From: Argopecten irradians
Taxonomy: Eukaryota > Mollusca > Bivalvia > Pectinida > Pectinidae
Assembly: GCF_041381155.1 (NCBI RefSeq)
Contig: NC_091137.1
Span: 12,395,765 to 12,459,764 of the forward strand
Length of the DNA stretch: 64,000 nt
Direction of reading: 5' to 3'
Within the stretch, counting starts at the first letter, position 1. Each line of letters opens with the position of its first letter. Positions 1-64,000 of this stretch are shown piece after piece. The position numbers and the translations under genes are program-made. The notes beneath the pieces were generated by a model, which did no database searches, was not told where the DNA came from, and saw only the letters and a list, made by a program, of their open reading frames with translations.

Positions 1-3000
1 GGAATCCAGTGACACATAATACCTGGGACAATGGACGCTATATCACATATGAAATCGCTATCAAAGTAAGTTAGTTTGAAATAAAGTATTTCTTTGTTCT
101 ACAATGGAAATGTGGATTTCGTTTGTGTATGTTGAGGATTTGTGTTTTTGTAGTCTTTGATGTAACTTAACTCGACCTGCCTTTGATGTAACTTAACTCG
201 ACCTGCCTCAGGGAGAGAAGATCCCATTTTATTTTATTTGAAATAAAATTTTGTTGAAATTGAAATTGACCTGCCTCTTTAGTAAACTCATTCAGCCCTT
301 ATGAAGATACCGGTACGTTTAGTCTTTCGAAATCAAACATTAGTTATAAACTTTTAGGGATGAATGAATTCATTAAGGTGTGTTAGTTGAAGTTTGGAAA
401 ATTAAATGAAGATGCCATCAATCTAACATATTTGTTAAATGCATGTACCAGACCTAATTGAGTTTCTGTAGTGATCTCATTATATGTTTCAGATATAGGT
501 GTAGTAAAGGCTGTTTCAGTTGAGAATGTCTTATATGTGTTTTCAGACTTCAAACCGTGCATTTAGCTTGCCTGAATCTCTTACCCGGAGACGATATTCA
601 GAATTTGAATGGCTGAGAAAAAGATTGCGTCGTCACCACCCCTTACTGTAAGTGAAGTCAAACGCTCGGTGCCTTTATTTCAAGTCGCACCTTAGTATGT
701 ACTGTACATCAAACTTATAACCAACAACCTCAATAAGTTCAGTAACTGTACCAAATAAACCACAGATGTCAACTCTGTAGATGAAAGTAATCAAGTACCG
801 CTGTCTGAAAATGATAACATGTCATATTTTAAACCTTTTGTGTCACTGGGTATACATGAGTTGACTGATTAGGTTCACATCCTATAGTCTTAACAGCCAG
901 GGGTCGATGTCCAGTTTAATGTGTTGCATGTGTCAAAGTGCATGTTTTGGGAGGCTGCAGTAAGTTATTTTGTGACTCTTTGTAATATATGTGTATAAAT
1001 GATTACTTTATACCTTAAAACAGATAGATTATAAAATCATTTTCGTTTGGAGGAATATTAAGGTTGTTTAAGACAGAAGGTCTTAGATTTCAGAAGGTCT
1101 TTGAACTCAGAAGGTTGCTAAAGCAATTTTGACTGTACATAAACTTTTGCTTATGCGTAGTTGGTTATTTGAATGTAACATTTCAATTGTAGGAAACCAC
1201 CAACACTGCCACCAAAGAAATTTTTCGGAGATCGGTTTGATACAGATTTTGTAGCTTTTAGAATGAAGGGTCTGGAGAAATTCCTCATCAAGTAAGTCAA
1301 GCTTATGTGTCTGATGTCTTTGTCTTTTATATTTGATCGAAATAACTGAAGGTCAAGCTGTTCATGGCTGAATATGTTGTCTGTTATATTTGACTAGGTT
1401 ACTATAGGTCAAGCTTATATGTCTGATGTTGTGGTTTCTAACATTTGATCTAGGCTACTGTAGTTCAAGCTTATATGTCTGATGTTGTGGTCTCTAACAT
1501 TTGATCTAGGCTACTGGAGGTCAAGCTTATATGTCTGATGTTGTGGTCTCTAACATTTGATCTAGGCAACTATAGGTCAAGCTTATATGTCTGATGTTGT
1601 GGTCTCTAACATTTGATCTAGGCTACTGGAGGTCAAGCTTATATGTCTGATGTTGTGGTCTCTAACATTTGATCTAGGCTACTGGAGGTCAAGATGTTCA
1701 TGTCTGATGTTGTGGTCTCTAACATTTGATCTAGGTTACTATAGGTCAAGCTTATATGTCTGATGTTGTGGTCTCTAACATTTGATCTAGGCAACTATAG
1801 GTCAAGCTTATATGTCTGATGTTGTGGTCTCTAACATTTGATCTAGGCTACTGGAGGTCAAGCTTATATGTCTGATGTTGTGGTCTCTAACATTTGATCT
1901 AGGCTACTGGAGGTCAAGATGTTCATGTCTGATGTTGTGGTCTCTAACATTTGATCTAGGTTACTATAGGTCAAGCTTATATGTCTGATATTGTGGTTTC
2001 TAACATTTGATCTAGGCTACTGTAGGTCAAGCTTATATGACTGATGTTGTGGTCTCTTACATTTGATCTAGGTTACTGGAGGTCAAGCTGTTCATATCTG
2101 ATGTTGTGGATTCTTATATTTGATCTAGGTCACAGGAGGTCAAGCTGTTCATATCTGATGTTGTTGTCTCTTACATTTGATCTAGGTTACTGTAGGTCAA
2201 GCTGTTCATGTCTGATGTTGTTGTCTCTTACATTTGATCTAGGGTACTGTAGGTCAAGCTGTTCATGTCTGATATTGTGATCTCTAACATTTGATCTAGG
2301 TTACTGGAGGTCAAGCTGTTCATGTCTGATGTTGTTGTCTCTTACATTTGATCTAGGGTACTGTAGGTCAAGCTGTTCATGTCTGATATTGTGATCTCTT
2401 ATATTTGATCTAGGTCACAGGAGGTCAAGCTGTTCATATCTGATGTTGTTGTCTCTTACATTTGATCTAGGGTACTGTAGGTCAAGCTGTTCATGTCTGA
2501 TGTTGTTGTCTCTTACATTTGATCTAGGGTACTGTAGGTCAAGCTGTTCATGTCTGATATTGTGATCTCTAACATTTGATCTAGGTTACTGGAGGTCAAG
2601 CTGTTCATGTCTGATGTTGTTGTCTCTTACATTTGATCTAGGCTACTGTAGGTCAGGCTGTTCATGTCTGATGTTGTGGTCTCTAACATTTGATCTAGGT
2701 TACTGGAGGTCAAGCTGTTCATGTCTGATGTTGTTGTCTCTTACATTTGATCTAGGCTACTGGAGGTCAAGATGTTCATGTCTGATGTTGTGGTCTCTTA
2801 CATTTGATCTAGGCTACTGGAGGTCAAGCTGTTCATGTGTGATGTTGTTGTCTCTAACATTTGATCTAGGCTACTTTAGGTCAAGCTTATATGTCTGATG
2901 TTGTTGTCTCTTACATTTGATCTAGGCTACTGTAGGTCAAGCTGTTCATGTCTGATGTTGTTGTCTCTTACATTTGATCTAGGCTACTGGAGGTCAAGAT

Positions 3001-6000
3001 GTTCATGTCTGATGTTGTGGTCTCTTACATTTGATCTAGGCTACTGGAGGTCAAGATGTTCATGTCTGATGTTGTGGTCTCTTACATTTGATCTAGGCTA
3101 CTGGAGGTCAAGCTGTTCATGTGTGATGTTGTTGTCTCTAACATTTGATCTAGGCTACTTTAGGTCAAGCTTATATGTCTGATGTTGTTGTCTCTTACAT
3201 TTGATCTAGGCTACTGGAGGTCAAGATGTTCATGTCTGATGTTGTGGTCTCTAACATTTGATCTAGGTTACTGGAGGTCAAGCTGTTCATGTCTGATGTT
3301 GTTGTCTCTTACATTTGATCTAGGCTACTGGAGGTCAAGATGTTCATGTCTGATGTTGTGGTCTCTTACATTTGATCTAGGTTACTGGAGGTCAAGCTGT
3401 TCATGTCTGATGTTGTTGTCTTTAACATTTGATCTAGGCTACTGTAGGGCAGGCTGTTCATGTCTGATGTTGTGGTCTCTAACATTTGATCTAGGTTACT
3501 GGAGGTCAAGCCGTTCATGTCTGATGTTGTGGTCTCTAACATTTGATCTAGGTTACTATAGGTCAAGCTGTTCATGTCTGATGTTGTTGTCTCTTACATT
3601 TGATCTAGGCTACTGGAGGTCAAGATGTTCATGTCTGATGTTGTGGTCTCTTACATTTGATCTAGGCTACTGGAGGTCAAGCTGTTCATGTCTGATGTTG
3701 TTGTCTTTAACATTTGATCTAGGCTACTGTAGGGCAGGCTGTTCATGTCTGATGTTGTGGTCTCTAACATTTGATCTAGGTTACTGGAGGTCAAGCCGTT
3801 CATGTCTGATGTTGTGGTCTCTTACATTTGATCTAGGCTACTGGAGGTCAAGATGTTCATGTCTGATGTTGTGGTCTCCTACATTTTAACTAGGCTATTG
3901 GAGGTCAAGATGTTCATGTCTGATGTTATTGTCTCTAACATTTGATCTAGGTTACTGGAGGTCAAACTGTTCATGTCTGATGTTGTTGTCTCTTACATTT
4001 GATCTAGGCTACTGGAGGTCAAGATGTTCATGTCTGATGTTGTGGTCTCTTACATTTGATCTAGGCTACTGGAGGTCAAGATGTTCATGTCTGATGTTGT
4101 GGTCTCTTACATTTGATCTAGGCTACTGGAGGTCAAGTGTTCATGTTGATGTTGTTGTCTCTTACATTTGATCTAGGTACTGAGGTCAAGCTGTTCATGT
4201 CTGATGTTGTTGTCTCTTACATTTGATGATACTAGGTCAAGTGTTCATTCTGAGGTCTACATTTGATCTAGGTACTGAGGTCAAGCTGTTCATGTCTGAT
4301 GTTGTTGTCTCTTACATTTGATCTAGGCTACTGGAGGTCAAGATGTTCATGTCTGATGTTGTGTGGTCTCTAACATTTGATCTAGGTTACTGGAGGTCAA
4401 GCTGTTCATGTCTGATGTTGTTGTCTCTTACATTTGATCTAGGCTACTGGAGGTCAAGATGTTCATGTCTGATGTTGTGGTCTCTTACATTTGATCTAGG
4501 CTACTGGAGGTCAAGCTGTTCATGTCTGATGTTGTTGTCTTTAACATTTGATCTAGGCTACTGTAGGGCAGGCTGTTCATGTCTGATGTTGTGTGGTCTC
4601 TAACATTTGATCTAGGTTACTGGAGGTCAAGCTGTTCATGTCTGATGTTGTGGTCTCTTACATTTGATCTAGGCTACTGGAGGTCAAGATGTTCATGTCT
4701 GATGTTGTGGTCTCTTACATTTGATCTAGGCTACTGGAGGTCAAGATGTTCATGTCTGATGTTTTGTCTCTAACATTTGATCTAGGCTACTGGAGGTCAA
4801 GATGTTCATGTCTGATGTTGTGGTCTCTTACATTTGATCTAGGCTACTGGAGGTCAAGCTGTTCATGTCTGATGTTGTTGTCTCTAACATTTGATCTAGG
4901 TTACTGGAGGTCAAGCTGTTCATGTCTGATGTTGTTGTCTCTTACATTTGATCTAGGCTACTGGAGGTCAAGATGTTCATGTCTGATGTTGTGGTCTCTT
5001 ACATTTGATCTAGGTTACTGGAGGTCAAGCTGTTCATGTCTGATGTTGTTGTCTCTTACATTTGATCTAGGCTACTGGAGGTCAAGATGTTCATGTCTGA
5101 TGTTGTGGTCTCTTACATTTGATCTAGGCTACTGGAGGTCAAGCTGTTCATGTCTGATGTTGTTGTCTTTAACATTTGATCTAGGTACTGGAGGTCAAGT
5201 GTTCATGTCTGATGTTGTGGTCTCTTACATTTGATCTAGGCTACTGGAGGTCAAGCTGTTCATGTCTGATGTTGTGGTCTCTAACATTTGATCTAGGTTA
5301 CTGGAGGTCAAGCGTTCATGTCTGATGTTGTGGTCTCTTACATTTGATCTAGGCTACTGGAGGTCAATGTTCATGTCTGAGTCTCTTACATTTGATCTAG
5401 GCTACTGGAGGTCAAGATGTTCATGTCTGATGTTGTGGTCTCTTACATTTGATCTAGGCTACTGGAGGTCAAGATGTCCATGTCTGATGTTGTGGTCTCT
5501 TACATTTGATCTAGGCTACTGGAGGTCAAGCTGTTCATGTGTGATGTTGTTGTCTCTAACATTTGATCTAGGCTACTTTAGGTCAAGCTTATATGTCTGA
5601 TGTTGTTGTCTCTTACATTTGATCTAGGCTACTGGAGGTCAAGATGTTCATGTCTGATGTTGTGGTCTCTAACATTTGATCTAGGTTACTGGAGGTCAAG
5701 CTGTTCATGTCTGATGTTGTTGTCTCTTACATTTGATCTAGGCTACTGGAGGTCAAGATGTTCATGTCTGATGTTGTGGTCTCTTACATTTGATCTAGGC
5801 TACTGGAGGTCAAGCTGTTCATGTCTGATGTTGTTGTCTTTAACATTTGATCTAGGCTACTGTAGGGCAGGCTGTTCATGTCTGATGTTGTGGTCTCTAA
5901 CATTTGATCTAGGTTACTGGAGGTCAAGCCGTTCATGTCTGATGTTGTGGTCTCTTAGATTTGATCTAGGCTACTGGAGGTCAAGATGTTCATGTCTGAT

Positions 6001-7936
6001 GTTGTGGTCTCTTACATTTGATCTAGGCTATTGGAGGTCAAGATGTTCATGTCTGATGTTATTGTCTCTAACATTTGATCTAGGTTACTGGAGGTCAAGC
6101 TGTTCATGTCTGATGTTGTTGTCTCTTACATTTGATCTAGGCTACTGGAGGTCAAGATGTTCATGTCTGATGTTGTGGTCTCTAACATTTGATCTAGGTT
6201 ACTGGAGGTCAAGCTGTTCATGTCTGATGTTGTTGTCTCTTACATTTGATCTAGGCTACTGGAGGTCAAGATGTTCATGTCTGATGTTGTGGTCTCTTAC
6301 ATTTGATCTAGGCTACTGGAGGTCAAGCTGTTCATGTCTGATGTTGTTGTCTTTAACATTTGATCTAGGCTACTGTAGGGCAGGCTGTTCATGTCTGATG
6401 TTGTGGTCTCTAACATTTGATCTAGGTTACTGGAGGTCAAGCCGTTCATGTCTGATGTTGTGGTCTCTTACATTTGATCTAGGCTACTGGAGGTCAAGAT
6501 GTTCATGTCTGATGTTGTGGTCTCTTACATTTGATCTAGGCTATTGGAGGTCAAGATGTTCATGTCTGATGTTATTGTCTCTAACATTTGATCTAGGTTA
6601 CTGGAGGTCAAACTGTTCATGTCTGATGTTGTTGTCTCTTACATTTGATCTAGGCTACTGGAGGTCAAGATGTTCATGTCTGATGTTGTGGTCTCTTACA
6701 TTTGATCTAGGCTACTGGAGGTCAAGCTGTTCATGTCTGATGTTTAGTCTCTTACATTTGATCTAGGCTACTGGAGGTCAAGATGTTCATGTCTGACGCC
6801 CTACTTCACCTGTTCATACAATCAGACCTCACCATCAAGGATATTGATGATGTGATGGACGGTAAAATGGCCCCTGATGTGATAGAACACATATGGCAGA
6901 GTGGAGGCATTAAAGAAAACTGCAGGTATGCCAAAGGTCATGGTGTATGAAAGGCTCTCCCATTCAATAGTTTTCTTTAGTAAATCATAATCATAGAGTG
7001 TCACTTCAAAAGTCACATGTTTGATCATACACACTGTCGTTCAACAAATATATTGATTCATTATTCAAAAATCGTTAGTTTGACGAAGTATCAGGCTCTA
7101 TGTGTGTCATTGAAATTGACCGTATATATACAGTATGCATTTTGATAGTTGACTTACAAAAATACAAAAAAAAAGGATTTCTGTTATACAGATTTCCAGA
7201 GCAAATCTTCACATAGAACATTAGAAATGTTTATTGTATAATTATAAGATTCTGTCATCTGGTATTATTTTATATAAATTTTATCCAATTTTCTACTGAA
7301 AATTGTATTGACAGAGACTTCAACAAAAATGCAGTACTGGAGCCCAAACCTGATACAGCACCATTGGACGTGTCAGCAGAGGATCATAGCAGCACGTCAA
7401 GCGAGAGTAGTGTGGACTGTTTTACTGACAGCTCTTCGGTGACGGAGGAAGAATTTGGTTCATTTCCTCCCCTGTCTGTAGTAATCACTGCCAGAGATTC
7501 TCCTACAAGTCTGGCAACAAACATTACAGGGGAATCATCACAATGGAAGGACAGTCAAAATAATATAGATCCTGAGGTGTTAGTAGATAGTGCTGATAAT
7601 ATGGAAACAAAGCGTCTCAAGGCAAAATGTGATGAAAATAAGGGAACAGATTCTGATATTGAAGTGTTAAGTAATACAATGGAAAGTGACAGTGAGTATG
7701 AAATGGCAAGTGAACAGACTACACATTGTATAAAAGGGTCAGTTAGCCAAAAGTCTGGAGTTAGCTCAAAGTCAGGAGTTAGCCCAAAGTTAGGAGTTAG
7801 CCCAAAGTCTGGAGTTAGCCCAAAGTTAGGAGTTAGCCCAAAGTCTGGGGTTAGCCCTAAGTCAGGGACAGATACTAAACAGTCTGACTTGAACTACGCA
7901 ATGGGCTTTAGCATTAATGGTGATGTATCTAATTGA
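1..7936 (+). CDS. SNX10: Sorting nexin 10/11-like PX-domain protein (3' five exons, 5' end outside window)
   Basis: Exons 1-65 (partial), 547-647, 1193-1291, 6767-6925 and 7315-7936 join in frame with GT-AG borders into about 347 residues ending at TGA 7934-7936. The PX domain shows the basic RRRYSEFEWL motif, the PPKKFF loop and GLEKFLIK, then DALLHLFIQSDL. The stretch from GLEKFL to FIQSDL aligns without gaps to vertebrate SNX10. In the family, PX domains of this type bind PI3P, and SNX10 works on endosomes and V-ATPase trafficking; that role here is inferred from homology. The tail after the PX domain is long, acidic and serine-rich, so the protein is clearly longer than vertebrate SNX10 (about 200 residues). 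It includes seven copies of a GVSPKS-like hexapeptide. SNX11 is equally possible because one invertebrate gene precedes the vertebrate SNX10/SNX11 split. No start codon is visible. Confidence 0.88.
66..546 (+). other. Intron 1 of the SNX10-like gene
   Basis: Donor GTAAGT follows the AAA codon at 63-65; the acceptor TTTTCAG ends at 546. Positions 157-211 hold a short direct repeat (TTTGATGTAACTTAACTCG twice). No coding or RNA signal was seen. Confidence 0.8.
648..1192 (+). other. Intron 2 of the SNX10-like gene
   Basis: Donor GTAAGT at 648 and acceptor TTGTAG ending at 1192. It is AT-rich and nothing else recognisable was seen. Confidence 0.8.
1333..6766 (+). repeat. 57-bp minisatellite made of copies of the intron 3/exon 4 splice-acceptor junction
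   Basis: About 95 tandem units fill almost all of intron 3 of the SNX10-like gene. Most are 57 bp; an early subset (1.4-2.0 kb) has 56-bp variants with CTTATATG in place of TGTTCATG. Each unit contains TTTGATCTAG|GCTACTGG followed by GTCAAGATGTTCATGTCTGA, which is exactly the acceptor and first codons of exon 4 (LLEVKMFMSD). The last unit is the real junction at 6766/6767. Many units also have CTAAC a few bases before the AG, a possible branch point. Because 57 is divisible by three, long stop-free frames run through the array. They are not in the exon frame and are not believed to encode protein. A degraded patch lies at about 4130-4270. Blocks of several units recur (about 3130-3890 against 5550-6480), indicating higher-order duplication. 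Confidence 0.95.
6926..7314 (+). other. Intron 4 of the SNX10-like gene
   Basis: Donor GTATGC after TGCAG, acceptor TTGACAG ending at 7314. It is AT-rich with a short A-run near 7160; no other feature seen. Confidence 0.8.
7740..7867 (+). repeat. 18-bp coding repeat in the last exon of the SNX10-like gene
   Basis: Seven in-frame units encode variants of the hexapeptide GVSPKS (S/P/Q and S/L alternating). The nucleotide units are nearly identical (AGTTAGCCCAAAG plus TCTGG or TTAGG), so expansion was recent. Serines next to proline and lysine would suit phosphorylation, but no function can be assigned. Confidence 0.85.
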
Positions 7937-9505
7937 TCTGTTGCAAGTGCAAACTTGTCTGTCAGAGCATTATGAAATGTAATGCATTAAAACACTTTCT
8001 GCTGTAAAGTTGTACTTTATTAGATCATCTGACCCATGGTTGACCTTTTGCCATCATGCTTTGCTCTTCGTCATGTGTCAATAATCATGCGTCATATTTT
8101 TACTAAAAAGCTTTTATTTTACCAGTGCAGTTGAGCTGAAACTTGCCTGGAATGATAGTGAGATGGTCATGGCTAAGAGTGGTTATTATTGAAGTCGGTC
8201 AAAAATTTAACAACTGCTATCGGTATTTAGAAAGGAATTGAGTTATTGTTATTTGTGATATCATAAAAGGTCTCTATGGATTACTCATTGTACATGTATA
8301 TTATACCTGTGCAATGTACTTCATATGAGTTTGTGTGTTACCAAGATATGATTTACTACTCATGGAAGTCAGATGACTGTTCAGACCATTGTGACTTTAA
8401 GGTATTTTGTGTCTGTTAAGACAAAACCACATGTTCAATTGTTACCACATGATATTAAAATGTATCCATCTTTGAATGGTTCTAAATATATGTAATTTGT
8501 TAAAATAATATAACTTGTTAAATTTTGTTTTAGATACTATGAAAGTTATACCTTTGTTCAAACACGTTAATAATGATAGGGAAATAATTCCCATATACAA
8601 ATGTATCAAAATGTAAAACATGTGTTGTGTGCTTGTACAGTGTTGATTTACCTTGGTTTACTGTAAATTTCTTCTGGAGTTGTAACTGTGCAATCTAGAA
8701 GTGACACTAAAACTCTAGGTGGAATGCATGCTCAAAAGTAAATCTGACTGCTATGATTTGCTTTTAGTTATTTTTTTTTTTTTTGGTAAAACTTTTGTGA
8801 CGTGACTTTTTAGAGATCTACAGAATATTCTGAGATAATCTTGTCCAATTCTAGTATGGCTATATTTTAAAATATATTACTGGTACGTTTCTTTGGTATT
8901 GCATGTACCGTGGTTTTGAAGTTCTTACTACAGCAATACAAAATGTTATTGTTGGATATGTTTTGAAATTTTACTTTAAATGGCCATTTTTAGTTAGGAC
9001 TGTGCAATACATTGTGTTCATACCCTCTGACCACAACAGGAAATTTAATCGATTTTCAAACATTTATCATATTTACATGACAATCTAGCTTTTTTGACAG
9101 TGGTTTTTTGGAATAGTTCATTCTTTGTGTTCTGATTTGTGGTTGTGCTCATGGCCAGAATTCAAGATGACCTTCACCTTCTGATCTTGTTCATTTAGTT
9201 AGATATTTAGAAATGCTTTGTTCAATTGTTTGGGCAAGTATGATATAAAATTCTACATTTGAATGCCTGATTCACTATTATATGAGCATTGTAATCAAAT
9301 TAATTTTAAGAACTACTGTAGTCTCATTACTTTTACATACCAGGTACATGTCGCGTTCCGCTTAATATCACAGTTTTTAATAGCTTTGCGCCAATGAGGT
9401 ACCGGTATATAAATTTATCACTATATATCCTTGCTCTGGACCAGTAATTATTGCTGATTCTATGTAAAATGTCCTTGGTTGATTCTTTTTTTTTTTAAAT
9501 TTTTT
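7937..9505. other. 3'UTR of the SNX10-like gene and AT-rich intergenic DNA
   Basis: The downstream part of the last exon runs into AT-rich DNA without convincing genes. An ATTAAA at 7986-7991 could be a weak poly(A) signal. A T-run lies near 8770. Short stop-free stretches here lack any recognisable similarity. Confidence 0.5.
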
Positions 9506-11272
9506 ATTAGCTCACCTGGCCCGAAGGGCCGGTGAGCTTATGTCATGGCGCGGCGTCCGTCGTCAGGAGGGGCGGGGCCCAATAGGGGAAATAGAGGTAA
9601 ATCCTTTAAATCGCTACTAGTCATAGAGTTTTGCATGGATCGGAACCAAATTTGGCCACAAACATCCTTGGGGGAAGGGGAACAGAACTTGTATAAATTT
9701 TGGCTCTGGCCCCCCAGGGGCAGGAGGGGCGGGGCCCAATAGGGGAAATAGAGGTAAATCCTTTAAAACGCTACTAGTCATAGAGTTCTGAATGAAATGT
9801 AACCAAATTTGGCCACAAACATCCTTGGGGGAAGGGGAACAGAACTTGTATAAATTTTGGCTCTGACCCCCCGGGGGCAGGAGGGGCGGGGCCCAATAGG
9901 GGAAATAGAGGTAAATCCTTTAAATCACTACTAGTCATAGAGTTCTGCATGGATTGGAACCTAATTTGGCCACAAACATCCTCTGGGGAAGGGGAACAGA
10001 ACTGGTATAAAATTGGCTCTGACTCCCCGGGGGCAGGAGGGGCGGGGCCCAATAGGGGAAATAGAGGTAAATCCTTTAAATCGCTACTTCTCCTAGAGTT
10101 TGGCATGGATTGTAACCAAAATCAGCCACAAACATCCTTGGGGGAAGGGGAACAGAACTTGTATAAATTTTGGCTCTGGTCCCGGGGGGCAGGAGGGGCG
10201 GGGCCCAATAGGGGAAATAGAAGGTAAATTCTTTAAATCGCTACTAGTCATAGAGTTCTGTATGGATTGTAACCAAATTTGGCCACAAACATCCTTGGGG
10301 GAAGGGGAACAGAACTTGTATAAGTTTTGGCTCTGGCCCCCCAGGGGCAGGACGGACGGGGCCCAATAGGGGAAATAGAGGTAAATCCTTTAAATCACTA
10401 CTAGTCCTAGAGTTTTGCTTGGATTGTGACCAAATTTGGCCACAAACATCCTTGGGGGAAGGGGAACAGAACTTGTATAAATTTTGGCTCTGACCCCCTG
10501 GGGGCAGGAGGGGCGGGGCCCAATAGGGGAAATAGAGGTAAATCCTTTAAATCACTACTAGCCATAGAGTTCTGCATGGATTGGAACCAAATTTGGCCAC
10601 AAACATCCTTGGGGGAAGGGGAACAGAACTTGTATAAATTTTGGCTCTGGCCCCCCAGGGGTAGGAGGGGCGGGGCCCAATAGGGGAAATAGAGGTAAAT
10701 CCTTTAAATCGCTACTAGTCATAGAGTTCTGCATGGATTGGAACCTAATTTGGCCACAAACATCCTCTGGCGAAGGGGAACAGTACTTGTATAAATTTTG
10801 GCTCTGACCCCCCGGGGGCAGGAGGGGCGAGGCCCAATAGGGGAAATAGAAAGTAAATTTTTTAAATCGCTACTAGTCATAGAGTTCTGTATGGATTGTA
10901 ACCAAATTTGGCCACAAACATCCTTGGGGGAAGGGGAACAGAACTTGTATAAGTTTTGGCTCTGGCCCCCCAGGGGCAGGACGGGTGGGGCCCAATAGGG
11001 GAAATAGAGGTAAATCCTATAAATCGCTACTTGTCCTAGAGTTTTGCTTGGATTGTGACCAAATTTGGCCACAAACATCCTTGGGGGAAGGGGAACAGAA
11101 CTTGTATAAATTTTGGCTCTGACCCCCTGGGGGCAGGAGGGGTGGGGCCTAATAGTGGATTTAGAGGTTAATATTAAAATTCCTTCAGAAAAGAAACAAT
11201 GAACCTGTATTCAGAACATTACTTGGCATTACAAACCAGGTGAGCGATACAGGCCCTCTGGGCCTCTTGTTT
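9506..11272 (+). mobile_element. Helitron-like non-autonomous element, family A, with 11 satellite monomers
   Basis: The 5' end is a near-perfect hairpin (AGCTCACCTGGCC / GGCCGGTGAGCT, about 9510-9538) followed by GGCGTCCGTCGTC. The body is about 11 tandem monomers of roughly 158 bp marked by GGAGGGGCGGGGCCCAATAG and TTTGGCCACAAACATCC. The 3' end is GGTGAGCGATACAGGCCC..., a GGCCCTCTGGGCC hairpin and TCTTGTTTT. There are no terminal inverted repeats and no obvious target-site duplication. This fits Helentron-associated interspersed elements (HINE/DINE-1-like) with central tandem repeats, as known in bivalves; the class is inferred from structure since no transposase is present. Reading frames in the monomers are not genes. 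Confidence 0.72.
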
Positions 11273-11579
11273 TCGAACATTTTACACAGTATATATAAAT
11301 GGACACTAACACACAAACACTTGCATATGCACTCATTCACAATACTTAAAAACATCAAATTGTACGTTACGAGACATCCATAAAAAACATATATTTACCA
11401 TTAATAGCAAACCATAACGCACATATATGCATGCTCGCACTCTCTCTCTCTCTCACACATACACACACACACACTCACATACATACAGACAGACAGACAA
11501 GACAGACAGACGGACAGACATACTTACTAAAGAAAAAAGATAAGAAGGAAGAAGAAAGAAGAGGGAGGAGGTACCGTTA
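11273..11579. repeat. Spacer with simple repeats (TC, CA, CAGA)
   Basis: Positions 11441-11455 are TC-rich, 11456-11480 CA-rich, and 11483-11520 a CAGA-type tetranucleotide run, followed by an AG-rich stretch to 11570. It adjoins the 3' side of the minus-strand LINE, whose tails often end in simple sequence. Confidence 0.7.
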
Positions 11580-12780
11580 CACATACACTATATTATAGTT
11601 TAAATATATTATATTAAATAAAAAAATAAATAAATTGTTCTGAAGAATCGTGCTGATCGGCTATATAAACCGGTTAACCCTAACCAAAGATAAAAAGAAA
11701 ATTAAAGTAAGTTAGCAGTAGTAAAATACTAAGTGAAAGACTAGGGTAAAGGTATATACTTAAAGGTCCAATAAAGGTTTCCATTTCCTCCAGCCTATTT
11801 CAAATTGCCTTTTAATATGGTCACTTTGACTAAAAAACATATATTTTTGAACTAAAAAATTATCCTTAATTACATTAATAAGAGCATTGATATTTAAAGA
11901 GTTGCTAAGACATCTGGTTTTATAAATGTAATGTTTCATAATTATCAAAATTTCATTGTCAACAGAGCTACAATTTTGTAAAACTATTCCAAAAAGAAAT
12001 GAATCTTTATTATATGAAAAAGGAATAAACAATAAATCTAATAAAGTTTCAAAATTTTGAAGCAGAGTTTGCACCTCTCTGCATTCCCATAGGCAATGTA
12101 TAATTGTCTCCCTTTCTGTATTACATAAAGTACACATTGGACTAGGATTTATTCCTATCTTATGAAGGAAGGTATTAGTAACTAATATATGATGAATAAT
12201 TCTGACTTGAAACCATATCAATTTGGAATTTTTTGTTACCTTAAATGGAAGAGTATATATTTTTAACCACATTTCTGTATCAAAGTTAAAGCTCAAATTC
12301 CATTTTCTAGTACCTGTTGGAGTTGTAGATGGAGTTATGATAAACCTATAGAAGTCTGTCACACCCTTTTTGCTTTTAAAGAAAATTTCTAATAATTGTG
12401 GTATAAAAGGGTATGAAAGTTTCTCTGGTTTTATTTCGAGATTTCTTAAATAGCGCTTTATTGACAATATAAGTCCATGGTATTGTAAAAAATTAGTATC
12501 TATTCCAAATTTTTGTATAAATTCCTCAAAAGAAAGAAAAGTAAAATTGTCAGAATTTTTCGTCAAATCATTTAAAATTAAAATACCTGACCTAAACCAA
12601 TTGGGGTAAAAAACAAATTTATTATCAATTTTAATATCATTGTTGTACCAGAGAGGTGTTTTGTGTTTTGAGGATACACTCTTCCTTGGTTGATTCTTGA
12701 TAGTGTAATGGTACCAGTGTCTATACATAAAAGATCTGGTTAAATTAGAACTGTTCTGTTGGTCCTGATATAACATTAAA
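11580..12780 (-). mobile_element. 5'-truncated L1/Tx1-like LINE
   Basis: This minus-strand insertion holds the C-terminal part of an ORF2 (11760-12776) plus about 180 bp of 3' flank rich in A. The reverse-transcriptase and endonuclease parts are absent, so it is a typical 5'-truncated copy. The 5' truncation lies near 12780, close to a TA microsatellite. Confidence 0.7.
11760..12776 (-). CDS. C-terminal fragment of LINE ORF2 (zf-RVT region)
   Basis: The 338-residue stop-free frame carries PLWYNN and a W-x3-GI...DL pattern about a quarter of the way in. A zf-RVT-type finger follows at about residue 215 (CTLCNTERETIIHCLWEC, C-x2-C-x8-H-x4-C). Both are typical of the region C-terminal to the reverse transcriptase in Tx1/L1-clade and related LINEs. 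The first ATG is only an internal methionine of ORF2; an in-frame TGA lies a short way upstream. The frame is long and uninterrupted, suggesting a fairly young insertion, but the fragment cannot be active alone. Confidence 0.75.
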   Translation of the reverse strand: MLYQDQQNSSNLTRSFMYRHWYHYTIKNQPRKSVSSKHKTPLWYNNDIKIDNKFVFYPNWFRSGILILNDLTKNSDNFTFLSFEEFIQKFGIDTNFLQYHGLILSIKRYLRNLEIKPEKLSYPFIPQLLEIFFKSKKGVTDFYRFIITPSTTPTGTRKWNLSFNFDTEMWLKIYTLPFKVTKNSKLIWFQVRIIHHILVTNTFLHKIGINPSPMCTLCNTERETIIHCLWECREVQTLLQNFETLLDLLFIPFSYNKDSFLFGIVLQNCSSVDNEILIIMKHYIYKTRCLSNSLNINALINVIKDNFLVQKYMFFSQSDHIKRQFEIGWRKWKPLLDL

Positions 12781-12898
12781 CAAAATGCTTGACCTCAAAA
12801 ACAATTTAACACTGAACACATGATATTGTAATTGTTGCTCTGCAATTGTTTAATTGTGTATAAAAAATATTTCCTGTACAAGTTAATCAGTCATGAAA

Positions 12899-12923
12899 GT
12901 TATATATATATATATATATATAT
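12899..12923. repeat. TA dinucleotide microsatellite
   Basis: About twelve TA units. A T-run of about 23 bases follows at 13039-13065, inside the adjacent MITE-like element. Confidence 0.9.
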
Positions 12924-13009
12924 GAAATTGATTAAAATCAGGTGGTTTCAAACTATCCTTGATGTCAAAATAGCTTTGGAATATTTATTTTACAACAATC
13001 CTTATATCA

Positions 13010-13255
13010 TATTCAACCCAATAAGTGCCCAGGACACTTCAAATTTTTTTTTTTTTTTTTTTTTAATTAGTGGCGCTTAATAGGACCAAATTTGGACTGA
13101 CATTTCACAAAATTATTACAGAGTCATTGATCAATATGCAAAAAAAAATCAATCATTTTTCAGAGTTTCAGTCTGCATTTAATTCAAGTGAAATTGGGCC
13201 ATTTAAAGAGGGGGGAGTTGCACTTATAGGGATAGGGTGCTTTTTGGGTTGAATA
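13010..13255. mobile_element. MITE-like element with about 21-bp terminal inverted repeats
   Basis: The left end TATTCAACCCAATAAGTGCC matches the reverse complement of the right end, TATTCAACCCAAAAAGCACC. The inside holds a T-run and a stretch, about 13165-13200 (TTTCAGTCTGCATTTAATT), whose reverse complement recurs at 62930-62970. The length of about 246 bp, the inverted ends and a second copy in the window support a non-autonomous DNA transposon; the superfamily is unknown. Confidence 0.55.
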
Positions 13256-14030
13256 CAGTCACTAATTTTGAAGGAAATTTTTAGATGTGGGAAGTCGTTG
13301 GTAGGAAACCATAGTACCTAGTGAAACCATTAGGTAAAGTATTCTATAGACTCTGACAGTACTTTAAAGTATCATTTGCCATATCATTTTTGTGTGACTA
13401 AGATCTTTATTGAAATTATAATTCCCGCGATTTTTAAGATCTTTATCATTATGCTTTACATGTTTTGTCATAGGGTGGAATTATGTATGTACTGCTAGAA
13501 AATGTGTTAGTATTCATAACTAATATGTACAAAAATCAGATAAATTATACTACAGTTTCTGTAGGTTCGTGTGTTAGAATAGTGTCAATACCTATGTATA
13601 TTATCAGTAGAGTAGTAAAGTATTTATACCTAGTAGCTAGATTAACTTTGTGTGATGGATAACCTTTACAAAACAATTTATAACATATACAACTTTTGGC
13701 CAAGCTCACCAGTATATCAATGTCTATGTAGTATATACCAGTATTCCAATTTTGACCAAAAACTATCTCATAATACCCCTGTAAAGAAAAGTTAATTTCA
13801 TGCATGATCTGTTTCCAGTCATGGCATTAATCCCACATAATTCTAATCATAATAAATAGAACAAATGCCCTGGTGTGTGTAGTGCAAGTTTTCCCATGCT
13901 AGAAATTCTACATCCTCTAGTAAATTTCCCTCTCTGATAACAGCCGCCTACACATACAGTTGTTTTTTTTTTTGTTTTTTTTTTATGAATTATCAAGTCT
14001 TCCAGTAAATCTTACCTTAATCACTAAACC
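13256..14030. other. AT-rich intergenic DNA
   Basis: No gene or clear repeat seen apart from a T-rich run at 13962-13982. Confidence 0.5.
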
Positions 14031-14140
14031 TGACCTTTAAATTACTAACTCTGACCTTTATATTACTATATTTGACCTATCACTAAATCTGACCTTTAAA
14101 TTACTAACTCTTTTCTTTAAATTACAAACTCTGACCTTTA
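14031..14140 (+). repeat. 21-bp minisatellite, left part
   Basis: Units of the form CTGACCTTTAAATTACTAAC, with TATATTACTATAT variants. The same array resumes at 15066, so it was split by the family B element between. Confidence 0.85.
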
Positions 14141-15065
14141 TTAGCCCATCATCATCAGATGGTGGACCATTCAAATCGCTTTTCGTCCGTGGTCCCTCTG
14201 TTAACAGTTCTTGTTACCGCTATTCCTCAGAAAGTACTGAAGGGATCTCAAATTTCATATGTAGGTTCCCCTAGGACCCTAGTTGTGCATATTGTATTTT
14301 GGGACCAATCGGTCTACAAGATGGCCGCCAGGCAGCCATCTTGGATTTTGATAGTTAAAGTTTGTTATTTTTCAGAAAGTACTGAAGGGATCTGTCTCAA
14401 ATTTCATATATAGGTTCCCCTAGGGCCCTAGTTGTGCATAGTGCATTTTGGGACCAATCGGTCAACAAGATGGCTGACAGGCAGCCATCTTGGATTTTGG
14501 CAATTGAAGTTTGTTACTGATATTTCTCAGAAAGTACTGAAGGGATCTGTGTCAAATTGCATGTGCAGGTTCCCCTAGGAGTCTAGTTGTGCATATTACA
14601 TTTTCGGACTGATAGGTGAACAAGATGGCCGACATGCCGCCATCTTGGATTTTAATAGTTGAAGCTTGTTACCACTATTTCTCAGAAAGTACTGAAGGCA
14701 TCTGTCTCAAATTTCATATATAGGTTCCCCTAGGGCCCTAGTTGTGCATAGTGCATTTTGAGACCAATTGGTCAACAAGATGGTCGCCAGGATTTTGATA
14801 GTTAAAGTTTGTTACCGCTATTTCTCAGAAAGTACTGAAGGGATCTGTGTCATATTGCATGTGCAGGTTTCCCTAGGGGTCAAGTTGTGCATATTGCATT
14901 CTCGGACCGATCGGTGAACAAGATGGCCGACAGGCCGCCATCTTGGATTTTGATATTTGAAACTTGTTACCACTATTTCTCAGAAAGTTTGAAAAGCAGA
15001 GAAATGATCCCTCTTTCCTTTGTCAGACATAGATCATTCTTTGGTGGACGCCAAGATCCCTCTGG
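14141..15065 (+). mobile_element. Helitron-like element, family B, copy B1 (inserted in a minisatellite; 3' end missing)
   Basis: It starts with TTAGCCCATCATCATCAGAT and the TCGTCCGTGGTCC subterminal block. The body has about five monomers of about 157 bp (TTCTCAGAAAGTACTGAAGG, CCTAGTTGTGCATA, AAGATGGCCG...CGCCATCTTGG). The end is TTTGGTGGACGCCAAGATCC without the final hairpin/TCTTGTTT seen in B2 and B3. Flanks on both sides are the same 21-bp minisatellite. Confidence 0.7.
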
Positions 15066-15335
15066 TATAACTATATCTGACCTATAAATCACTAACTCTG
15101 ACCTATAAATCACTAACTCTGACCTTTAAATCACTAACTCTGACCTTTATATTACTATATCTGACCTATAAATTACTAACTCTGACCTTTAATCACTAAC
15201 TCTGACCTATAAATCACTAACTCTGACCTTTAAATCACTAACTCTGACCTATAAATTACTAACTCTGACCTTTAAATCACTAACTCTGACCTCCTCTGAC
15301 CTTTACATTACTATATCTGACCTTTAAATATCTCC
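15066..15335 (+). repeat. 21-bp minisatellite, right part
   Basis: About 12 units of CTGACCTTTAAATCACTAAC, alternating TTTAAATCAC, TATAAATCAC and TATATTACTATAT. Continuous with the array at 14031-14140 but for the B1 insertion. Confidence 0.9.
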
Positions 15336-15924
15336 ATGTTCTCCTTTTATCTCAATTTCAGTTATCTAGGTCATTTGTTGCTTTGTTTCATTGTTACAGA
15401 ATACAGGTATACATATATACTAATAGAATTATCAACCATAACACATGTACTACAGTATTGAAATATTTTGTTGTTGTTCCTTTAAACATTAACAAACCAT
15501 TAATCAATCATTACTTCTCTAGTCAAACTTATGTCAAGGCCTTGTCATTACGGCACACATACAAAATGTATATAGAAAACCTATTCACTGTATTACACAT
15601 GTGTTCCATGTATTCCATGAACTGTTTGCTCTATAATATAATAATGACATGAAATTTATTTATTCTAGATCAAAATTTAATTTTCAGGATGACTATCAGG
15701 TTAATAAATTAATCAAAACAAAGGTTGAAAAGAGTCTGGCCAAGTTTTATACCCATGTATAGACAGGTGACAAAATTGTCTATCAACATATCGTTACCTG
15801 GTCTATTGTAGGATGAAAAAGAAAGAAAGAAAGAAAAATCACAAAAAGTCTGCATCTTTAAAACATTTCAGATATTTTTAGCGATCAAAATTAATGTCTG
15901 AACCATGAAATAAGCCAGGTATTT
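15336..15924. other. AT-rich intergenic DNA
   Basis: Contains a short GAAA/AAAG-rich run near 15815. Nothing else recognised. Confidence 0.5.
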
Positions 15925-16552
15925 TTAGCCCACTATCTGATGATGGTGGGCTATTTAAATTGCTTTTTGTCCGTGGTCCATCATCTGTCCGTCCGTCCGT
16001 CCGTCCGTTAACATTTCTTGTTACCACTATTTCTCAGAAAGGGCTGAAGAAATATTTCTCAATTTACATAAATAGGTTCCCCTAGGGCCCTAGTTGTGCA
16101 TATTGCATTTTGGGACTGATCGGTCAACAAGATGGCCACCAGGCCGCCATCTTGGATTTTGATAGTTAGAGTTTGTTACTGCTATTTCTCAGAAAGTACT
16201 GAAGGGGTTTCTCTCAAATTACACATGTAGGGTCCCCTAGATTGGATGTTGATAGTTATCGCTATTTGTCAGAAATTTCTGAAGGGATATCTCTCAAATT
16301 CCATGTGTAGGTTCCCCTTGGGTCCTAGTTGTGCATAGTACCTTTGGGACTGATCAGTCAACAAGATAGCCAACAGACCGCCATCTCGGATTTCACCACT
16401 GTTTCTCAGAAAGTAATGAAGTGATATCTGTCTAATTTCATATGTAGTATGTTTGAAAAAGTTTGAAAAGCAGGGAAAAAGATTCCTCTTTCCATTGTCA
16501 GACATAGATCATTCTTTGGTGGGCGCCAAGATACCTCTTGGATCTCTTGTTT
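15925..16552 (+). mobile_element. Helitron-like element, family B, copy B2
   Basis: 5' end TTAGCCCACTATCTGATGAT with a self-complementary GCCCAC...GTGGGC stem, then a CGTC/CCGT tetranucleotide run (15988-16010) and GTTAAC. About three diverged monomers follow. The 3' end is GGTGGGCGCCAAGAT, a CTCTTGGATC stretch and TCTTGTTT. It is shorter and more diverged than B3, so probably older. Confidence 0.7.
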
Positions 16553-17029
16553 GAATTTTTACAATCATTGGTGGATGTTATTAGCACCTTAAACAGGTAT
16601 GTTAATACTACTAAGATTACTACTAAATATAGAAAGAATCGTGATGACTGCAATTTAGAATATTACATTGAGTCTTTGCTAGAAGAACTCTGTTGTAAAT
16701 TGCTCAAATTATAGTAGAGCATTTATGTTACATGTATTATTTATTTACTAAAAATTGCAAACCATTCCACAATGAATTTCAAATAAAATTGTTCTTATAG
16801 TACCAAATATATTGTTTTTATTTATTTATTTTTATCTTTCCTGTCTGAAATGAATAAGGTCAAAAAAGAACATGACTAGATGTTTGTGATAAAAGGCCAA
16901 AAAAATGCAATATGAATTTGTACAGGTTTTGCTGTGTAAAATTATGATATAAAATGTTACAAAATAAGATAATTTTGCGTATTTTGTAATTTAATTCACC
17001 ATTCTAGATCTGACTCCAACCGTCAAACG
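16553..17029. other. AT-rich intergenic DNA
   Basis: No feature recognised. Confidence 0.5.
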
Positions 17030-17265
17030 AACTCATAGTAAAGGGCAATAATTTTCTTCCGGAAATATTGTCCTCCGCCTCTGCTATTAGAAACCACCAA
17101 AATGCAGTCGGATCACCTCGTCATTTTCTACGAAACTAGCCTATGTTCGAAGAAGTGGGCGAGGTGTTCCGATTGCACCAAAATGGTGGAATGTTTACAA
17201 TCAGTTCAGATACTCGTTCATCGCATGTGAGTCCGTCCCTATTGCATTATACACAGCTGAATGTG
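17030..17265 (+). promoter_or_regulatory. Candidate promoter and first non-coding exon, with splice donor at 17266
   Basis: The stretch is clearly richer in GC and CpG than its surroundings. It has an ETS-like palindrome TTCCGGAA at 17057-17064 and two YY1-like CCAAAATGG/CAAAATGGTGG sites (about 17093 and 17178). It ends in CTGAATGTG|GTAAGTAATG, a strong donor. A CRE palindrome TGACGTCA lies at 17319-17326. The next strong plus-strand acceptor-plus-gene is at 22560, ahead of the repeat-protein frame, so this may be that gene's 5'UTR exon. A 42-codon frame (17102-17230) with four cysteines lies inside and could be an upstream ORF. All of this is inference from composition and motifs. Confidence 0.35.
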
Positions 17266-17789
17266 GTAAGTAATGGATAATTGTGAAATGAATATAAGAG
17301 TTTACATGAAAATAGGAATGACGTCATGCTTATTTCAAAATCGAGATAATTGCGAAAGAGGTGGACACGCCTCCCTGATGCTGCAGCTTGCAAGCAGTGG
17401 CCGAAACGCCAGTAACCAGTGTTCCTCAACAGCGGAGCTCGAGTACTGGGCATTCTACAGCAGGCCGGACTAGGGCCTCAAGTTGATTCTGCATGTGAAA
17501 AAGTTCTTGTTTTTGAGTTGTAAGAAATTATCAAGGAGCTATATATCCACTTACACAGATTTGCTAGCCTTATTCTAATGTAAGCTTCATGGTCAGTCAA
17601 GCAGTTCTGGCAATCAAATTCGCAGAATTCCTAAGTGTAATATGAGACAGACACCTGTAGGACTGTACGTCTAAATAGCTAAGGAATATACAATGTATTT
17701 ATATGTATATAGATTGCTAATTGAATAGACATAACAAAATAGTCTCGTAATAATGGTGTAGTCTTAGGACTAATTGTAATGTTCATTCT
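17266..17789. other. Intergenic or intronic DNA
   Basis: Contains the CRE palindrome at 17319-17326 and some CpG to about 17475, then AT-rich DNA. No supported gene. Confidence 0.4.
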
Positions 17790-18188
17790 TTAGAGGCCCA
17801 CAACCTTTCCGGAGCAAAATTTAAAGGTTTCTAAAAATCATAAATAACATAAGAAAATCTATACCGATGGCCTAAGATGAGGTTACAACACCAAACATAT
17901 GCAAGTTATCCTTCGTAATATATGATAACAGTTGGGTTTCATTCCGCTACTTTGCCTTCTGCTGCAGTGATAATCAACTACCGTGCGGTATTTAGCACGA
18001 CGGCGGGAAACATAAGACGTTATGAAAATTAACATTTTATTTATTTAAATGAATTGTTCAGAAGGTGATAATAAGTGTAGTATTACCGATAAGTTGATAA
18101 CTTTTGCAACTCTATAAAATAATCGATCTCGTTTTACATTTCCATTTTAAAAATTAAAAGCCGTTTGGGAAAGGCAGTGGGCCTTTAA
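17790..18188. mobile_element. MITE-like element with TTA flanks
   Basis: Left end TTAGAGGCCCACAACCTTTC; the reverse complement of the right end reads TTAAAGGCCCACTGCCTTTC. The roughly 20-bp imperfect inverted ends enclose about 400 bp with no coding capacity. The TTA at both ends suits a 3-bp target duplication (PIF/Harbinger-like) or part of a TTAA target; the superfamily is not settled. Confidence 0.6.
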
Positions 18189-19262
18189 CAGCTCACACAC
18201 CTTAATACTATTTTTTTCATATATTGCATTTTCACATATACCAACACCCAGACAGGATCATATGTATATATATTTATATAAGGATCAATTCGAACAACAC
18301 ATAGACATGAATAAGCATTAGCGCTTTCATTATAAAATCTTCACGATGCTTATAATGCCTAGATACACTGTAGCTGTATAAATTTACACTTTAAATCATA
18401 TGTATATCAATGTGAATAATATTAAGTTTTATATAAATCAAATCCAGGTATATAAATTACCCTATTGTGTCAGGTTCTAATTATATGTAAGCTAGCTATA
18501 TATAAGTATTTGGTATTACTGAATATTAAACCGGGGTATAAAACAGATTCAGACCCTCTGGGCCTCTTGTTTCTCAAAAGAAATCATTTCTATACAGTAT
18601 GTCATTGTGTCATTGTGTATCTGATTCTTCTGTCATGTTTAAGATGCTCCAATGCTGACAAATGTTGTTGGGTTTTTTTTCCTTACCAAAAATAGGAATT
18701 AAATGTTTTTCTCCAGTTACAAAAGTTACTTACTTTACACCATTACCATGCACCATTGAAAAGTTTGACCTTCTAAGGCCAAAAAAAAAATATATACTTG
18801 TTTCCAGTAACACCCTTTAAAAATGAAGGGCCGGTAGGGATATTTTTTTTTTAAATACTTTTTTCTTTTAGTGCCAGTTTCTTGCAGTGAAAAGCTGAAA
18901 TATACTTTTTCAACCTTGTATAAACGATTGATTTGAATCCCAGGAGATTATTGGTGTCTTAAATTGCAGAATTTGCACCAAAACTCCTAATTTTGTGCAA
19001 AACCAAAATAATTAATGTTATTTGTTTGCTTGAGTGCAAATTAAAACTGATAAAAAGTTTTTGAGTAGGCACTGATTTTATAGGGTCTGTCGGGTTACTG
19101 GAATTACAAATATTTTTTTTTGTGTGGCCTATTTACTTCAAGATACAGAAATGTTAAAAATGATTAATTGCTTCCCAAAAAAAAAAATTATGTGGCACTA
19201 GTACTATGTCCTATGAATAAAGTACTGATTTAATCCAAAATCAAAATAAATGATTTTATATT
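18189..19262. other. AT-rich intergenic DNA with a solo family A 3' end
   Basis: At about 18550-18575 the sequence reads CAGACCCTCTGGGCCTCTTG then TTT, nearly the 3' terminus of family A with no body upstream, so it is likely an element scar. Several A- and T-runs occur (18780, 18846, 19110, 19177). No gene recognised. Confidence 0.5.
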
Positions 19263-20918
19263 TTTAGCCCATTAGATGGTGGGCTATTCAAATCACCTTT
19301 CGTCCGTGGTCCGTCCGTTCGTCCGTTAACAATTCTTGTTACCGCTGTTTCTCAGGAAGTACAGAAGGGATCTTTCTCAAATTTCATATGTAGGTTCCCC
19401 TAGGACCCTAGTTGTACTTGTACATATTGCATTTTGGGACCGATCGGTCAACAAGATGGCTGACAGGCAGCCATCTTGGATTTTGATAGTTAAAGTTTTT
19501 TACCGCTTTTTCTCAAAAAGTACTGAAGGGATCTTTCTCAAATTTCGTATGTATGATCCCCTAGGACCCTAGTTGTGCATATTGCATTTTGGGACCGATC
19601 GGTGAACAAGATGGCCGACAGGCGGCCATCTTGGATTTTGATAGTTAAAGTTTGTTACCGCTATTTCTCAAAGAGCGCTGAAGGGATCTTTCTCAAATTT
19701 CATATACAGGTTTCCCTAGGACCCTAGTTGTGCATATTGCATTTTGGGACCCATCGGTGAACAAGATGAATGACAGGTGGCCATCTTGGATTTTGATAGT
19801 TAAAGTTTGTAATCGCTATTTCTCAAAAAGTACTAAAGGGATCTTTCTCAAATTTCGTATGTATGATCCCCTAGGACCCTAGTTGTGCATATTGCATTTT
19901 GGGACCCATCGGTGAACAAGATGAATGACAGGTGGCCATCTTGGATTTTGATAGTTAAAGTTTGTAATCGCTATTTCTCAAAAAGTACTAAAGGGATCTT
20001 TCTCAAATTTCGTATGTATGATCCCCTAGGACCCTAGTTGTGCATATTGCATTTTGGGACCGATCGGTGAACAAGAAGGCCAACAGGCGGCCATCTTGGA
20101 TTTTGATAGTTAAAGTTTGGTACCGCTATTTCTCAAAGAGTGCTGAAGGGATCTTTCTCAAATTTCATATACAGGTTTCCCTAGGACCCTAGTTGTGCAT
20201 ATTGCATTTTGGGACCGATCGGTGAGCAAGATGAATGACAGGCGGCCATCTTGGATTTTGATAGTTAAAGTTTGTAACCGCTATTTCTCAAAAAGTACTA
20301 AAGGGATCTTTCTCAAATTTCGTATGTATGATCCCCTAGGACCCTAGTTGTGCATATTGCATTTTGGGACCGATCGGTGAACAAGATGGCCGACAGGCGG
20401 CCATCTTGGATTTTGATAGTTAAAGTTTGTTACCGCTATTTCTCAAAAAGTGCTGAAGGGATCTTTCTCAAATTTCATATACAGGTTCCCCTAGCATCCT
20501 AGTTGTGCATATTGTATTTTGGGACCGATCAGTAAACAAGATGGCCGACCGACGGCCATCTTGGATTTTGATAGTCAAAGTTTGTTATCGCTATTTCTCA
20601 GAAAGTACTAAAGGGATCTTTCTCAAATTCCATGCATAGGTTCCCCTTGTACCCTAGTTGTGCATAGTACCTTTTAGGACTGATGCATAATGCCTTTCGG
20701 GACTGATCGGTAAACAAGATGGCCAACCGGCCATCATCTTAGATTTCATTGTTGAAGTTTGTTACCACTATTTCTTAGAAAGTACTATAGCGATCTGTCT
20801 CAAATTTTATATGTAGTGTGTTTGAAAAGGTTTGAAAAGGAGGGAAAAGATCCCTCTTTCCATTGTCAGACATAGATCATTTTTTGGTGGGCGCCAAGAT
20901 CCCTCTGGGATCTCTTGT
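19263..20918 (+). mobile_element. Helitron-like element, family B, copy B3
   Basis: 5' end TTAGCCCATTAGATGGTGGG (stem GCCCA/TGGGC), CGTCCGTGGTCCGTCCGTTC, GTTAAC. About nine monomers of about 157 bp follow. Each has CCTAGGACCCTAGTTGTGCA and the inverted repeat AAGATGGCCG / CGGCCATCTT; some units carry AAGATGAATG instead. The 3' end is GGTGGGCGCCAAGATCCC, the stem ATCCCTCTGGGAT and CTCTTGT. It is structurally complete by comparison with B5. Two adjacent monomers (about 19690-20020) are almost identical, indicating recent monomer duplication. Confidence 0.75.
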
Positions 20919-21650
20919 ATATTGTTTTTTTTTTCTTAATTAGACAAATATATACAATTAAACACCAATTATTGTTAAATGACGAGTATTATTTATGCTT
21001 TGTGACTGTCAGCAATGGAGCATCTTTAATCATTACCAGATATATTATACATGTACATATACATGTATATACCCCCAGTAAACTAGGAATCTGAAGCATA
21101 TAAAACTATGGGAAAGGTGGTGTTCAAGCTAATGTTAAAAATCCCACAACCCATTAAGTTTCTTGAAACTTTGTTGATTGAAAGGACTACTAGTTGTTCC
21201 GTTAAAATGACACTACTTTTTCCTTTTGTGATTTTAAAAAGGCCTATTGGGCTGGAATTCTTTGTAGTCATTACATACATATTTATCCAGTTTATGATTC
21301 CAGGGCCATATGGGTTATCATATGGGGTATACTGAATTAGATAATAACAGTTTTAGATACATTGTTGTCATTGTTACAAAATAAAAAAAAACTGATTGGT
21401 CAAAATTAAGATCGAGCCTTTAAGGTGCTGGTATTATTTTTAGATTTATACATATTTTATTTGAAAATCAAATGTAACTCTGTTTTTCTCTTTAATCATT
21501 TTTTGATTTAATTTAAAAATATAGTTTTTATCTACATAGGAGAGATAATCTTAATTTGTATCTTGAGTTTAAGTTGGTGACGAAAATATATTTCTTTCTC
21601 ATAATTATTTGATTTCTGATATTAAAAAAGAAACTACTTGTTTTACCCTA
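20919..21650. other. AT-rich DNA before the duplicated segment
   Basis: No supported gene. Opposite-strand stop-free stretches at 21083-21335 are short and without recognisable similarity. Confidence 0.45.
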
Positions 21651-22560
21651 GAGCATATCTAGTTGTTAGGCTTATTTATACTGTTAGGGAAAATTCAAGA
21701 ATACAAATGCAATAATTTAAGAGTACATATGTTAGTTTACAAAAAATTCTATCACTAACTGTTGTTTTATTATGGTGTCTATGATCAATTTTGAATTTAC
21801 AGTTGTTTAGGGCAAATATTGATTTTTTTAGAAAATTCCCATCCCTACATTTAAGCCCATGACATGCTATTTTCCCAGATTTCAATTTGAAAAAGTATGT
21901 GTTATAAGATTATACCTATAGCATGTTTTTAAAAAGGTTTAAAAAGTGTGGATAAAATCAGTAACATGCAAAATATATTTCGAGCAAACCCAATATCCTT
22001 AATTTTTATCCTGACAAAAAATAAGATTTTGTTTTGCTTTTAAATCAATTTGTAGTAAAAATGATGAGTAAATATCATTATAAATGGAAATAAAATAAAG
22101 AAGGAAGTATCTTTATTAACAAAAATAATTTAAAAAAATGAAAAATATGTTCAAAAAGGGACACAAGGGGTCCTCTTGCCAGGTACTCAAAGTATTTTCA
22201 GAAAAAAATATATTTTAGGCCCTTAATTATTAAATGTCTTTACAAAGCATACAAAATAGATAAAAAGTTCATAAAAATATTTTATGTAACACTTTAACAC
22301 TGCAAAATTTGAAAAAAAAAATTGATGCTTTGGTGGATTTTGCTACCCGACATTTAGTCACAAACTTGAAAAAAAGGTTGCCATTTTTGGTTGGGAAGGG
22401 GATCCTATATTGGCCTTATGATATAGGCCCTGTATTGGCCTTTGTATAAATGTGCATTTCTTGGTTGTCTGTCTTTGTATATTACAAATGCATTATTTAC
22501 AAATACAGAATAGCACTTGATTGTCTCCATTGTCACTACCTAACATGTTATATGTTTCAG
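20938..22560 (+). other. AT-rich upstream region of the repeat-protein gene, ending in a strong splice acceptor
   Basis: The last bases TTATATGTTTCAG form a good acceptor at 22559-22560, suggesting that the exon holding the repeat-protein frame starts at 22561. No TATA-plus-initiator arrangement stands out closer to the start codon. Confidence 0.45.
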
Positions 22561-22841
22561 ATTATCGACTCTCCACAGTTGGGGTATAACCATGTTGAAT
22601 GCCAGTCCTATGCCATCTTTCTACCATCTTTAAAATCAGGGAATCATCTGAGAATTAGGCATGATTAGACCGGGGATTGATTAGAAAGAATCAGTTTGGA
22701 CAGTTTAGCGACAAGTCTGGTTTAGGTATATCGTAACTTCTGTAAAGGGATCTCATTCAGTGTTTACTTTGAAATCCGTGAAGTTCAACTTATGAAGTTT
22801 TTATTTGTGTATTAATTACACCAATATCTGTGATTTTCAAC

Positions 22842-23972
22842 ATGGAGATTGAATTAGATTCTGTGGGATCTGGTGATCAGATGGTAGCTGACATTGAAGA
22901 TGTCGCCCTGGAGGACGAGTTGGAATATAGTCGTGCGATGTACCTGGAGGAGATTGTAGAAACGTCGGAGTACAGTCGCCATATAAATGAAGAGGAAGAG
23001 GTTAAGCCATTTGATTATGATACAATGGGTGTCATTGAGGAGATTGAAATCCCTCCACATGAATATAGTAAGACTATGTATGAGGAAACACAAACAGAAC
23101 CATGGCCGTTTACTGGAGCAATGGAAGAGATCACAACTCACGAACCTTACGAATATGAAAAAGCTATAGAGGACAAGATACAGACTATCAATTTCGATTA
23201 CTCAAAACCAATGTATTATGAAGAGCAATCAAACGTGACTGAACACAGTCGTGGTATGAATTTAGTCACGGACGTACAGCCATTTGAGTATAGCAATGAA
23301 CTATATCATGATTCAGAGGTTGAAAATTTTGAATACAGTCAAACTATGTACAAGGAAACAGAAGTGAAGACAATCGAGTATGAAAATGGGATGCTTGAGG
23401 AGAGTACAACTGAAAAGAGGGATTATAGTAAAAGTATGGATGATCGCGGCATCAGTGACGTGAGCGAGTACCGCAGAGGATTCCGTGACCTCAAACAGAC
23501 TACTGTGACTGAGTACACAAGGGGGATGTATGATGAAGGCGAGAGTAATGTACACGAATACGAGTCCGGCATGCGTATCGTGTCTAAGGAAGAACCAAAG
23601 GAATATAGCAAAGGCATGGAAAAGATTGAAGCTCCTGAAATCAGGGAATACAGTAATGGAATGGATGAAGAAACTGACATACCATTACATGAACATACGC
23701 GAGGGGTCAAAGTCGTGACTAAAAGTGACTCGCCAATTCTACACAGTCGTTTTGTGTATCAGAAGTCAGATGGGCAAGCATTCAAACACAGCTACACCTT
23801 ATTCGAAAAATCAAAGGGTGAACGGATAAAACACAGTTTAGGTATCAAGATAAAGACTGAGGAACCACCCTTTGAATATTCAAGGGCAGTTTGGGAGTTA
23901 TTAGATACCGAGCCTCTCACTCACGACATGCCGCTCAGTAATATTGCTGGTTATGAAGAATCTAATAACTAA
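22842..23972 (+). CDS. Acidic protein of about 22 tandem 15-residue repeats, copy 1
   Basis: A 376-residue frame in one exon. ATG 22842 is chosen because the frame between it and the upstream TTTCAG acceptor (22560) has no better start; the leader would be about 280 bases. Almost the whole protein is a 15-residue repeat, consensus (D/E)-Y-S-+-x-M-Y-x-E-x-x-x-x-x-F/h, for example EYSKTMYEETQTEPW, EYSNGMDEETDIPLH, DYSKPMYYEEQSNVT. The last copies shift to HS in place of YS (HSRFVYQKS, HSYTLFEKS, HSLGIKIKT). It is strongly acidic, with no signal peptide, membrane segment or cysteines. Units are diverged at DNA level, unlike the nearby minisatellites, so the repeat is old and under protein-level constraint. 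I do not recognise the family. A regular repeat with alternating hydrophobic and charged residues could form a solenoid or be a linear-motif array. Poly(A) signal AATAAA at 24067 supports a real transcript. Confidence 0.8.
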   Translation: MEIELDSVGSGDQMVADIEDVALEDELEYSRAMYLEEIVETSEYSRHINEEEEVKPFDYDTMGVIEEIEIPPHEYSKTMYEETQTEPWPFTGAMEEITTHEPYEYEKAIEDKIQTINFDYSKPMYYEEQSNVTEHSRGMNLVTDVQPFEYSNELYHDSEVENFEYSQTMYKETEVKTIEYENGMLEESTTEKRDYSKSMDDRGISDVSEYRRGFRDLKQTTVTEYTRGMYDEGESNVHEYESGMRIVSKEEPKEYSKGMEKIEAPEIREYSNGMDEETDIPLHEHTRGVKVVTKSDSPILHSRFVYQKSDGQAFKHSYTLFEKSKGERIKHSLGIKIKTEEPPFEYSRAVWELLDTEPLTHDMPLSNIAGYEESNN

Positions 23973-24066
23973 ATTGGTAGCTATGCTAGTTTTATTATAG
24001 TTTGTAAGTCAACTAGACTGTGTGATTGATTTACCTTGGTGTAATTGCACTCAATACCATTTTATC

Positions 24067-24072
24067 AATAAA
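24067..24072 (+). terminator. Poly(A) signal AATAAA of the repeat-protein gene, copy 1
   Basis: AATAAA about 95 bases after the stop, followed by GT/T-rich sequence (ATGTTCTAGTTTGT). Confidence 0.6.
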
Positions 24073-24079
24073 AAGTAAA

Positions 24080-25280
24080 TATGTTCTAGTTTGTAATTTA
24101 GGTAGATTGCATTGAATGACTAGTTGAGTGGCAATGATTGCATATTTGTATAGATGTATGTTCAATATCTACATAATTAAGGGCCTTATGACTATAAACT
24201 TACACTTTTCAACTTATTTCTAGTTTTTACCTGATATTTAAAGGTAACTAATTATATAATGATGAGTATTATCTATTTCTTATATTTGTACTTTGATATC
24301 ATGTACATGTAGTTTCTTTTATATTTCAACACTGTTATGTTAATGTAGTATTGTAAAAGCATTTTTTCTGTCTTTTTAACAAGTTAATTTTACTATATAT
24401 AACTACCTGGTACTAAAACTTTTTATTGTATCGTATTACCATGCTGTATCTTAAATGATTGAAGTTCAAAATCAGAAGGCAGTGCAATTTATAAAAATGT
24501 GTTTCATTGAATTATATATTTACAAAAGTGTATGTAATTAGAATATAATTTATAGCATAATTTTATTATACCAGGGTAATTAAGCTAGGTATTAGCTTAG
24601 ATATGTTACATGTTTTGCTCAAATTGAAATCAGAATAGTTAGAGGATTAGGTATGTTCTGATAGCTTTAATCCCACCTATAAATAAGATCATTCACAGTG
24701 CCAGTATCCTCCTTAATTACTCCTTCATCAGTTTAATTTATCCTTATATATTGCTATCTGCAGACCATCCTATTGTTGTAGAGTTATTTCCCTTTGTATC
24801 ACTCAGTATACAGCCGTCATCAGACCCACAGTTGATCACAGAGCTATGTGATCAGCCGTGGCCCATGCATATCCAATAATGAGCTACAGCTCATTACCAG
24901 ATTATCAATACTGATGACTTGTGTTCTATATACATTGTATACATGTATACACATTTCCCAAGTTAAAATAGTATAAAATACAAATCGTATTTGACTAAGT
25001 TTCTTTGCATTTGTTAGTTAATGTTGGCATTAGATACACAGATTATACTTGTTTCAAATGTTTTGTTTTGTTGGACAACATTTACTTTTGAAATTCTATT
25101 TGATGATACAATCTATTTATTCTTTAATTACTTATGCTACATATCAATTAGTTTAGATGTTTTTTTGTTTAGCTGACTACCTACACTACATCTTACCATA
25201 TTTATATGGGCACTTGAATAATTAATAAATTATAAGAACACTATGTGTTTCAATGATTTCAGGTAAGGTGCTAATAATTA
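24080..25280. other. AT-rich 3' flank of the repeat-protein gene, copy 1
   Basis: No gene or repeat recognised. The corresponding region in copy 2 is 37285-38485 and is almost identical. Confidence 0.6.
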
Positions 25281-25369
25281 ATTTGTTGCAGACGTTGTTG
25301 TCCATTTCTTTGTTGAAATTGATTACAGATATCGTTCTGTATTCTATATGTTGAAATTGTTGTTTTTGG

Positions 25370-26240
25370 TTACAGACATTTTATTGTTTCATTGGTTACA
25401 GACATTGTTCTGTGTTTCATTGGTTACAGACATTGTTCTGTGTTTCATTGGTTACAGACATTGTTCTGTGTTTCATTGGTTACAGACATTGTTCTGTGTT
25501 TCATTGGTTACAGACATTGTTCTTGTGTCATTGGTTAGACAGACATTGTTCTGTGTTTTCATTGGTTACAGACATGTTGTTCATTGGTCAGATTGTTCTG
25601 TGTTCATTGGTTACAGACATTATTCTGTGTTTCATTGGTTACAGACATTGTTCTGTGTTTCATTGGTTACAGACATTGTTCTGTGTTTCATTGGTTACAG
25701 ACATTGTTCTGTGTTTCATTGGTTACAGATGTTCTGTGTTCATTGGTGTTCTGTGTGTTTCATTGGTTACAGACATTGTTCTGTGTTTCATTGGTTACAG
25801 ACATTGTTCTGTGTTTCATTGGTTACAGACATTGTTCTGTGTTTCATTGGTTACAGACATTGTTCTGTGTTTCATTGGTTACAGACATTGTTCTGTGTTT
25901 CATTGGTTACAGACATTGTTCTGTGTTCATTGGTTACAGACATTGTTCTGTGTTTCATTGGTTACAGACATTTTTGTGTTTCATTGGTTACAGACTTGTT
26001 TCTGTGACATTGGTTACAGACATTGTTCTGTGTTTCATTGGTTACAGACATTGTTCTCTGTTTCATTGGTTACAGACATTATTCTGTGTTTCATTGGTTA
26101 CAGACATTGTTCTGTGTTTCATTGGTTACAGACATTGTTCTGTGTGTCATTAGTTACAGTCATTGTTCTGTGTTTCATTAGTTACAGTCATTGTTCTGTG
26201 TTTCATTAGTTACAGACATTGTTCTGTATTCAATTGGTTA
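25370..26240 (+). repeat. 28-bp minisatellite, type 1 (CATTGG type), copy 1
   Basis: About 31 units with core TTTCATTGGTTACAGACATT followed by GTTCTGTG. Because 28 is not a multiple of three and the unit lacks stops in all three forward phases, long overlapping frames (FHWLQTLF, CVSLVTDI, IGYRHCSV) appear in every forward phase. They are arithmetic artefacts and not proteins. Irregular shortened units lie at 25520-25600 and 25725-25760. Confidence 0.95.
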
Positions 26241-26389
26241 TTTGACATGGACATTTTTCTGTGTCATTCTGTGGCTACATATATATTGTCCTAAATTTAA
26301 TTGGTTGGAAAAGTTATAAGCAGCTAATGCTGAACTGGTTGCAGACAAACTTAATCCTTGTTATTTGGTAATTGATTTTATGATTACAG

Positions 26390-27165
26390 ACACTCTGTAT
26401 GTGATTAGTTTCAGATATTGTTTTGTATGTAATTAGCTACAGATATTGTTCTGTATGTAATTAGTTTCAGATATTGTTCTGCATGTAATCAGTTACAGAT
26501 ATTGATCTGTATGTATTTGGTTACAGATATTGTTCTGTATGTAATTAGTTACAGATATTGTTCTGTATGTAACTAGTTACAGATATTGTTTTGTATGTAA
26601 TTAGCTACAGATATTGTTTTGTAAGTAATTAGTTACAGATATTGTTCTTTATATGATTAGTTACAGATATTGCTCTGTATGTAATAAGTTACAGATATTG
26701 TTCTGTATGTAATTAGTTACAGATATTCTTCTGTAAGTAATTAGTTACAAATATTGTTCTGTATGTGATTAGTAACAGATAGTGTTCTGTGTGTAATTAG
26801 TTACATATACTGTTCTGTATGTAATTAGTTACAGATATTGTTCTGTATGTAATTAGTTACAGATATTGTTCTGTATGTGATTAGTAACAGATAGTGTTCT
26901 GTATGTAATTAGTTACATATGCTGTTCTGTATGTAATTAGTTACAGATATTGTTCTGTATGTAATTAGTTACAGATATTGTTTTGTATGTAATTATCTAC
27001 AGATATCGTTTTGTATGTAATTAGCAACAGATATCGTTCTGTAAGTAATTGATTACAGATATTGTTCTGTATATGATTAGTTACAGATGGTGTTATGTAT
27101 ATAATAAGTTACAGATATTGTTTTGTATGTAATTAGCTACAGATATTGTTCTGTATGTATATATA
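26390..27165 (+). repeat. 28-bp minisatellite, type 2 (AATTAG type), copy 1
   Basis: About 27 units with core GTAATTAGTTACAGATATTG and TTCTGTAT. It is the same length and alignable base for base with type 1, so the two arrays share an ancestor. It ends in a TATA run at 27160-27177. Confidence 0.93.
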
Positions 27166-27176
27166 TATATATATAT

Positions 27177-27836
27177 ACTTAAACTTTTAAAAGACGTTGT
27201 GCATCAGTAGATATTAAGAAAAAAATATATCAACACGGCATTCCTTTGCATCAGTAGATATTAATATATATATATATATAAGTAAAAAAGAGCCATGTCC
27301 ATGTGATGGTTTCCATATACATAAAAAGAAAACACAACTATAAAACAGTTTTTTCCTCCCTAGCGCTTTCTCGGCTCATGCCGGTCTTCAGGGGTTTGAA
27401 TTCTTTTATTTGTAAAACATGACGTCATAGTACAATGACGTCATAGTAAGATTACGTCATGACATGGTACATAAAGATATTGTGAATGGTTCTGGAAGAA
27501 ACTAACAAAAACATGAGGACAAAATAAAAACTAATATGAAGTTCCTTTGTCCCGTTCTGAATTTAACACAGGGTTTCATATATAAGTTGAATGAAATTAC
27601 ATTTCTTTATTTTCTCTTTTTAAAAGATCTGAATTAGACATTTGATATATTGGTGAAATAAAAAAGTTATCATTAGCACACATATGACAATGTTCGTTTA
27701 CTGTTAAATATCTGAGATGGTCTGTTTTGGTTTGTTGTCTGTGTAATGTTACTCTCTTTCTCAATTCCATTCCTGTCTGACCAATATAAAAATCTGAGCT
27801 TTTGCTACAAATAAGTGCGTAGTAAGTAAGTAAATA
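27177..27836 (-). mobile_element. Penelope-like element fragment, copy 1
   Basis: Minus-strand fragment with the C-terminal GIY-YIG endonuclease region at its 5' side (about 27836-27550). Next come an untranslated stretch with three TGACGTCA-type repeats (27420-27460), the hammerhead-like motif, and a duplicated GCATCAGTAGATATTAA stretch between TA runs. The reverse transcriptase part is missing. It corresponds to 41963-42615 in the second duplicate. Confidence 0.65.
27358..27394 (-). ncRNA. Hammerhead-ribozyme-like motif of the Penelope-like element, copy 1
   Basis: On the minus strand, CCC-CTGAAGA, a hairpin CGGC-ATGA-GCCG, GAAA, then GCGCTA-GGG. This matches the hammerhead order: stem I strand, CUGA-N-GA, stem II, GAAA, very short stem III and UA cleavage site, with CCC/GGG closing stem I. 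A C/A mismatch at the base of stem II is against full activity. Hammerhead motifs are known in Penelope-like elements, often with minimal stem III. Confidence 0.45.
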
Positions 27837-27839
27837 TAT

Positions 27840-28489
27840 ATGTATATGTCATTAGTTACAGATACTGTTCTCTGTTTGCTATAGTTACAAATGCTGTATT
27901 CATATTGTAATTTGATACTTTAGTTTAAAGATTCTAAAACGTTGTGGGTACTGTTGATTAGTCCTACCTTCCAATGATTGTAATGTCATCTTTTGATATG
28001 AATTTAGTGACGTCATATAATAAACAAAAAGTTGGATGGTAATTTTACTTTACCCACATCAAATCAGGATCTTGAAAAACAATCATATATTGGTTGTGTG
28101 TGCATCAAGTTTAAATTATTGATGTCTTATTCAAACTGGCTACAAATGTTCTATGTTATAAAAAATGCATGTGTATGGTATGTGCATGCCATTTACATTT
28201 AATTGGTTACAGAAGTTGTATAATTGGTAATTGACATCCTATTTAAATTAATAACAGATATATGATGTGTGTTAGATTAGTATAGATGCTGTGATGGTCA
28301 AGGCCTAATTACAAGGTGGTCTAATATTTTACCACTTATCCTTGACCTCTGTGTTGCAAGGTAGAAACCTGTGAATGACATGTACATGTACTGACTGTGG
28401 TTTGGTGGATTGTTTCTAGCAACCCTGACTTTTCTCCACCTTTTTAACCTGACACATCCTTAAATGATCCCAGCTGTTTAATGGTTGCT
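27840..28489. other. Spacer between Penelope fragment and 25-bp array, copy 1
   Basis: Contains a few degenerate array-like units (GTCATTAGTTACAGATACTG near 27848) and otherwise unique AT-rich DNA. No gene. Confidence 0.5.
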
Positions 28490-30085
28490 GATGTTCTGTA
28501 TTAATTTGTTGCTGACGTTCTGTATTAATTTGTTACTGATGTTCTGTATTTGATTGGTTAATGACGCTCTGTGTTTGATTGGTAAATGACGTTTAGTATA
28601 TGATTGGTTACTGACGTTCTGTGTTTTATTGATTACTGACGTTTTGTGTTTGATTGGTTACTGATGTTCTGTGTTTGATTTGTTACTGATGACGTTTTGT
28701 GTTTGATTGGTTATTGACATCCTGTGTTTGATTGGTTACTGACATTCTGTGTTTGATTGGTTACTGACATTTTGTGTTTGATTGGTTTCTGACGTTCTGT
28801 GTTTGATAGGTTACTGATGTTCTGTGTTTGATAGGTTACTGACGTTGTGTGTTTGATTGGTTACTGACATTTTGTGTTTGATTGGTTACTGATGTTCTGT
28901 GTTAATTTGTTAGTTGTTACTGACGTTCTGTGTTTGATAGGTTACTGACGTTTTGTGTTTGATTGGTTCTGACGTTCTGTGTTTGATAGGTTACTGACGT
29001 TTTGTGTTTGATTGGTTCTGACGTTCTGTGTTTGATAGGTTACTGACGTTTTGTGTTTGATTGGTTTCTGACGTTCTGTGTTTGATAGCTTACTGATGTT
29101 CTGTGTTTGATAGGTTACTGACGTTGTGTGTTTGATTGGTTCTGACGTTCTGTGTTTGATAGGTTACTGACGTTCTGTGTTTGATAGCTTACTGATGTTC
29201 TGTGTTTGATAGGTTACTGACGTTGTGTGTTTGATTGGTTCTGACGTTCTGTGTTTGATAGGTTACTGAAATTCTGTGTTTGATTGGTTACTGACGTTCT
29301 GTGTTGGATTGGGTACCGACGTTCTGTGTTTGATTGGTTACTGACGTTTTGTGTTTGATTGGTTACTGACGTTTTGTGTTTGATTGGTTACTGATGTTCT
29401 GTGTTTGATTGGTTACTGATGTTCTGTGTTTGATTTGTAACTGAGTGACGTTCTGTGTTTGATTTGTTACTGACGTTCTGTGTTAATTTGATACTGATGA
29501 CGTTTTGTGTTTGATTGATTATTGACATCCTGTGTTTGATTGGTTACTGACATTCTGTGTTTGATTGGTTACTGACATTTTGTGTTTGATTGGTTGCTGA
29601 CATTCTGTGTTTGATTGGTTACTGACATTCTGTGTTTGATTGGTTACTGATATTTTGTGTTTGATTGGTTACTGATGTTCTGTGTTTGATTTGTTACTGA
29701 CGTTCTGTGTTTGATTTGATACTGATGACGTTTTGTGTTTGATTGGTTATTGACATCCTGTGTTTGATTGGTTACTGACATTCTGTGTTTGATTGGTTAC
29801 TGACATTTTGTGTTTGATTGGTTACTAATGTTCTGTGTTAATTTGTTACTGATGTTCTGTATTTGATAGGTTACTGACGTTTTGTGTTTGATTGGTTTCT
29901 GATGTTCTGTGTTTGATTGGTTACTGACGTTCTGTGTTTGATTGGTTTTAAATACTGACGTTCTGTGTTTGATTGGTTACTGGCATTCTGTGTTTGATTT
30001 GTTACTGATGTTTTGTGTTTAGTTGGTTACTGATGTTCTGTGTATTATTGGCTAGAGATGTTTTGATTGGTTACTGAAGTCTGTG
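28490..30085 (+). repeat. 25-bp minisatellite (GATTGGTTACTGACG type), copy 1
   Basis: About 60 units with core TTTGATTGGTTACTGACGTT and CTGTG, alignable to the 28-bp types with three bases fewer. Variants: GATAGGTTAC, TGATGACG insertions, GATTTGTTAC. Most units carry ATTGG (an inverted CCAAT box) about 7 bases from TGACGT (a CRE half-site). Confidence 0.95.
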
Positions 30086-30095
30086 TACAATTGGA

Positions 30096-31783
30096 TTTTA
30101 GGTCACCTGAGACAAAGTCTCAAGTGACCTTTTCTAATCGTCTTTTGTCCGTCGCGCCCGTCCTATGTCCGTAAACAATTTCTCAAAAAGTAATGAAGGG
30201 ATCTTTCTCAAATTTCATATACAGGTTCCCCTAGGACTCTAGTTGTGCATATTGCATTTTGGGACCGATCGGTCAACAAGATGGCCGACAGGCGGCCATC
30301 TTGGATTTTGATAGGTAAAGTTTGTTACCGCCATTTCTCAAAAAGTAATGAAGGGATCTTTCTCAAAATTTCATATGTAGGTTCCCCTAGGACCCTAGTT
30401 GTGCATATTGCATTTTGGGACCGATCGGTCAACAAGATGGCCGACAGGCGGCCATCTTGGATTTTGATTGTTAAAGTTTGTTACCGCTATTTCTCAAAAA
30501 GTGCTAAAGGGATCTTTCTCAAATTTCATACACAGGTTCCCCTAGGACTCTAGTTGTGCATGTTGTATTTTGGGACCGATCGGTAAACAAGATGACCAAC
30601 CGACGGCCATTTTGGATTTTGATAGCTGAAGTTTGTTATCGCTATTTCTCAGAAAGTACTGAAGGGATCTTTCTCAAATTCCATGCATAGTTTCCCCTTG
30701 TACCCTAGTTTTGCATAGTACCTGCATAGGACTGATCCATAATGCCTTTTGGGACTGATCAGTAAACAAGATGGCCAACCGGCCGCCATCTTAGATTTCA
30801 TTGTTGAAGTTTGTTACCACTTTTTCTTAGAAAGTACTATATATAGCGATCTGTCTCAAATTTTATATGCAGTGAGTTTGAAAAAGTTAGAAAAGCAAGG
30901 AAAAGATCCCTCTTTCCATTGTCAGACATAGATCATTCTTTGGTGGGCGCCAAGATCCCTCTGGGATCTCTTGTTTTGTAATAGGAAATGAGTCAAGTAT
31001 TGTCAGAATTATCAGTATAAGATGGCCATTGAATCTGTTTTTCAAATTTTCCATGACTGACCCCCAGGGGCCTTAGGGCGGGGTCAAATGAGGTCAAATA
31101 CGCTAAAACTTCAAAAATCTTCCTCTGAAGTTCTGGAAAAGGTAGAATCATATACTCTTCATAGATGGAAAGATCGTAAGGTCTTTTACAAAATATGTGA
31201 ATTATATGACCCTGGGGTCTCACATTTCCCCCCTGGGGGCAGAGGGGTTGCCATGGGGCCAAAAGGGACAAATAGGCTAAAACTTTAAAAATCTTCTTTT
31301 AAATTCTGGAAATGGTAGAATCAAATACTCTTTATAGATGGAAAGGTCTTAAGGTGTTTTATGAAGTGTGAACTATATGACCCTGGGGTCTCACGTTTCC
31401 CCTTGGGGAGGGGGTCAAGTTTACTTTAGTTTATGTATAAAAAACACATTTATGAACATTATTTGCTCAATTTTCATAGGAAATGAGTCAAACAATATAA
31501 GAATTATTAGCCTGATATATAGTATTTTAACATCCATATTAGTCCTCGTTGACCTCCTTGGGGACTAGAGGGGCGGGCCCAAGCAGAGTCAAAATGACTT
31601 AAAATTTCAAAAAATCTTCCGAGTTCACAGGTTTGATGGAAGCAAATACTCTTCATAATTTAAAAAGTTAAATTTATTAAATTACTGACCGACTTCAAGG
31701 GCCAGTATATTAGTGTTTTCATGTCTTTGTTTCATTCTATATCCGAACTCAGGTGACCGTTAAGGCCCATGGGCTTCTTGTTT
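30096..31783 (+). mobile_element. Helitron-like element, family C, copy C1, carrying an internal family B remnant
   Basis: 5' end TTTTAGGTCACCTGAGAC with stem AGGTCACCTGAGAC / GTCTCAAGTGACCT, TTTTGTCCGTCGCGCC and GTCCGTAAAC. The 3' end is CTCAGGTGACCGTTAAGGCC, a GCCCATGGGC hairpin and TTCTTGTTT. Its own monomers of about 170 bp (ATGACCCTGGGGTCTCAC) lie at 30985-31600. Compared with C2 it has lost the sequence between GTAAACAATT and the middle of the nested B element. Confidence 0.7.
30179..30976 (+). mobile_element. Family B element remnant nested in C1 (B4)
   Basis: Family B monomers (AAGATGGCCG...CGGCCATCTTGG) begin abruptly after GTAAACAATT and run to the intact B 3' end (GGGCGCCAAGATCCC, CTCTTGTTT). 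The B 5' hairpin is absent here but present in B5. Confidence 0.75.
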
Positions 31784-34700
31784 ATATTCTGTTCAGCTGG
31801 GTTGATACGTTTTATTCTGAAATCTACCACATTACTTCTGTGGATGTAATTTGGCTTTTTTTTAGAATAAGGGAGCAATATGAGTATCCTATACACTATA
31901 TCATGTACCCCACCATTATTGACTTCAGTCATGATTTCTATGTTTTAGTAGAGTGAATTAATGCACCAATTTCAGAGTTTAATTAAACATTCAGGTTTTG
32001 GTTGTGATATCTTTTACAACATTTGTTATAAAATGTACAAATGTTCATACCTTAAACATTTTATAGTCTACAGTTAGCTATCATTTGAAAGTTCCTTTTC
32101 AACTCAACTTCGTTATGAAACGGTTAGACTACACATTGATTGGTTACAGACGTTGTGTGTTTGATTGGTAAGGCTACACATTGATTGACTTTGCTACAAT
32201 CGAATATAAATCCTAGGTTGAACCATTTCTATAAAGGTTTGTATCTTTTTGTTGGACATGATAAATTCACTGCGAGAGGAGTTGCCAACGGAATCTAGTC
32301 AACATGTCAGCACTTGTGTTCAACAGATCAGGATACAAGATAAAATACTATCATGAAAATGCCGTAAACTTTTAGAACTTGCTAGTTAAATTCTTGTATT
32401 TCGTTTTCTGTGTACATACTGTTTGACCAGGAAAAACATGTGGACACTGCAGGTCTGAGGTGCCTTTTGTATTTTACAGAATTTTCATGTCCTTTTGTTG
32501 TACTAGAATTTTCTTCATTAGATAACAATGCATGCTATATGTTATTTATTATGTATACTCAATACCGTCTGAAATTAAATTACTTGACTGTGAGGAGGTT
32601 TAAGTTGAATTTTTAGTAAAGATTTGAATCCTTAGTGACTTAACAATCAGCTGATTGATCCAGCCTAATTGTATTGTAATATTTGATATTTAATTAGCAA
32701 TCAAATGTACTTTTAATGTAAATGTATCGGTGATATACTCAGGTGATATTTTGAGTACTCTAAACATTTATCTTTATCCTATATACACCACTTAAAAATA
32801 ATAAATTCAATCCATAATAGTTATATGAGTCTTTCTTTTATATGTATATAAAAAATACTGTTTATTTAATTGAATAACATATCACATATAGTTACATGAA
32901 GACTTATTGCTCATAGTGGAATGCAACTGTAAATGATAAGGGGAGAGTACAGTCACTAAATGCCAAGTCCTCATCATTCAAGGTTGATAGTCCATTTCTA
33001 ATATTAGCTATCGACAGAACTTAATATTGAAAGATTTAAGCTCCTGTGACTTTGAACAAAGGTCAAGGTTGTTTATGTGAGCAAACTTTTTTAGCTCTTC
33101 ATCCCAGCTAGCTACAGCCACATTATCACGTCCCCAGGCTGCTAGGTTGTTTCTGACAAGAAATTCTCAAACAATTTTAGCCTTTTTCACTGCCATGGCT
33201 TTGAATGACAAGGTTGTTTATAAGAACAAACTTGGTAGCTCTTCATTGCAGCAAACTAAAGTCACAATATCAGGTCTACAGCTATTTTTCTGTTGTTACA
33301 CTGAATGAAGGTCAAAGGTATTCTGTTTAAATTTTTAGAACAAATTAATTGGTTTGCCCTTCATCCCAGCATGCCATGGGCCTTATATCAGGTCTTTGAG
33401 AAGTTGTTAAAAAGGGAAGATTTGATGTCAAATGGACGGATTTCTTATCACGGCATGAGATCACATAGTCTTTCAGCAGGTGACCAAAAACAGAAGTTAT
33501 AACAAAAATGAAGATTCTATTTCATTTTATTATATACTTATACACTATACATCAAATATCACAGTTGTCAATGATAGGGTGAATGGCCTACATTTACATT
33601 TTCATGATTCTCAAAAGACACATAATTAGCCAGCTTCCTGCTGTTCCTCTGGACCCAGTTAGGGCATATCTTATCCTCATACCATATCTTCTGTTAGTAC
33701 TTTACATGACTATTTTCTAATAGGGAATTTGAGCAAATGCATGAAAGCAATTTGGTAGTGCAAATTTTCAACTTGTTTGTGTTGTAAATCGAAACCATGG
33801 ATAATGTGCAAAATTGAAATGGAGAATTATTTGTGAAATTATCAGCAAACAGATGTAGCTTACCTATCGTATTCACAAAAATTTAACCTATATAAAAATA
33901 ACCATGTAAACAGTATGTATATCAATTCTACCGTGCAGATATATATAGTATATATGTATACAGTGTATCGCTCTTATTATGCTTACAACATATCAGTCAC
34001 TTAAGCTCCAACACGGCAGGGAACTGCTCTAAATTTCAAATTAACCATAGTTCCTGCTGCTTACTTAGCACATGATCTGCCGTGATGAACCTAATCATTA
34101 ATACATGTAGTACATGGTATACATATCACACCAATCTACACTTACTAACTATACCATCTTAATTCTTATCCAACAACAAACATCTGTGACTTAGTGATCA
34201 CAAACAATTTCACCTCGTCTACGAAAATCACAAATAGTTCATCCCTCATAGGTGATAATACAGATAGATTTTGAAATTAACATACTTTACATATTAAATG
34301 AAGATATTTTATCACTCTGGAATATTCCTTTCAATGAAAGAGATTGAAGCTAAAACTGAAAGTAAAATGCAGCAAACAAACCCAAAATTTACACAAAAAT
34401 CACAAATGAAATTAAGATAAATATAGACATATAAATTAATTGTTACTCTGTCTCAGCGATTTGTCATCACCTTGTCCTGATTTCACTGGAAAGTATCACT
34501 TGTATTACTATTAGTAATATTCTTAGTAAACAAACAACAGTTATGTAAATACTTCCTGGTAAACAATTACCAGTAACGTAGATACTTCCTGACTACCTTT
34601 TACAATGTACAATTTACAAGTTTTCAATTATGAGTCACATGCTAATTTATAGTGTTAAAACTATTTTTGAAATTAAAGCCAAACTGGAAATCAGATTGAT

Positions 34701-34861
34701 AAAAACCATGAAAAATGAATCAATACAGTATTCACAAAAAGTTATCTACAATGTAGGTTGTATAAGGTCACAAAAATAAGAATTCTGTGTCGTGAATAGT
34801 GAAATCAGAAAGTCAATCAAACACAATAGGCTCTCATGGCCTGTACCATTGATGAGGTTAG
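31784..34861. other. Mostly unique AT-rich DNA, right part of duplicate copy 1
   Basis: No supported gene. At 32135-32190 there is an isolated pair of units of the 25/28-bp family (TTGATTGGTTACAGACGTTG, GTGTTTGATTGGTAAGG). At about 33045-33480 three diverged units of about 130 bp share AAGGTCAAGGTTGTTTATG and TAGCTCTTCATCCCAGC, probably an old satellite-bearing element. Confidence 0.5.
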
Positions 34862-36046
34862 GAGAGCATATCTAGTAGTATCTAGGCTTATTTATACTGT
34901 TAGGGAAAATTCAAGAATACAAATGCAATAATTTAAGAGTACATATGTTAGTTTACAAAAAATTCTATCACTAACTGTTGTTTTATTATGGTGTCTATGA
35001 TCAATTTTGAATTTACAGTTGTTTAGGGCAAATATTGATTTTTTTTAGAAAATTCCCATCCCTACATTTAAGCCCATGACATGCTTTTTTCCCAGATTTC
35101 AATTTGAAAAAGTATGTGTTATAAGATTATACCTATAGCATGTTTTTAAAATGGTTTAAAAAGTGTGGATAAAATCAGTAACGTGCAAAATATATTTCGA
35201 GCAAACCCAATATCCTTAATTTTTATCCTGACCAAAATAAGATTTTGTTTTGCTTTTAAATCAATTTGTAGTAAAAATGATGAGTAAATATCAAAATAAA
35301 ATAAAGAAGGAAGTATCTTTATTAACAAAAATAATTTAAAAAAATGAGAAATATGTTCAAAAAGGGACACAAGGGGTCCTCTTGCCAGGTACTCAAAGTA
35401 TTTTCAGAAAAAAATATATTTTAGGCCCTTAATTATTAAATGTCTTTACAAAGCATACAAAATAGATAAAAAGTTCATAAAAATATTTTATGTAACACTT
35501 TAACACTGCAAAATTTGAAAAAAAAATTGATGCTTTGGTGGATTTTGCTACCCGACATTTAGTCACAAACTTGAAAAAAAGGTTGCCATTTTTGGTTGGG
35601 AAGGGGATCCTATATTGGCCTTATGATATAGGCCCTGTATTGGCCTTTGTATAAATGTGCATTTCTTGGTTGTCTGTCTTTGTATATTACAAATGCATTA
35701 TTTACAAATACAGAATAGCACTTGATTGTCTCCATTGTCACTACCTAACATGTTATATGTTTCAGATTATCGACTCTCCACAGTTGGGGTATAACCATGT
35801 TGAATGCCAGTCCTATGCCATCTTTCTACCATCTTTAAAATCAGGGAATCATCTGAGAATTAGGCATGATTAGACCGGGGATTGATTAGAAAGAATCAGT
35901 TTGGACAGTTTAGCGACAAGTCTGGTTTAGGTATATCGTAACTTCTGTAAAGGGATCTCATTCAGTGTTTACTTTGAAATCCGTGAAGTTCAACTTATGA
36001 AGTTTTTATTTGTGTATTAATTACACCAATATCTGTGATTTTCAAC

Positions 36047-37177
36047 ATGGAGATTGAATTAGATTCTGTGGGATCTGGTGATCAGATGGTAGCTGACATT
36101 GAAGATGTCGCCCTGGAGGACGAGTTGGAATATAGTCGTGCGATGTACCTGGAGGAGATTGTAGAAACGTCGGAGTACAGTCGCCATATAAATGAAGAGG
36201 AAGAGGTTAAGCCATTTGATTATGATACAATGGGTGTCATTGAGGAGATTGAAATCCCTCCACATGAATATAGTAAGACTATGTATGAGGAAACACAAAC
36301 AGAACCATGGCCGTTTACTGGAGCAATGGAAGAGATCACAACTCACGAACCTTACGAATATGAAAAAGCTATAGAGGACAAGATACAGACTATCAATTTC
36401 GATTACTCAAAACCAATGTATTATGAAGAGCAATCAAACGTGACTGAACACAGTCGTGGTATGAATTTAGTCACGGACGTACAGCCATTTGAGTATAACA
36501 ATGAACTATATCATGATTCAGAGGTTGAAAATTTTGAATACAGTCAAACTATGTACAAGGAAACAGAAGTGAAGACAATCGAGTATGAAAATGGGATGCT
36601 TGAGGAGAGTACAACTGAAAAGAGGGATTATAGTAAAAGTATGGATGATCGCGGCATCAGTGACGTGAGCGAGTACCGCAGAGGATTCCGTGACCTCAAA
36701 CAGACTACTGTGACTGAGTACACAAGGGGGATGTATGATGAAGGCGAGAGTAATGTACACGAATACGAGTCCGGCATGCGTATCGTGTCTAAGGAAGAAC
36801 CAAAGGAATATAGCAAAGGCATGGAAAAGATTGAAGCTCCTGAAATCAGGGAATACAGTAATGGAATGGATGAAGAAACTGACATACCATTACATGAACA
36901 TACGCGAGGGGTCAAAGTCGTGACTAAAAGTGACTCGCCAATTCTACACAGTCGTTTTGTGTATCAGAAGTCAGATGGGCAAGCATTCAAACACAGCTAC
37001 ACCTTATTCGAAAAATCAAAGGGTGAACGGATAAAACACAGTTTAGGTATCAAGATAAAGACTGAGGAACCACCCTTTGAATATTCAAGGGCAGTTTGGG
37101 AGTTATTAGATACCGAGCCTCTCACTCACGACATGCCGCTCAGTAATATTGCTGGTTATGAAGAATCTAATAACTAA
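36047..37177 (+). CDS. Acidic protein of about 22 tandem 15-residue repeats, copy 2
   Basis: Second copy of the 376-residue repeat protein, 13,205 bases downstream of the first. The protein differs at one residue (Ser151 in copy 1, Asn151 here; AGC 23292-23294 against AAC 36497-36499). Start, acceptor (TTTCAG ending at 35765) and poly(A) signal (37272) are all kept. The duplicated segment begins about 900 bases before the acceptor, so the candidate promoter exon near 17 kb is not duplicated. If that is the true first exon, this copy would need another promoter or splicing from the same first exon. Family and function are unknown, as for copy 1. Confidence 0.78.
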   Translation: MEIELDSVGSGDQMVADIEDVALEDELEYSRAMYLEEIVETSEYSRHINEEEEVKPFDYDTMGVIEEIEIPPHEYSKTMYEETQTEPWPFTGAMEEITTHEPYEYEKAIEDKIQTINFDYSKPMYYEEQSNVTEHSRGMNLVTDVQPFEYNNELYHDSEVENFEYSQTMYKETEVKTIEYENGMLEESTTEKRDYSKSMDDRGISDVSEYRRGFRDLKQTTVTEYTRGMYDEGESNVHEYESGMRIVSKEEPKEYSKGMEKIEAPEIREYSNGMDEETDIPLHEHTRGVKVVTKSDSPILHSRFVYQKSDGQAFKHSYTLFEKSKGERIKHSLGIKIKTEEPPFEYSRAVWELLDTEPLTHDMPLSNIAGYEESNN

Positions 37178-37271
37178 ATTGGTAGCTATGCTAGTTTTAT
37201 TATAGTTTGTAAGTCAACTAGACTGTGTGATTGATTTACCTTGGTGTAATTGCACTCAATACCATTTTATC

Positions 37272-37277
37272 AATAAA
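37272..37277 (+). terminator. Poly(A) signal AATAAA of the repeat-protein gene, copy 2
   Basis: Same position relative to the stop codon as in copy 1. Confidence 0.6.
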
Positions 37278-37284
37278 AAGTAAA

Positions 37285-38485
37285 TATGTTCTAGTTTGTA
37301 ATTTAGGTAGATTGCATTGAATGACTAGTTGAGTGGCAATGATTGCATATTTGTATAGATGTATGTTCAATATCTACATAATTAAGGGCCTTATGACTAT
37401 AAACTTACACTTTTCAACTTATTTCTAGTTTTTACCTGATATTTAAAGGTAACTAATTATATAATGATGAGTATTATCTATTTCTTATATTTGTACTTTG
37501 ATATCATGTACATGTAGTTTCTTTTATATTTCAACACTGTTATGTTAATGTAGTATTGTAAAAGCATTTTTTCTGTCTTTTTAACAAGTTAATTTTACTA
37601 TATATAACTACCTGGTACTAAAACTTTTTATTGTATCGTATTACCATGCTGTATCTTAAATGATTGAAGTTCAAAATCAGAAGGCAGTGCAATTTATAAA
37701 AATGTGTTTCATTGAATTATATATTTACAAAAGTGTATGTAATTAGAATATAATTTATAGCATAATTTTATTATACCAGGATAATTAAGCTAGGTATTAG
37801 CTTAGATATGTTACATGTTTTGCTCAAATTGAAATCAGAATAGTTAGAGGATTAGGTATGTTCTGATAGCTTTAATCCCACCTATAAATAAGATCATTCA
37901 CAGTGCCAGTATCCTCCTTAATTACTCCTTCATCAGTTTAATTTATCCTTATATATTGCTATCTGCAGACCATCCTATTGTTGTAGAGTTATTTCCCTTT
38001 GTATCACTCAGTATACAGCCGTCATCAGACCCACAGTTGATCACAGAGCTATGTGATCAGCCGTGGCCCATGCATATCCAATAATGAGCTACAGCTCATT
38101 ACCAGATTATCAATACTGATGACTTGTGTTCTATATACATTGTATACATGTATACACATTTCCCAAGTTAAAATAGTATAAAATACAAATCGTATTTGAC
38201 TAAGTTTCTTTGCATTTGTTAGTTAATGTTGGCATTAGATACACAGATTATACTTGTTTCAAATGTTTTGTTTTGTTGGACAACATTTACTTTTGAAATT
38301 CTATTTGATGATACAATCTATTTATTCTTTAATTACTTATGCTACATATCAATTAGTTTAGATGTTTTTTTGTTTAGCTGACTACCTACACTACATCTTA
38401 CCATATTTATATGGGCACTTGAATAATTAATAAATTATAAGAACACTATGTGTTTCAATGATTTCAGGTAAGGTGCTAATAATTA
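37285..38485. other. AT-rich 3' flank of the repeat-protein gene, copy 2
   Basis: Nearly identical to 24080-25280 (for example one G/A difference in CCAGG(G/A)TAATTAAGC). Nothing else seen. Confidence 0.6.
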
Positions 38486-38559
38486 ATTTGTTGCAGACGT
38501 TGTTGTCCATTTCTTTGTTGAATTGATTACAGATATCGTTCTGTATTCTATATGTTGAA

Positions 38560-39695
38560 ATTGAAGTGTTTAATTGGTTACAGACATTATTCTATGTTTC
38601 AGTGATAATATCTGTGTTTCATTGGTTACAGACATTATTTTATGTTTCAGTGATAATGTCTGTGTTTCATTGGTTACAGACATTGTTCTGTGTTTCATTG
38701 GTTACAGACATTGTTCTGTGTTTCATTGGTTACAGACATTGTTCTGTGTTTCATTGGTTACAGACATTGTTCTGTGTTTCATTGGTTACAGACATTGTTC
38801 TGTGTTTCATTGGTTACAGACATTGTTCTGTGTTTCATTGGTTACAGACATTGTTTGTGTTTCATTGGTTACAGACATTGTTCTGTGTTTCATTGGTTAC
38901 AGACATTGTTCTGTGTTTCATTGGTTACAGACATTGTTCTGTGTTTCATTGGTTACAGACATTGTTCTGTGTTTCATTGGTTACAGACATTGTTCTGTGT
39001 TTCATTGGTTACAGACATTGTTCTGTGTTTCATTGGTTACAGACATTGTTCTGTGTTTCATTGGTTACAGACATTGTTCTGTGTTTCATTGGTTACAGAC
39101 ATTGTTCTGTGTTTCATTGGTTACAGACATTGTTCTGTGTTTCATTGGTTACAGACATTGTTCTGTGTTTCATTGGTTACAGACATTGTTCTGTGTTTCA
39201 TTGGTTACAGACATTGTTCTGTGTTTCATTGGTTACAGACATTGTTCTGTGTTTCATTGGTTACAGACATTGTTCTGTGTTTCATTGGTTACAGACATTG
39301 TTCTGTGATTCATTGGTTACAGACATTGTTCTGTGTTTCATTGGTTACAGACATTGTTCTGTGTTTCATTGGTTACAGACATTGTTCATTGTTCTGTGTT
39401 TCATTGGTTACAGACATTGTTCTGTGTTTCATTGGTTACAGACATTTGTTCTGTTCAGACTTGTTCTTGGTTACAGACATTTTCTGTGTTTCATTGGTTA
39501 CAGACATTGTTCTGTGTTTCATTGGTTACAGACATTGTTCTGTGTTTCATTGGTTACAGACATTGTTCTGTGTTCATTAGTTACAGTCATTGTTCTGTGT
39601 TTCATTAGTTACAGACATTGTTCTGTGTTTCATTGGTTACAGACATTGTTCTTCTGTGTTACAATTGTTCTGTTTGACATTGTTACAGACATTTT
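38560..39695 (+). repeat. 28-bp minisatellite type 1, copy 2, first block
   Basis: About 40 units, many identical (TTTCATTGGTTACAGACATT), more homogeneous than in copy 1. Two early units carry AGTGATAATRTCTGTG. The block ends in a spacer (GGCTACATAAGATATTGTCC, about 39708) that recurs at about 41060. Confidence 0.95.
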
Positions 39696-39819
39696 TTCTG
39701 TGTCATTCTGTGGCTACATAAGATATTGTCCTAAATTTAATTGGTTGGAAAAGTTATAAGCATTACAGCATTAACTGGTTGCAGTTACAGACATTATCCT
39801 TGTTATATTGGTACAGATA

Positions 39820-40400
39820 TTGTTCTGTATGTATTACAGACAGTTCTGTATGTGATTAGTTTCAGATATTGTTTTGTATGTATTAGCTACAGATATTGTT
39901 CTGTATGTAATTAGTTACAGATATTGTTCTGTATGTAATTAGTTACAGATATTGTTCTGTATGTATTAGTTACAGATATTGTTTGTATGTGATTAGTAAC
40001 AGATAGTGTTCTGTATGTAATTAGTTACATATACTGTTCTGTATGTAATTAGTTACAGATATTGTTCTGTAAGTAATTAGTTACAGATATTGTTCTTTAT
40101 ATGATTAGTTACAGATATTGCTCTGTATGTAATAAGTTACAGATATTGTTCTGTATGTAATTAGTTACAGATATTCTTCTGTAAGTAATTAGTTACAAAT
40201 ATTGTTCTGTATGTGATTAGTAACAGATAGTGTTCTGTGTGTAATTAGTTACATATACTGTTCTGTATGTAATTAGTTACAGATATTGTTCTGTATGTAA
40301 TTAGTTACAGATATTGTTCTGTATGTGATTAGTAACAGATAGTGTTCTGTATGTAATTAGTTACATATACTGTTCTGTATGTAATTAGTTACAGATATTG
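39820..40400 (+). repeat. 28-bp minisatellite type 2, copy 2, first block
   Basis: About 20 units of the GTAATTAGTTACAGATATTG type. It passes without a break into a second type 1 block at about 40400. Confidence 0.93.
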
Positions 40401-41020
40401 TTCTGTGTTTCATTGGTTACAGACATTGTTCTGTGTTTCATTGGTTACAGACATTGTTCTGTGATTCATTGGTTACAGACTTCGTTCTGATTCATTGGTT
40501 ACAGACATTGTTCTGTGTTTCATTGGTTACAGACATTGTTCTGTGTTTCATTGGTTACAGACATTGTTCTGTGTTTCATTGGTTACAGACATTGTTCTGT
40601 GTTTCATTGGTTACAGACATTGTTCTGTGTTTCATTGGTTACAGACATTGTTCTGTGTAATTGGTTACAGACGTTGTTCTGTGTCATTGGTTACAGACAT
40701 TGTTCTGTGTTTCATTGGTTACAGACATTGTTCTGTGTTTCATTGGTTACAGACATTGTTCTGTGTTTCATTGGTTACAGACATTGTTCTGTGTTTCATT
40801 GGTTACAGACATTGTTCTGTGTTTCATTGGTTACAGACATTGTTCTGTGTTTCATTGGTTACAGACATTATTCTGTGTTTCATTGGTTACAGACATTGTT
40901 CTGTGTTTCATTGGTTACAGACATTGTTCTGCGTGTCATTAGTTACAGTCATTGTTCTGTGTTTCATTAGTTACAGTCATTGTTCTGTGTTTCATTAGTT
41001 ACAGACATTGTTCTGTATTC
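40400..41020 (+). repeat. 28-bp minisatellite type 1, copy 2, second block
   Basis: About 22 units. Its end and the following spacer match the copy 1 array end (25950-26390), so it is the product of an internal duplication of the whole type 1-spacer-type 2 module. Confidence 0.93.
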
Positions 41021-41169
41021 AATTGGTTATTTGACATGGACATTTTTCTGTGTCATTCTGTGGCTACATATATATTGTCCTAAATTTAATTGGTTGGAAA
41101 AGTTATAAGCAGCTAATGCTTAACTGGTTGCAGACAAACTTAATCCTTGTTATTTGGTAATTGATTTTA

Positions 41170-41962
41170 TGATTACAGACACTCTGTATGTGATTAGTTT
41201 CAGATATTGTTTTGTATGTAATTAGCTACAGATATTGTTCTGTATGTAATTAGTTTCAGATATTGTTCTGCATGTAATCAGTTACAGATATTGATCTGTA
41301 TGTATTTGGTTACAGATATTGTTCTGTATGTAATTAGTTACAGATATTGTTCTGTATGTAACTAGTTACAGATATTGTTTTGTATGTAATTAGCTACAGA
41401 TATTGTTTTGTAAGTAATTAGTTACAGATATTGTTCTTTATATGATTAGTTACAGATATTGCTCTGTATGTAATAAGTTACAGATATTGTTCTGTATGTA
41501 ATTAGTTACAGATATTCTTCTGTAAGTAATTAGTTACAAATATTGTTCTGTATGTGATTAGTAACAGATAGTGTTCTGTGTGTAATTAGTTACATATACT
41601 GTTCTGTATGTAATTAGTTACAGATATTGTTCTGTATGTAATTAGTTACAGATATTGTTCTGTATGTGATTAGTAACAGATAGTGTTCTGTATGTAATTA
41701 GTTACATATACTGTTCTGTATGTAATTAGTTACAGATATTGTTCTGTATGTAATTAGTTACAGATATTGTTTTGTATGTAATTATCTACAGATATCGTTT
41801 TGTATGTAATTAGCAACAGATATCGTTCTGTAAGTAATTGATTACAGATATTGTTCTGTATATGATTAGTTACAGATGGTGTTATGTATATAATAAGTTA
41901 CAGATATTGTTTTGTATGTAATTAGCTACAGATATTGTTCTGTATGTATATATATATATATA
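41170..41962 (+). repeat. 28-bp minisatellite type 2, copy 2, second block
   Basis: About 28 units, nearly identical in order of variants to 26390-27165, ending in the same TATA run. Confidence 0.93.
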
Positions 41963-42144
41963 TACTTAAACTTTTAAAAGACGTTGTGCATCAGTAGATA
42001 TTAAGAAAAAAATATATCAACACGGCATTCCTTTGCATCAGTAGATATTAATATATATATATATATAAGTAAAAAAGAGCCATGTCCATGTGATGGTTTC
42101 CATATACATAAAAAGAAAACACAACTATAAAACAGTTTTTTCCT

Positions 42145-42181
42145 CCCTAGCGCTTTCTCGGCTCATGCCGGTCTTCAGGGG
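42145..42181 (-). ncRNA. Hammerhead-ribozyme-like motif of the Penelope-like element, copy 2
   Basis: Identical to the motif at 27358-27394, including the C/A mismatch at the base of stem II. Confidence 0.45.
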
Positions 42182-42288
42182 TTTGAATTCTTTTATTTGT
42201 AAAACATGACGTCATAGTACAATGACGTCATAGTAAGATTACGTCATGACATGGTACATAAAGATATTGTGAATGGTTCTGGAAGAAA

Positions 42289-42612
42289 CTAACAAAAACA
42301 TGAGGACAAAATAAAAACTAATATGAAGTTCCTTTGTCCCGTTCTGAATTTAACACAGGTTTCATATATAAGTTGAATGAAATACATTTCTTTATTTTCT
42401 CTTTTTAAAAGATCTGAATTAGACATTTGATATATTGGTGAAATAAAAAAGTTATCATTAGCACACATATGACAATGTTCGTTTACTGTTAAATATCTGA
42501 GATGGTCTGTTTTGGTTTGTTGTCGGTGTAATGTTACTCTCTTTCTCAATTCCATTCCTGTCTGACCAATATAAAAATCTGAGCTTTTGCTACAAATAAG
42601 TGCGTAGTAAGT
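42289..42612 (-). CDS. GIY-YIG endonuclease fragment of a Penelope-like element
   Basis: The frame can be read from 42612 without a start codon: YYALICSKSS, then FYIGQTG, LRKRVTLHRQQTK, VNEHCHMC, and a C-terminal YFIQL stretch. The YALIC...YIGQTG...LRKR...HRQQ series with a later H-x2-C is the pattern of the GIY-YIG domain at the C terminus of Penelope-like reverse transcriptases, which nick the target DNA. The N-terminal reverse transcriptase is missing, so this is a fragment. The reading frame past the YFIQL stretch is uncertain. Confidence 0.7.
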   Translation of the reverse strand, partial: TYYALICSKSSDFYIGQTGMELRKRVTLHRQQTKTDHLRYLTVNEHCHMCANDNFFISPIYQMSNSDLLKRENKEMYFIQLIYETCVKFRTGQRNFILVFILSSCFC

Positions 42613-42615
42613 AAG

Positions 42616-43264
42616 TAAATATATATGTATATGTCATTAGTTACAGATACTGTTCTCTGTTTGCTATAGTTACAAATGCAGTATTCATATTGTAATTTGA
42701 TACTTTAGTTTAAAGATTCTAAAACGTTGTGGGTACTGTTGATTAGTCCTACCTTCCAATGATTGTAATGTCATCTTTTGATATGAATTTAGTGACGTCA
42801 TATAATAAACAAAAAGTTGGATGGTAATTTTACTTTACCCACATCAAATCAGGATCTTGAAAAACAATCATATATTGGTTGTGTGTGCATCAAGTTTAAA
42901 TGATTGATGTCCTATTCAAACTGGCTACAAATGTTCTGTGTTATTAAAAAAATGCATGTGTATGTTATGTGTATGCCATTTACATTTAATTGGCTACAGA
43001 AGTTGTATAATTGGTAATTGACATCCTATTTAAATTGATAACAGATATATGATGTGTGTTAGATTAGTATAGATGCTGTGATGGTCAAGGCCTAATTACA
43101 AGGTGGTCTAATATTTTACCACCTATCCTTGACCTCTGTGTTGCAAGGTAGAAACCTGTGAATGACATGTACATGTACTGACTGTGGTTTGGTGGATTGT
43201 TTCTAGCAACCCTGACTTTTCTCCACCTTTTTAACCTGACACATCCTTAAATGATCCCAGCTGT
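42616..43264. other. Spacer between Penelope fragment and 25-bp array, copy 2
   Basis: Counterpart of 27840-28489 with scattered substitutions. No gene recognised. Confidence 0.5.
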
Positions 43265-45590
43265 TTAATGGTTGCTGATGTTCTGTATTAATTTGTTGCT
43301 GACGTTCTGTATTAATTTGTTACTGATGTTCTGTATTTGATTGGTTAATGACGCTCTGTGTTTGATTGGTAAATGACGTTTAGTATATGATTGGTTACTG
43401 ACGTTCTGTGTTTGATTGATTACTGACGTTTTGTGTTTGATTTGTTACTGACGTTCTGTGTTTGATTTGATACTGATGACGTTTTGTGTTTGATTTGTTA
43501 CTGACGTTTTGTGTTTGATTTGATACTGATGACGTTTTGTGTTTGATTGGTTATTGATATCCTGTGTTTGATTGGTTACTGACATTCTGTGTTTGATTGG
43601 TTACTGACGTTTTGTGTTTGATTGGTTACTGATGTTCTGTGTTTGATTGGTTACTGACGTTCTGTGTTTGATTGGTTACTGACGTTTTGTGTTTGATTGG
43701 TTACTGACGTTCTGTGTTTGATAGGTTACTGATGTTCTGTGTTTGATAGGTTACTGACGTTGTGTGTTTGATTGGTTACTGACGTTCTGTGTTTGATAGG
43801 TTACTGACGTTCTGTGTTTGATTGGTTACTGACGTTCTGTGTTTGATTGGTTACTGACGTTCTGTGTTTGATTGGTTACTGACGTTTTGTGTTTGATTGG
43901 TTACTGATGTTCTGTATTTGATTGGTTAATGACGTTCTGTGTTTGATTGGTAAATGACGTTTAGTATATGATTGGTTACTGACGTTCTGTGTTTGATTGA
44001 TTACTGACGTTTTGTGTTTGATTGGTTACTGACGTTCTGTGTTTGATTTGTTACTGACGTTTTGTGTTTGATTGGTTACTGACGTTTTGTGTTTGATTGG
44101 TTACTGACGTTCTGTGTTTGATTTGATACTGATGACGTTTTGTGTTTGATTGGTTATTGACATCCTGTGTTTGATTGGTTACTGACATTCTGTGTTTGAT
44201 TGGTTACTGACATTTTGTGTTTGATTGGTTTCTGACGTTCTGTGTTTGATAGGTTACTGATGACGTTTTGTGTTTGATAGGTTACTGACGTTCTGTGTTT
44301 GATTGTTACTGACGTTTTGTGTTTGATTGGTTACTGACATTCTGTGTTTGATTTGGTTACTGACGTTCTGTGTTTGATTGGTTACTGATGACGTTTTGTG
44401 TTTGATTGGTTACTGACATTCTGTGTTTGATTGGTTACTGACATTCTGTGTTTGATTGGTTACTGACATTTTGTGTTTGATTGGTTACTGACGTTTTGTG
44501 TTTGATTGGTTACTGATGTTCTGTGTTTGATAGGTTACTGACGTTCTGTGTTTGATTGGTTACTGACGTTCTGTGTTTGATTGGTTACTGACGTTCTGTG
44601 TTTGATAGGTTACTGATGACGTTCTGTGTTTGATTGGTTACTGACGTTCTGTGTTTGATTGGTTACTGACGTTTTGTGTTTGATTGGTTTCTGACGTTCT
44701 GTGTTTGATAGGTTACTGATGTTCTGTGTTTGATAGGTTACTGACGTTGTGTGTTTGATTGGTTCTGACGTTCTGTGTTTGATAGGTTACTGACGTTCTG
44801 TGTTTGATTGGTTACTGACGTTCTGTGTTTGATAGGTTACTGACGTTCTGTGTTTGATTGGTTACTGACGTTCTGTGTTTGATTGGTTACTGACGTTCTG
44901 TGTTTGATTGGTTACTGACGTTCTGTGTTGGATTGGTTACTGACGTTCTGTGTTTGATTGGTTACTGACGTTCTGTGTTTGATTGGTTACTGACGTTCTG
45001 TGTTTGATTGGTTACTGACGTTCTGTGTTTGATTGGTTACTGACGTTCTGTGTTTGATTGGTTACTGACGTTCTGTGTTTGATTGGTTACTGACGTTCTG
45101 TGTTTGATTGGTTACTGACGTTCTGTGTTTGATTGGTTACTGACGTTCTGTGTTTGATTGGTTACTGACGTTCTGTGTTTGATTGGTTACTGACGTTCTG
45201 TGTTTGATTGGTTACTGACGTTCTGTGTTTGATAGGTTACTGACGTTCTGTGTTTGATTGGTTACTGACATTTTGTGTTTGATTGGTTGCTGACATTCTG
45301 TGTTTGATTGGTTTCTGATGTTCTGTGTTTGATTGTTACTGACGTTCTGTGTTTGATTGGTTTTAAATACTGACGTTCTGTGTTTGATTGGTTACTGGCA
45401 TTCTGTGTTTGATTGGTTACTGACGTTCTGTGTTTGATTGGGTACTGACGTTTTGTGTTTGATTGGTTACTGACGTTCTGTGTTTGGTTATAAATACTGA
45501 CGTTCTGTGTTTGATTTGTTACTGATGTTTTGTGTTTAGTTGGTTACTGACGTTCTGTGTATTATTGGCTAGAGATGTTTTGATTGGTTA
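43265..45590 (+). repeat. 25-bp minisatellite (GATTGGTTACTGACG type), copy 2
   Basis: About 90 units against about 60 in copy 1. From about 44815 to 45240 roughly 17 successive units are almost perfectly identical, the mark of very recent expansion. The same ATTGG and TGACGT motifs occur in nearly every unit. Confidence 0.95.
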
Positions 45591-45612
45591 CTGAAGTCTG
45601 TGTACAATTGGA

Positions 45613-48600
45613 TTTTAGGTCACCTGAGACAAAGTCTCAAGTGACCTATTCTAATCGCCTTTTGTCCGTCGCGCCCGTCCTATGTCCGTAAACAATTTAC
45701 ATTTTCGACTTCTTCTCCAAAAATGCTGAAGGAATTTCAATGAAATTTTGCACAAACCTTCTTAGGCATAAGGCCAATTAAAATTGTGAATTATATGGTC
45801 CCCATCCCCAAGGGGATGTGGGAGGGGCCAAAAGGGGTAAAATTGACTAAAATTTCAAAAATCTTCTTCTCCATTCACATATGTGGTGGAATCAAATACA
45901 TTTCATAGATAGAAAGGTCTTAAGGCCCTTTATAAAAAATATGAATTATATGACCCTGGGGTCTCTCGTTTCCCTTGGGGAGGGGGTTAAGTTTACTATA
46001 GTTTATATAGGGAAAACTCATTTTTGAGCATTATTTGGTCATTAGCCCACCATCATCAGATGGTGGGCTATTCAAATCGCCTTTCGTCCGTGGTCCGTCG
46101 TCCGTCCGTTAACAGTTCTTGTTACCTCTATTTCTCAGAAAGTACTGAAGGGATCTTTCTCAAATTTCATATACAGGTTCCCCTAGGACCCTAGTTGTGC
46201 ATATTGCATTTTGGGACTGATCGGTCAACAAGATGGCCGAATGGCGGCCATCATGGATTTTGATAGTTAAAGTTTGTTACCGCTATTTCTCAAAAAGTGC
46301 TGAAGGGATCTTTCTCAAATTTTATATATATGTTCCCCTAGGAGCCAAGTTGTGCATATTGCATTTTGGGACTGATCAGTCAACAAGATGGCCGACTGGC
46401 GGCCATCTTGTAATTTGATAGTTAAAGTTTGTTACCGCTATTTCTCAAAAAGTGCTGAAGGGATCTTTCTCAAATTTCATATATATGTTCCCCTAGGACC
46501 TTAGTTGTGCATATTGCATTTTGGGACCGATCGGTCAACAAGATGGCCGACTGGCGGCCATCTTGTAATTTGATAGTTAAAGTTTGTTACCGCTATTTCT
46601 CAAAAAGTGCTGAAGGGATCTTTCTCAAATTTCATATATATGTTCCCCTAGGACCCTAGTTGTGCATATTGCATTTTGGGACCGATCGGTCAACAAGATG
46701 GCCGACTGGCGGCCATCTTGGATTTTGATAGTTAAAGTTTGTTACTGCTATTTCTCAAAAAGTGCTAAAGGGATCTTTCTCAAATTTCATATACTGGTTC
46801 CCCTAGGACCCTAGTTGTGCATATTGCATTTTGGGACCGATCGGACGACAAGATGGCCGACAGGCAGCCATCTTGGATTTTGATAGTAAAAATTTGTTAT
46901 TGCTATTTCTCAAAAATTAATAAAGGGATCTTTCTCAAATTTCATATACAGGTTCCCCTAGGACCCTAGTTGTGCATATTGCATTTTGGGACTGATCGGT
47001 CAACAAGATGGCCGACTGGCGGCCATCATGGATTTTGATAGTTAAAGTTTGTTACCGCTATTTCTCAAAAAGTGCTGAAGGGATCTTTCTCAAGTTTCAT
47101 ATATATGTTCCCCTAGGACCTTAGTTGTGCATATTGCATTTTGGGACCGATCGGTCAACAAGATGGCCGACTGGCGGCCATCTTGGATTTTGATAGTTAA
47201 AGTTTGTTACTGCTATTTCTCAAAAAGTGCTGAAGGGATCTTTCTCAAATTTCATATACTGGTTCCCCTAAGACCCTAGTTGTGCATATTGCATTTTGGG
47301 ACCAATCGGTCGACAAGATGGCCGACAGGCGGCCATCTTAGATTTTGATAGTTAAAATTTGTTATTGCTATTTCTCAAAAATTAATAAAGGGATCTTTCT
47401 CAAATTTCATATACAGGTTCGCCTAGGACCCTAGTTGTGCATATTGCATTTTGGGACCGATCGGTCAACAAGATGGCCGACAGGCGTCCATTTTGGATTT
47501 TGATAGTTGAAGTTTGTTATCGCTATTTCTAAGAAAGTACTGAAGGGATCTTTCTCAAATTCCATGCATAGTTTCCCCTTGTACCCTAGTTTTGCATAGT
47601 ACCTGCATAGGACTGATCCATAATGCCTTTTGGGACTGATCAGTAAACAAGATGGCCAACCGGCCGCCATCTTAGATTTCATTGTTGAAGTTTGTTACCA
47701 CTTTTTCTTAGAAAGTACTATATATAGCGATCTGTCTCAAATTTTATATGCAGTGAGTTTGAAAAAGTTAGAAAAGCAAGGAAAAGATCCCTCTTTCCAT
47801 TGTCAGACATAGATCATTCTTTGGTGGGCGCCAAGATCCCTCTGGGATCTCTTGTTTTGTAATAGGAAATGAGTCAAGTATTGTCAGAATTATCAGTATA
47901 AAATGGCCATTGAATCTGTTTTTCAAATTTTCCATGACTGACCCCCAGGGGCCTTAGGGCGGGGTCAAATACGCTGAAACTTCAAAAATCTTCCTCTGAA
48001 GTTCTGGAAAAGGTAGAACCATATACTCTTCATAGATGGAAAGATCGTAAGGTCTTTTACAAAATATGTGAATTATATGACCCTGGGGTCTCACATTTCC
48101 CCCCTGGGGGCAGAGGGGTTGCCATGGGGCCAAAAGGGACAAATAGGCTAAAACTTTAAAAATCTTCTTTTAAATTCTGGAAATGGTAGAATCAAATACT
48201 CTTTATAGATGGAAAGGTCTTAAGGTGTTTTATGAAGTGTGAACTATATGACCCTGGGGTCTCACGCATCCCCTTGGGGAGGGGGTCAAGTTTACTTTAG
48301 TTTATGTATAAAAAACACATTTATGAACATTATTTGCTCAATTTTCATAGGAAATGAGTGACACTTGATTAGAATTATTAGCCTGATATATAGTATTTTA
48401 ACATCCATATTAGTCCTCGTTGACCTCCTTGGGGACTAGAGGGGCGGGCCCAAGCAGAGTCAAAATGACTTAAAATTTCAAAAAATCTTCCGAGTTCACA
48501 GGTTTGATGGAAGCAAATACTCTTCATAATTTAAAAAGTTAAATTTATTAAATTACTGACCGACTTCAAGGGCCAGTATATTAGTGTTTTCATGTCTTTG

Positions 48601-48654
48601 TTTCATTCTATATCCGAACTCAGGTGACCGTTAAGGCCCATGGGCTTCTTGTTT
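45613..48654 (+). mobile_element. Helitron-like element, family C, copy C2, interrupted by a complete family B element
   Basis: Same ends as C1. Unlike C1 it keeps the 5' body (45700-46041: ATGGTCCCCATCCCC, GTCTCTCGTTTCCC monomers). Family C resumes after the B insertion at about 47858 (GTAATAGGAAATGAGTCAAG) and ends at CTCAGGTGACCGTTAAGGCC, GCCCATGGGC, TTCTTGTTT. Confidence 0.72.
46042..47857 (+). mobile_element. Helitron-like element, family B, copy B5, nested in C2
   Basis: Complete: TTAGCCCACCATCATCAGAT start with GCCCACCATC / GATGGTGGGC stem, TCGTCCGTGGTCCGTCG, about ten monomers, GGGCGCCAAGATCCC, the ATCCCTCTGGGAT hairpin and CTCTTGTTT. The join reads TTTGGTCAT|TAGCCC on the left and CTTGTTT|TGTAATAGG on the right, with no target-site duplication visible. 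This agrees with insertion of a Helentron-type element between T residues. Alternating monomer variants (CTGGCGGCCATC, CAGGCGGCCATC) suggest a two-monomer higher-order unit. Confidence 0.78.
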
Positions 48655-51600
48655 ATATTCTGTTCAGCTGGGTTGATACGTTTTATTCTGAAATCTACCA
48701 CATTACTTCTGTGGATGTAATTTGGCTTTTTTTTAGAATAAGGGAGCAATATGAGTATCCTATACACTATATCATGTACCCCACCATTATTGACTTCAGT
48801 CATGATTTCTATGTTTTAGTAGAGTGAATTAATGCACCAATTTCAGAGTTTAATTAAACATTCAGGTTTTGGTTGTGATATCTTTTACAACATTTGTTAT
48901 GAAATGTACAAATGTTCATACCTTAAACATTTTATAGTCTACAATTAGCTATCATTTGAAAGTTCCTTTTCAACTCAACTTTGTTATGAAACGGTTAGAC
49001 TACACATTGATTGGTTACAGACGTTGTGTGTTTGATTGGTAAGGCTACACATTGATTGACTTTGCTACAATCGAATATAAATCCTAGGTTGAACCATTTC
49101 TATAAAGGTTTGTATCTTTTTGTTGGACATGATAAATTCACTGCGAGAGGAGTTGCCAACGGAATCTAGTCAACATGTCAGCACTTGTGTTCAACAGATC
49201 AGGATACAAGATAAAATACTATCATGAAAATGCCGTAAACTTTTAGAACTTGCTAGTTAAATTCTTGTATTTCGTTTTCTGTGTACATACTGTTTGACCA
49301 GGAAAAACATGTGGACACTGCAGGTCTGAGGTGCCTTTTGTATTTTACAGAATTTTCATGTCCTTTTGTTGTACTAGAATTTTCTTCATTAGATAACAAT
49401 GCATGCTATATGTTATTTATTATGTATACTCAATACCGTCTGAAATTAAATTACTTGACTGTGAGGAGGTTTAAGTTGAATTTTTAGTAAAGATTTGAAT
49501 CCTTAGTGACTTAACAATCAGCTGATTGATCCAGCCTAATTGTATTGTAATATTTGATATTTAATTAGCAATCAAATGTACTTTTAATGTAAATGTATCG
49601 GTGATATACTCAGGTGATATTTTGAGTACTCTAAACATTTATCTTTATCCTATATACACCACTTAAAAATAATAAATTCAATCCATAATAGTTATATGAG
49701 TCTTCTTTCTTTTATATGTATATAAAAATTACTGATTATTTAATTGAATAACATATCACATATAGTTACATGAAGACTTATTGCTCATAGTGGAATGCAA
49801 CTGTAAATGATAAGGGGAGAGTACAGTCACTAAATGCCAAGTCCTCATCATTCAAGGTTGATAGTCCATTTCTAATATTTACATGGAGAGTAACTTGACC
49901 TACAAGCTATCGACAGAACTTAATATTGAAAGATTTAAGCTCCTGTGACTTTGAACAAAGGTCAAGGTTGTTTATGTGAGCAAACTTTTTTAGCTCTTCA
50001 TCCCAGCTAGCTACAGCCACATTATCACGTCCCCAGGCTGCTAGGTTGTTACTGACAAGAAATTCTCAAACAATTTTAGCCTTTTTCACTGCCATGGCTT
50101 TGAATGAAGGACAAGGTTGTTTATAAGAACAAACTTGGTAGCTCTTCATTGCAGCAAACTAAAGTCACAATATCAGGTCTACAGCTATTTTTCTGTTGTT
50201 ACACTGAATGAAGGTCAAAGGTATTCTGTTTAAATTTTTAGAACAAATTAATTGGTTTGCCCTTCATCCCAGCATGCCATGGGCCTTACATCAGGTCTTT
50301 GAGAAGTTGTTAAAAAGGGAAGATTTGATGTCAAATGGACGGATTTCTTATCACGGCATGAGATCACATAGTCTTTCAGCAGGTGACCAAAAACAGAAGT
50401 TATAACAAAAATGAAGATTCTATTTCATTTTATTATATACTTATACACTATACATCAAATATCACAGTTGTCAATGATAGGGTGAATGGCCTACATTTAC
50501 ATTTTCATGATTCTCAAAAGACACATAATTAGCCAGCTTCCTGCTGTTCCTCTGGACCCAGTTAGGGCATATCTTATCCTCATACCATATCTTCTGTTAG
50601 TACTTTACATGACTATTTTCTAATAGGGAATTTGAGCAAATGCATGAAAGCAATTTGGTAGTGCAAATTTTCAACTTGTTTGTGTTGTAAATCGAAACCA
50701 TGGATAATGTGCAAAATTGAAATGGAGAAGTATTTGTGAAATTATCAGCAAACAGATGTAGCTTACCTATCGTATTCACAAAAATTTAACCTATATAAAA
50801 ATAACCATGTAAACAGTATGTATATCAATTCTACCGTGCAGATATATATAGTATATATGTATACAGTGTATCGCTCTTATTATGCTTACAACATATCAGT
50901 CACTTAAGCTCCAACACGGCAGGGAACTGCTCTAAATTTCAAATTAACCATAGTTCCTGCTGCTTACTGAGCACATGATCTGCCGTGATGAATCTTATCA
51001 TTAATACATGTAGTACATTGTATACATATCACACCAATCTACACTTACTAACTATACCATCTTAATTCTTATCCAACAACAAACATCTGTGACTTGGTGA
51101 TCACAAACAATTTCACCTCGTCTTCGAAAATCACAAATAGTTCATCCCTCATAGGTGATAATACAGATAGATTTTGAAATTAACATACTTTACATATTAA
51201 ATGAAGATATTTTATCACTCTGGAATATTCCTTTCAATGAAAGAGATTGAAGCTAAAACTGAAAGTAAAATGCAGCAAACAAACCCAAAATTTACACAAA
51301 AATCACAAATGAAATTAAGATAAATATAGACATATAAATTAATTGTTACTCTGTCTCAGCGATTTGTCATCACCTTGTCCTGATTTCACTGGAAAGTATC
51401 ACTTGTATTACTATTAGTAATATTCTTAGTAAACAAACAACAGTTATGTAAATACTTCCTGGTAAACAATTACCAGTAACGTAGATACTTCCTGACTGCC
51501 TTTTACAATGTACAATTTTACAAGTTTTCAATTATGAGTCACATGCTAATTTATAGTGTTAAAACTATTTTTGAAATTAAAGCCAAACTGGAAATCAGAT

Positions 51601-51768
51601 TGATAAAAACCATGAAAAATGAATCAATACAGTATTCACAAAAAGTTATCTACAATGTAGGTTGTATAAGGTCACAAAAATAAGAATTCTGTGTCGTGAA
51701 TAGTGAAATCAGAAAGTCAATCAAACACAATAGGCTCTCATGGCCTGTACCATTGATGAGGTTAGGAT
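48655..51768. other. Mostly unique AT-rich DNA, right part of duplicate copy 2
   Basis: Counterpart of 31784-34861 with a few substitutions, one small insertion near 49880 and others. No supported gene; carries the same isolated ATTGG units (about 49007-49060) and the three diverged 130-bp units. Confidence 0.5.
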
Positions 51769-52951
51769 ATACAATGTTTGAAGAGGTTGAAGGTTTAAAT
51801 TTTAAAGAACTCGCATTAGAAATAACAAACTTTCTTTTCATTATAAGTAAAAGTAAATCCCCCTCTCAATATCATGAGAAAATCTGCTTTCTGAAAACAT
51901 TTTGGATAGGTGAGTAAGTGACTTAATAAAACTCTATACTGTATTATGTACAATGATGATAACCATTGAATAGTTATTCAAGGTGGAAAAAAAGTGTTTT
52001 TTAAATAAAATACAACAATCAAAATGTGAATTGTACCAGAACCCAATGAAGATGATTACAATTTTTGAGAAGCATGTAGATCATCTGATATTTTTGACAT
52101 ATGCATTTACACATTATGATGCATTTCTATTTATGCGTTATATATATTATTGCGATCACTGTTCATAGGCATGTACCACCAATATCTGTATACCCACGAA
52201 ATGACTTGAAAGCTCAAAAACACAAAAGAAAGTTCCAATAAATAAGTCATGTTATATAGTACATGTTAGGTAAGTGTATATGTTCTGCCAATGATGTTTG
52301 AGCATGTACGGGTAGAGCAATTGTATCAATAAGCAACAGAGATGAATCATAGAAATTTTATTGGTTTCTGTGACTTGTTCACTAACCAGAAAATAAAGTA
52401 CATCAAATCTGGTAATAAGCATATGATTGAATTTAATTGCACTAATTAATTCAATTATGTCATGCCATATTGGTCCAATGATCGTGTCCTTCTTCATTCT
52501 GATTAAAATCGAGATATATTGCTACACTGTCCAAAAATGTAACAAATGAATCTTTTCTTACAACATATCATAGTAATAGCAACAAATATGAAAGCATTAT
52601 TCTCCCTTTTTAGCAGCAAAAAAAAAAACAAACAAAAAAACAATATATGTGCCCAAGTTCATAACAGACTGTCATTAATTGTAACGGCTCCAAGTAGGAA
52701 GTAGCAACTATATATTTATTATAAATGTAAAATCAAACAAAATAACTTGTCACATTAAATCAGCACTGAAACACTAGAGCACTATCCCATAACACAACAG
52801 ATTTGTCCACATAAAATCAAGGTATTTCTTTACTTTATAGTTTAAACACAGAATAGTCCTTCAGTGAAATCAACAGTTTTGTACAGTTGATGGTTTGACA
52901 ACACAACTTCAATATTTTACAGAAACGTTTGTGTAAATGGTGACCGGTATC
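51769..52951. other. Region downstream of the TAX1BP1-like gene
   Basis: Contains the presumed 3'UTR of the minus-strand gene (about 52715-52951). An A-rich run lies at 52619-52640. Other short stop-free stretches show nothing recognisable. Confidence 0.5.
52715..52720 (-). terminator. Possible poly(A) signal of the TAX1BP1-like gene
   Basis: TTTATT on the plus strand gives AATAAA on the minus strand about 235 bases after the stop codon. Confidence 0.4.
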
Positions 52952-53168
52952 TTACATAGTCTCCTCATCCTGCTCCTCTAGGTGCTTGTTGACGTGGTAC
53001 TGAAATTCATTGTCGTTACAGTTCTCCACAAGCTTTTGACAGATCGGGCAGATTTTACCGACATGTCCCAAAACATGATCATCAAAGTTCTTATCATCAA
53101 TATCTGCTGAGAAAGATTCACTACACACAGGGCAAATTTTCATGGCCTCTCCAATGGCATCCTCAAAT
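52952..53168 (-). CDS. TAX1BP1: Zinc-finger exon of the TAX1BP1-like gene
   Basis: Two C2H2 fingers: CPVCSESFS...HVLGH and CPICQKLV...HVNKH, both C-x2-C...H-x3-H, separated by a short linker as in TAX1BP1. The second is the type that binds ubiquitin in the family. The frame ends in TAA at 52954-52952 after an acidic tail EEQDEETM. Confidence 0.88.
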
Positions 53169-56100
53169 CTGTTCAATAAAAAATACATTACTAGGGTCGT
53201 GGAAAAAATTCAGTAGCACTGGAAGGCCTAAAAGTAAAACTTCTTATGACATAACTTGAACGTGGATATTAGTTTGTAAATAAAAACATCAAAGTCAAAC
53301 ACACATTGCCCAAATCTACCAGTAATGTGGAATATGACTTTAACCTTTAACTTTTTAGTCAAAGCTAAAGGTTTTACAAAAGAAAGACCTGTGCCCAATG
53401 AAATACATAGTCTCATGTAAACAGAGAACACTTACTTCTCTTCTGGTGGACCAGCCACAGGGGGTGCTGAGGGAACCACCGTGTCCATTTCAAGATCAGC
53501 CATCAGTTCACCTATAAATCACAGTGTAACGTAAATTTTGAGGATAAGAAATAACAAGTAATGTTTGCTTAATTAATATATTAAAGTTATTAATCAATTG
53601 AAGGCATATGGATATACATAAGTACACATCTAGATAATGGAACAGTTATTCTCCCAATTCCCCTGAAATTTCTATGTTGTAATCTTCAAATTCATCAGTC
53701 AATGATTAAGTTCAACAAATCAAGCAACTATTTGTAAATATTTTAAACAACATACCAGCTACCAATTAATTTGGACTGATCACAGAGTGAATCATGCAAA
53801 AAATGACTGAATTCTTTATAATTTTATGAACTCTCTCAGTTAATTAATCAGCAGCACAATTTAGTTGGATATGAGAATGAAAATGAGAATGCCTTTCAAC
53901 AAACACACTTACCACTGCTAGGCATGACAGCAGCCATCTTGGCCGTGTGGAGGCGTTCAGGCACCAGAGGGGCTGGGAGTGGTTTCAGCGGGTTGGACAG
54001 ATTTACTCCAGTGGCCTGTGATTGTAGAGGACTGATAGCAGACTGGGGGTATCTCAGACGTTCCAGGGGCCTGTGTTCCTTACAAGGAAGCTGTGGAGGT
54101 GGTACCTCAGCTGTGTAGGGCTGGCGGGTCGGATGGGGGTATACTAAGGGATAACACATTGGCATGGTCCCTGGGGGGTACATCATGTTTGGGGGCAGGC
54201 GGCCTACAGGACCCTGGGGAGGCATAGGATACCCTTTTAGAGCCTCAGCTCCAGGGGGACAAACTGGTCTCTGTCACAGATATTTATGTTTAATGCATAA
54301 TGCAACAGAAGAAAGCAAAGCAGCCATTTCATTTTCAAGTTTCCGATTTTCAAATCTCTTAAAACCTAAGAAAGGTGACATTAATTACATTATGTTTAAG
54401 ACAGATTCATTAAAAATACAAATGGTTTTATGTTGAAGGAACCTGCACAAGTTTATAATTATATATTAACTATCAAAGGAACTTATCATAAACAATCTTT
54501 CCTAATCAAGACATACTCCATCATACTTTACATACAAAAACTTGTCAACTTACATCACAGTGAATGTTAGCATCTCGCAATTTTACTTCCAATTCAGCAA
54601 TTTTCTTCTCTTTTTCAGAAACATATTTCTGAAACACCGAAAACGACACGTGTACTTGGTATTATTTCTGTTGACAATTCATTTGTAAAGGAGAGATAAA
54701 ATACTGGTAATGAATTCACAGTTCAGATTATGTAAATAACATTACAATATAAGTATAGCTCCTGATAGATTGCTATCTTACCTCCAATGACCGAACACGA
54801 ATCTCATTTGCTGATGAGGCCTCCTCAATACGAATACGGAGACGATTTGTCTCTTCATCTTTCTTGCGCATTTCTTCATGGAAATGCTTCCGAAGAGTGT
54901 CTGTTTTGGCTTTCTCCTCTACGTATAGATTTTTGTACCTATACATAAACAACAAATGCATATTAGAACATTTTTAATTAAATTATATCATACTATTAGT
55001 ACTTATATCTGTAGTTTCTTTTACATTGAAGTTAGCTACTTATCATTAAATTATGCATTTCAAAACATCAATGTTTTCATTTGTAAGAAATTCTCAAAAA
55101 ACAAGACGGACTCCAAGAAGAAAGTAGATATTTGAAGCTGTCTTCCAGCTTCAGTTACAGTACACTTACTTTAACTTCTTCTCCTGGCGTTTCCTTAATT
55201 CCTCTCCCATTGTCTCCAGATCCATCTCCAGCTGACTAGCAGTGCTAGTCTTTCTAGAATCTAAATAAAAGCAAATTCAAATCAACTACTATCATGAAAT
55301 GCAGTATACATGATAAAATGAGTTCTAAACCTTTAAAAGAACTATGGACATTTAAATTCCTCACATCTCTGGCATGGCTCACTTGGCCACCATGATACTT
55401 CTCGTTAAAAAGTGTTTCAAATTTCACAAGTTTACCACAGCAGAAAATATGATGCCAAAGATATGTTTTATCTATCCGTGCCAGGAGTTAACCAGAAAGG
55501 TAATTAATCTGTTTACCAGTTGAGGAGGCTGACATCACTGGAACTTCCCTCACACATGTCTCACTGGACACAGATCCCTCAGATATACTTCTCTCCATCT
55601 TCTTTGTCTTTCCTATATACAACAGATACCATATAAGTACATGACTTGCAATCTCACAATGAACAAAGAATGGCCCTACATCATACATATTGAACAAAAA
55701 ATGGCCCTGAATCATACATAATGAAAAAGGAATGACCCTACATCATACACAATGAACAAAGAAATGGCCCAACATCATACATAATGAACAGAGAAATGGC
55801 ACTACATCATACATAATGAACAAAGAAATGGCCCTACATCATACATAATGAACACAGAAATGGCCCTACATCATACATAATGAACAAAGAAATGGCCCTA
55901 CATCATACACAATAAACAAAGAATGGCCCTACATCATACACAATAAACAAAGAATGGCCCTACATCATACATGATGGACAAAGAATGGCCCTACATCATA
56001 CACAATAAACAAAGAATGGCCCTACATCATACATAATGAACAAAGAAATGGCCCTACATCATACACAATGAACAAAGAATGGCCCTACATCATACATAAT

Positions 56101-59100
56101 GAACAAAGAATGACCCTACATCATACCAAATGAACAAAGAATGGCCCTACATCATACATAATGAACAAAGAATGACCCTACATAATTAACAAAGAATGGC
56201 CCTACATCATTTAACAGCTATGACCTCAAAATTATCAACATATGTTCTAAACAAATTATACAAAGCTTCATCTGAGGGGTTTGTTGGCCTTCTGGTAATA
56301 AAGATTTATAGATTCAAGAAAGCAAGATATCAGAGTTGTAATAATTGATCATTTGAGATGAGGCATACAAACAACAATATTCAAAACACACTTACTCTTT
56401 TCGCTCATTTTCCCTAGTTTCTTTTGAAGCTTTTTATTTTCAATGTACAGTGTCTTGTACTCAGTTGAGCTCATATTTAGTCTTTCTTTGAGGTCTTCAT
56501 TTTCACGTACAAGTTCCTTGATGTTTTGCTTATATTCTTTCTGTATAAAAGAAAAGGATTTTATACTAAATGTTAACTACATGCAGTAAAATATGTTCGT
56601 AACTAACACACAACAAATTCATGGTTATAACACAGTCAAATTATACAAGAACTAATTCAATTAAAGTGTATTTCTCTTTTCATACATTAGAACAGTTATA
56701 TTGTACATATAGAATATGACGTCAAAATATTTAATCAGTGAAATGGGTAAAAGTCATTCATATGAACAAAACTGGTAGTTTTTACAGGTTATTTTTAGAC
56801 ATGTTTGCTTCACTCTACCCTGAAATCCACTTACAGCCTTTTTGGCCATTTCTGTATGAAGTTGGCCATTACTTTGCTCTACCCTGGAGTACCGTTCCTT
56901 CAGAGTTTTCTGGGCCATCTGTAGACAGTGAAGTGAGCTGAGGGAGCTCTCTGTCATGTCACTGCTTTTTCCAAGCTTCTCATTCAACGCTGCATTTTCC
57001 ATTTCAATTTTGGCCTTCTCCTGCAAAATCAAATTTCTCTATTATATTGAATAGTATCATCATATATTTGTCATCAAGGCTCTAACTTGAAGTTCTAACT
57101 CCTCTCAAAATTTAAATATCACTGGTTTGGCTTGAATGTTCCCAATATTTTGTTAGGTAGTGAGATATTTGTGTTGTCTCGTTGTAACTGACTGATTACT
57201 GGGCAGTGTCTAGCCATGCCTTGTGCTATTAAAGGCATGTGTACCTATTCGATTTTGTAGCAAATGCCATAGCATAAACAATACAAAATGCAAAAGCCAT
57301 GTGTGGTACCTGGACAGTTTGATTGGTGATCTGTCAATAGTGGGACTCTTGTAAATATTGAGCTACTTGGTCACCAGTTATTGCTCTGGTCAAAAACCGT
57401 TAAGACTTGTATGTTGATGTCACACTACCCAAAATGAAACACTTGTAGGTATTTGATATTATAAGGAATTTTAGCAATACAAACTAAACAGGTCCTCAAC
57501 AATTCTGTACTTAATCTGTTCATGGTCATTCAAATTTCAATATGTAGTTTTTGTTTCTCACTCAGACAATGCCATTTAATGAATTTTATCGAAAACAATG
57601 TCAAAACATAAAATTTTTAAAATGTTTGACAAAAAACCTCTTGATATATATATATATATTTTCAACCAACAGACTTTTTATCAAATTTATCAGTCTAGTT
57701 GACTAGAATCAAAGAACAAATTAAAGGAAAAACCAGAGTAGTAGAAGAAAATTTACTAAACCAGACAAACAACCTTATACCTTCACAGATCTATTCCCTC
57801 TATGTGAGTTACCTGCTTTTTGGAGTACATTTATACATCAATTGTTACATAATAAGTTAATATCTGTTATTTTATCTGAAAAATCTGACATTATGCTTTC
57901 AAACTTTCGACATCAATTATAATGTACAATTAATACCAGTCTGCAAGAAAAGATAACTCTGTAATATGCAAAGACAGAATTGAAGAAACAGAGCCTGCCT
58001 GCACCTTGTCACCTACCTACAGACCAATCATTGGCCATTTAAATCTCACCTTTTTAACAGACTCTAGCTCGCTGTTGATAGCTTCTACGTCACTCGCCAA
58101 GTGATTGGACTCACGGATCAGTCGGTCCTGTTCCTGCTTCAACACATAGCATGTGCTCTCTGACTTCTACAAGATCCACAAGTAATCAGATAATAAACCA
58201 ACCATTATTTACTAACATGTCACAGTATATATCATGTGCTCTCTGACTTCTACAAGATCCACAAGTAATCAGATAATAAACCAACCATTATTTACTAACA
58301 TGTCACAGTATATATCGTATATATCATGTGCTCTCTGACTTCTACAAGATCCACAAGTAATCAGATAATAAACCAACCATTATTTACTAACATGTCACAG
58401 TATATATCATGTGCTCTCTGACTTCTACAAGATCCACAAGTAATCAGATAATAAACCAACCATTATTTACTAACATGTCACAGTATATATCGTATACAAA
58501 ATTAAAATATGTTAATGTCATTCTGCCTACGTGCATAGGCTCTTTGATGAGCTCTTTTTTCCTGGAATTTTATGGGGAAAATAACAATTGGAATTTAGTT
58601 ATCAAACAACCGAGGCTTAAAGTTAGAACAGAAATTATTATTTTGTTGCAAATTAACAACTGGATACAAATTATCTGCAATGTGTGCAGTTACCTCTAAG
58701 TCGGAAGACATCTTCTCCTTTGTTTCTTCATAAGACCGCATCTCCTCAGCCATGAGTGTCTTCGTGTTTTCTGCTGCTTCAAGTTTATTCTCTGTGTTCC
58801 TTAGACGTTCTATTAGCTCTTCAATGTGATCCTATCAACAAAATTAATAGTGAATAGAACTGATCAATGCTTTATACAAAATCTATTCACATTCCCCAAA
58901 AGATGTTTCTGACCAAATTTGGTCAAAATCCAATAAGAACTTTATGACTAGTACTAGTAGTGTTTTGAAGTGTTTTGAAGGAATTTTTCCTCTATTTCCC
59001 CCTCTTGACCAATTTCCGCCCTTTATGACTCCTGCCCAACTGGAGGGTCAGAGTAACCATTTATACAAAATCTGTTCCCCTTCCCATACAAATATTTTAC

Positions 59101-62100
59101 ACCAAATCTGGTCGAAATTCATTCAAAACTGTATGACTAGTAGCATTTTCAAGAATTACGAAAATTTCCCCTACTAGGCCCCACCCCTCCTGGCCCAGGG
59201 CGATCAGAGCCATCATTTATACAAAATCTCTTCACATTCCCCCAAAGATGTTTCTGACCAAATTTGGTCAAAATCCAATGAAAACTTTATGACTAGTAGC
59301 GTTTTGAAGGAATTTAACTTTATTTCCCCTACTGGGCCCGCCCCTCAGGCCCAAGTGGGGTCAGAGTCACCATTTATACAAAATCTGTTCCCCTTCCCCT
59401 AAGAATGTTTCTGGCCAAATTTGGTTAAAATCAGTTGAAAACTTTTTGACTAATAGGGTTTTAAAGAATTACCAAAATGTTCCCTATTGCGCCCCGACCC
59501 TCAGGCTCTAGGGGGGTCAGAGTCACCATTTATACAACATCTGTTTCCCTTTCCCTAAGGATGTTTCTGGCCAAATTTGGTCAAAATCCAATGAAATCTT
59601 TATGACTAGTAGCGTTTTGAAGGAATTTTCCTCTATTTTCCATATTGGGCCCTGACCCTCAGGCCCCAGGGGGGTCAGAGTCACCATTTATACAAAATCT
59701 GTTCCTCTTCCCCTTAGAATGTGTCTGGCCTTATTTGTTTAAAATCTGTTGAAAACTTTTTGACAGGTAGCGTTTTAAAGAATTACCAAAATGTCACCTA
59801 TTGGGCTCCACTCCTCAGGCCCCAGGGGGGTCAGAGTCACTATTTATACAAAATCTGTTCCCCTTCCCCTAATGATGTTTCTAGCCAAATTTAGTTAAAA
59901 TCCATGTAGAACTTTTTGACTAGTAGCGATTTGAAGGAAAAGTTTATGCACGACGCACGGTGCACGACACAGGGTGCACGGAGCATGACACTCGACGACA
60001 GACAGTGCACGATGACAATAGGTCATCTTGACCCTTCGGGTCAGATGACCTAAAAACTCGTAAAATTCCGGTTGTTGAATAGCCTACCTGGTCCTGTTTG
60101 GAGCTGGTGACATGCTTCTCTACATGCTTGGCTTTGTCCTGTATTTCCTGGTGGAGACCATCCACTTGACTCCGCAGCATGATAATCACACTTTCTTTCT
60201 CACCCAAATCTTTGGTCAAATTCTCCAGCTTCTCATTGTGTTCCTTCACTGACATCTCTGATTTGGCAAAATGATTCTAAAACACAATCAAATAAATTAG
60301 TCTGAAATCACATTGTTTCTATAAGTGGTCTGTAAGTTCAAAGACATAAGGACTGTTGTTCACATGGCAAAAGTTAATATTCTATATCAGATGTACCATA
60401 TAAAAGGGGACAGAAGTACGGGTAGCTAGATTATATTTTGTCTTATATGAGGATAGAATTAGATAGATAATAGATCTAACTTATATACAGAAGTAGTAAG
60501 ATTATATTTTATCTTATATGAGGACAAAATTAGATAGATAATATATCTAACTTAAATACAGGAAATAGAAGTAGGTATACCTTATACAGCTCTATCTGTC
60601 CTGTCAGGACCCTCATTTCACCCTCAAACTTGTCCTTTTCATTTTGTAGTTTACGTATCTCAGCCTTGAGTTCATTGATCTCCTCGTTGAGTCTGTTTAT
60701 GCGCCCTTCCTTTTCTTCCGTCTCATGATTCTGAGTGTCCAGCCGTGTCTGTAGCTCCTCACGAACAATGTTCATATCATGGGCTTCCTGTTCAATATTC
60801 AGATTATCGTGCTGACATTGCAAACTTCAAATTTTTTTTTGGTACAATGCATTACTTCTTTTAAACCAAATACATGATATTTCATCATTTTGCATGTGTC
60901 CATCTACCTGAAACATATCTTATTAACATCAACCAATAATTTGATGTGACTATATCATTATCAAGTAACCCTGATTATGCTCCTTATTTTATACATCCTA
61001 ATTAACACTACAAGGTAACCCTGTTGCACATTTCCACCTATAGACTGTTACAGACAAGTATACTCTGTTCTAAATGGTTTTACCTGGTTGAGTTGGCTAA
61101 TGTAATTTTCTCCCTCCTGAACCCTTTGTACCAGATTACTACTTTCTTCTTGGGCATCCAGTAGTTGCTTGTCCATGATGGATAATTTCTGTACAAGTCC
61201 ATCCGTCTCCTTGGCCATTTCCTCTTGTTGCTTTTATAATCAACAATAGAAGTCGATATAATCATCGATAATAACAAAACGTTATCAGATACTTCTACCT
61301 TGAACTCAATTTCATCAACAAATGTAATATGGCACAGAAGAGTATTACAGAGATCTAGAACAGTACTTCCCTCCAATAAAATGTGTATCGAAGACATTTT
61401 TAACAATTTGAGAGGGAAATTACATCATCATTAGTAAGAAACTGTATGGTCAGCAGGGCACATGGAAAGATAGAGGTTACAAACTTTTGTATCTGTTCTG
61501 GAAATTTAATGATTATTGTGTATCATAATTAGTCCAAAATAAATGAAATACAAATGAAAGTTAATTGTACTGATCATTGTAGCTAACTTTACTGTATAAA
61601 TAGATAGTGTATCGTTGTAGGGCATTTAGTATTAGTATTTGTATGCCGAGCACTGATTGAAATTGGTATAATCTTGTGCTATGATAAAAGCTCTCAGCTC
61701 TGTTATAACATTATCTGCCCAATCCAATACCTGTTCCAGGCGAGCTTTAAGCTCTGTAATGACATAATCTGCCCATCCATTATATATATAATTACCTGTT
61801 CCAGACGATCTTTAAGCTCTCAGCTCTGTAAAGACATTATCTGCCCATTACCTGTACAAGGTGAGCTTTGAGGTCTCAGCTCTGTAAAGACATTATCTGC
61901 CCATTACCTGTACAAGGTGAGCTTTGAGGTCTCAGCTCTGTAAAGACATTATCTGCCCATTACCTGTACAAGGCTTTGAGAGCTCTTAAAGACATCATCT
62001 GCCCATTACCTACAGCGAGCTTTGTCTCAGCTCTGTAAAGACATCATCTGCCCATTACCTGTACAAGGTGAGCTTTGAGGTCTCAGCTCTGTAAAGACAT

Positions 62101-62568
62101 TATCTGCCCATTACCTGTACAAGGCGAGCTTTGAGGTCTCAGCTCTGTAAAGACATTATCTGCCCATTACCTGTACAAGGCGAGCTTTGAGGTCTCAGCT
62201 CTGTAAAGACATCATCTGCCCATTACCTTTGACCTTTTTCCAAACGAACTTTGAGCTCTCAGCTTTGTAATGAAATAATCTGCCCATTACCAGTTCCAGG
62301 CGAGCTTTGAGCCCTCAGCTTTGTTATGACATTACATGCCCATTACCTGTTCCAGGCGAGCTTTTTCCTCCTCCATCAGTTTTAAGTCGCTCCTCCAGAA
62401 CGACAGTTTTCGATCGAATGATCAACATGTCATTATCCTCTACTTCTATGTAGTCATCCGCGCTCGGCTTTTTAAACTGGAATGGTGTACTCGCTCCTCT
62501 GATTTGACCAGAGCTGGTCACATAACAAAACTGGTAGAATTCTCCATCATCATTTGGCATCTTGTGTG
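52952..62568 (-). CDS. TAX1BP1: TAX1BP1/CALCOCO-type autophagy receptor (15 exons; N-terminal exons beyond the window)
   Basis: Minus-strand exons, 5' to 3': 62568-62347, 61230-61084, 60811-60581, 60276-60088, 58831-58694, 58166-58050, 57020-56835, 56540-56396, 55612-55517, 55260-55170, 54938-54782, 54628-54554, 54270-53913, 53511-53436, 53168-52952. All borders are GT-AG and phases match, giving about 814 residues. Order of parts: second half of a SKICH domain (GEFYQFCYV, STPFQF), DMLII where TAX1BP1/NDP52 carry their non-canonical LC3-binding motif, about 500 residues of coiled coil, a Pro/Tyr-rich segment, and two C-terminal C2H2 fingers. Family role: binds ubiquitinated cargo and ATG8 proteins in selective autophagy and restrains NF-kB signalling. 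The gene is convergent with the SNX10-like gene. One oddity: the first exon here needs a one-base correction near 62380-62383. CALCOCO1/2 are paralogues; two adjacent C-terminal fingers and length favour TAX1BP1. Confidence 0.9.
53169..53912 (-). other. Last two introns of the TAX1BP1-like gene, around exon 53436-53511
   Basis: Introns 53169-53435 and 53512-53912, AT-rich, with no internal feature recognised. Confidence 0.7.
53913..54270 (-). CDS. TAX1BP1: Proline/tyrosine-rich exon of the TAX1BP1-like gene
   Basis: A 358-base exon encoding a low-complexity segment with PPNMMYPPGT, CYPLVYPHP, VPPPQLP and PLPAPLVP. It links the coiled coil to the zinc fingers, as the disordered proline-rich region does in vertebrate TAX1BP1. 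It is clearly more GC-rich than its flanks. Confidence 0.82.
55613..56395 (-). repeat. Intron with a 31-32-bp minisatellite (55655-56215)
   Basis: About 17 units of GGCCCTACATCATACATAAT plus GAACAAAGAA, with small variants (CACAATAAAC, TGACCC). It lies wholly inside an intron of the TAX1BP1-like gene, about 40 bases from the acceptor, and contains no exon sequence. Confidence 0.9.
57021..58049 (-). other. Intron of about 1 kb in the TAX1BP1-like gene
   Basis: AT-rich, with a short TA run near 57645. Nothing else recognised. Confidence 0.7.
58150..58490 (-). repeat. 83-bp tandem repeat (4 copies) spanning the acceptor of exon 58166-58050
   Basis: Units start at 58150, 58233, 58325 and 58408; the second is 92 bp because of an extra CGTATATAT. 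On the minus strand each contains GATCTTGTAG|AAGTCAGAGA GCACATG, that is the real acceptor and the first 17 bases of the exon. Only the copy at 58150-58166 leads into the exon; a TGA follows at once in the other three. Confidence 0.92.
58871..60055 (-). mobile_element. Helitron-like element, family D, inside an intron of the TAX1BP1-like gene
   Basis: Minus strand. 5' end at 60055: TTTTTAGGTCATCTGACCCG with stem AGGTCATCTGACCC / GGGTCAAGATGACCT, then CATCGTGCACTGTCTGTCGT. About seven monomers of about 158 bp (TCTGTTCCCCTTCCCC and TTTGGTCAAAATCC on the plus strand) follow; the 3' end is missing. The monomers are clearly homologous to those of family A although the 5' hairpin is different. Confidence 0.68.
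60420..60575 (-). repeat. Twofold direct repeat of about 75 bp next to an exon donor
   Basis: AGATTATATTTTGTCTTATA...TCTAACTTATATACAG occurs twice just downstream (minus strand) of exon 60811-60581. It stays in the intron. Confidence 0.7.
61680..62346 (-). repeat. 56-bp minisatellite made of copies of an exon end and its splice donor
   Basis: About 12 units directly continuing from exon 62568-62347. On the minus strand each carries CTCAAAGCTCACCTTGTACAG|GTAATGGGC or CTCGCCTGGAACAG|GTAATG, that is the 3' end of the exon with its donor, plus TCTTTACAG, an acceptor-like stretch. In the regular units this leaves a 30-base pseudo-exon between the two sites. Degenerate units at 61980-62030 lack several bases. 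Confidence 0.92.
62347..62568 (-). CDS. TAX1BP1: SKICH/LC3-binding exon of the TAX1BP1-like gene, with an apparent one-base frameshift
   Basis: From MPNDDGEFYQFCYV the frame reads through STPFQF, VEDNDMLIIRSK and VVLEERLK. It then falls into a glycine-rich nonsense stretch, while the next frame gives LMEEEKARLEQ ending exactly at the GTAATG donor in phase with the following exon. The switch lies at the AAAA run (plus strand TTTT 62380-62383); three A's would keep the coiled coil in frame. An assembly or sequencing indel in a homopolymer is the simplest reading; a real null allele is possible. The exon begins after ATTTCAG with a split codon, so more SKICH sequence lies upstream. Confidence 0.8.
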
Positions 62569-62894
62569 CTGAAATTTACAAAACAAGAAGCATGTAAAGG
62601 GCAATACCTTTCCTAAGTAGATATTTTGTAAAAATCTTTTTCTTTTCCAACTTATTGCAATTCTTGTCGATTATGCTACAAAGTATTTCATAACCTATGT
62701 CAGAAGTTCAACAATCATCGAAGACACATTTTTGTAGTAGGTAGACCTTTTTAAAAAGTACACTGAAAAACATTTCACACTTTATTATATAGACAACGCA
62801 ATTACACCAAATACATTAATCTTTCTACATTCATCATGAAACAAGTCTTAGAAGGAAGAAAATATTTGACAGTTAGTATATAAAATGTGTAAAT
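62569..62894 (-). other. Start of the upstream intron of the TAX1BP1-like gene
   Basis: AT-rich intron sequence; no exon of the N-terminal SKICH half was found between here and the end of the window. Confidence 0.6.
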
Positions 62895-62975
62895 TTGACC
62901 CAATAAGCGCCCAGGCTCCATCTTTTTTAGGCTTCAATTTCACTTACTTCAAATTAAATGCAGACTGAAAATATG
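62895..62975. mobile_element. Half of a MITE-like element (same family as 13010-13255)
   Basis: GACCCAATAAGCGCCCAGG at the left matches the terminal repeat at 13010. AATTAAATGCAGACTGAAAA is the reverse complement of 13165-13190. The rest is cut off by the family A element starting at 62976. Confidence 0.55.
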
Positions 62976-64000
62976 AACAAGAGGCCCAGAGGGCCTGTAT
63001 CGCTCACCTGGTTTGTAATGCCAAATAATTTTCTGAATACAGGTTCATTGTTTCTTTTCTGAAGGAATTTTAATATTAACCTCTAAATCCCCTATTGGGC
63101 CCAACCCCTCCTGCCCCCTGGGGGTCAGAGCCAAAATTTATACAAGTTCTGTTCCCCTTCCACAAAGGATGTTTCTGGCCAAATTTGGTTACAATCCATG
63201 CAGAACTCTATGAGAAGTAGCGATTTAAAGGATTTACCTCTATTTCCCCTATTGGGCCCCACCTCTCCTACCCCCAGGGGATCAGAGCCAAAATTTATAC
63301 AAGTTCTGTTCCTCTTCCCCCAAGGATGTTTGTGGCCAAATTTGGTTACAATCCATGCAGAACTCTAGGACAAGTAGCGATTGATAGAATTTACCTCTAT
63401 TTCCCCTATTAGGCCCCGCCCCTCCTGCCCCCTGAGGGTCAGAGCCAAAATTTATACAAGTTCTGTTCTCCTACCCCCAAGGATGTTTGTGGCCAAATTT
63501 AGTTACAATCCATACAAAACTCTAGGACAATTAAGTAGCAATTTATAGAATTTACCTATAATTCCCCTATTGGGCCCCGCCCTCCTGCCCCGGGGACCAG
63601 AGCCAAATTTATACAACCAGTTTTATTCCTGCCGGGGCCCTCGCCCCCGGGGGGGTCAGAGCCAAAATTTATACAAGTTCTGTTCCCTTCCCCCAAGGAT
63701 GTTTGTGGGGTTACAATCCATGTAGAACTCTATGACTAGTAGCGAATTTAAAGGATTTACCTCTATTTCCCCTATTGGGCCCCGCCCCTCCTGCCCCCGG
63801 GGGGTCAGAGCCAAAATTTATACAAGTTCTGTTCCCCTTCCCCCAAGGATGTTTGTGGCAAAATTTAGTTACAATCCATGTAGAACTCTATGACTAGTAG
63901 CGATTTAAAGGATTTACCTCTATTTCCCCTATTGGGCCCCGCCCCTCCTGCCCCCGGGGGGTCGAGCCAAATTAACAAGTTCGTTCCCCTTCCCCAAGGA
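62976..64000 (-). mobile_element. Helitron-like element, family A, copy A2 (runs off the window)
   Basis: Reverse complement of the A1 3' end: AACAAGAGGCCCAGAGGGCC, TGTATCGCTCACCTGGTTTG, then about six monomers of about 158 bp (GGGGTCAGAGCCAAAATTTA, CCCCTATTGGGCCCCGCCCC) to the window end. A damaged monomer lies at about 63590-63720. Confidence 0.75.

Follow-up and report, generated by a model that had tools for sequence, protein, structure and literature searches.

Nearly the whole of intron 3 of a SNX10-like gene was found to consist of a tandem array that repeats the intron's own 3' splice junction, with 96 copies upstream of the acceptor at 6767 that opens exon 4. With a probability of about 0.8 it is a "mirage", a minisatellite that was born from a splice junction, expanded by exchange or slippage and is tolerated in a nearly neutral state. 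It belongs to an already known kind, that of the amphioxus mirages, and is probably tolerated rather than used. All positions refer to the window, the whole 64-kb stretch of DNA that was analyzed.

Gene identity and the authentic junction

Judged from its predicted protein, the gene is a SNX10-like animal gene. The joined exons 1 to 4 matched the PX domain (Pfam PF00787, E 1.3e-18), and the product aligned without gaps over 118 residues with human SNX10 (4on3). All exons lie on the forward strand. The end of exon 1 (65) and the borders of exon 2 (547–647) were read from splice sites, with the frame of exon 2 checked. Exon 3 (1193–1291) was placed by the gap-free alignment with human SNX10 and ends with ...FLI-K in phase 2, followed by the donor CAA/GTAAGT at 1292. 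Exon 4 (6767–6925) was likewise set by protein alignment, and its initial 30 nt make up the exon part of the repeat unit. The last exon (7315–7936) contains an 18-bp coding repeat at 7741–7866.

One intron of the gene follows codon 21, and two more interrupt codons 55 and 88, both in phase 2. With a residue offset of 16, taken from the 4on3 alignment, these three introns coincide with c.111, c.212 and c.311, which are among the human SNX10 splice-variant positions listed in PMC8173195, and human disease variants place an SNX10 intron at the very codon and phase of the 6767 junction. The proposal of the sequence-only reading that the gene is SNX10 and that its true junction lies at 6767 is thereby supported, and use of this last acceptor is expected because both protein and intron position are conserved. 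As the human intron has the same codon and phase, intron 3 is old and the array is later.

An origin of the intron from the array itself, by tandem duplication of exon sequence with AGGT (the Rogers model), would agree with the GGAG/GTCAAG in the exon half of the unit and with a first half-unit directly behind the donor. That model predicts an intron position new to the gene, while human c.311 and the two preceding introns correspond to those seen here, and the end of exon 3 does not resemble the unit (258 of 500 shuffles scored as well). It is therefore highly unlikely and was rejected.

Anatomy and copy number of the array

The array has a 56/57-bp unit and covers about 5.5 kb (1296–6796), starting 4 nt behind the intron 3 donor and running 30 nt into exon 4. 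Tandem Repeats Finder (TRF) reported 97.1 copies of period 57 with 90% matches at 1308–6796, while splitting at acceptor-like strings, which were picked after viewing the array, gave 97 ends and 96 units (1342–6766, forward strand). Each unit is an exact or near copy of the exon 4 start (30 nt) and the 3' end of the intron; 71 units measure 57 bp, 17 measure 56 bp and 8 have other lengths. An earlier description of about 95 junction copies was thus real and somewhat understated, although only part of its interpretation is borne out below. Its span of 1333–6925 was corrected at both ends, as the array starts with a degenerate half-unit at 1296 and stops at about 6796, 6925 being the end of exon 4.

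The half-unit adjoining the donor (1296–1338, forward strand, intron +5 to +47) was identical to the 56-bp unit type at 37 of 43 positions, with an alignment score of 31, which none of 2000 shuffles reached (highest 18). At the other edge, the last unit (6711–6766, forward strand) ends in the putatively authentic acceptor ...ATCTAG and carries TGTTTAG, which was found in no other unit. The start of exon 4 is identical to an exact unit type in 30 of 30 nt, and these 30 nt occur exactly 26 times upstream. Only the last copy continues into the real exon.

No second match to the unit was found elsewhere in the 64-kb window (blastn, E up to 1), and a transposon origin of the unit was set aside on this ground. 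A long coding gene was also discarded, as the open frames on the forward strand, up to 394 aa from stop to stop, only repeat the unit.

The eight units of odd length comprise five consecutive ones at 4122–4385, two within 5185–5400 and one at 4557. These stretches carry many 1-nt deletions and look like consensus errors, so the copy number is provisional. An assembly that inflated or scrambled a locus of few copies would account for this clustering at 4122–4385 and 5185–5400, and the draft of one amphioxus mirage was reported to appear aberrantly assembled (PMC3087553). Two further boundary arrays in the window speak against such an artefact, and the diversity of the units, with 46 distinct sequences in a partly higher-order arrangement, argues against a simple assembly loop. 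This explanation is considered improbable.

Variation among units and expansion

Mean pairwise identity among the 96 units was 0.90, and runs of up to five identical consecutive units occurred at distant places. Mean likeness to exon 4 was 0.83, 0.91, 0.91 and 0.92 in the four successive quarters of the array, the first being the least similar, and correlated with unit position (Spearman 0.42, for units that are not independent). The 56-bp unit type, which resembles the intron start, had 10 of its 13 units within the first 13. We infer that the array expanded from within, via unequal exchange or replication slippage, repeated rounds of which between copies would make it grow. The intron start and exon 4 share a short GTCAAG...TGTCTGA resemblance that may have seeded the expansion; it is weak, with 90 of 2000 shuffles as good.

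Decoy acceptors, stops and donors

The acceptor AG is kept in 95 of the 96 upstream copies, the first of which has AA, and no purging of decoys was observed. Without counting the real site, 40 of the 96 decoys are identical to it over −20 to +3 and 22 over −20 to +30. Some mis-splicing is therefore likely, and local sequence alone cannot tell which acceptor is used, which makes intron 3 a demanding natural test of how a 3' splice site is chosen. The CTAAC that was earlier said to occur often was present in 33 of 96 units and is replaced by CTTAC in the last one. CTGAT, with its A 26–31 nt before the unit end, was found in 89 of 96 and is the better-placed branch-point candidate.

Read in the phase of exon 3, all 96 decoys reach an in-frame stop and none is open. 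The TGA to which the sequence-only reading had attributed termination is the first stop in 57, while 32 meet one earlier (for 23 of these a TAG in the fourth codon) and seven later. The short poison exons proposed there would also need donors within the array. In a vertebrate donor matrix, none of the 595 array GTs scored as high as the gene's weakest real donor. By U1-pairing energy, a cruder measure, the common GAG/GTCAAG (−5.8) falls within the range of the four real donors (−5.6 to −7.2), all of which are surpassed by three array GTs (−7.5 to −7.7). The two measures disagree; by the matrix, short poison exons are unlikely, and splicing to a decoy would more probably extend exon 4 at its 5' end.

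For the mirage, it is proposed that exon 3 is spliced to the last acceptor through exon definition, because this acceptor alone has a good donor at a normal exon length (159 nt) downstream. Splicing to a decoy would introduce an in-frame stop, and such transcripts are expected to be degraded. The expanded array would be tolerated since the exon 4 donor pairs with no acceptor but the last, and selection would keep only the last copy and the donor in an otherwise near-neutral array.

Alternatively, the decoys may be regulatory, competing for the exon 3 donor or holding spliceosomes, with unproductive splicing or intron retention lowering SNX10 as the array lengthens. The decoys identical to the real site, the stops in all 96, the U1-pairing energies and a cryptic splice site reported to promote intron retention in another gene (PMC8706089) are compatible with this. 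The lack of a good donor by matrix score and the amphioxus arrays of the same kind, reported without splicing disturbance, oppose it, and it is judged unlikely. The earlier suggestion that array length tunes SNX10 output found no support in the analysis, and the amphioxus reports oppose it as a general rule. Also unlikely is a wider version, in which the roughly 96 acceptors sequester the exon 3 donor, the copy number of an allele sets the fraction of productive SNX10 mRNA, and splice junctions repeatedly give rise to minisatellites in this lineage. If it were true, such arrays would quite generally supply heritable variation in splicing.

Comparison with known systems

Amphioxus mirages are described as minisatellite-like duplications of intron-exon boundaries in Adh3, the globins BflGb6 and BflGb9, TnC and PGBD5, and normal splicing is reported for these genes (PMC3087553, PMC3902484). 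According to these reports, the units hold intron end and exon start in BflGb6 and the 3' exon boundary in BflGb9, splice signals are kept in many but not all copies, and the authentic copy can be told from the duplicates. The SNX10-like array has the same features, with boundary-spanning units of intron and exon parts, splice signals in many copies, and an edge copy that is the likely authentic junction by protein conservation and human intron position. It has about 96 units; for the two BflGb6 haplotypes, 6 and 3 are reported (PMC3087553, PMC3902484). Compared with the amphioxus cases, it fills nearly the whole intron, and what is unusual is its size (about 96 copies, 5.5 kb) and the occurrence of three cases in 64 kb. 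G+C content is about 41% in lancelets and 33.5% in the window outside the arrays, and by this low value the host is probably no lancelet.

In human IFI6 (6-16), a minisatellite provides multiple splice donor sites (Turri 1995, cited in PMC4526556), and its downstream repeat units are reported to be used in alternative transcripts (PMC4526556). Both minisatellites have a splice site at an exon boundary in each unit; those of IFI6 copy donors, whereas the boundary repeated here is an acceptor, with the matrix and U1 results on array donors given above. Internal tandem repeats of human duplicated genes, averaging 4 units of 30 bp, also occur at exon-intron boundaries, where they may form novel introns (PMC2812944). 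Like the SNX10-like array, these are boundary minisatellites that alter gene structure; the SNX10-like array, however, is the expansion of an old intron.

Other arrays in the window

Two further boundary arrays lie on the reverse strand. The first (61685–62346, low end judged by eye) consists of donor junction copies (CAG/GTAATGGGCA) with a unit of about 56 bp and includes seven exact occurrences of ACAGGTAATGGGCA, the real one among them. Its exon belongs to a TAX1BP1-like gene by its SKICH domain and by 4nlh. The other (58167–58496) consists of acceptor junction copies (TTACTTGTGGATCTTGTAG/AAGTCAGAGAGCACATG) spaced 83–92 bp apart, with four exact 36-nt copies including the last, which enters an open coiled-coil-like exon from 58166 downwards. 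This exon apparently belongs to the same TAX1BP1-like gene. Three boundary arrays in 64 kb, one in SNX10-like intron 3 and two in the apparent TAX1BP1-like gene, suggest that minisatellites can often start from splice junctions, and not just in the few lancelet genes found described, provided that the host is a different animal.

A tRNA search of the window sequence found none, and a 20-nt piece of a neighbouring 155-bp repeat had no exact match in viral_contigs. An intronic 31-bp array at 55658–56210 was, by eye, unlike either exon edge, and further arrays in the window have units of 28 bp, 25 bp and 155/157 bp.

The array and its unit

The tandem array described in intron 3 of the SNX10-like gene (+ strand) by the sequence-only reading proved real, with TRF placing it at 1308-6796 with a period of 57, 97.1 copies and 90% matches. 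Cut at acceptor-like strings, the array yields 96 units upstream of the authentic junction, a provisional copy number; 71 units measure 57 bp, 17 measure 56 bp and 8 have other lengths. The consensus unit consists of an exon-like part of 30 nt, GCTACTGGAGGTCAAGCTGTTCATGTCTGA, followed by an intron-like part of 27 nt, TGTTGTGGTCTCTTACATTTGATCTAG; the exon-like part matches exon 4 exactly in 26 of 96 units. The array opens at 1296, right after the donor, with a degenerate half-unit that agrees at 37 of 43 positions, a level reached by 0 of 2000 shuffles; its other end reaches 30 nt into exon 4. Apart from its first four bases, intron 3 (1292-6766) thus consists entirely of array. At 4122-4385 and 5185-5400 lie clusters of units of irregular length that have lost single bases, probably through consensus errors.

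The array is a genuine, very large mirage, the term used in amphioxus for minisatellite-like tandem copies of an intron-exon boundary, and thus a known phenomenon. PMC3902484 extends the lancelet mirage genes by PGBD5 and TnC. Beyond the lancelet papers, “mirages” appeared only in titles of unrelated references. In the same search, which mostly covered literature outside subscription journals, no other description of such arrays was recognised under any name except PMC2812944, which describes human repeats at exon-intron boundaries.

The authentic junction

A PX domain (E 1.3e-18) is encoded by the joined exons 1-4, whose best solved relatives are SNX11 and SNX10. The alignment to human SNX10 (structure 4on3) covers query positions 12-129 gap-free with an offset of 16. 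The three introns in the window lie after codon 21, at codon 55 in phase 2 and at codon 88 in phase 2, corresponding to 4on3 chain residues 37, 71 and 104. Human SNX10 splice variants are tabulated at c.111, c.212 and c.311 (PMC8173195, in a text version lacking the plus signs), and all three window introns fall at the same codons and phases; this comparison equates 4on3 chain numbering with protein residue numbering, which the three-fold agreement backs. The intron therefore predates the split of the two lineages, and it was the junction that gave rise to the array, not the reverse. The proposed start of exon 4 at 6767 is borne out by the gap-free alignment and by the human intron at the same codon and phase. 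An 18-bp coding repeat (GVSPKS-like) lies at 7741-7866 in the last exon.

Decoy acceptors and donors

Among the decoys, the acceptor-like unit ends upstream of 6767, the AG is kept in 95 of 96. Identity to the real site extends over the last 20 intron bases in 49, over -20 to +3 in 40 and over -20 to +30 in 22 of the 96. In 89 of 96 units there is a yUnAy-like CTGAT whose A stands 26-31 nt from the unit end (27 nt in 84 of them). The CTAAC earlier suggested as a branch-point-like site was found in 33 of 96 units; it precedes the AG by only about 13 nt, and the last unit does not have it. TGTTTAG is exclusive to that last unit and places a further AG 19 nt ahead of the real one; units 52, 72 and 82 carry an extra AG elsewhere within their last 30 nt.

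Joining exon 3 to each decoy leads to an in-frame stop in all 96 cases. The TGA expected by the sequence-only reading is that stop in 57, while the frame closes sooner in 32 (23 at a fourth-codon TAG) and later in 7. All of these stops are 181 nt or more upstream of the exon 4 donor, so decoy-spliced transcripts would be expected to undergo decay.

By a donor matrix drawn from general knowledge, none of the 595 GTs in the array, which repeat one another and effectively represent about six sites per unit, reaches the weakest real donor of the gene (best 1.80 versus 2.79-5.70). Elsewhere in the window 55 of 4053 GTs do, by which about 5 would be expected for the array's length. U1-pairing energy conflicts with the matrix: the frequent array site GAG/GTCAAG (-5.8) is level with the real donors, which range from -5.6 to -7.2, and all of these are surpassed by three GTs of the array (-7.7, -7.7 and -7.5). 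The matrix was given more weight because, at +3 and +5, GAG/GTCAAG departs from the consensus. If the matrix is right, a used decoy would extend exon 4 and yield no short cassette exon, contrary to the short poison exons proposed before; the U1 energy disagrees. The proposed tuning of SNX10 output by array length is unsupported, and the array is most likely tolerated.

Growth of the array

The 96 units comprise 46 distinct sequences with a mean pairwise identity of 0.90, and stretches of as many as 5 units reappear unchanged far apart in the array. The 56-bp, intron-start-like type is concentrated at the 5' end, with 10 of its 13 units among the first 13. Resemblance to exon 4 is weakest in the first quarter of the array, at 0.83, against 0.91, 0.91 and 0.92 in the quarters that follow (Spearman 0.42 along the array, with a P value made unreliable by the relatedness of units). 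Unequal exchange, with the array ends homogenised less, would fit this pattern. Resemblance between the intron start and exon 4 might have seeded the process but is weak, being equalled by 90 of 2000 shuffles; the exon 3 end has no likeness to the unit (258 of 500 shuffles did equally well).

Other arrays in the window

The TAX1BP1-like gene (53900-62573) lies on the minus strand (SKICH E 3e-7; 4nlh E 5.4e-16). From 62346 down to about 61685 on that strand, a donor-boundary array repeats CAG/GTAATGGGCA in units of about 56 bp, with seven exact copies of ACAGGTAATGGGCA including the real one. An acceptor-boundary array from 58496 to 58167 (minus strand) holds four copies of 36 nt across the boundary, 83-92 bp apart: three decoys and a last, apparently authentic one. 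Both arrays apparently belong to one gene; exon boundaries there were judged by eye and by open frames, and homology backs the SKICH exon only. Some donor-array units resemble short exons bounded by an acceptor and a donor (TTACAGAG/CTTAAAGCTCGCCTGGAACAG/GTATTG) and might serve as small coiled-coil exons. The SKICH exon (62347-62573, minus strand) changes frame between ...VLEERLK, to about where homology support extends, and a coiled-coil-like LKLMEEEKARLEQ at its end, either by sequence error or by a real frameshift.

Three boundary arrays of both kinds in 64 kb, among 29 merged arrays of which a minority were compared with exons, suggest a tendency of this genome and not a peculiarity of SNX10. 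G+C outside the arrays is 33.5% in the window; that of lancelets is higher.

The SNX10-like gene (1-7936) lies about 50 kb from the TAX1BP1-like gene; their human relatives are both on chromosome 7p15, and the neighbourhood may be old synteny. A tandem segmental duplication (about 21650-34600 and 34863-51503) is 93.3-97.6% identical in the three largest blastn pieces among the matches listed. An unknown gene is present in it twice, with an ORF of 396 aa made of EYSRGM-like repeats, and arrays differ in length between the duplicated copies (28-bp, 1.8 versus 3.3 kb; 25-bp, 1.6 versus 2.3 kb).
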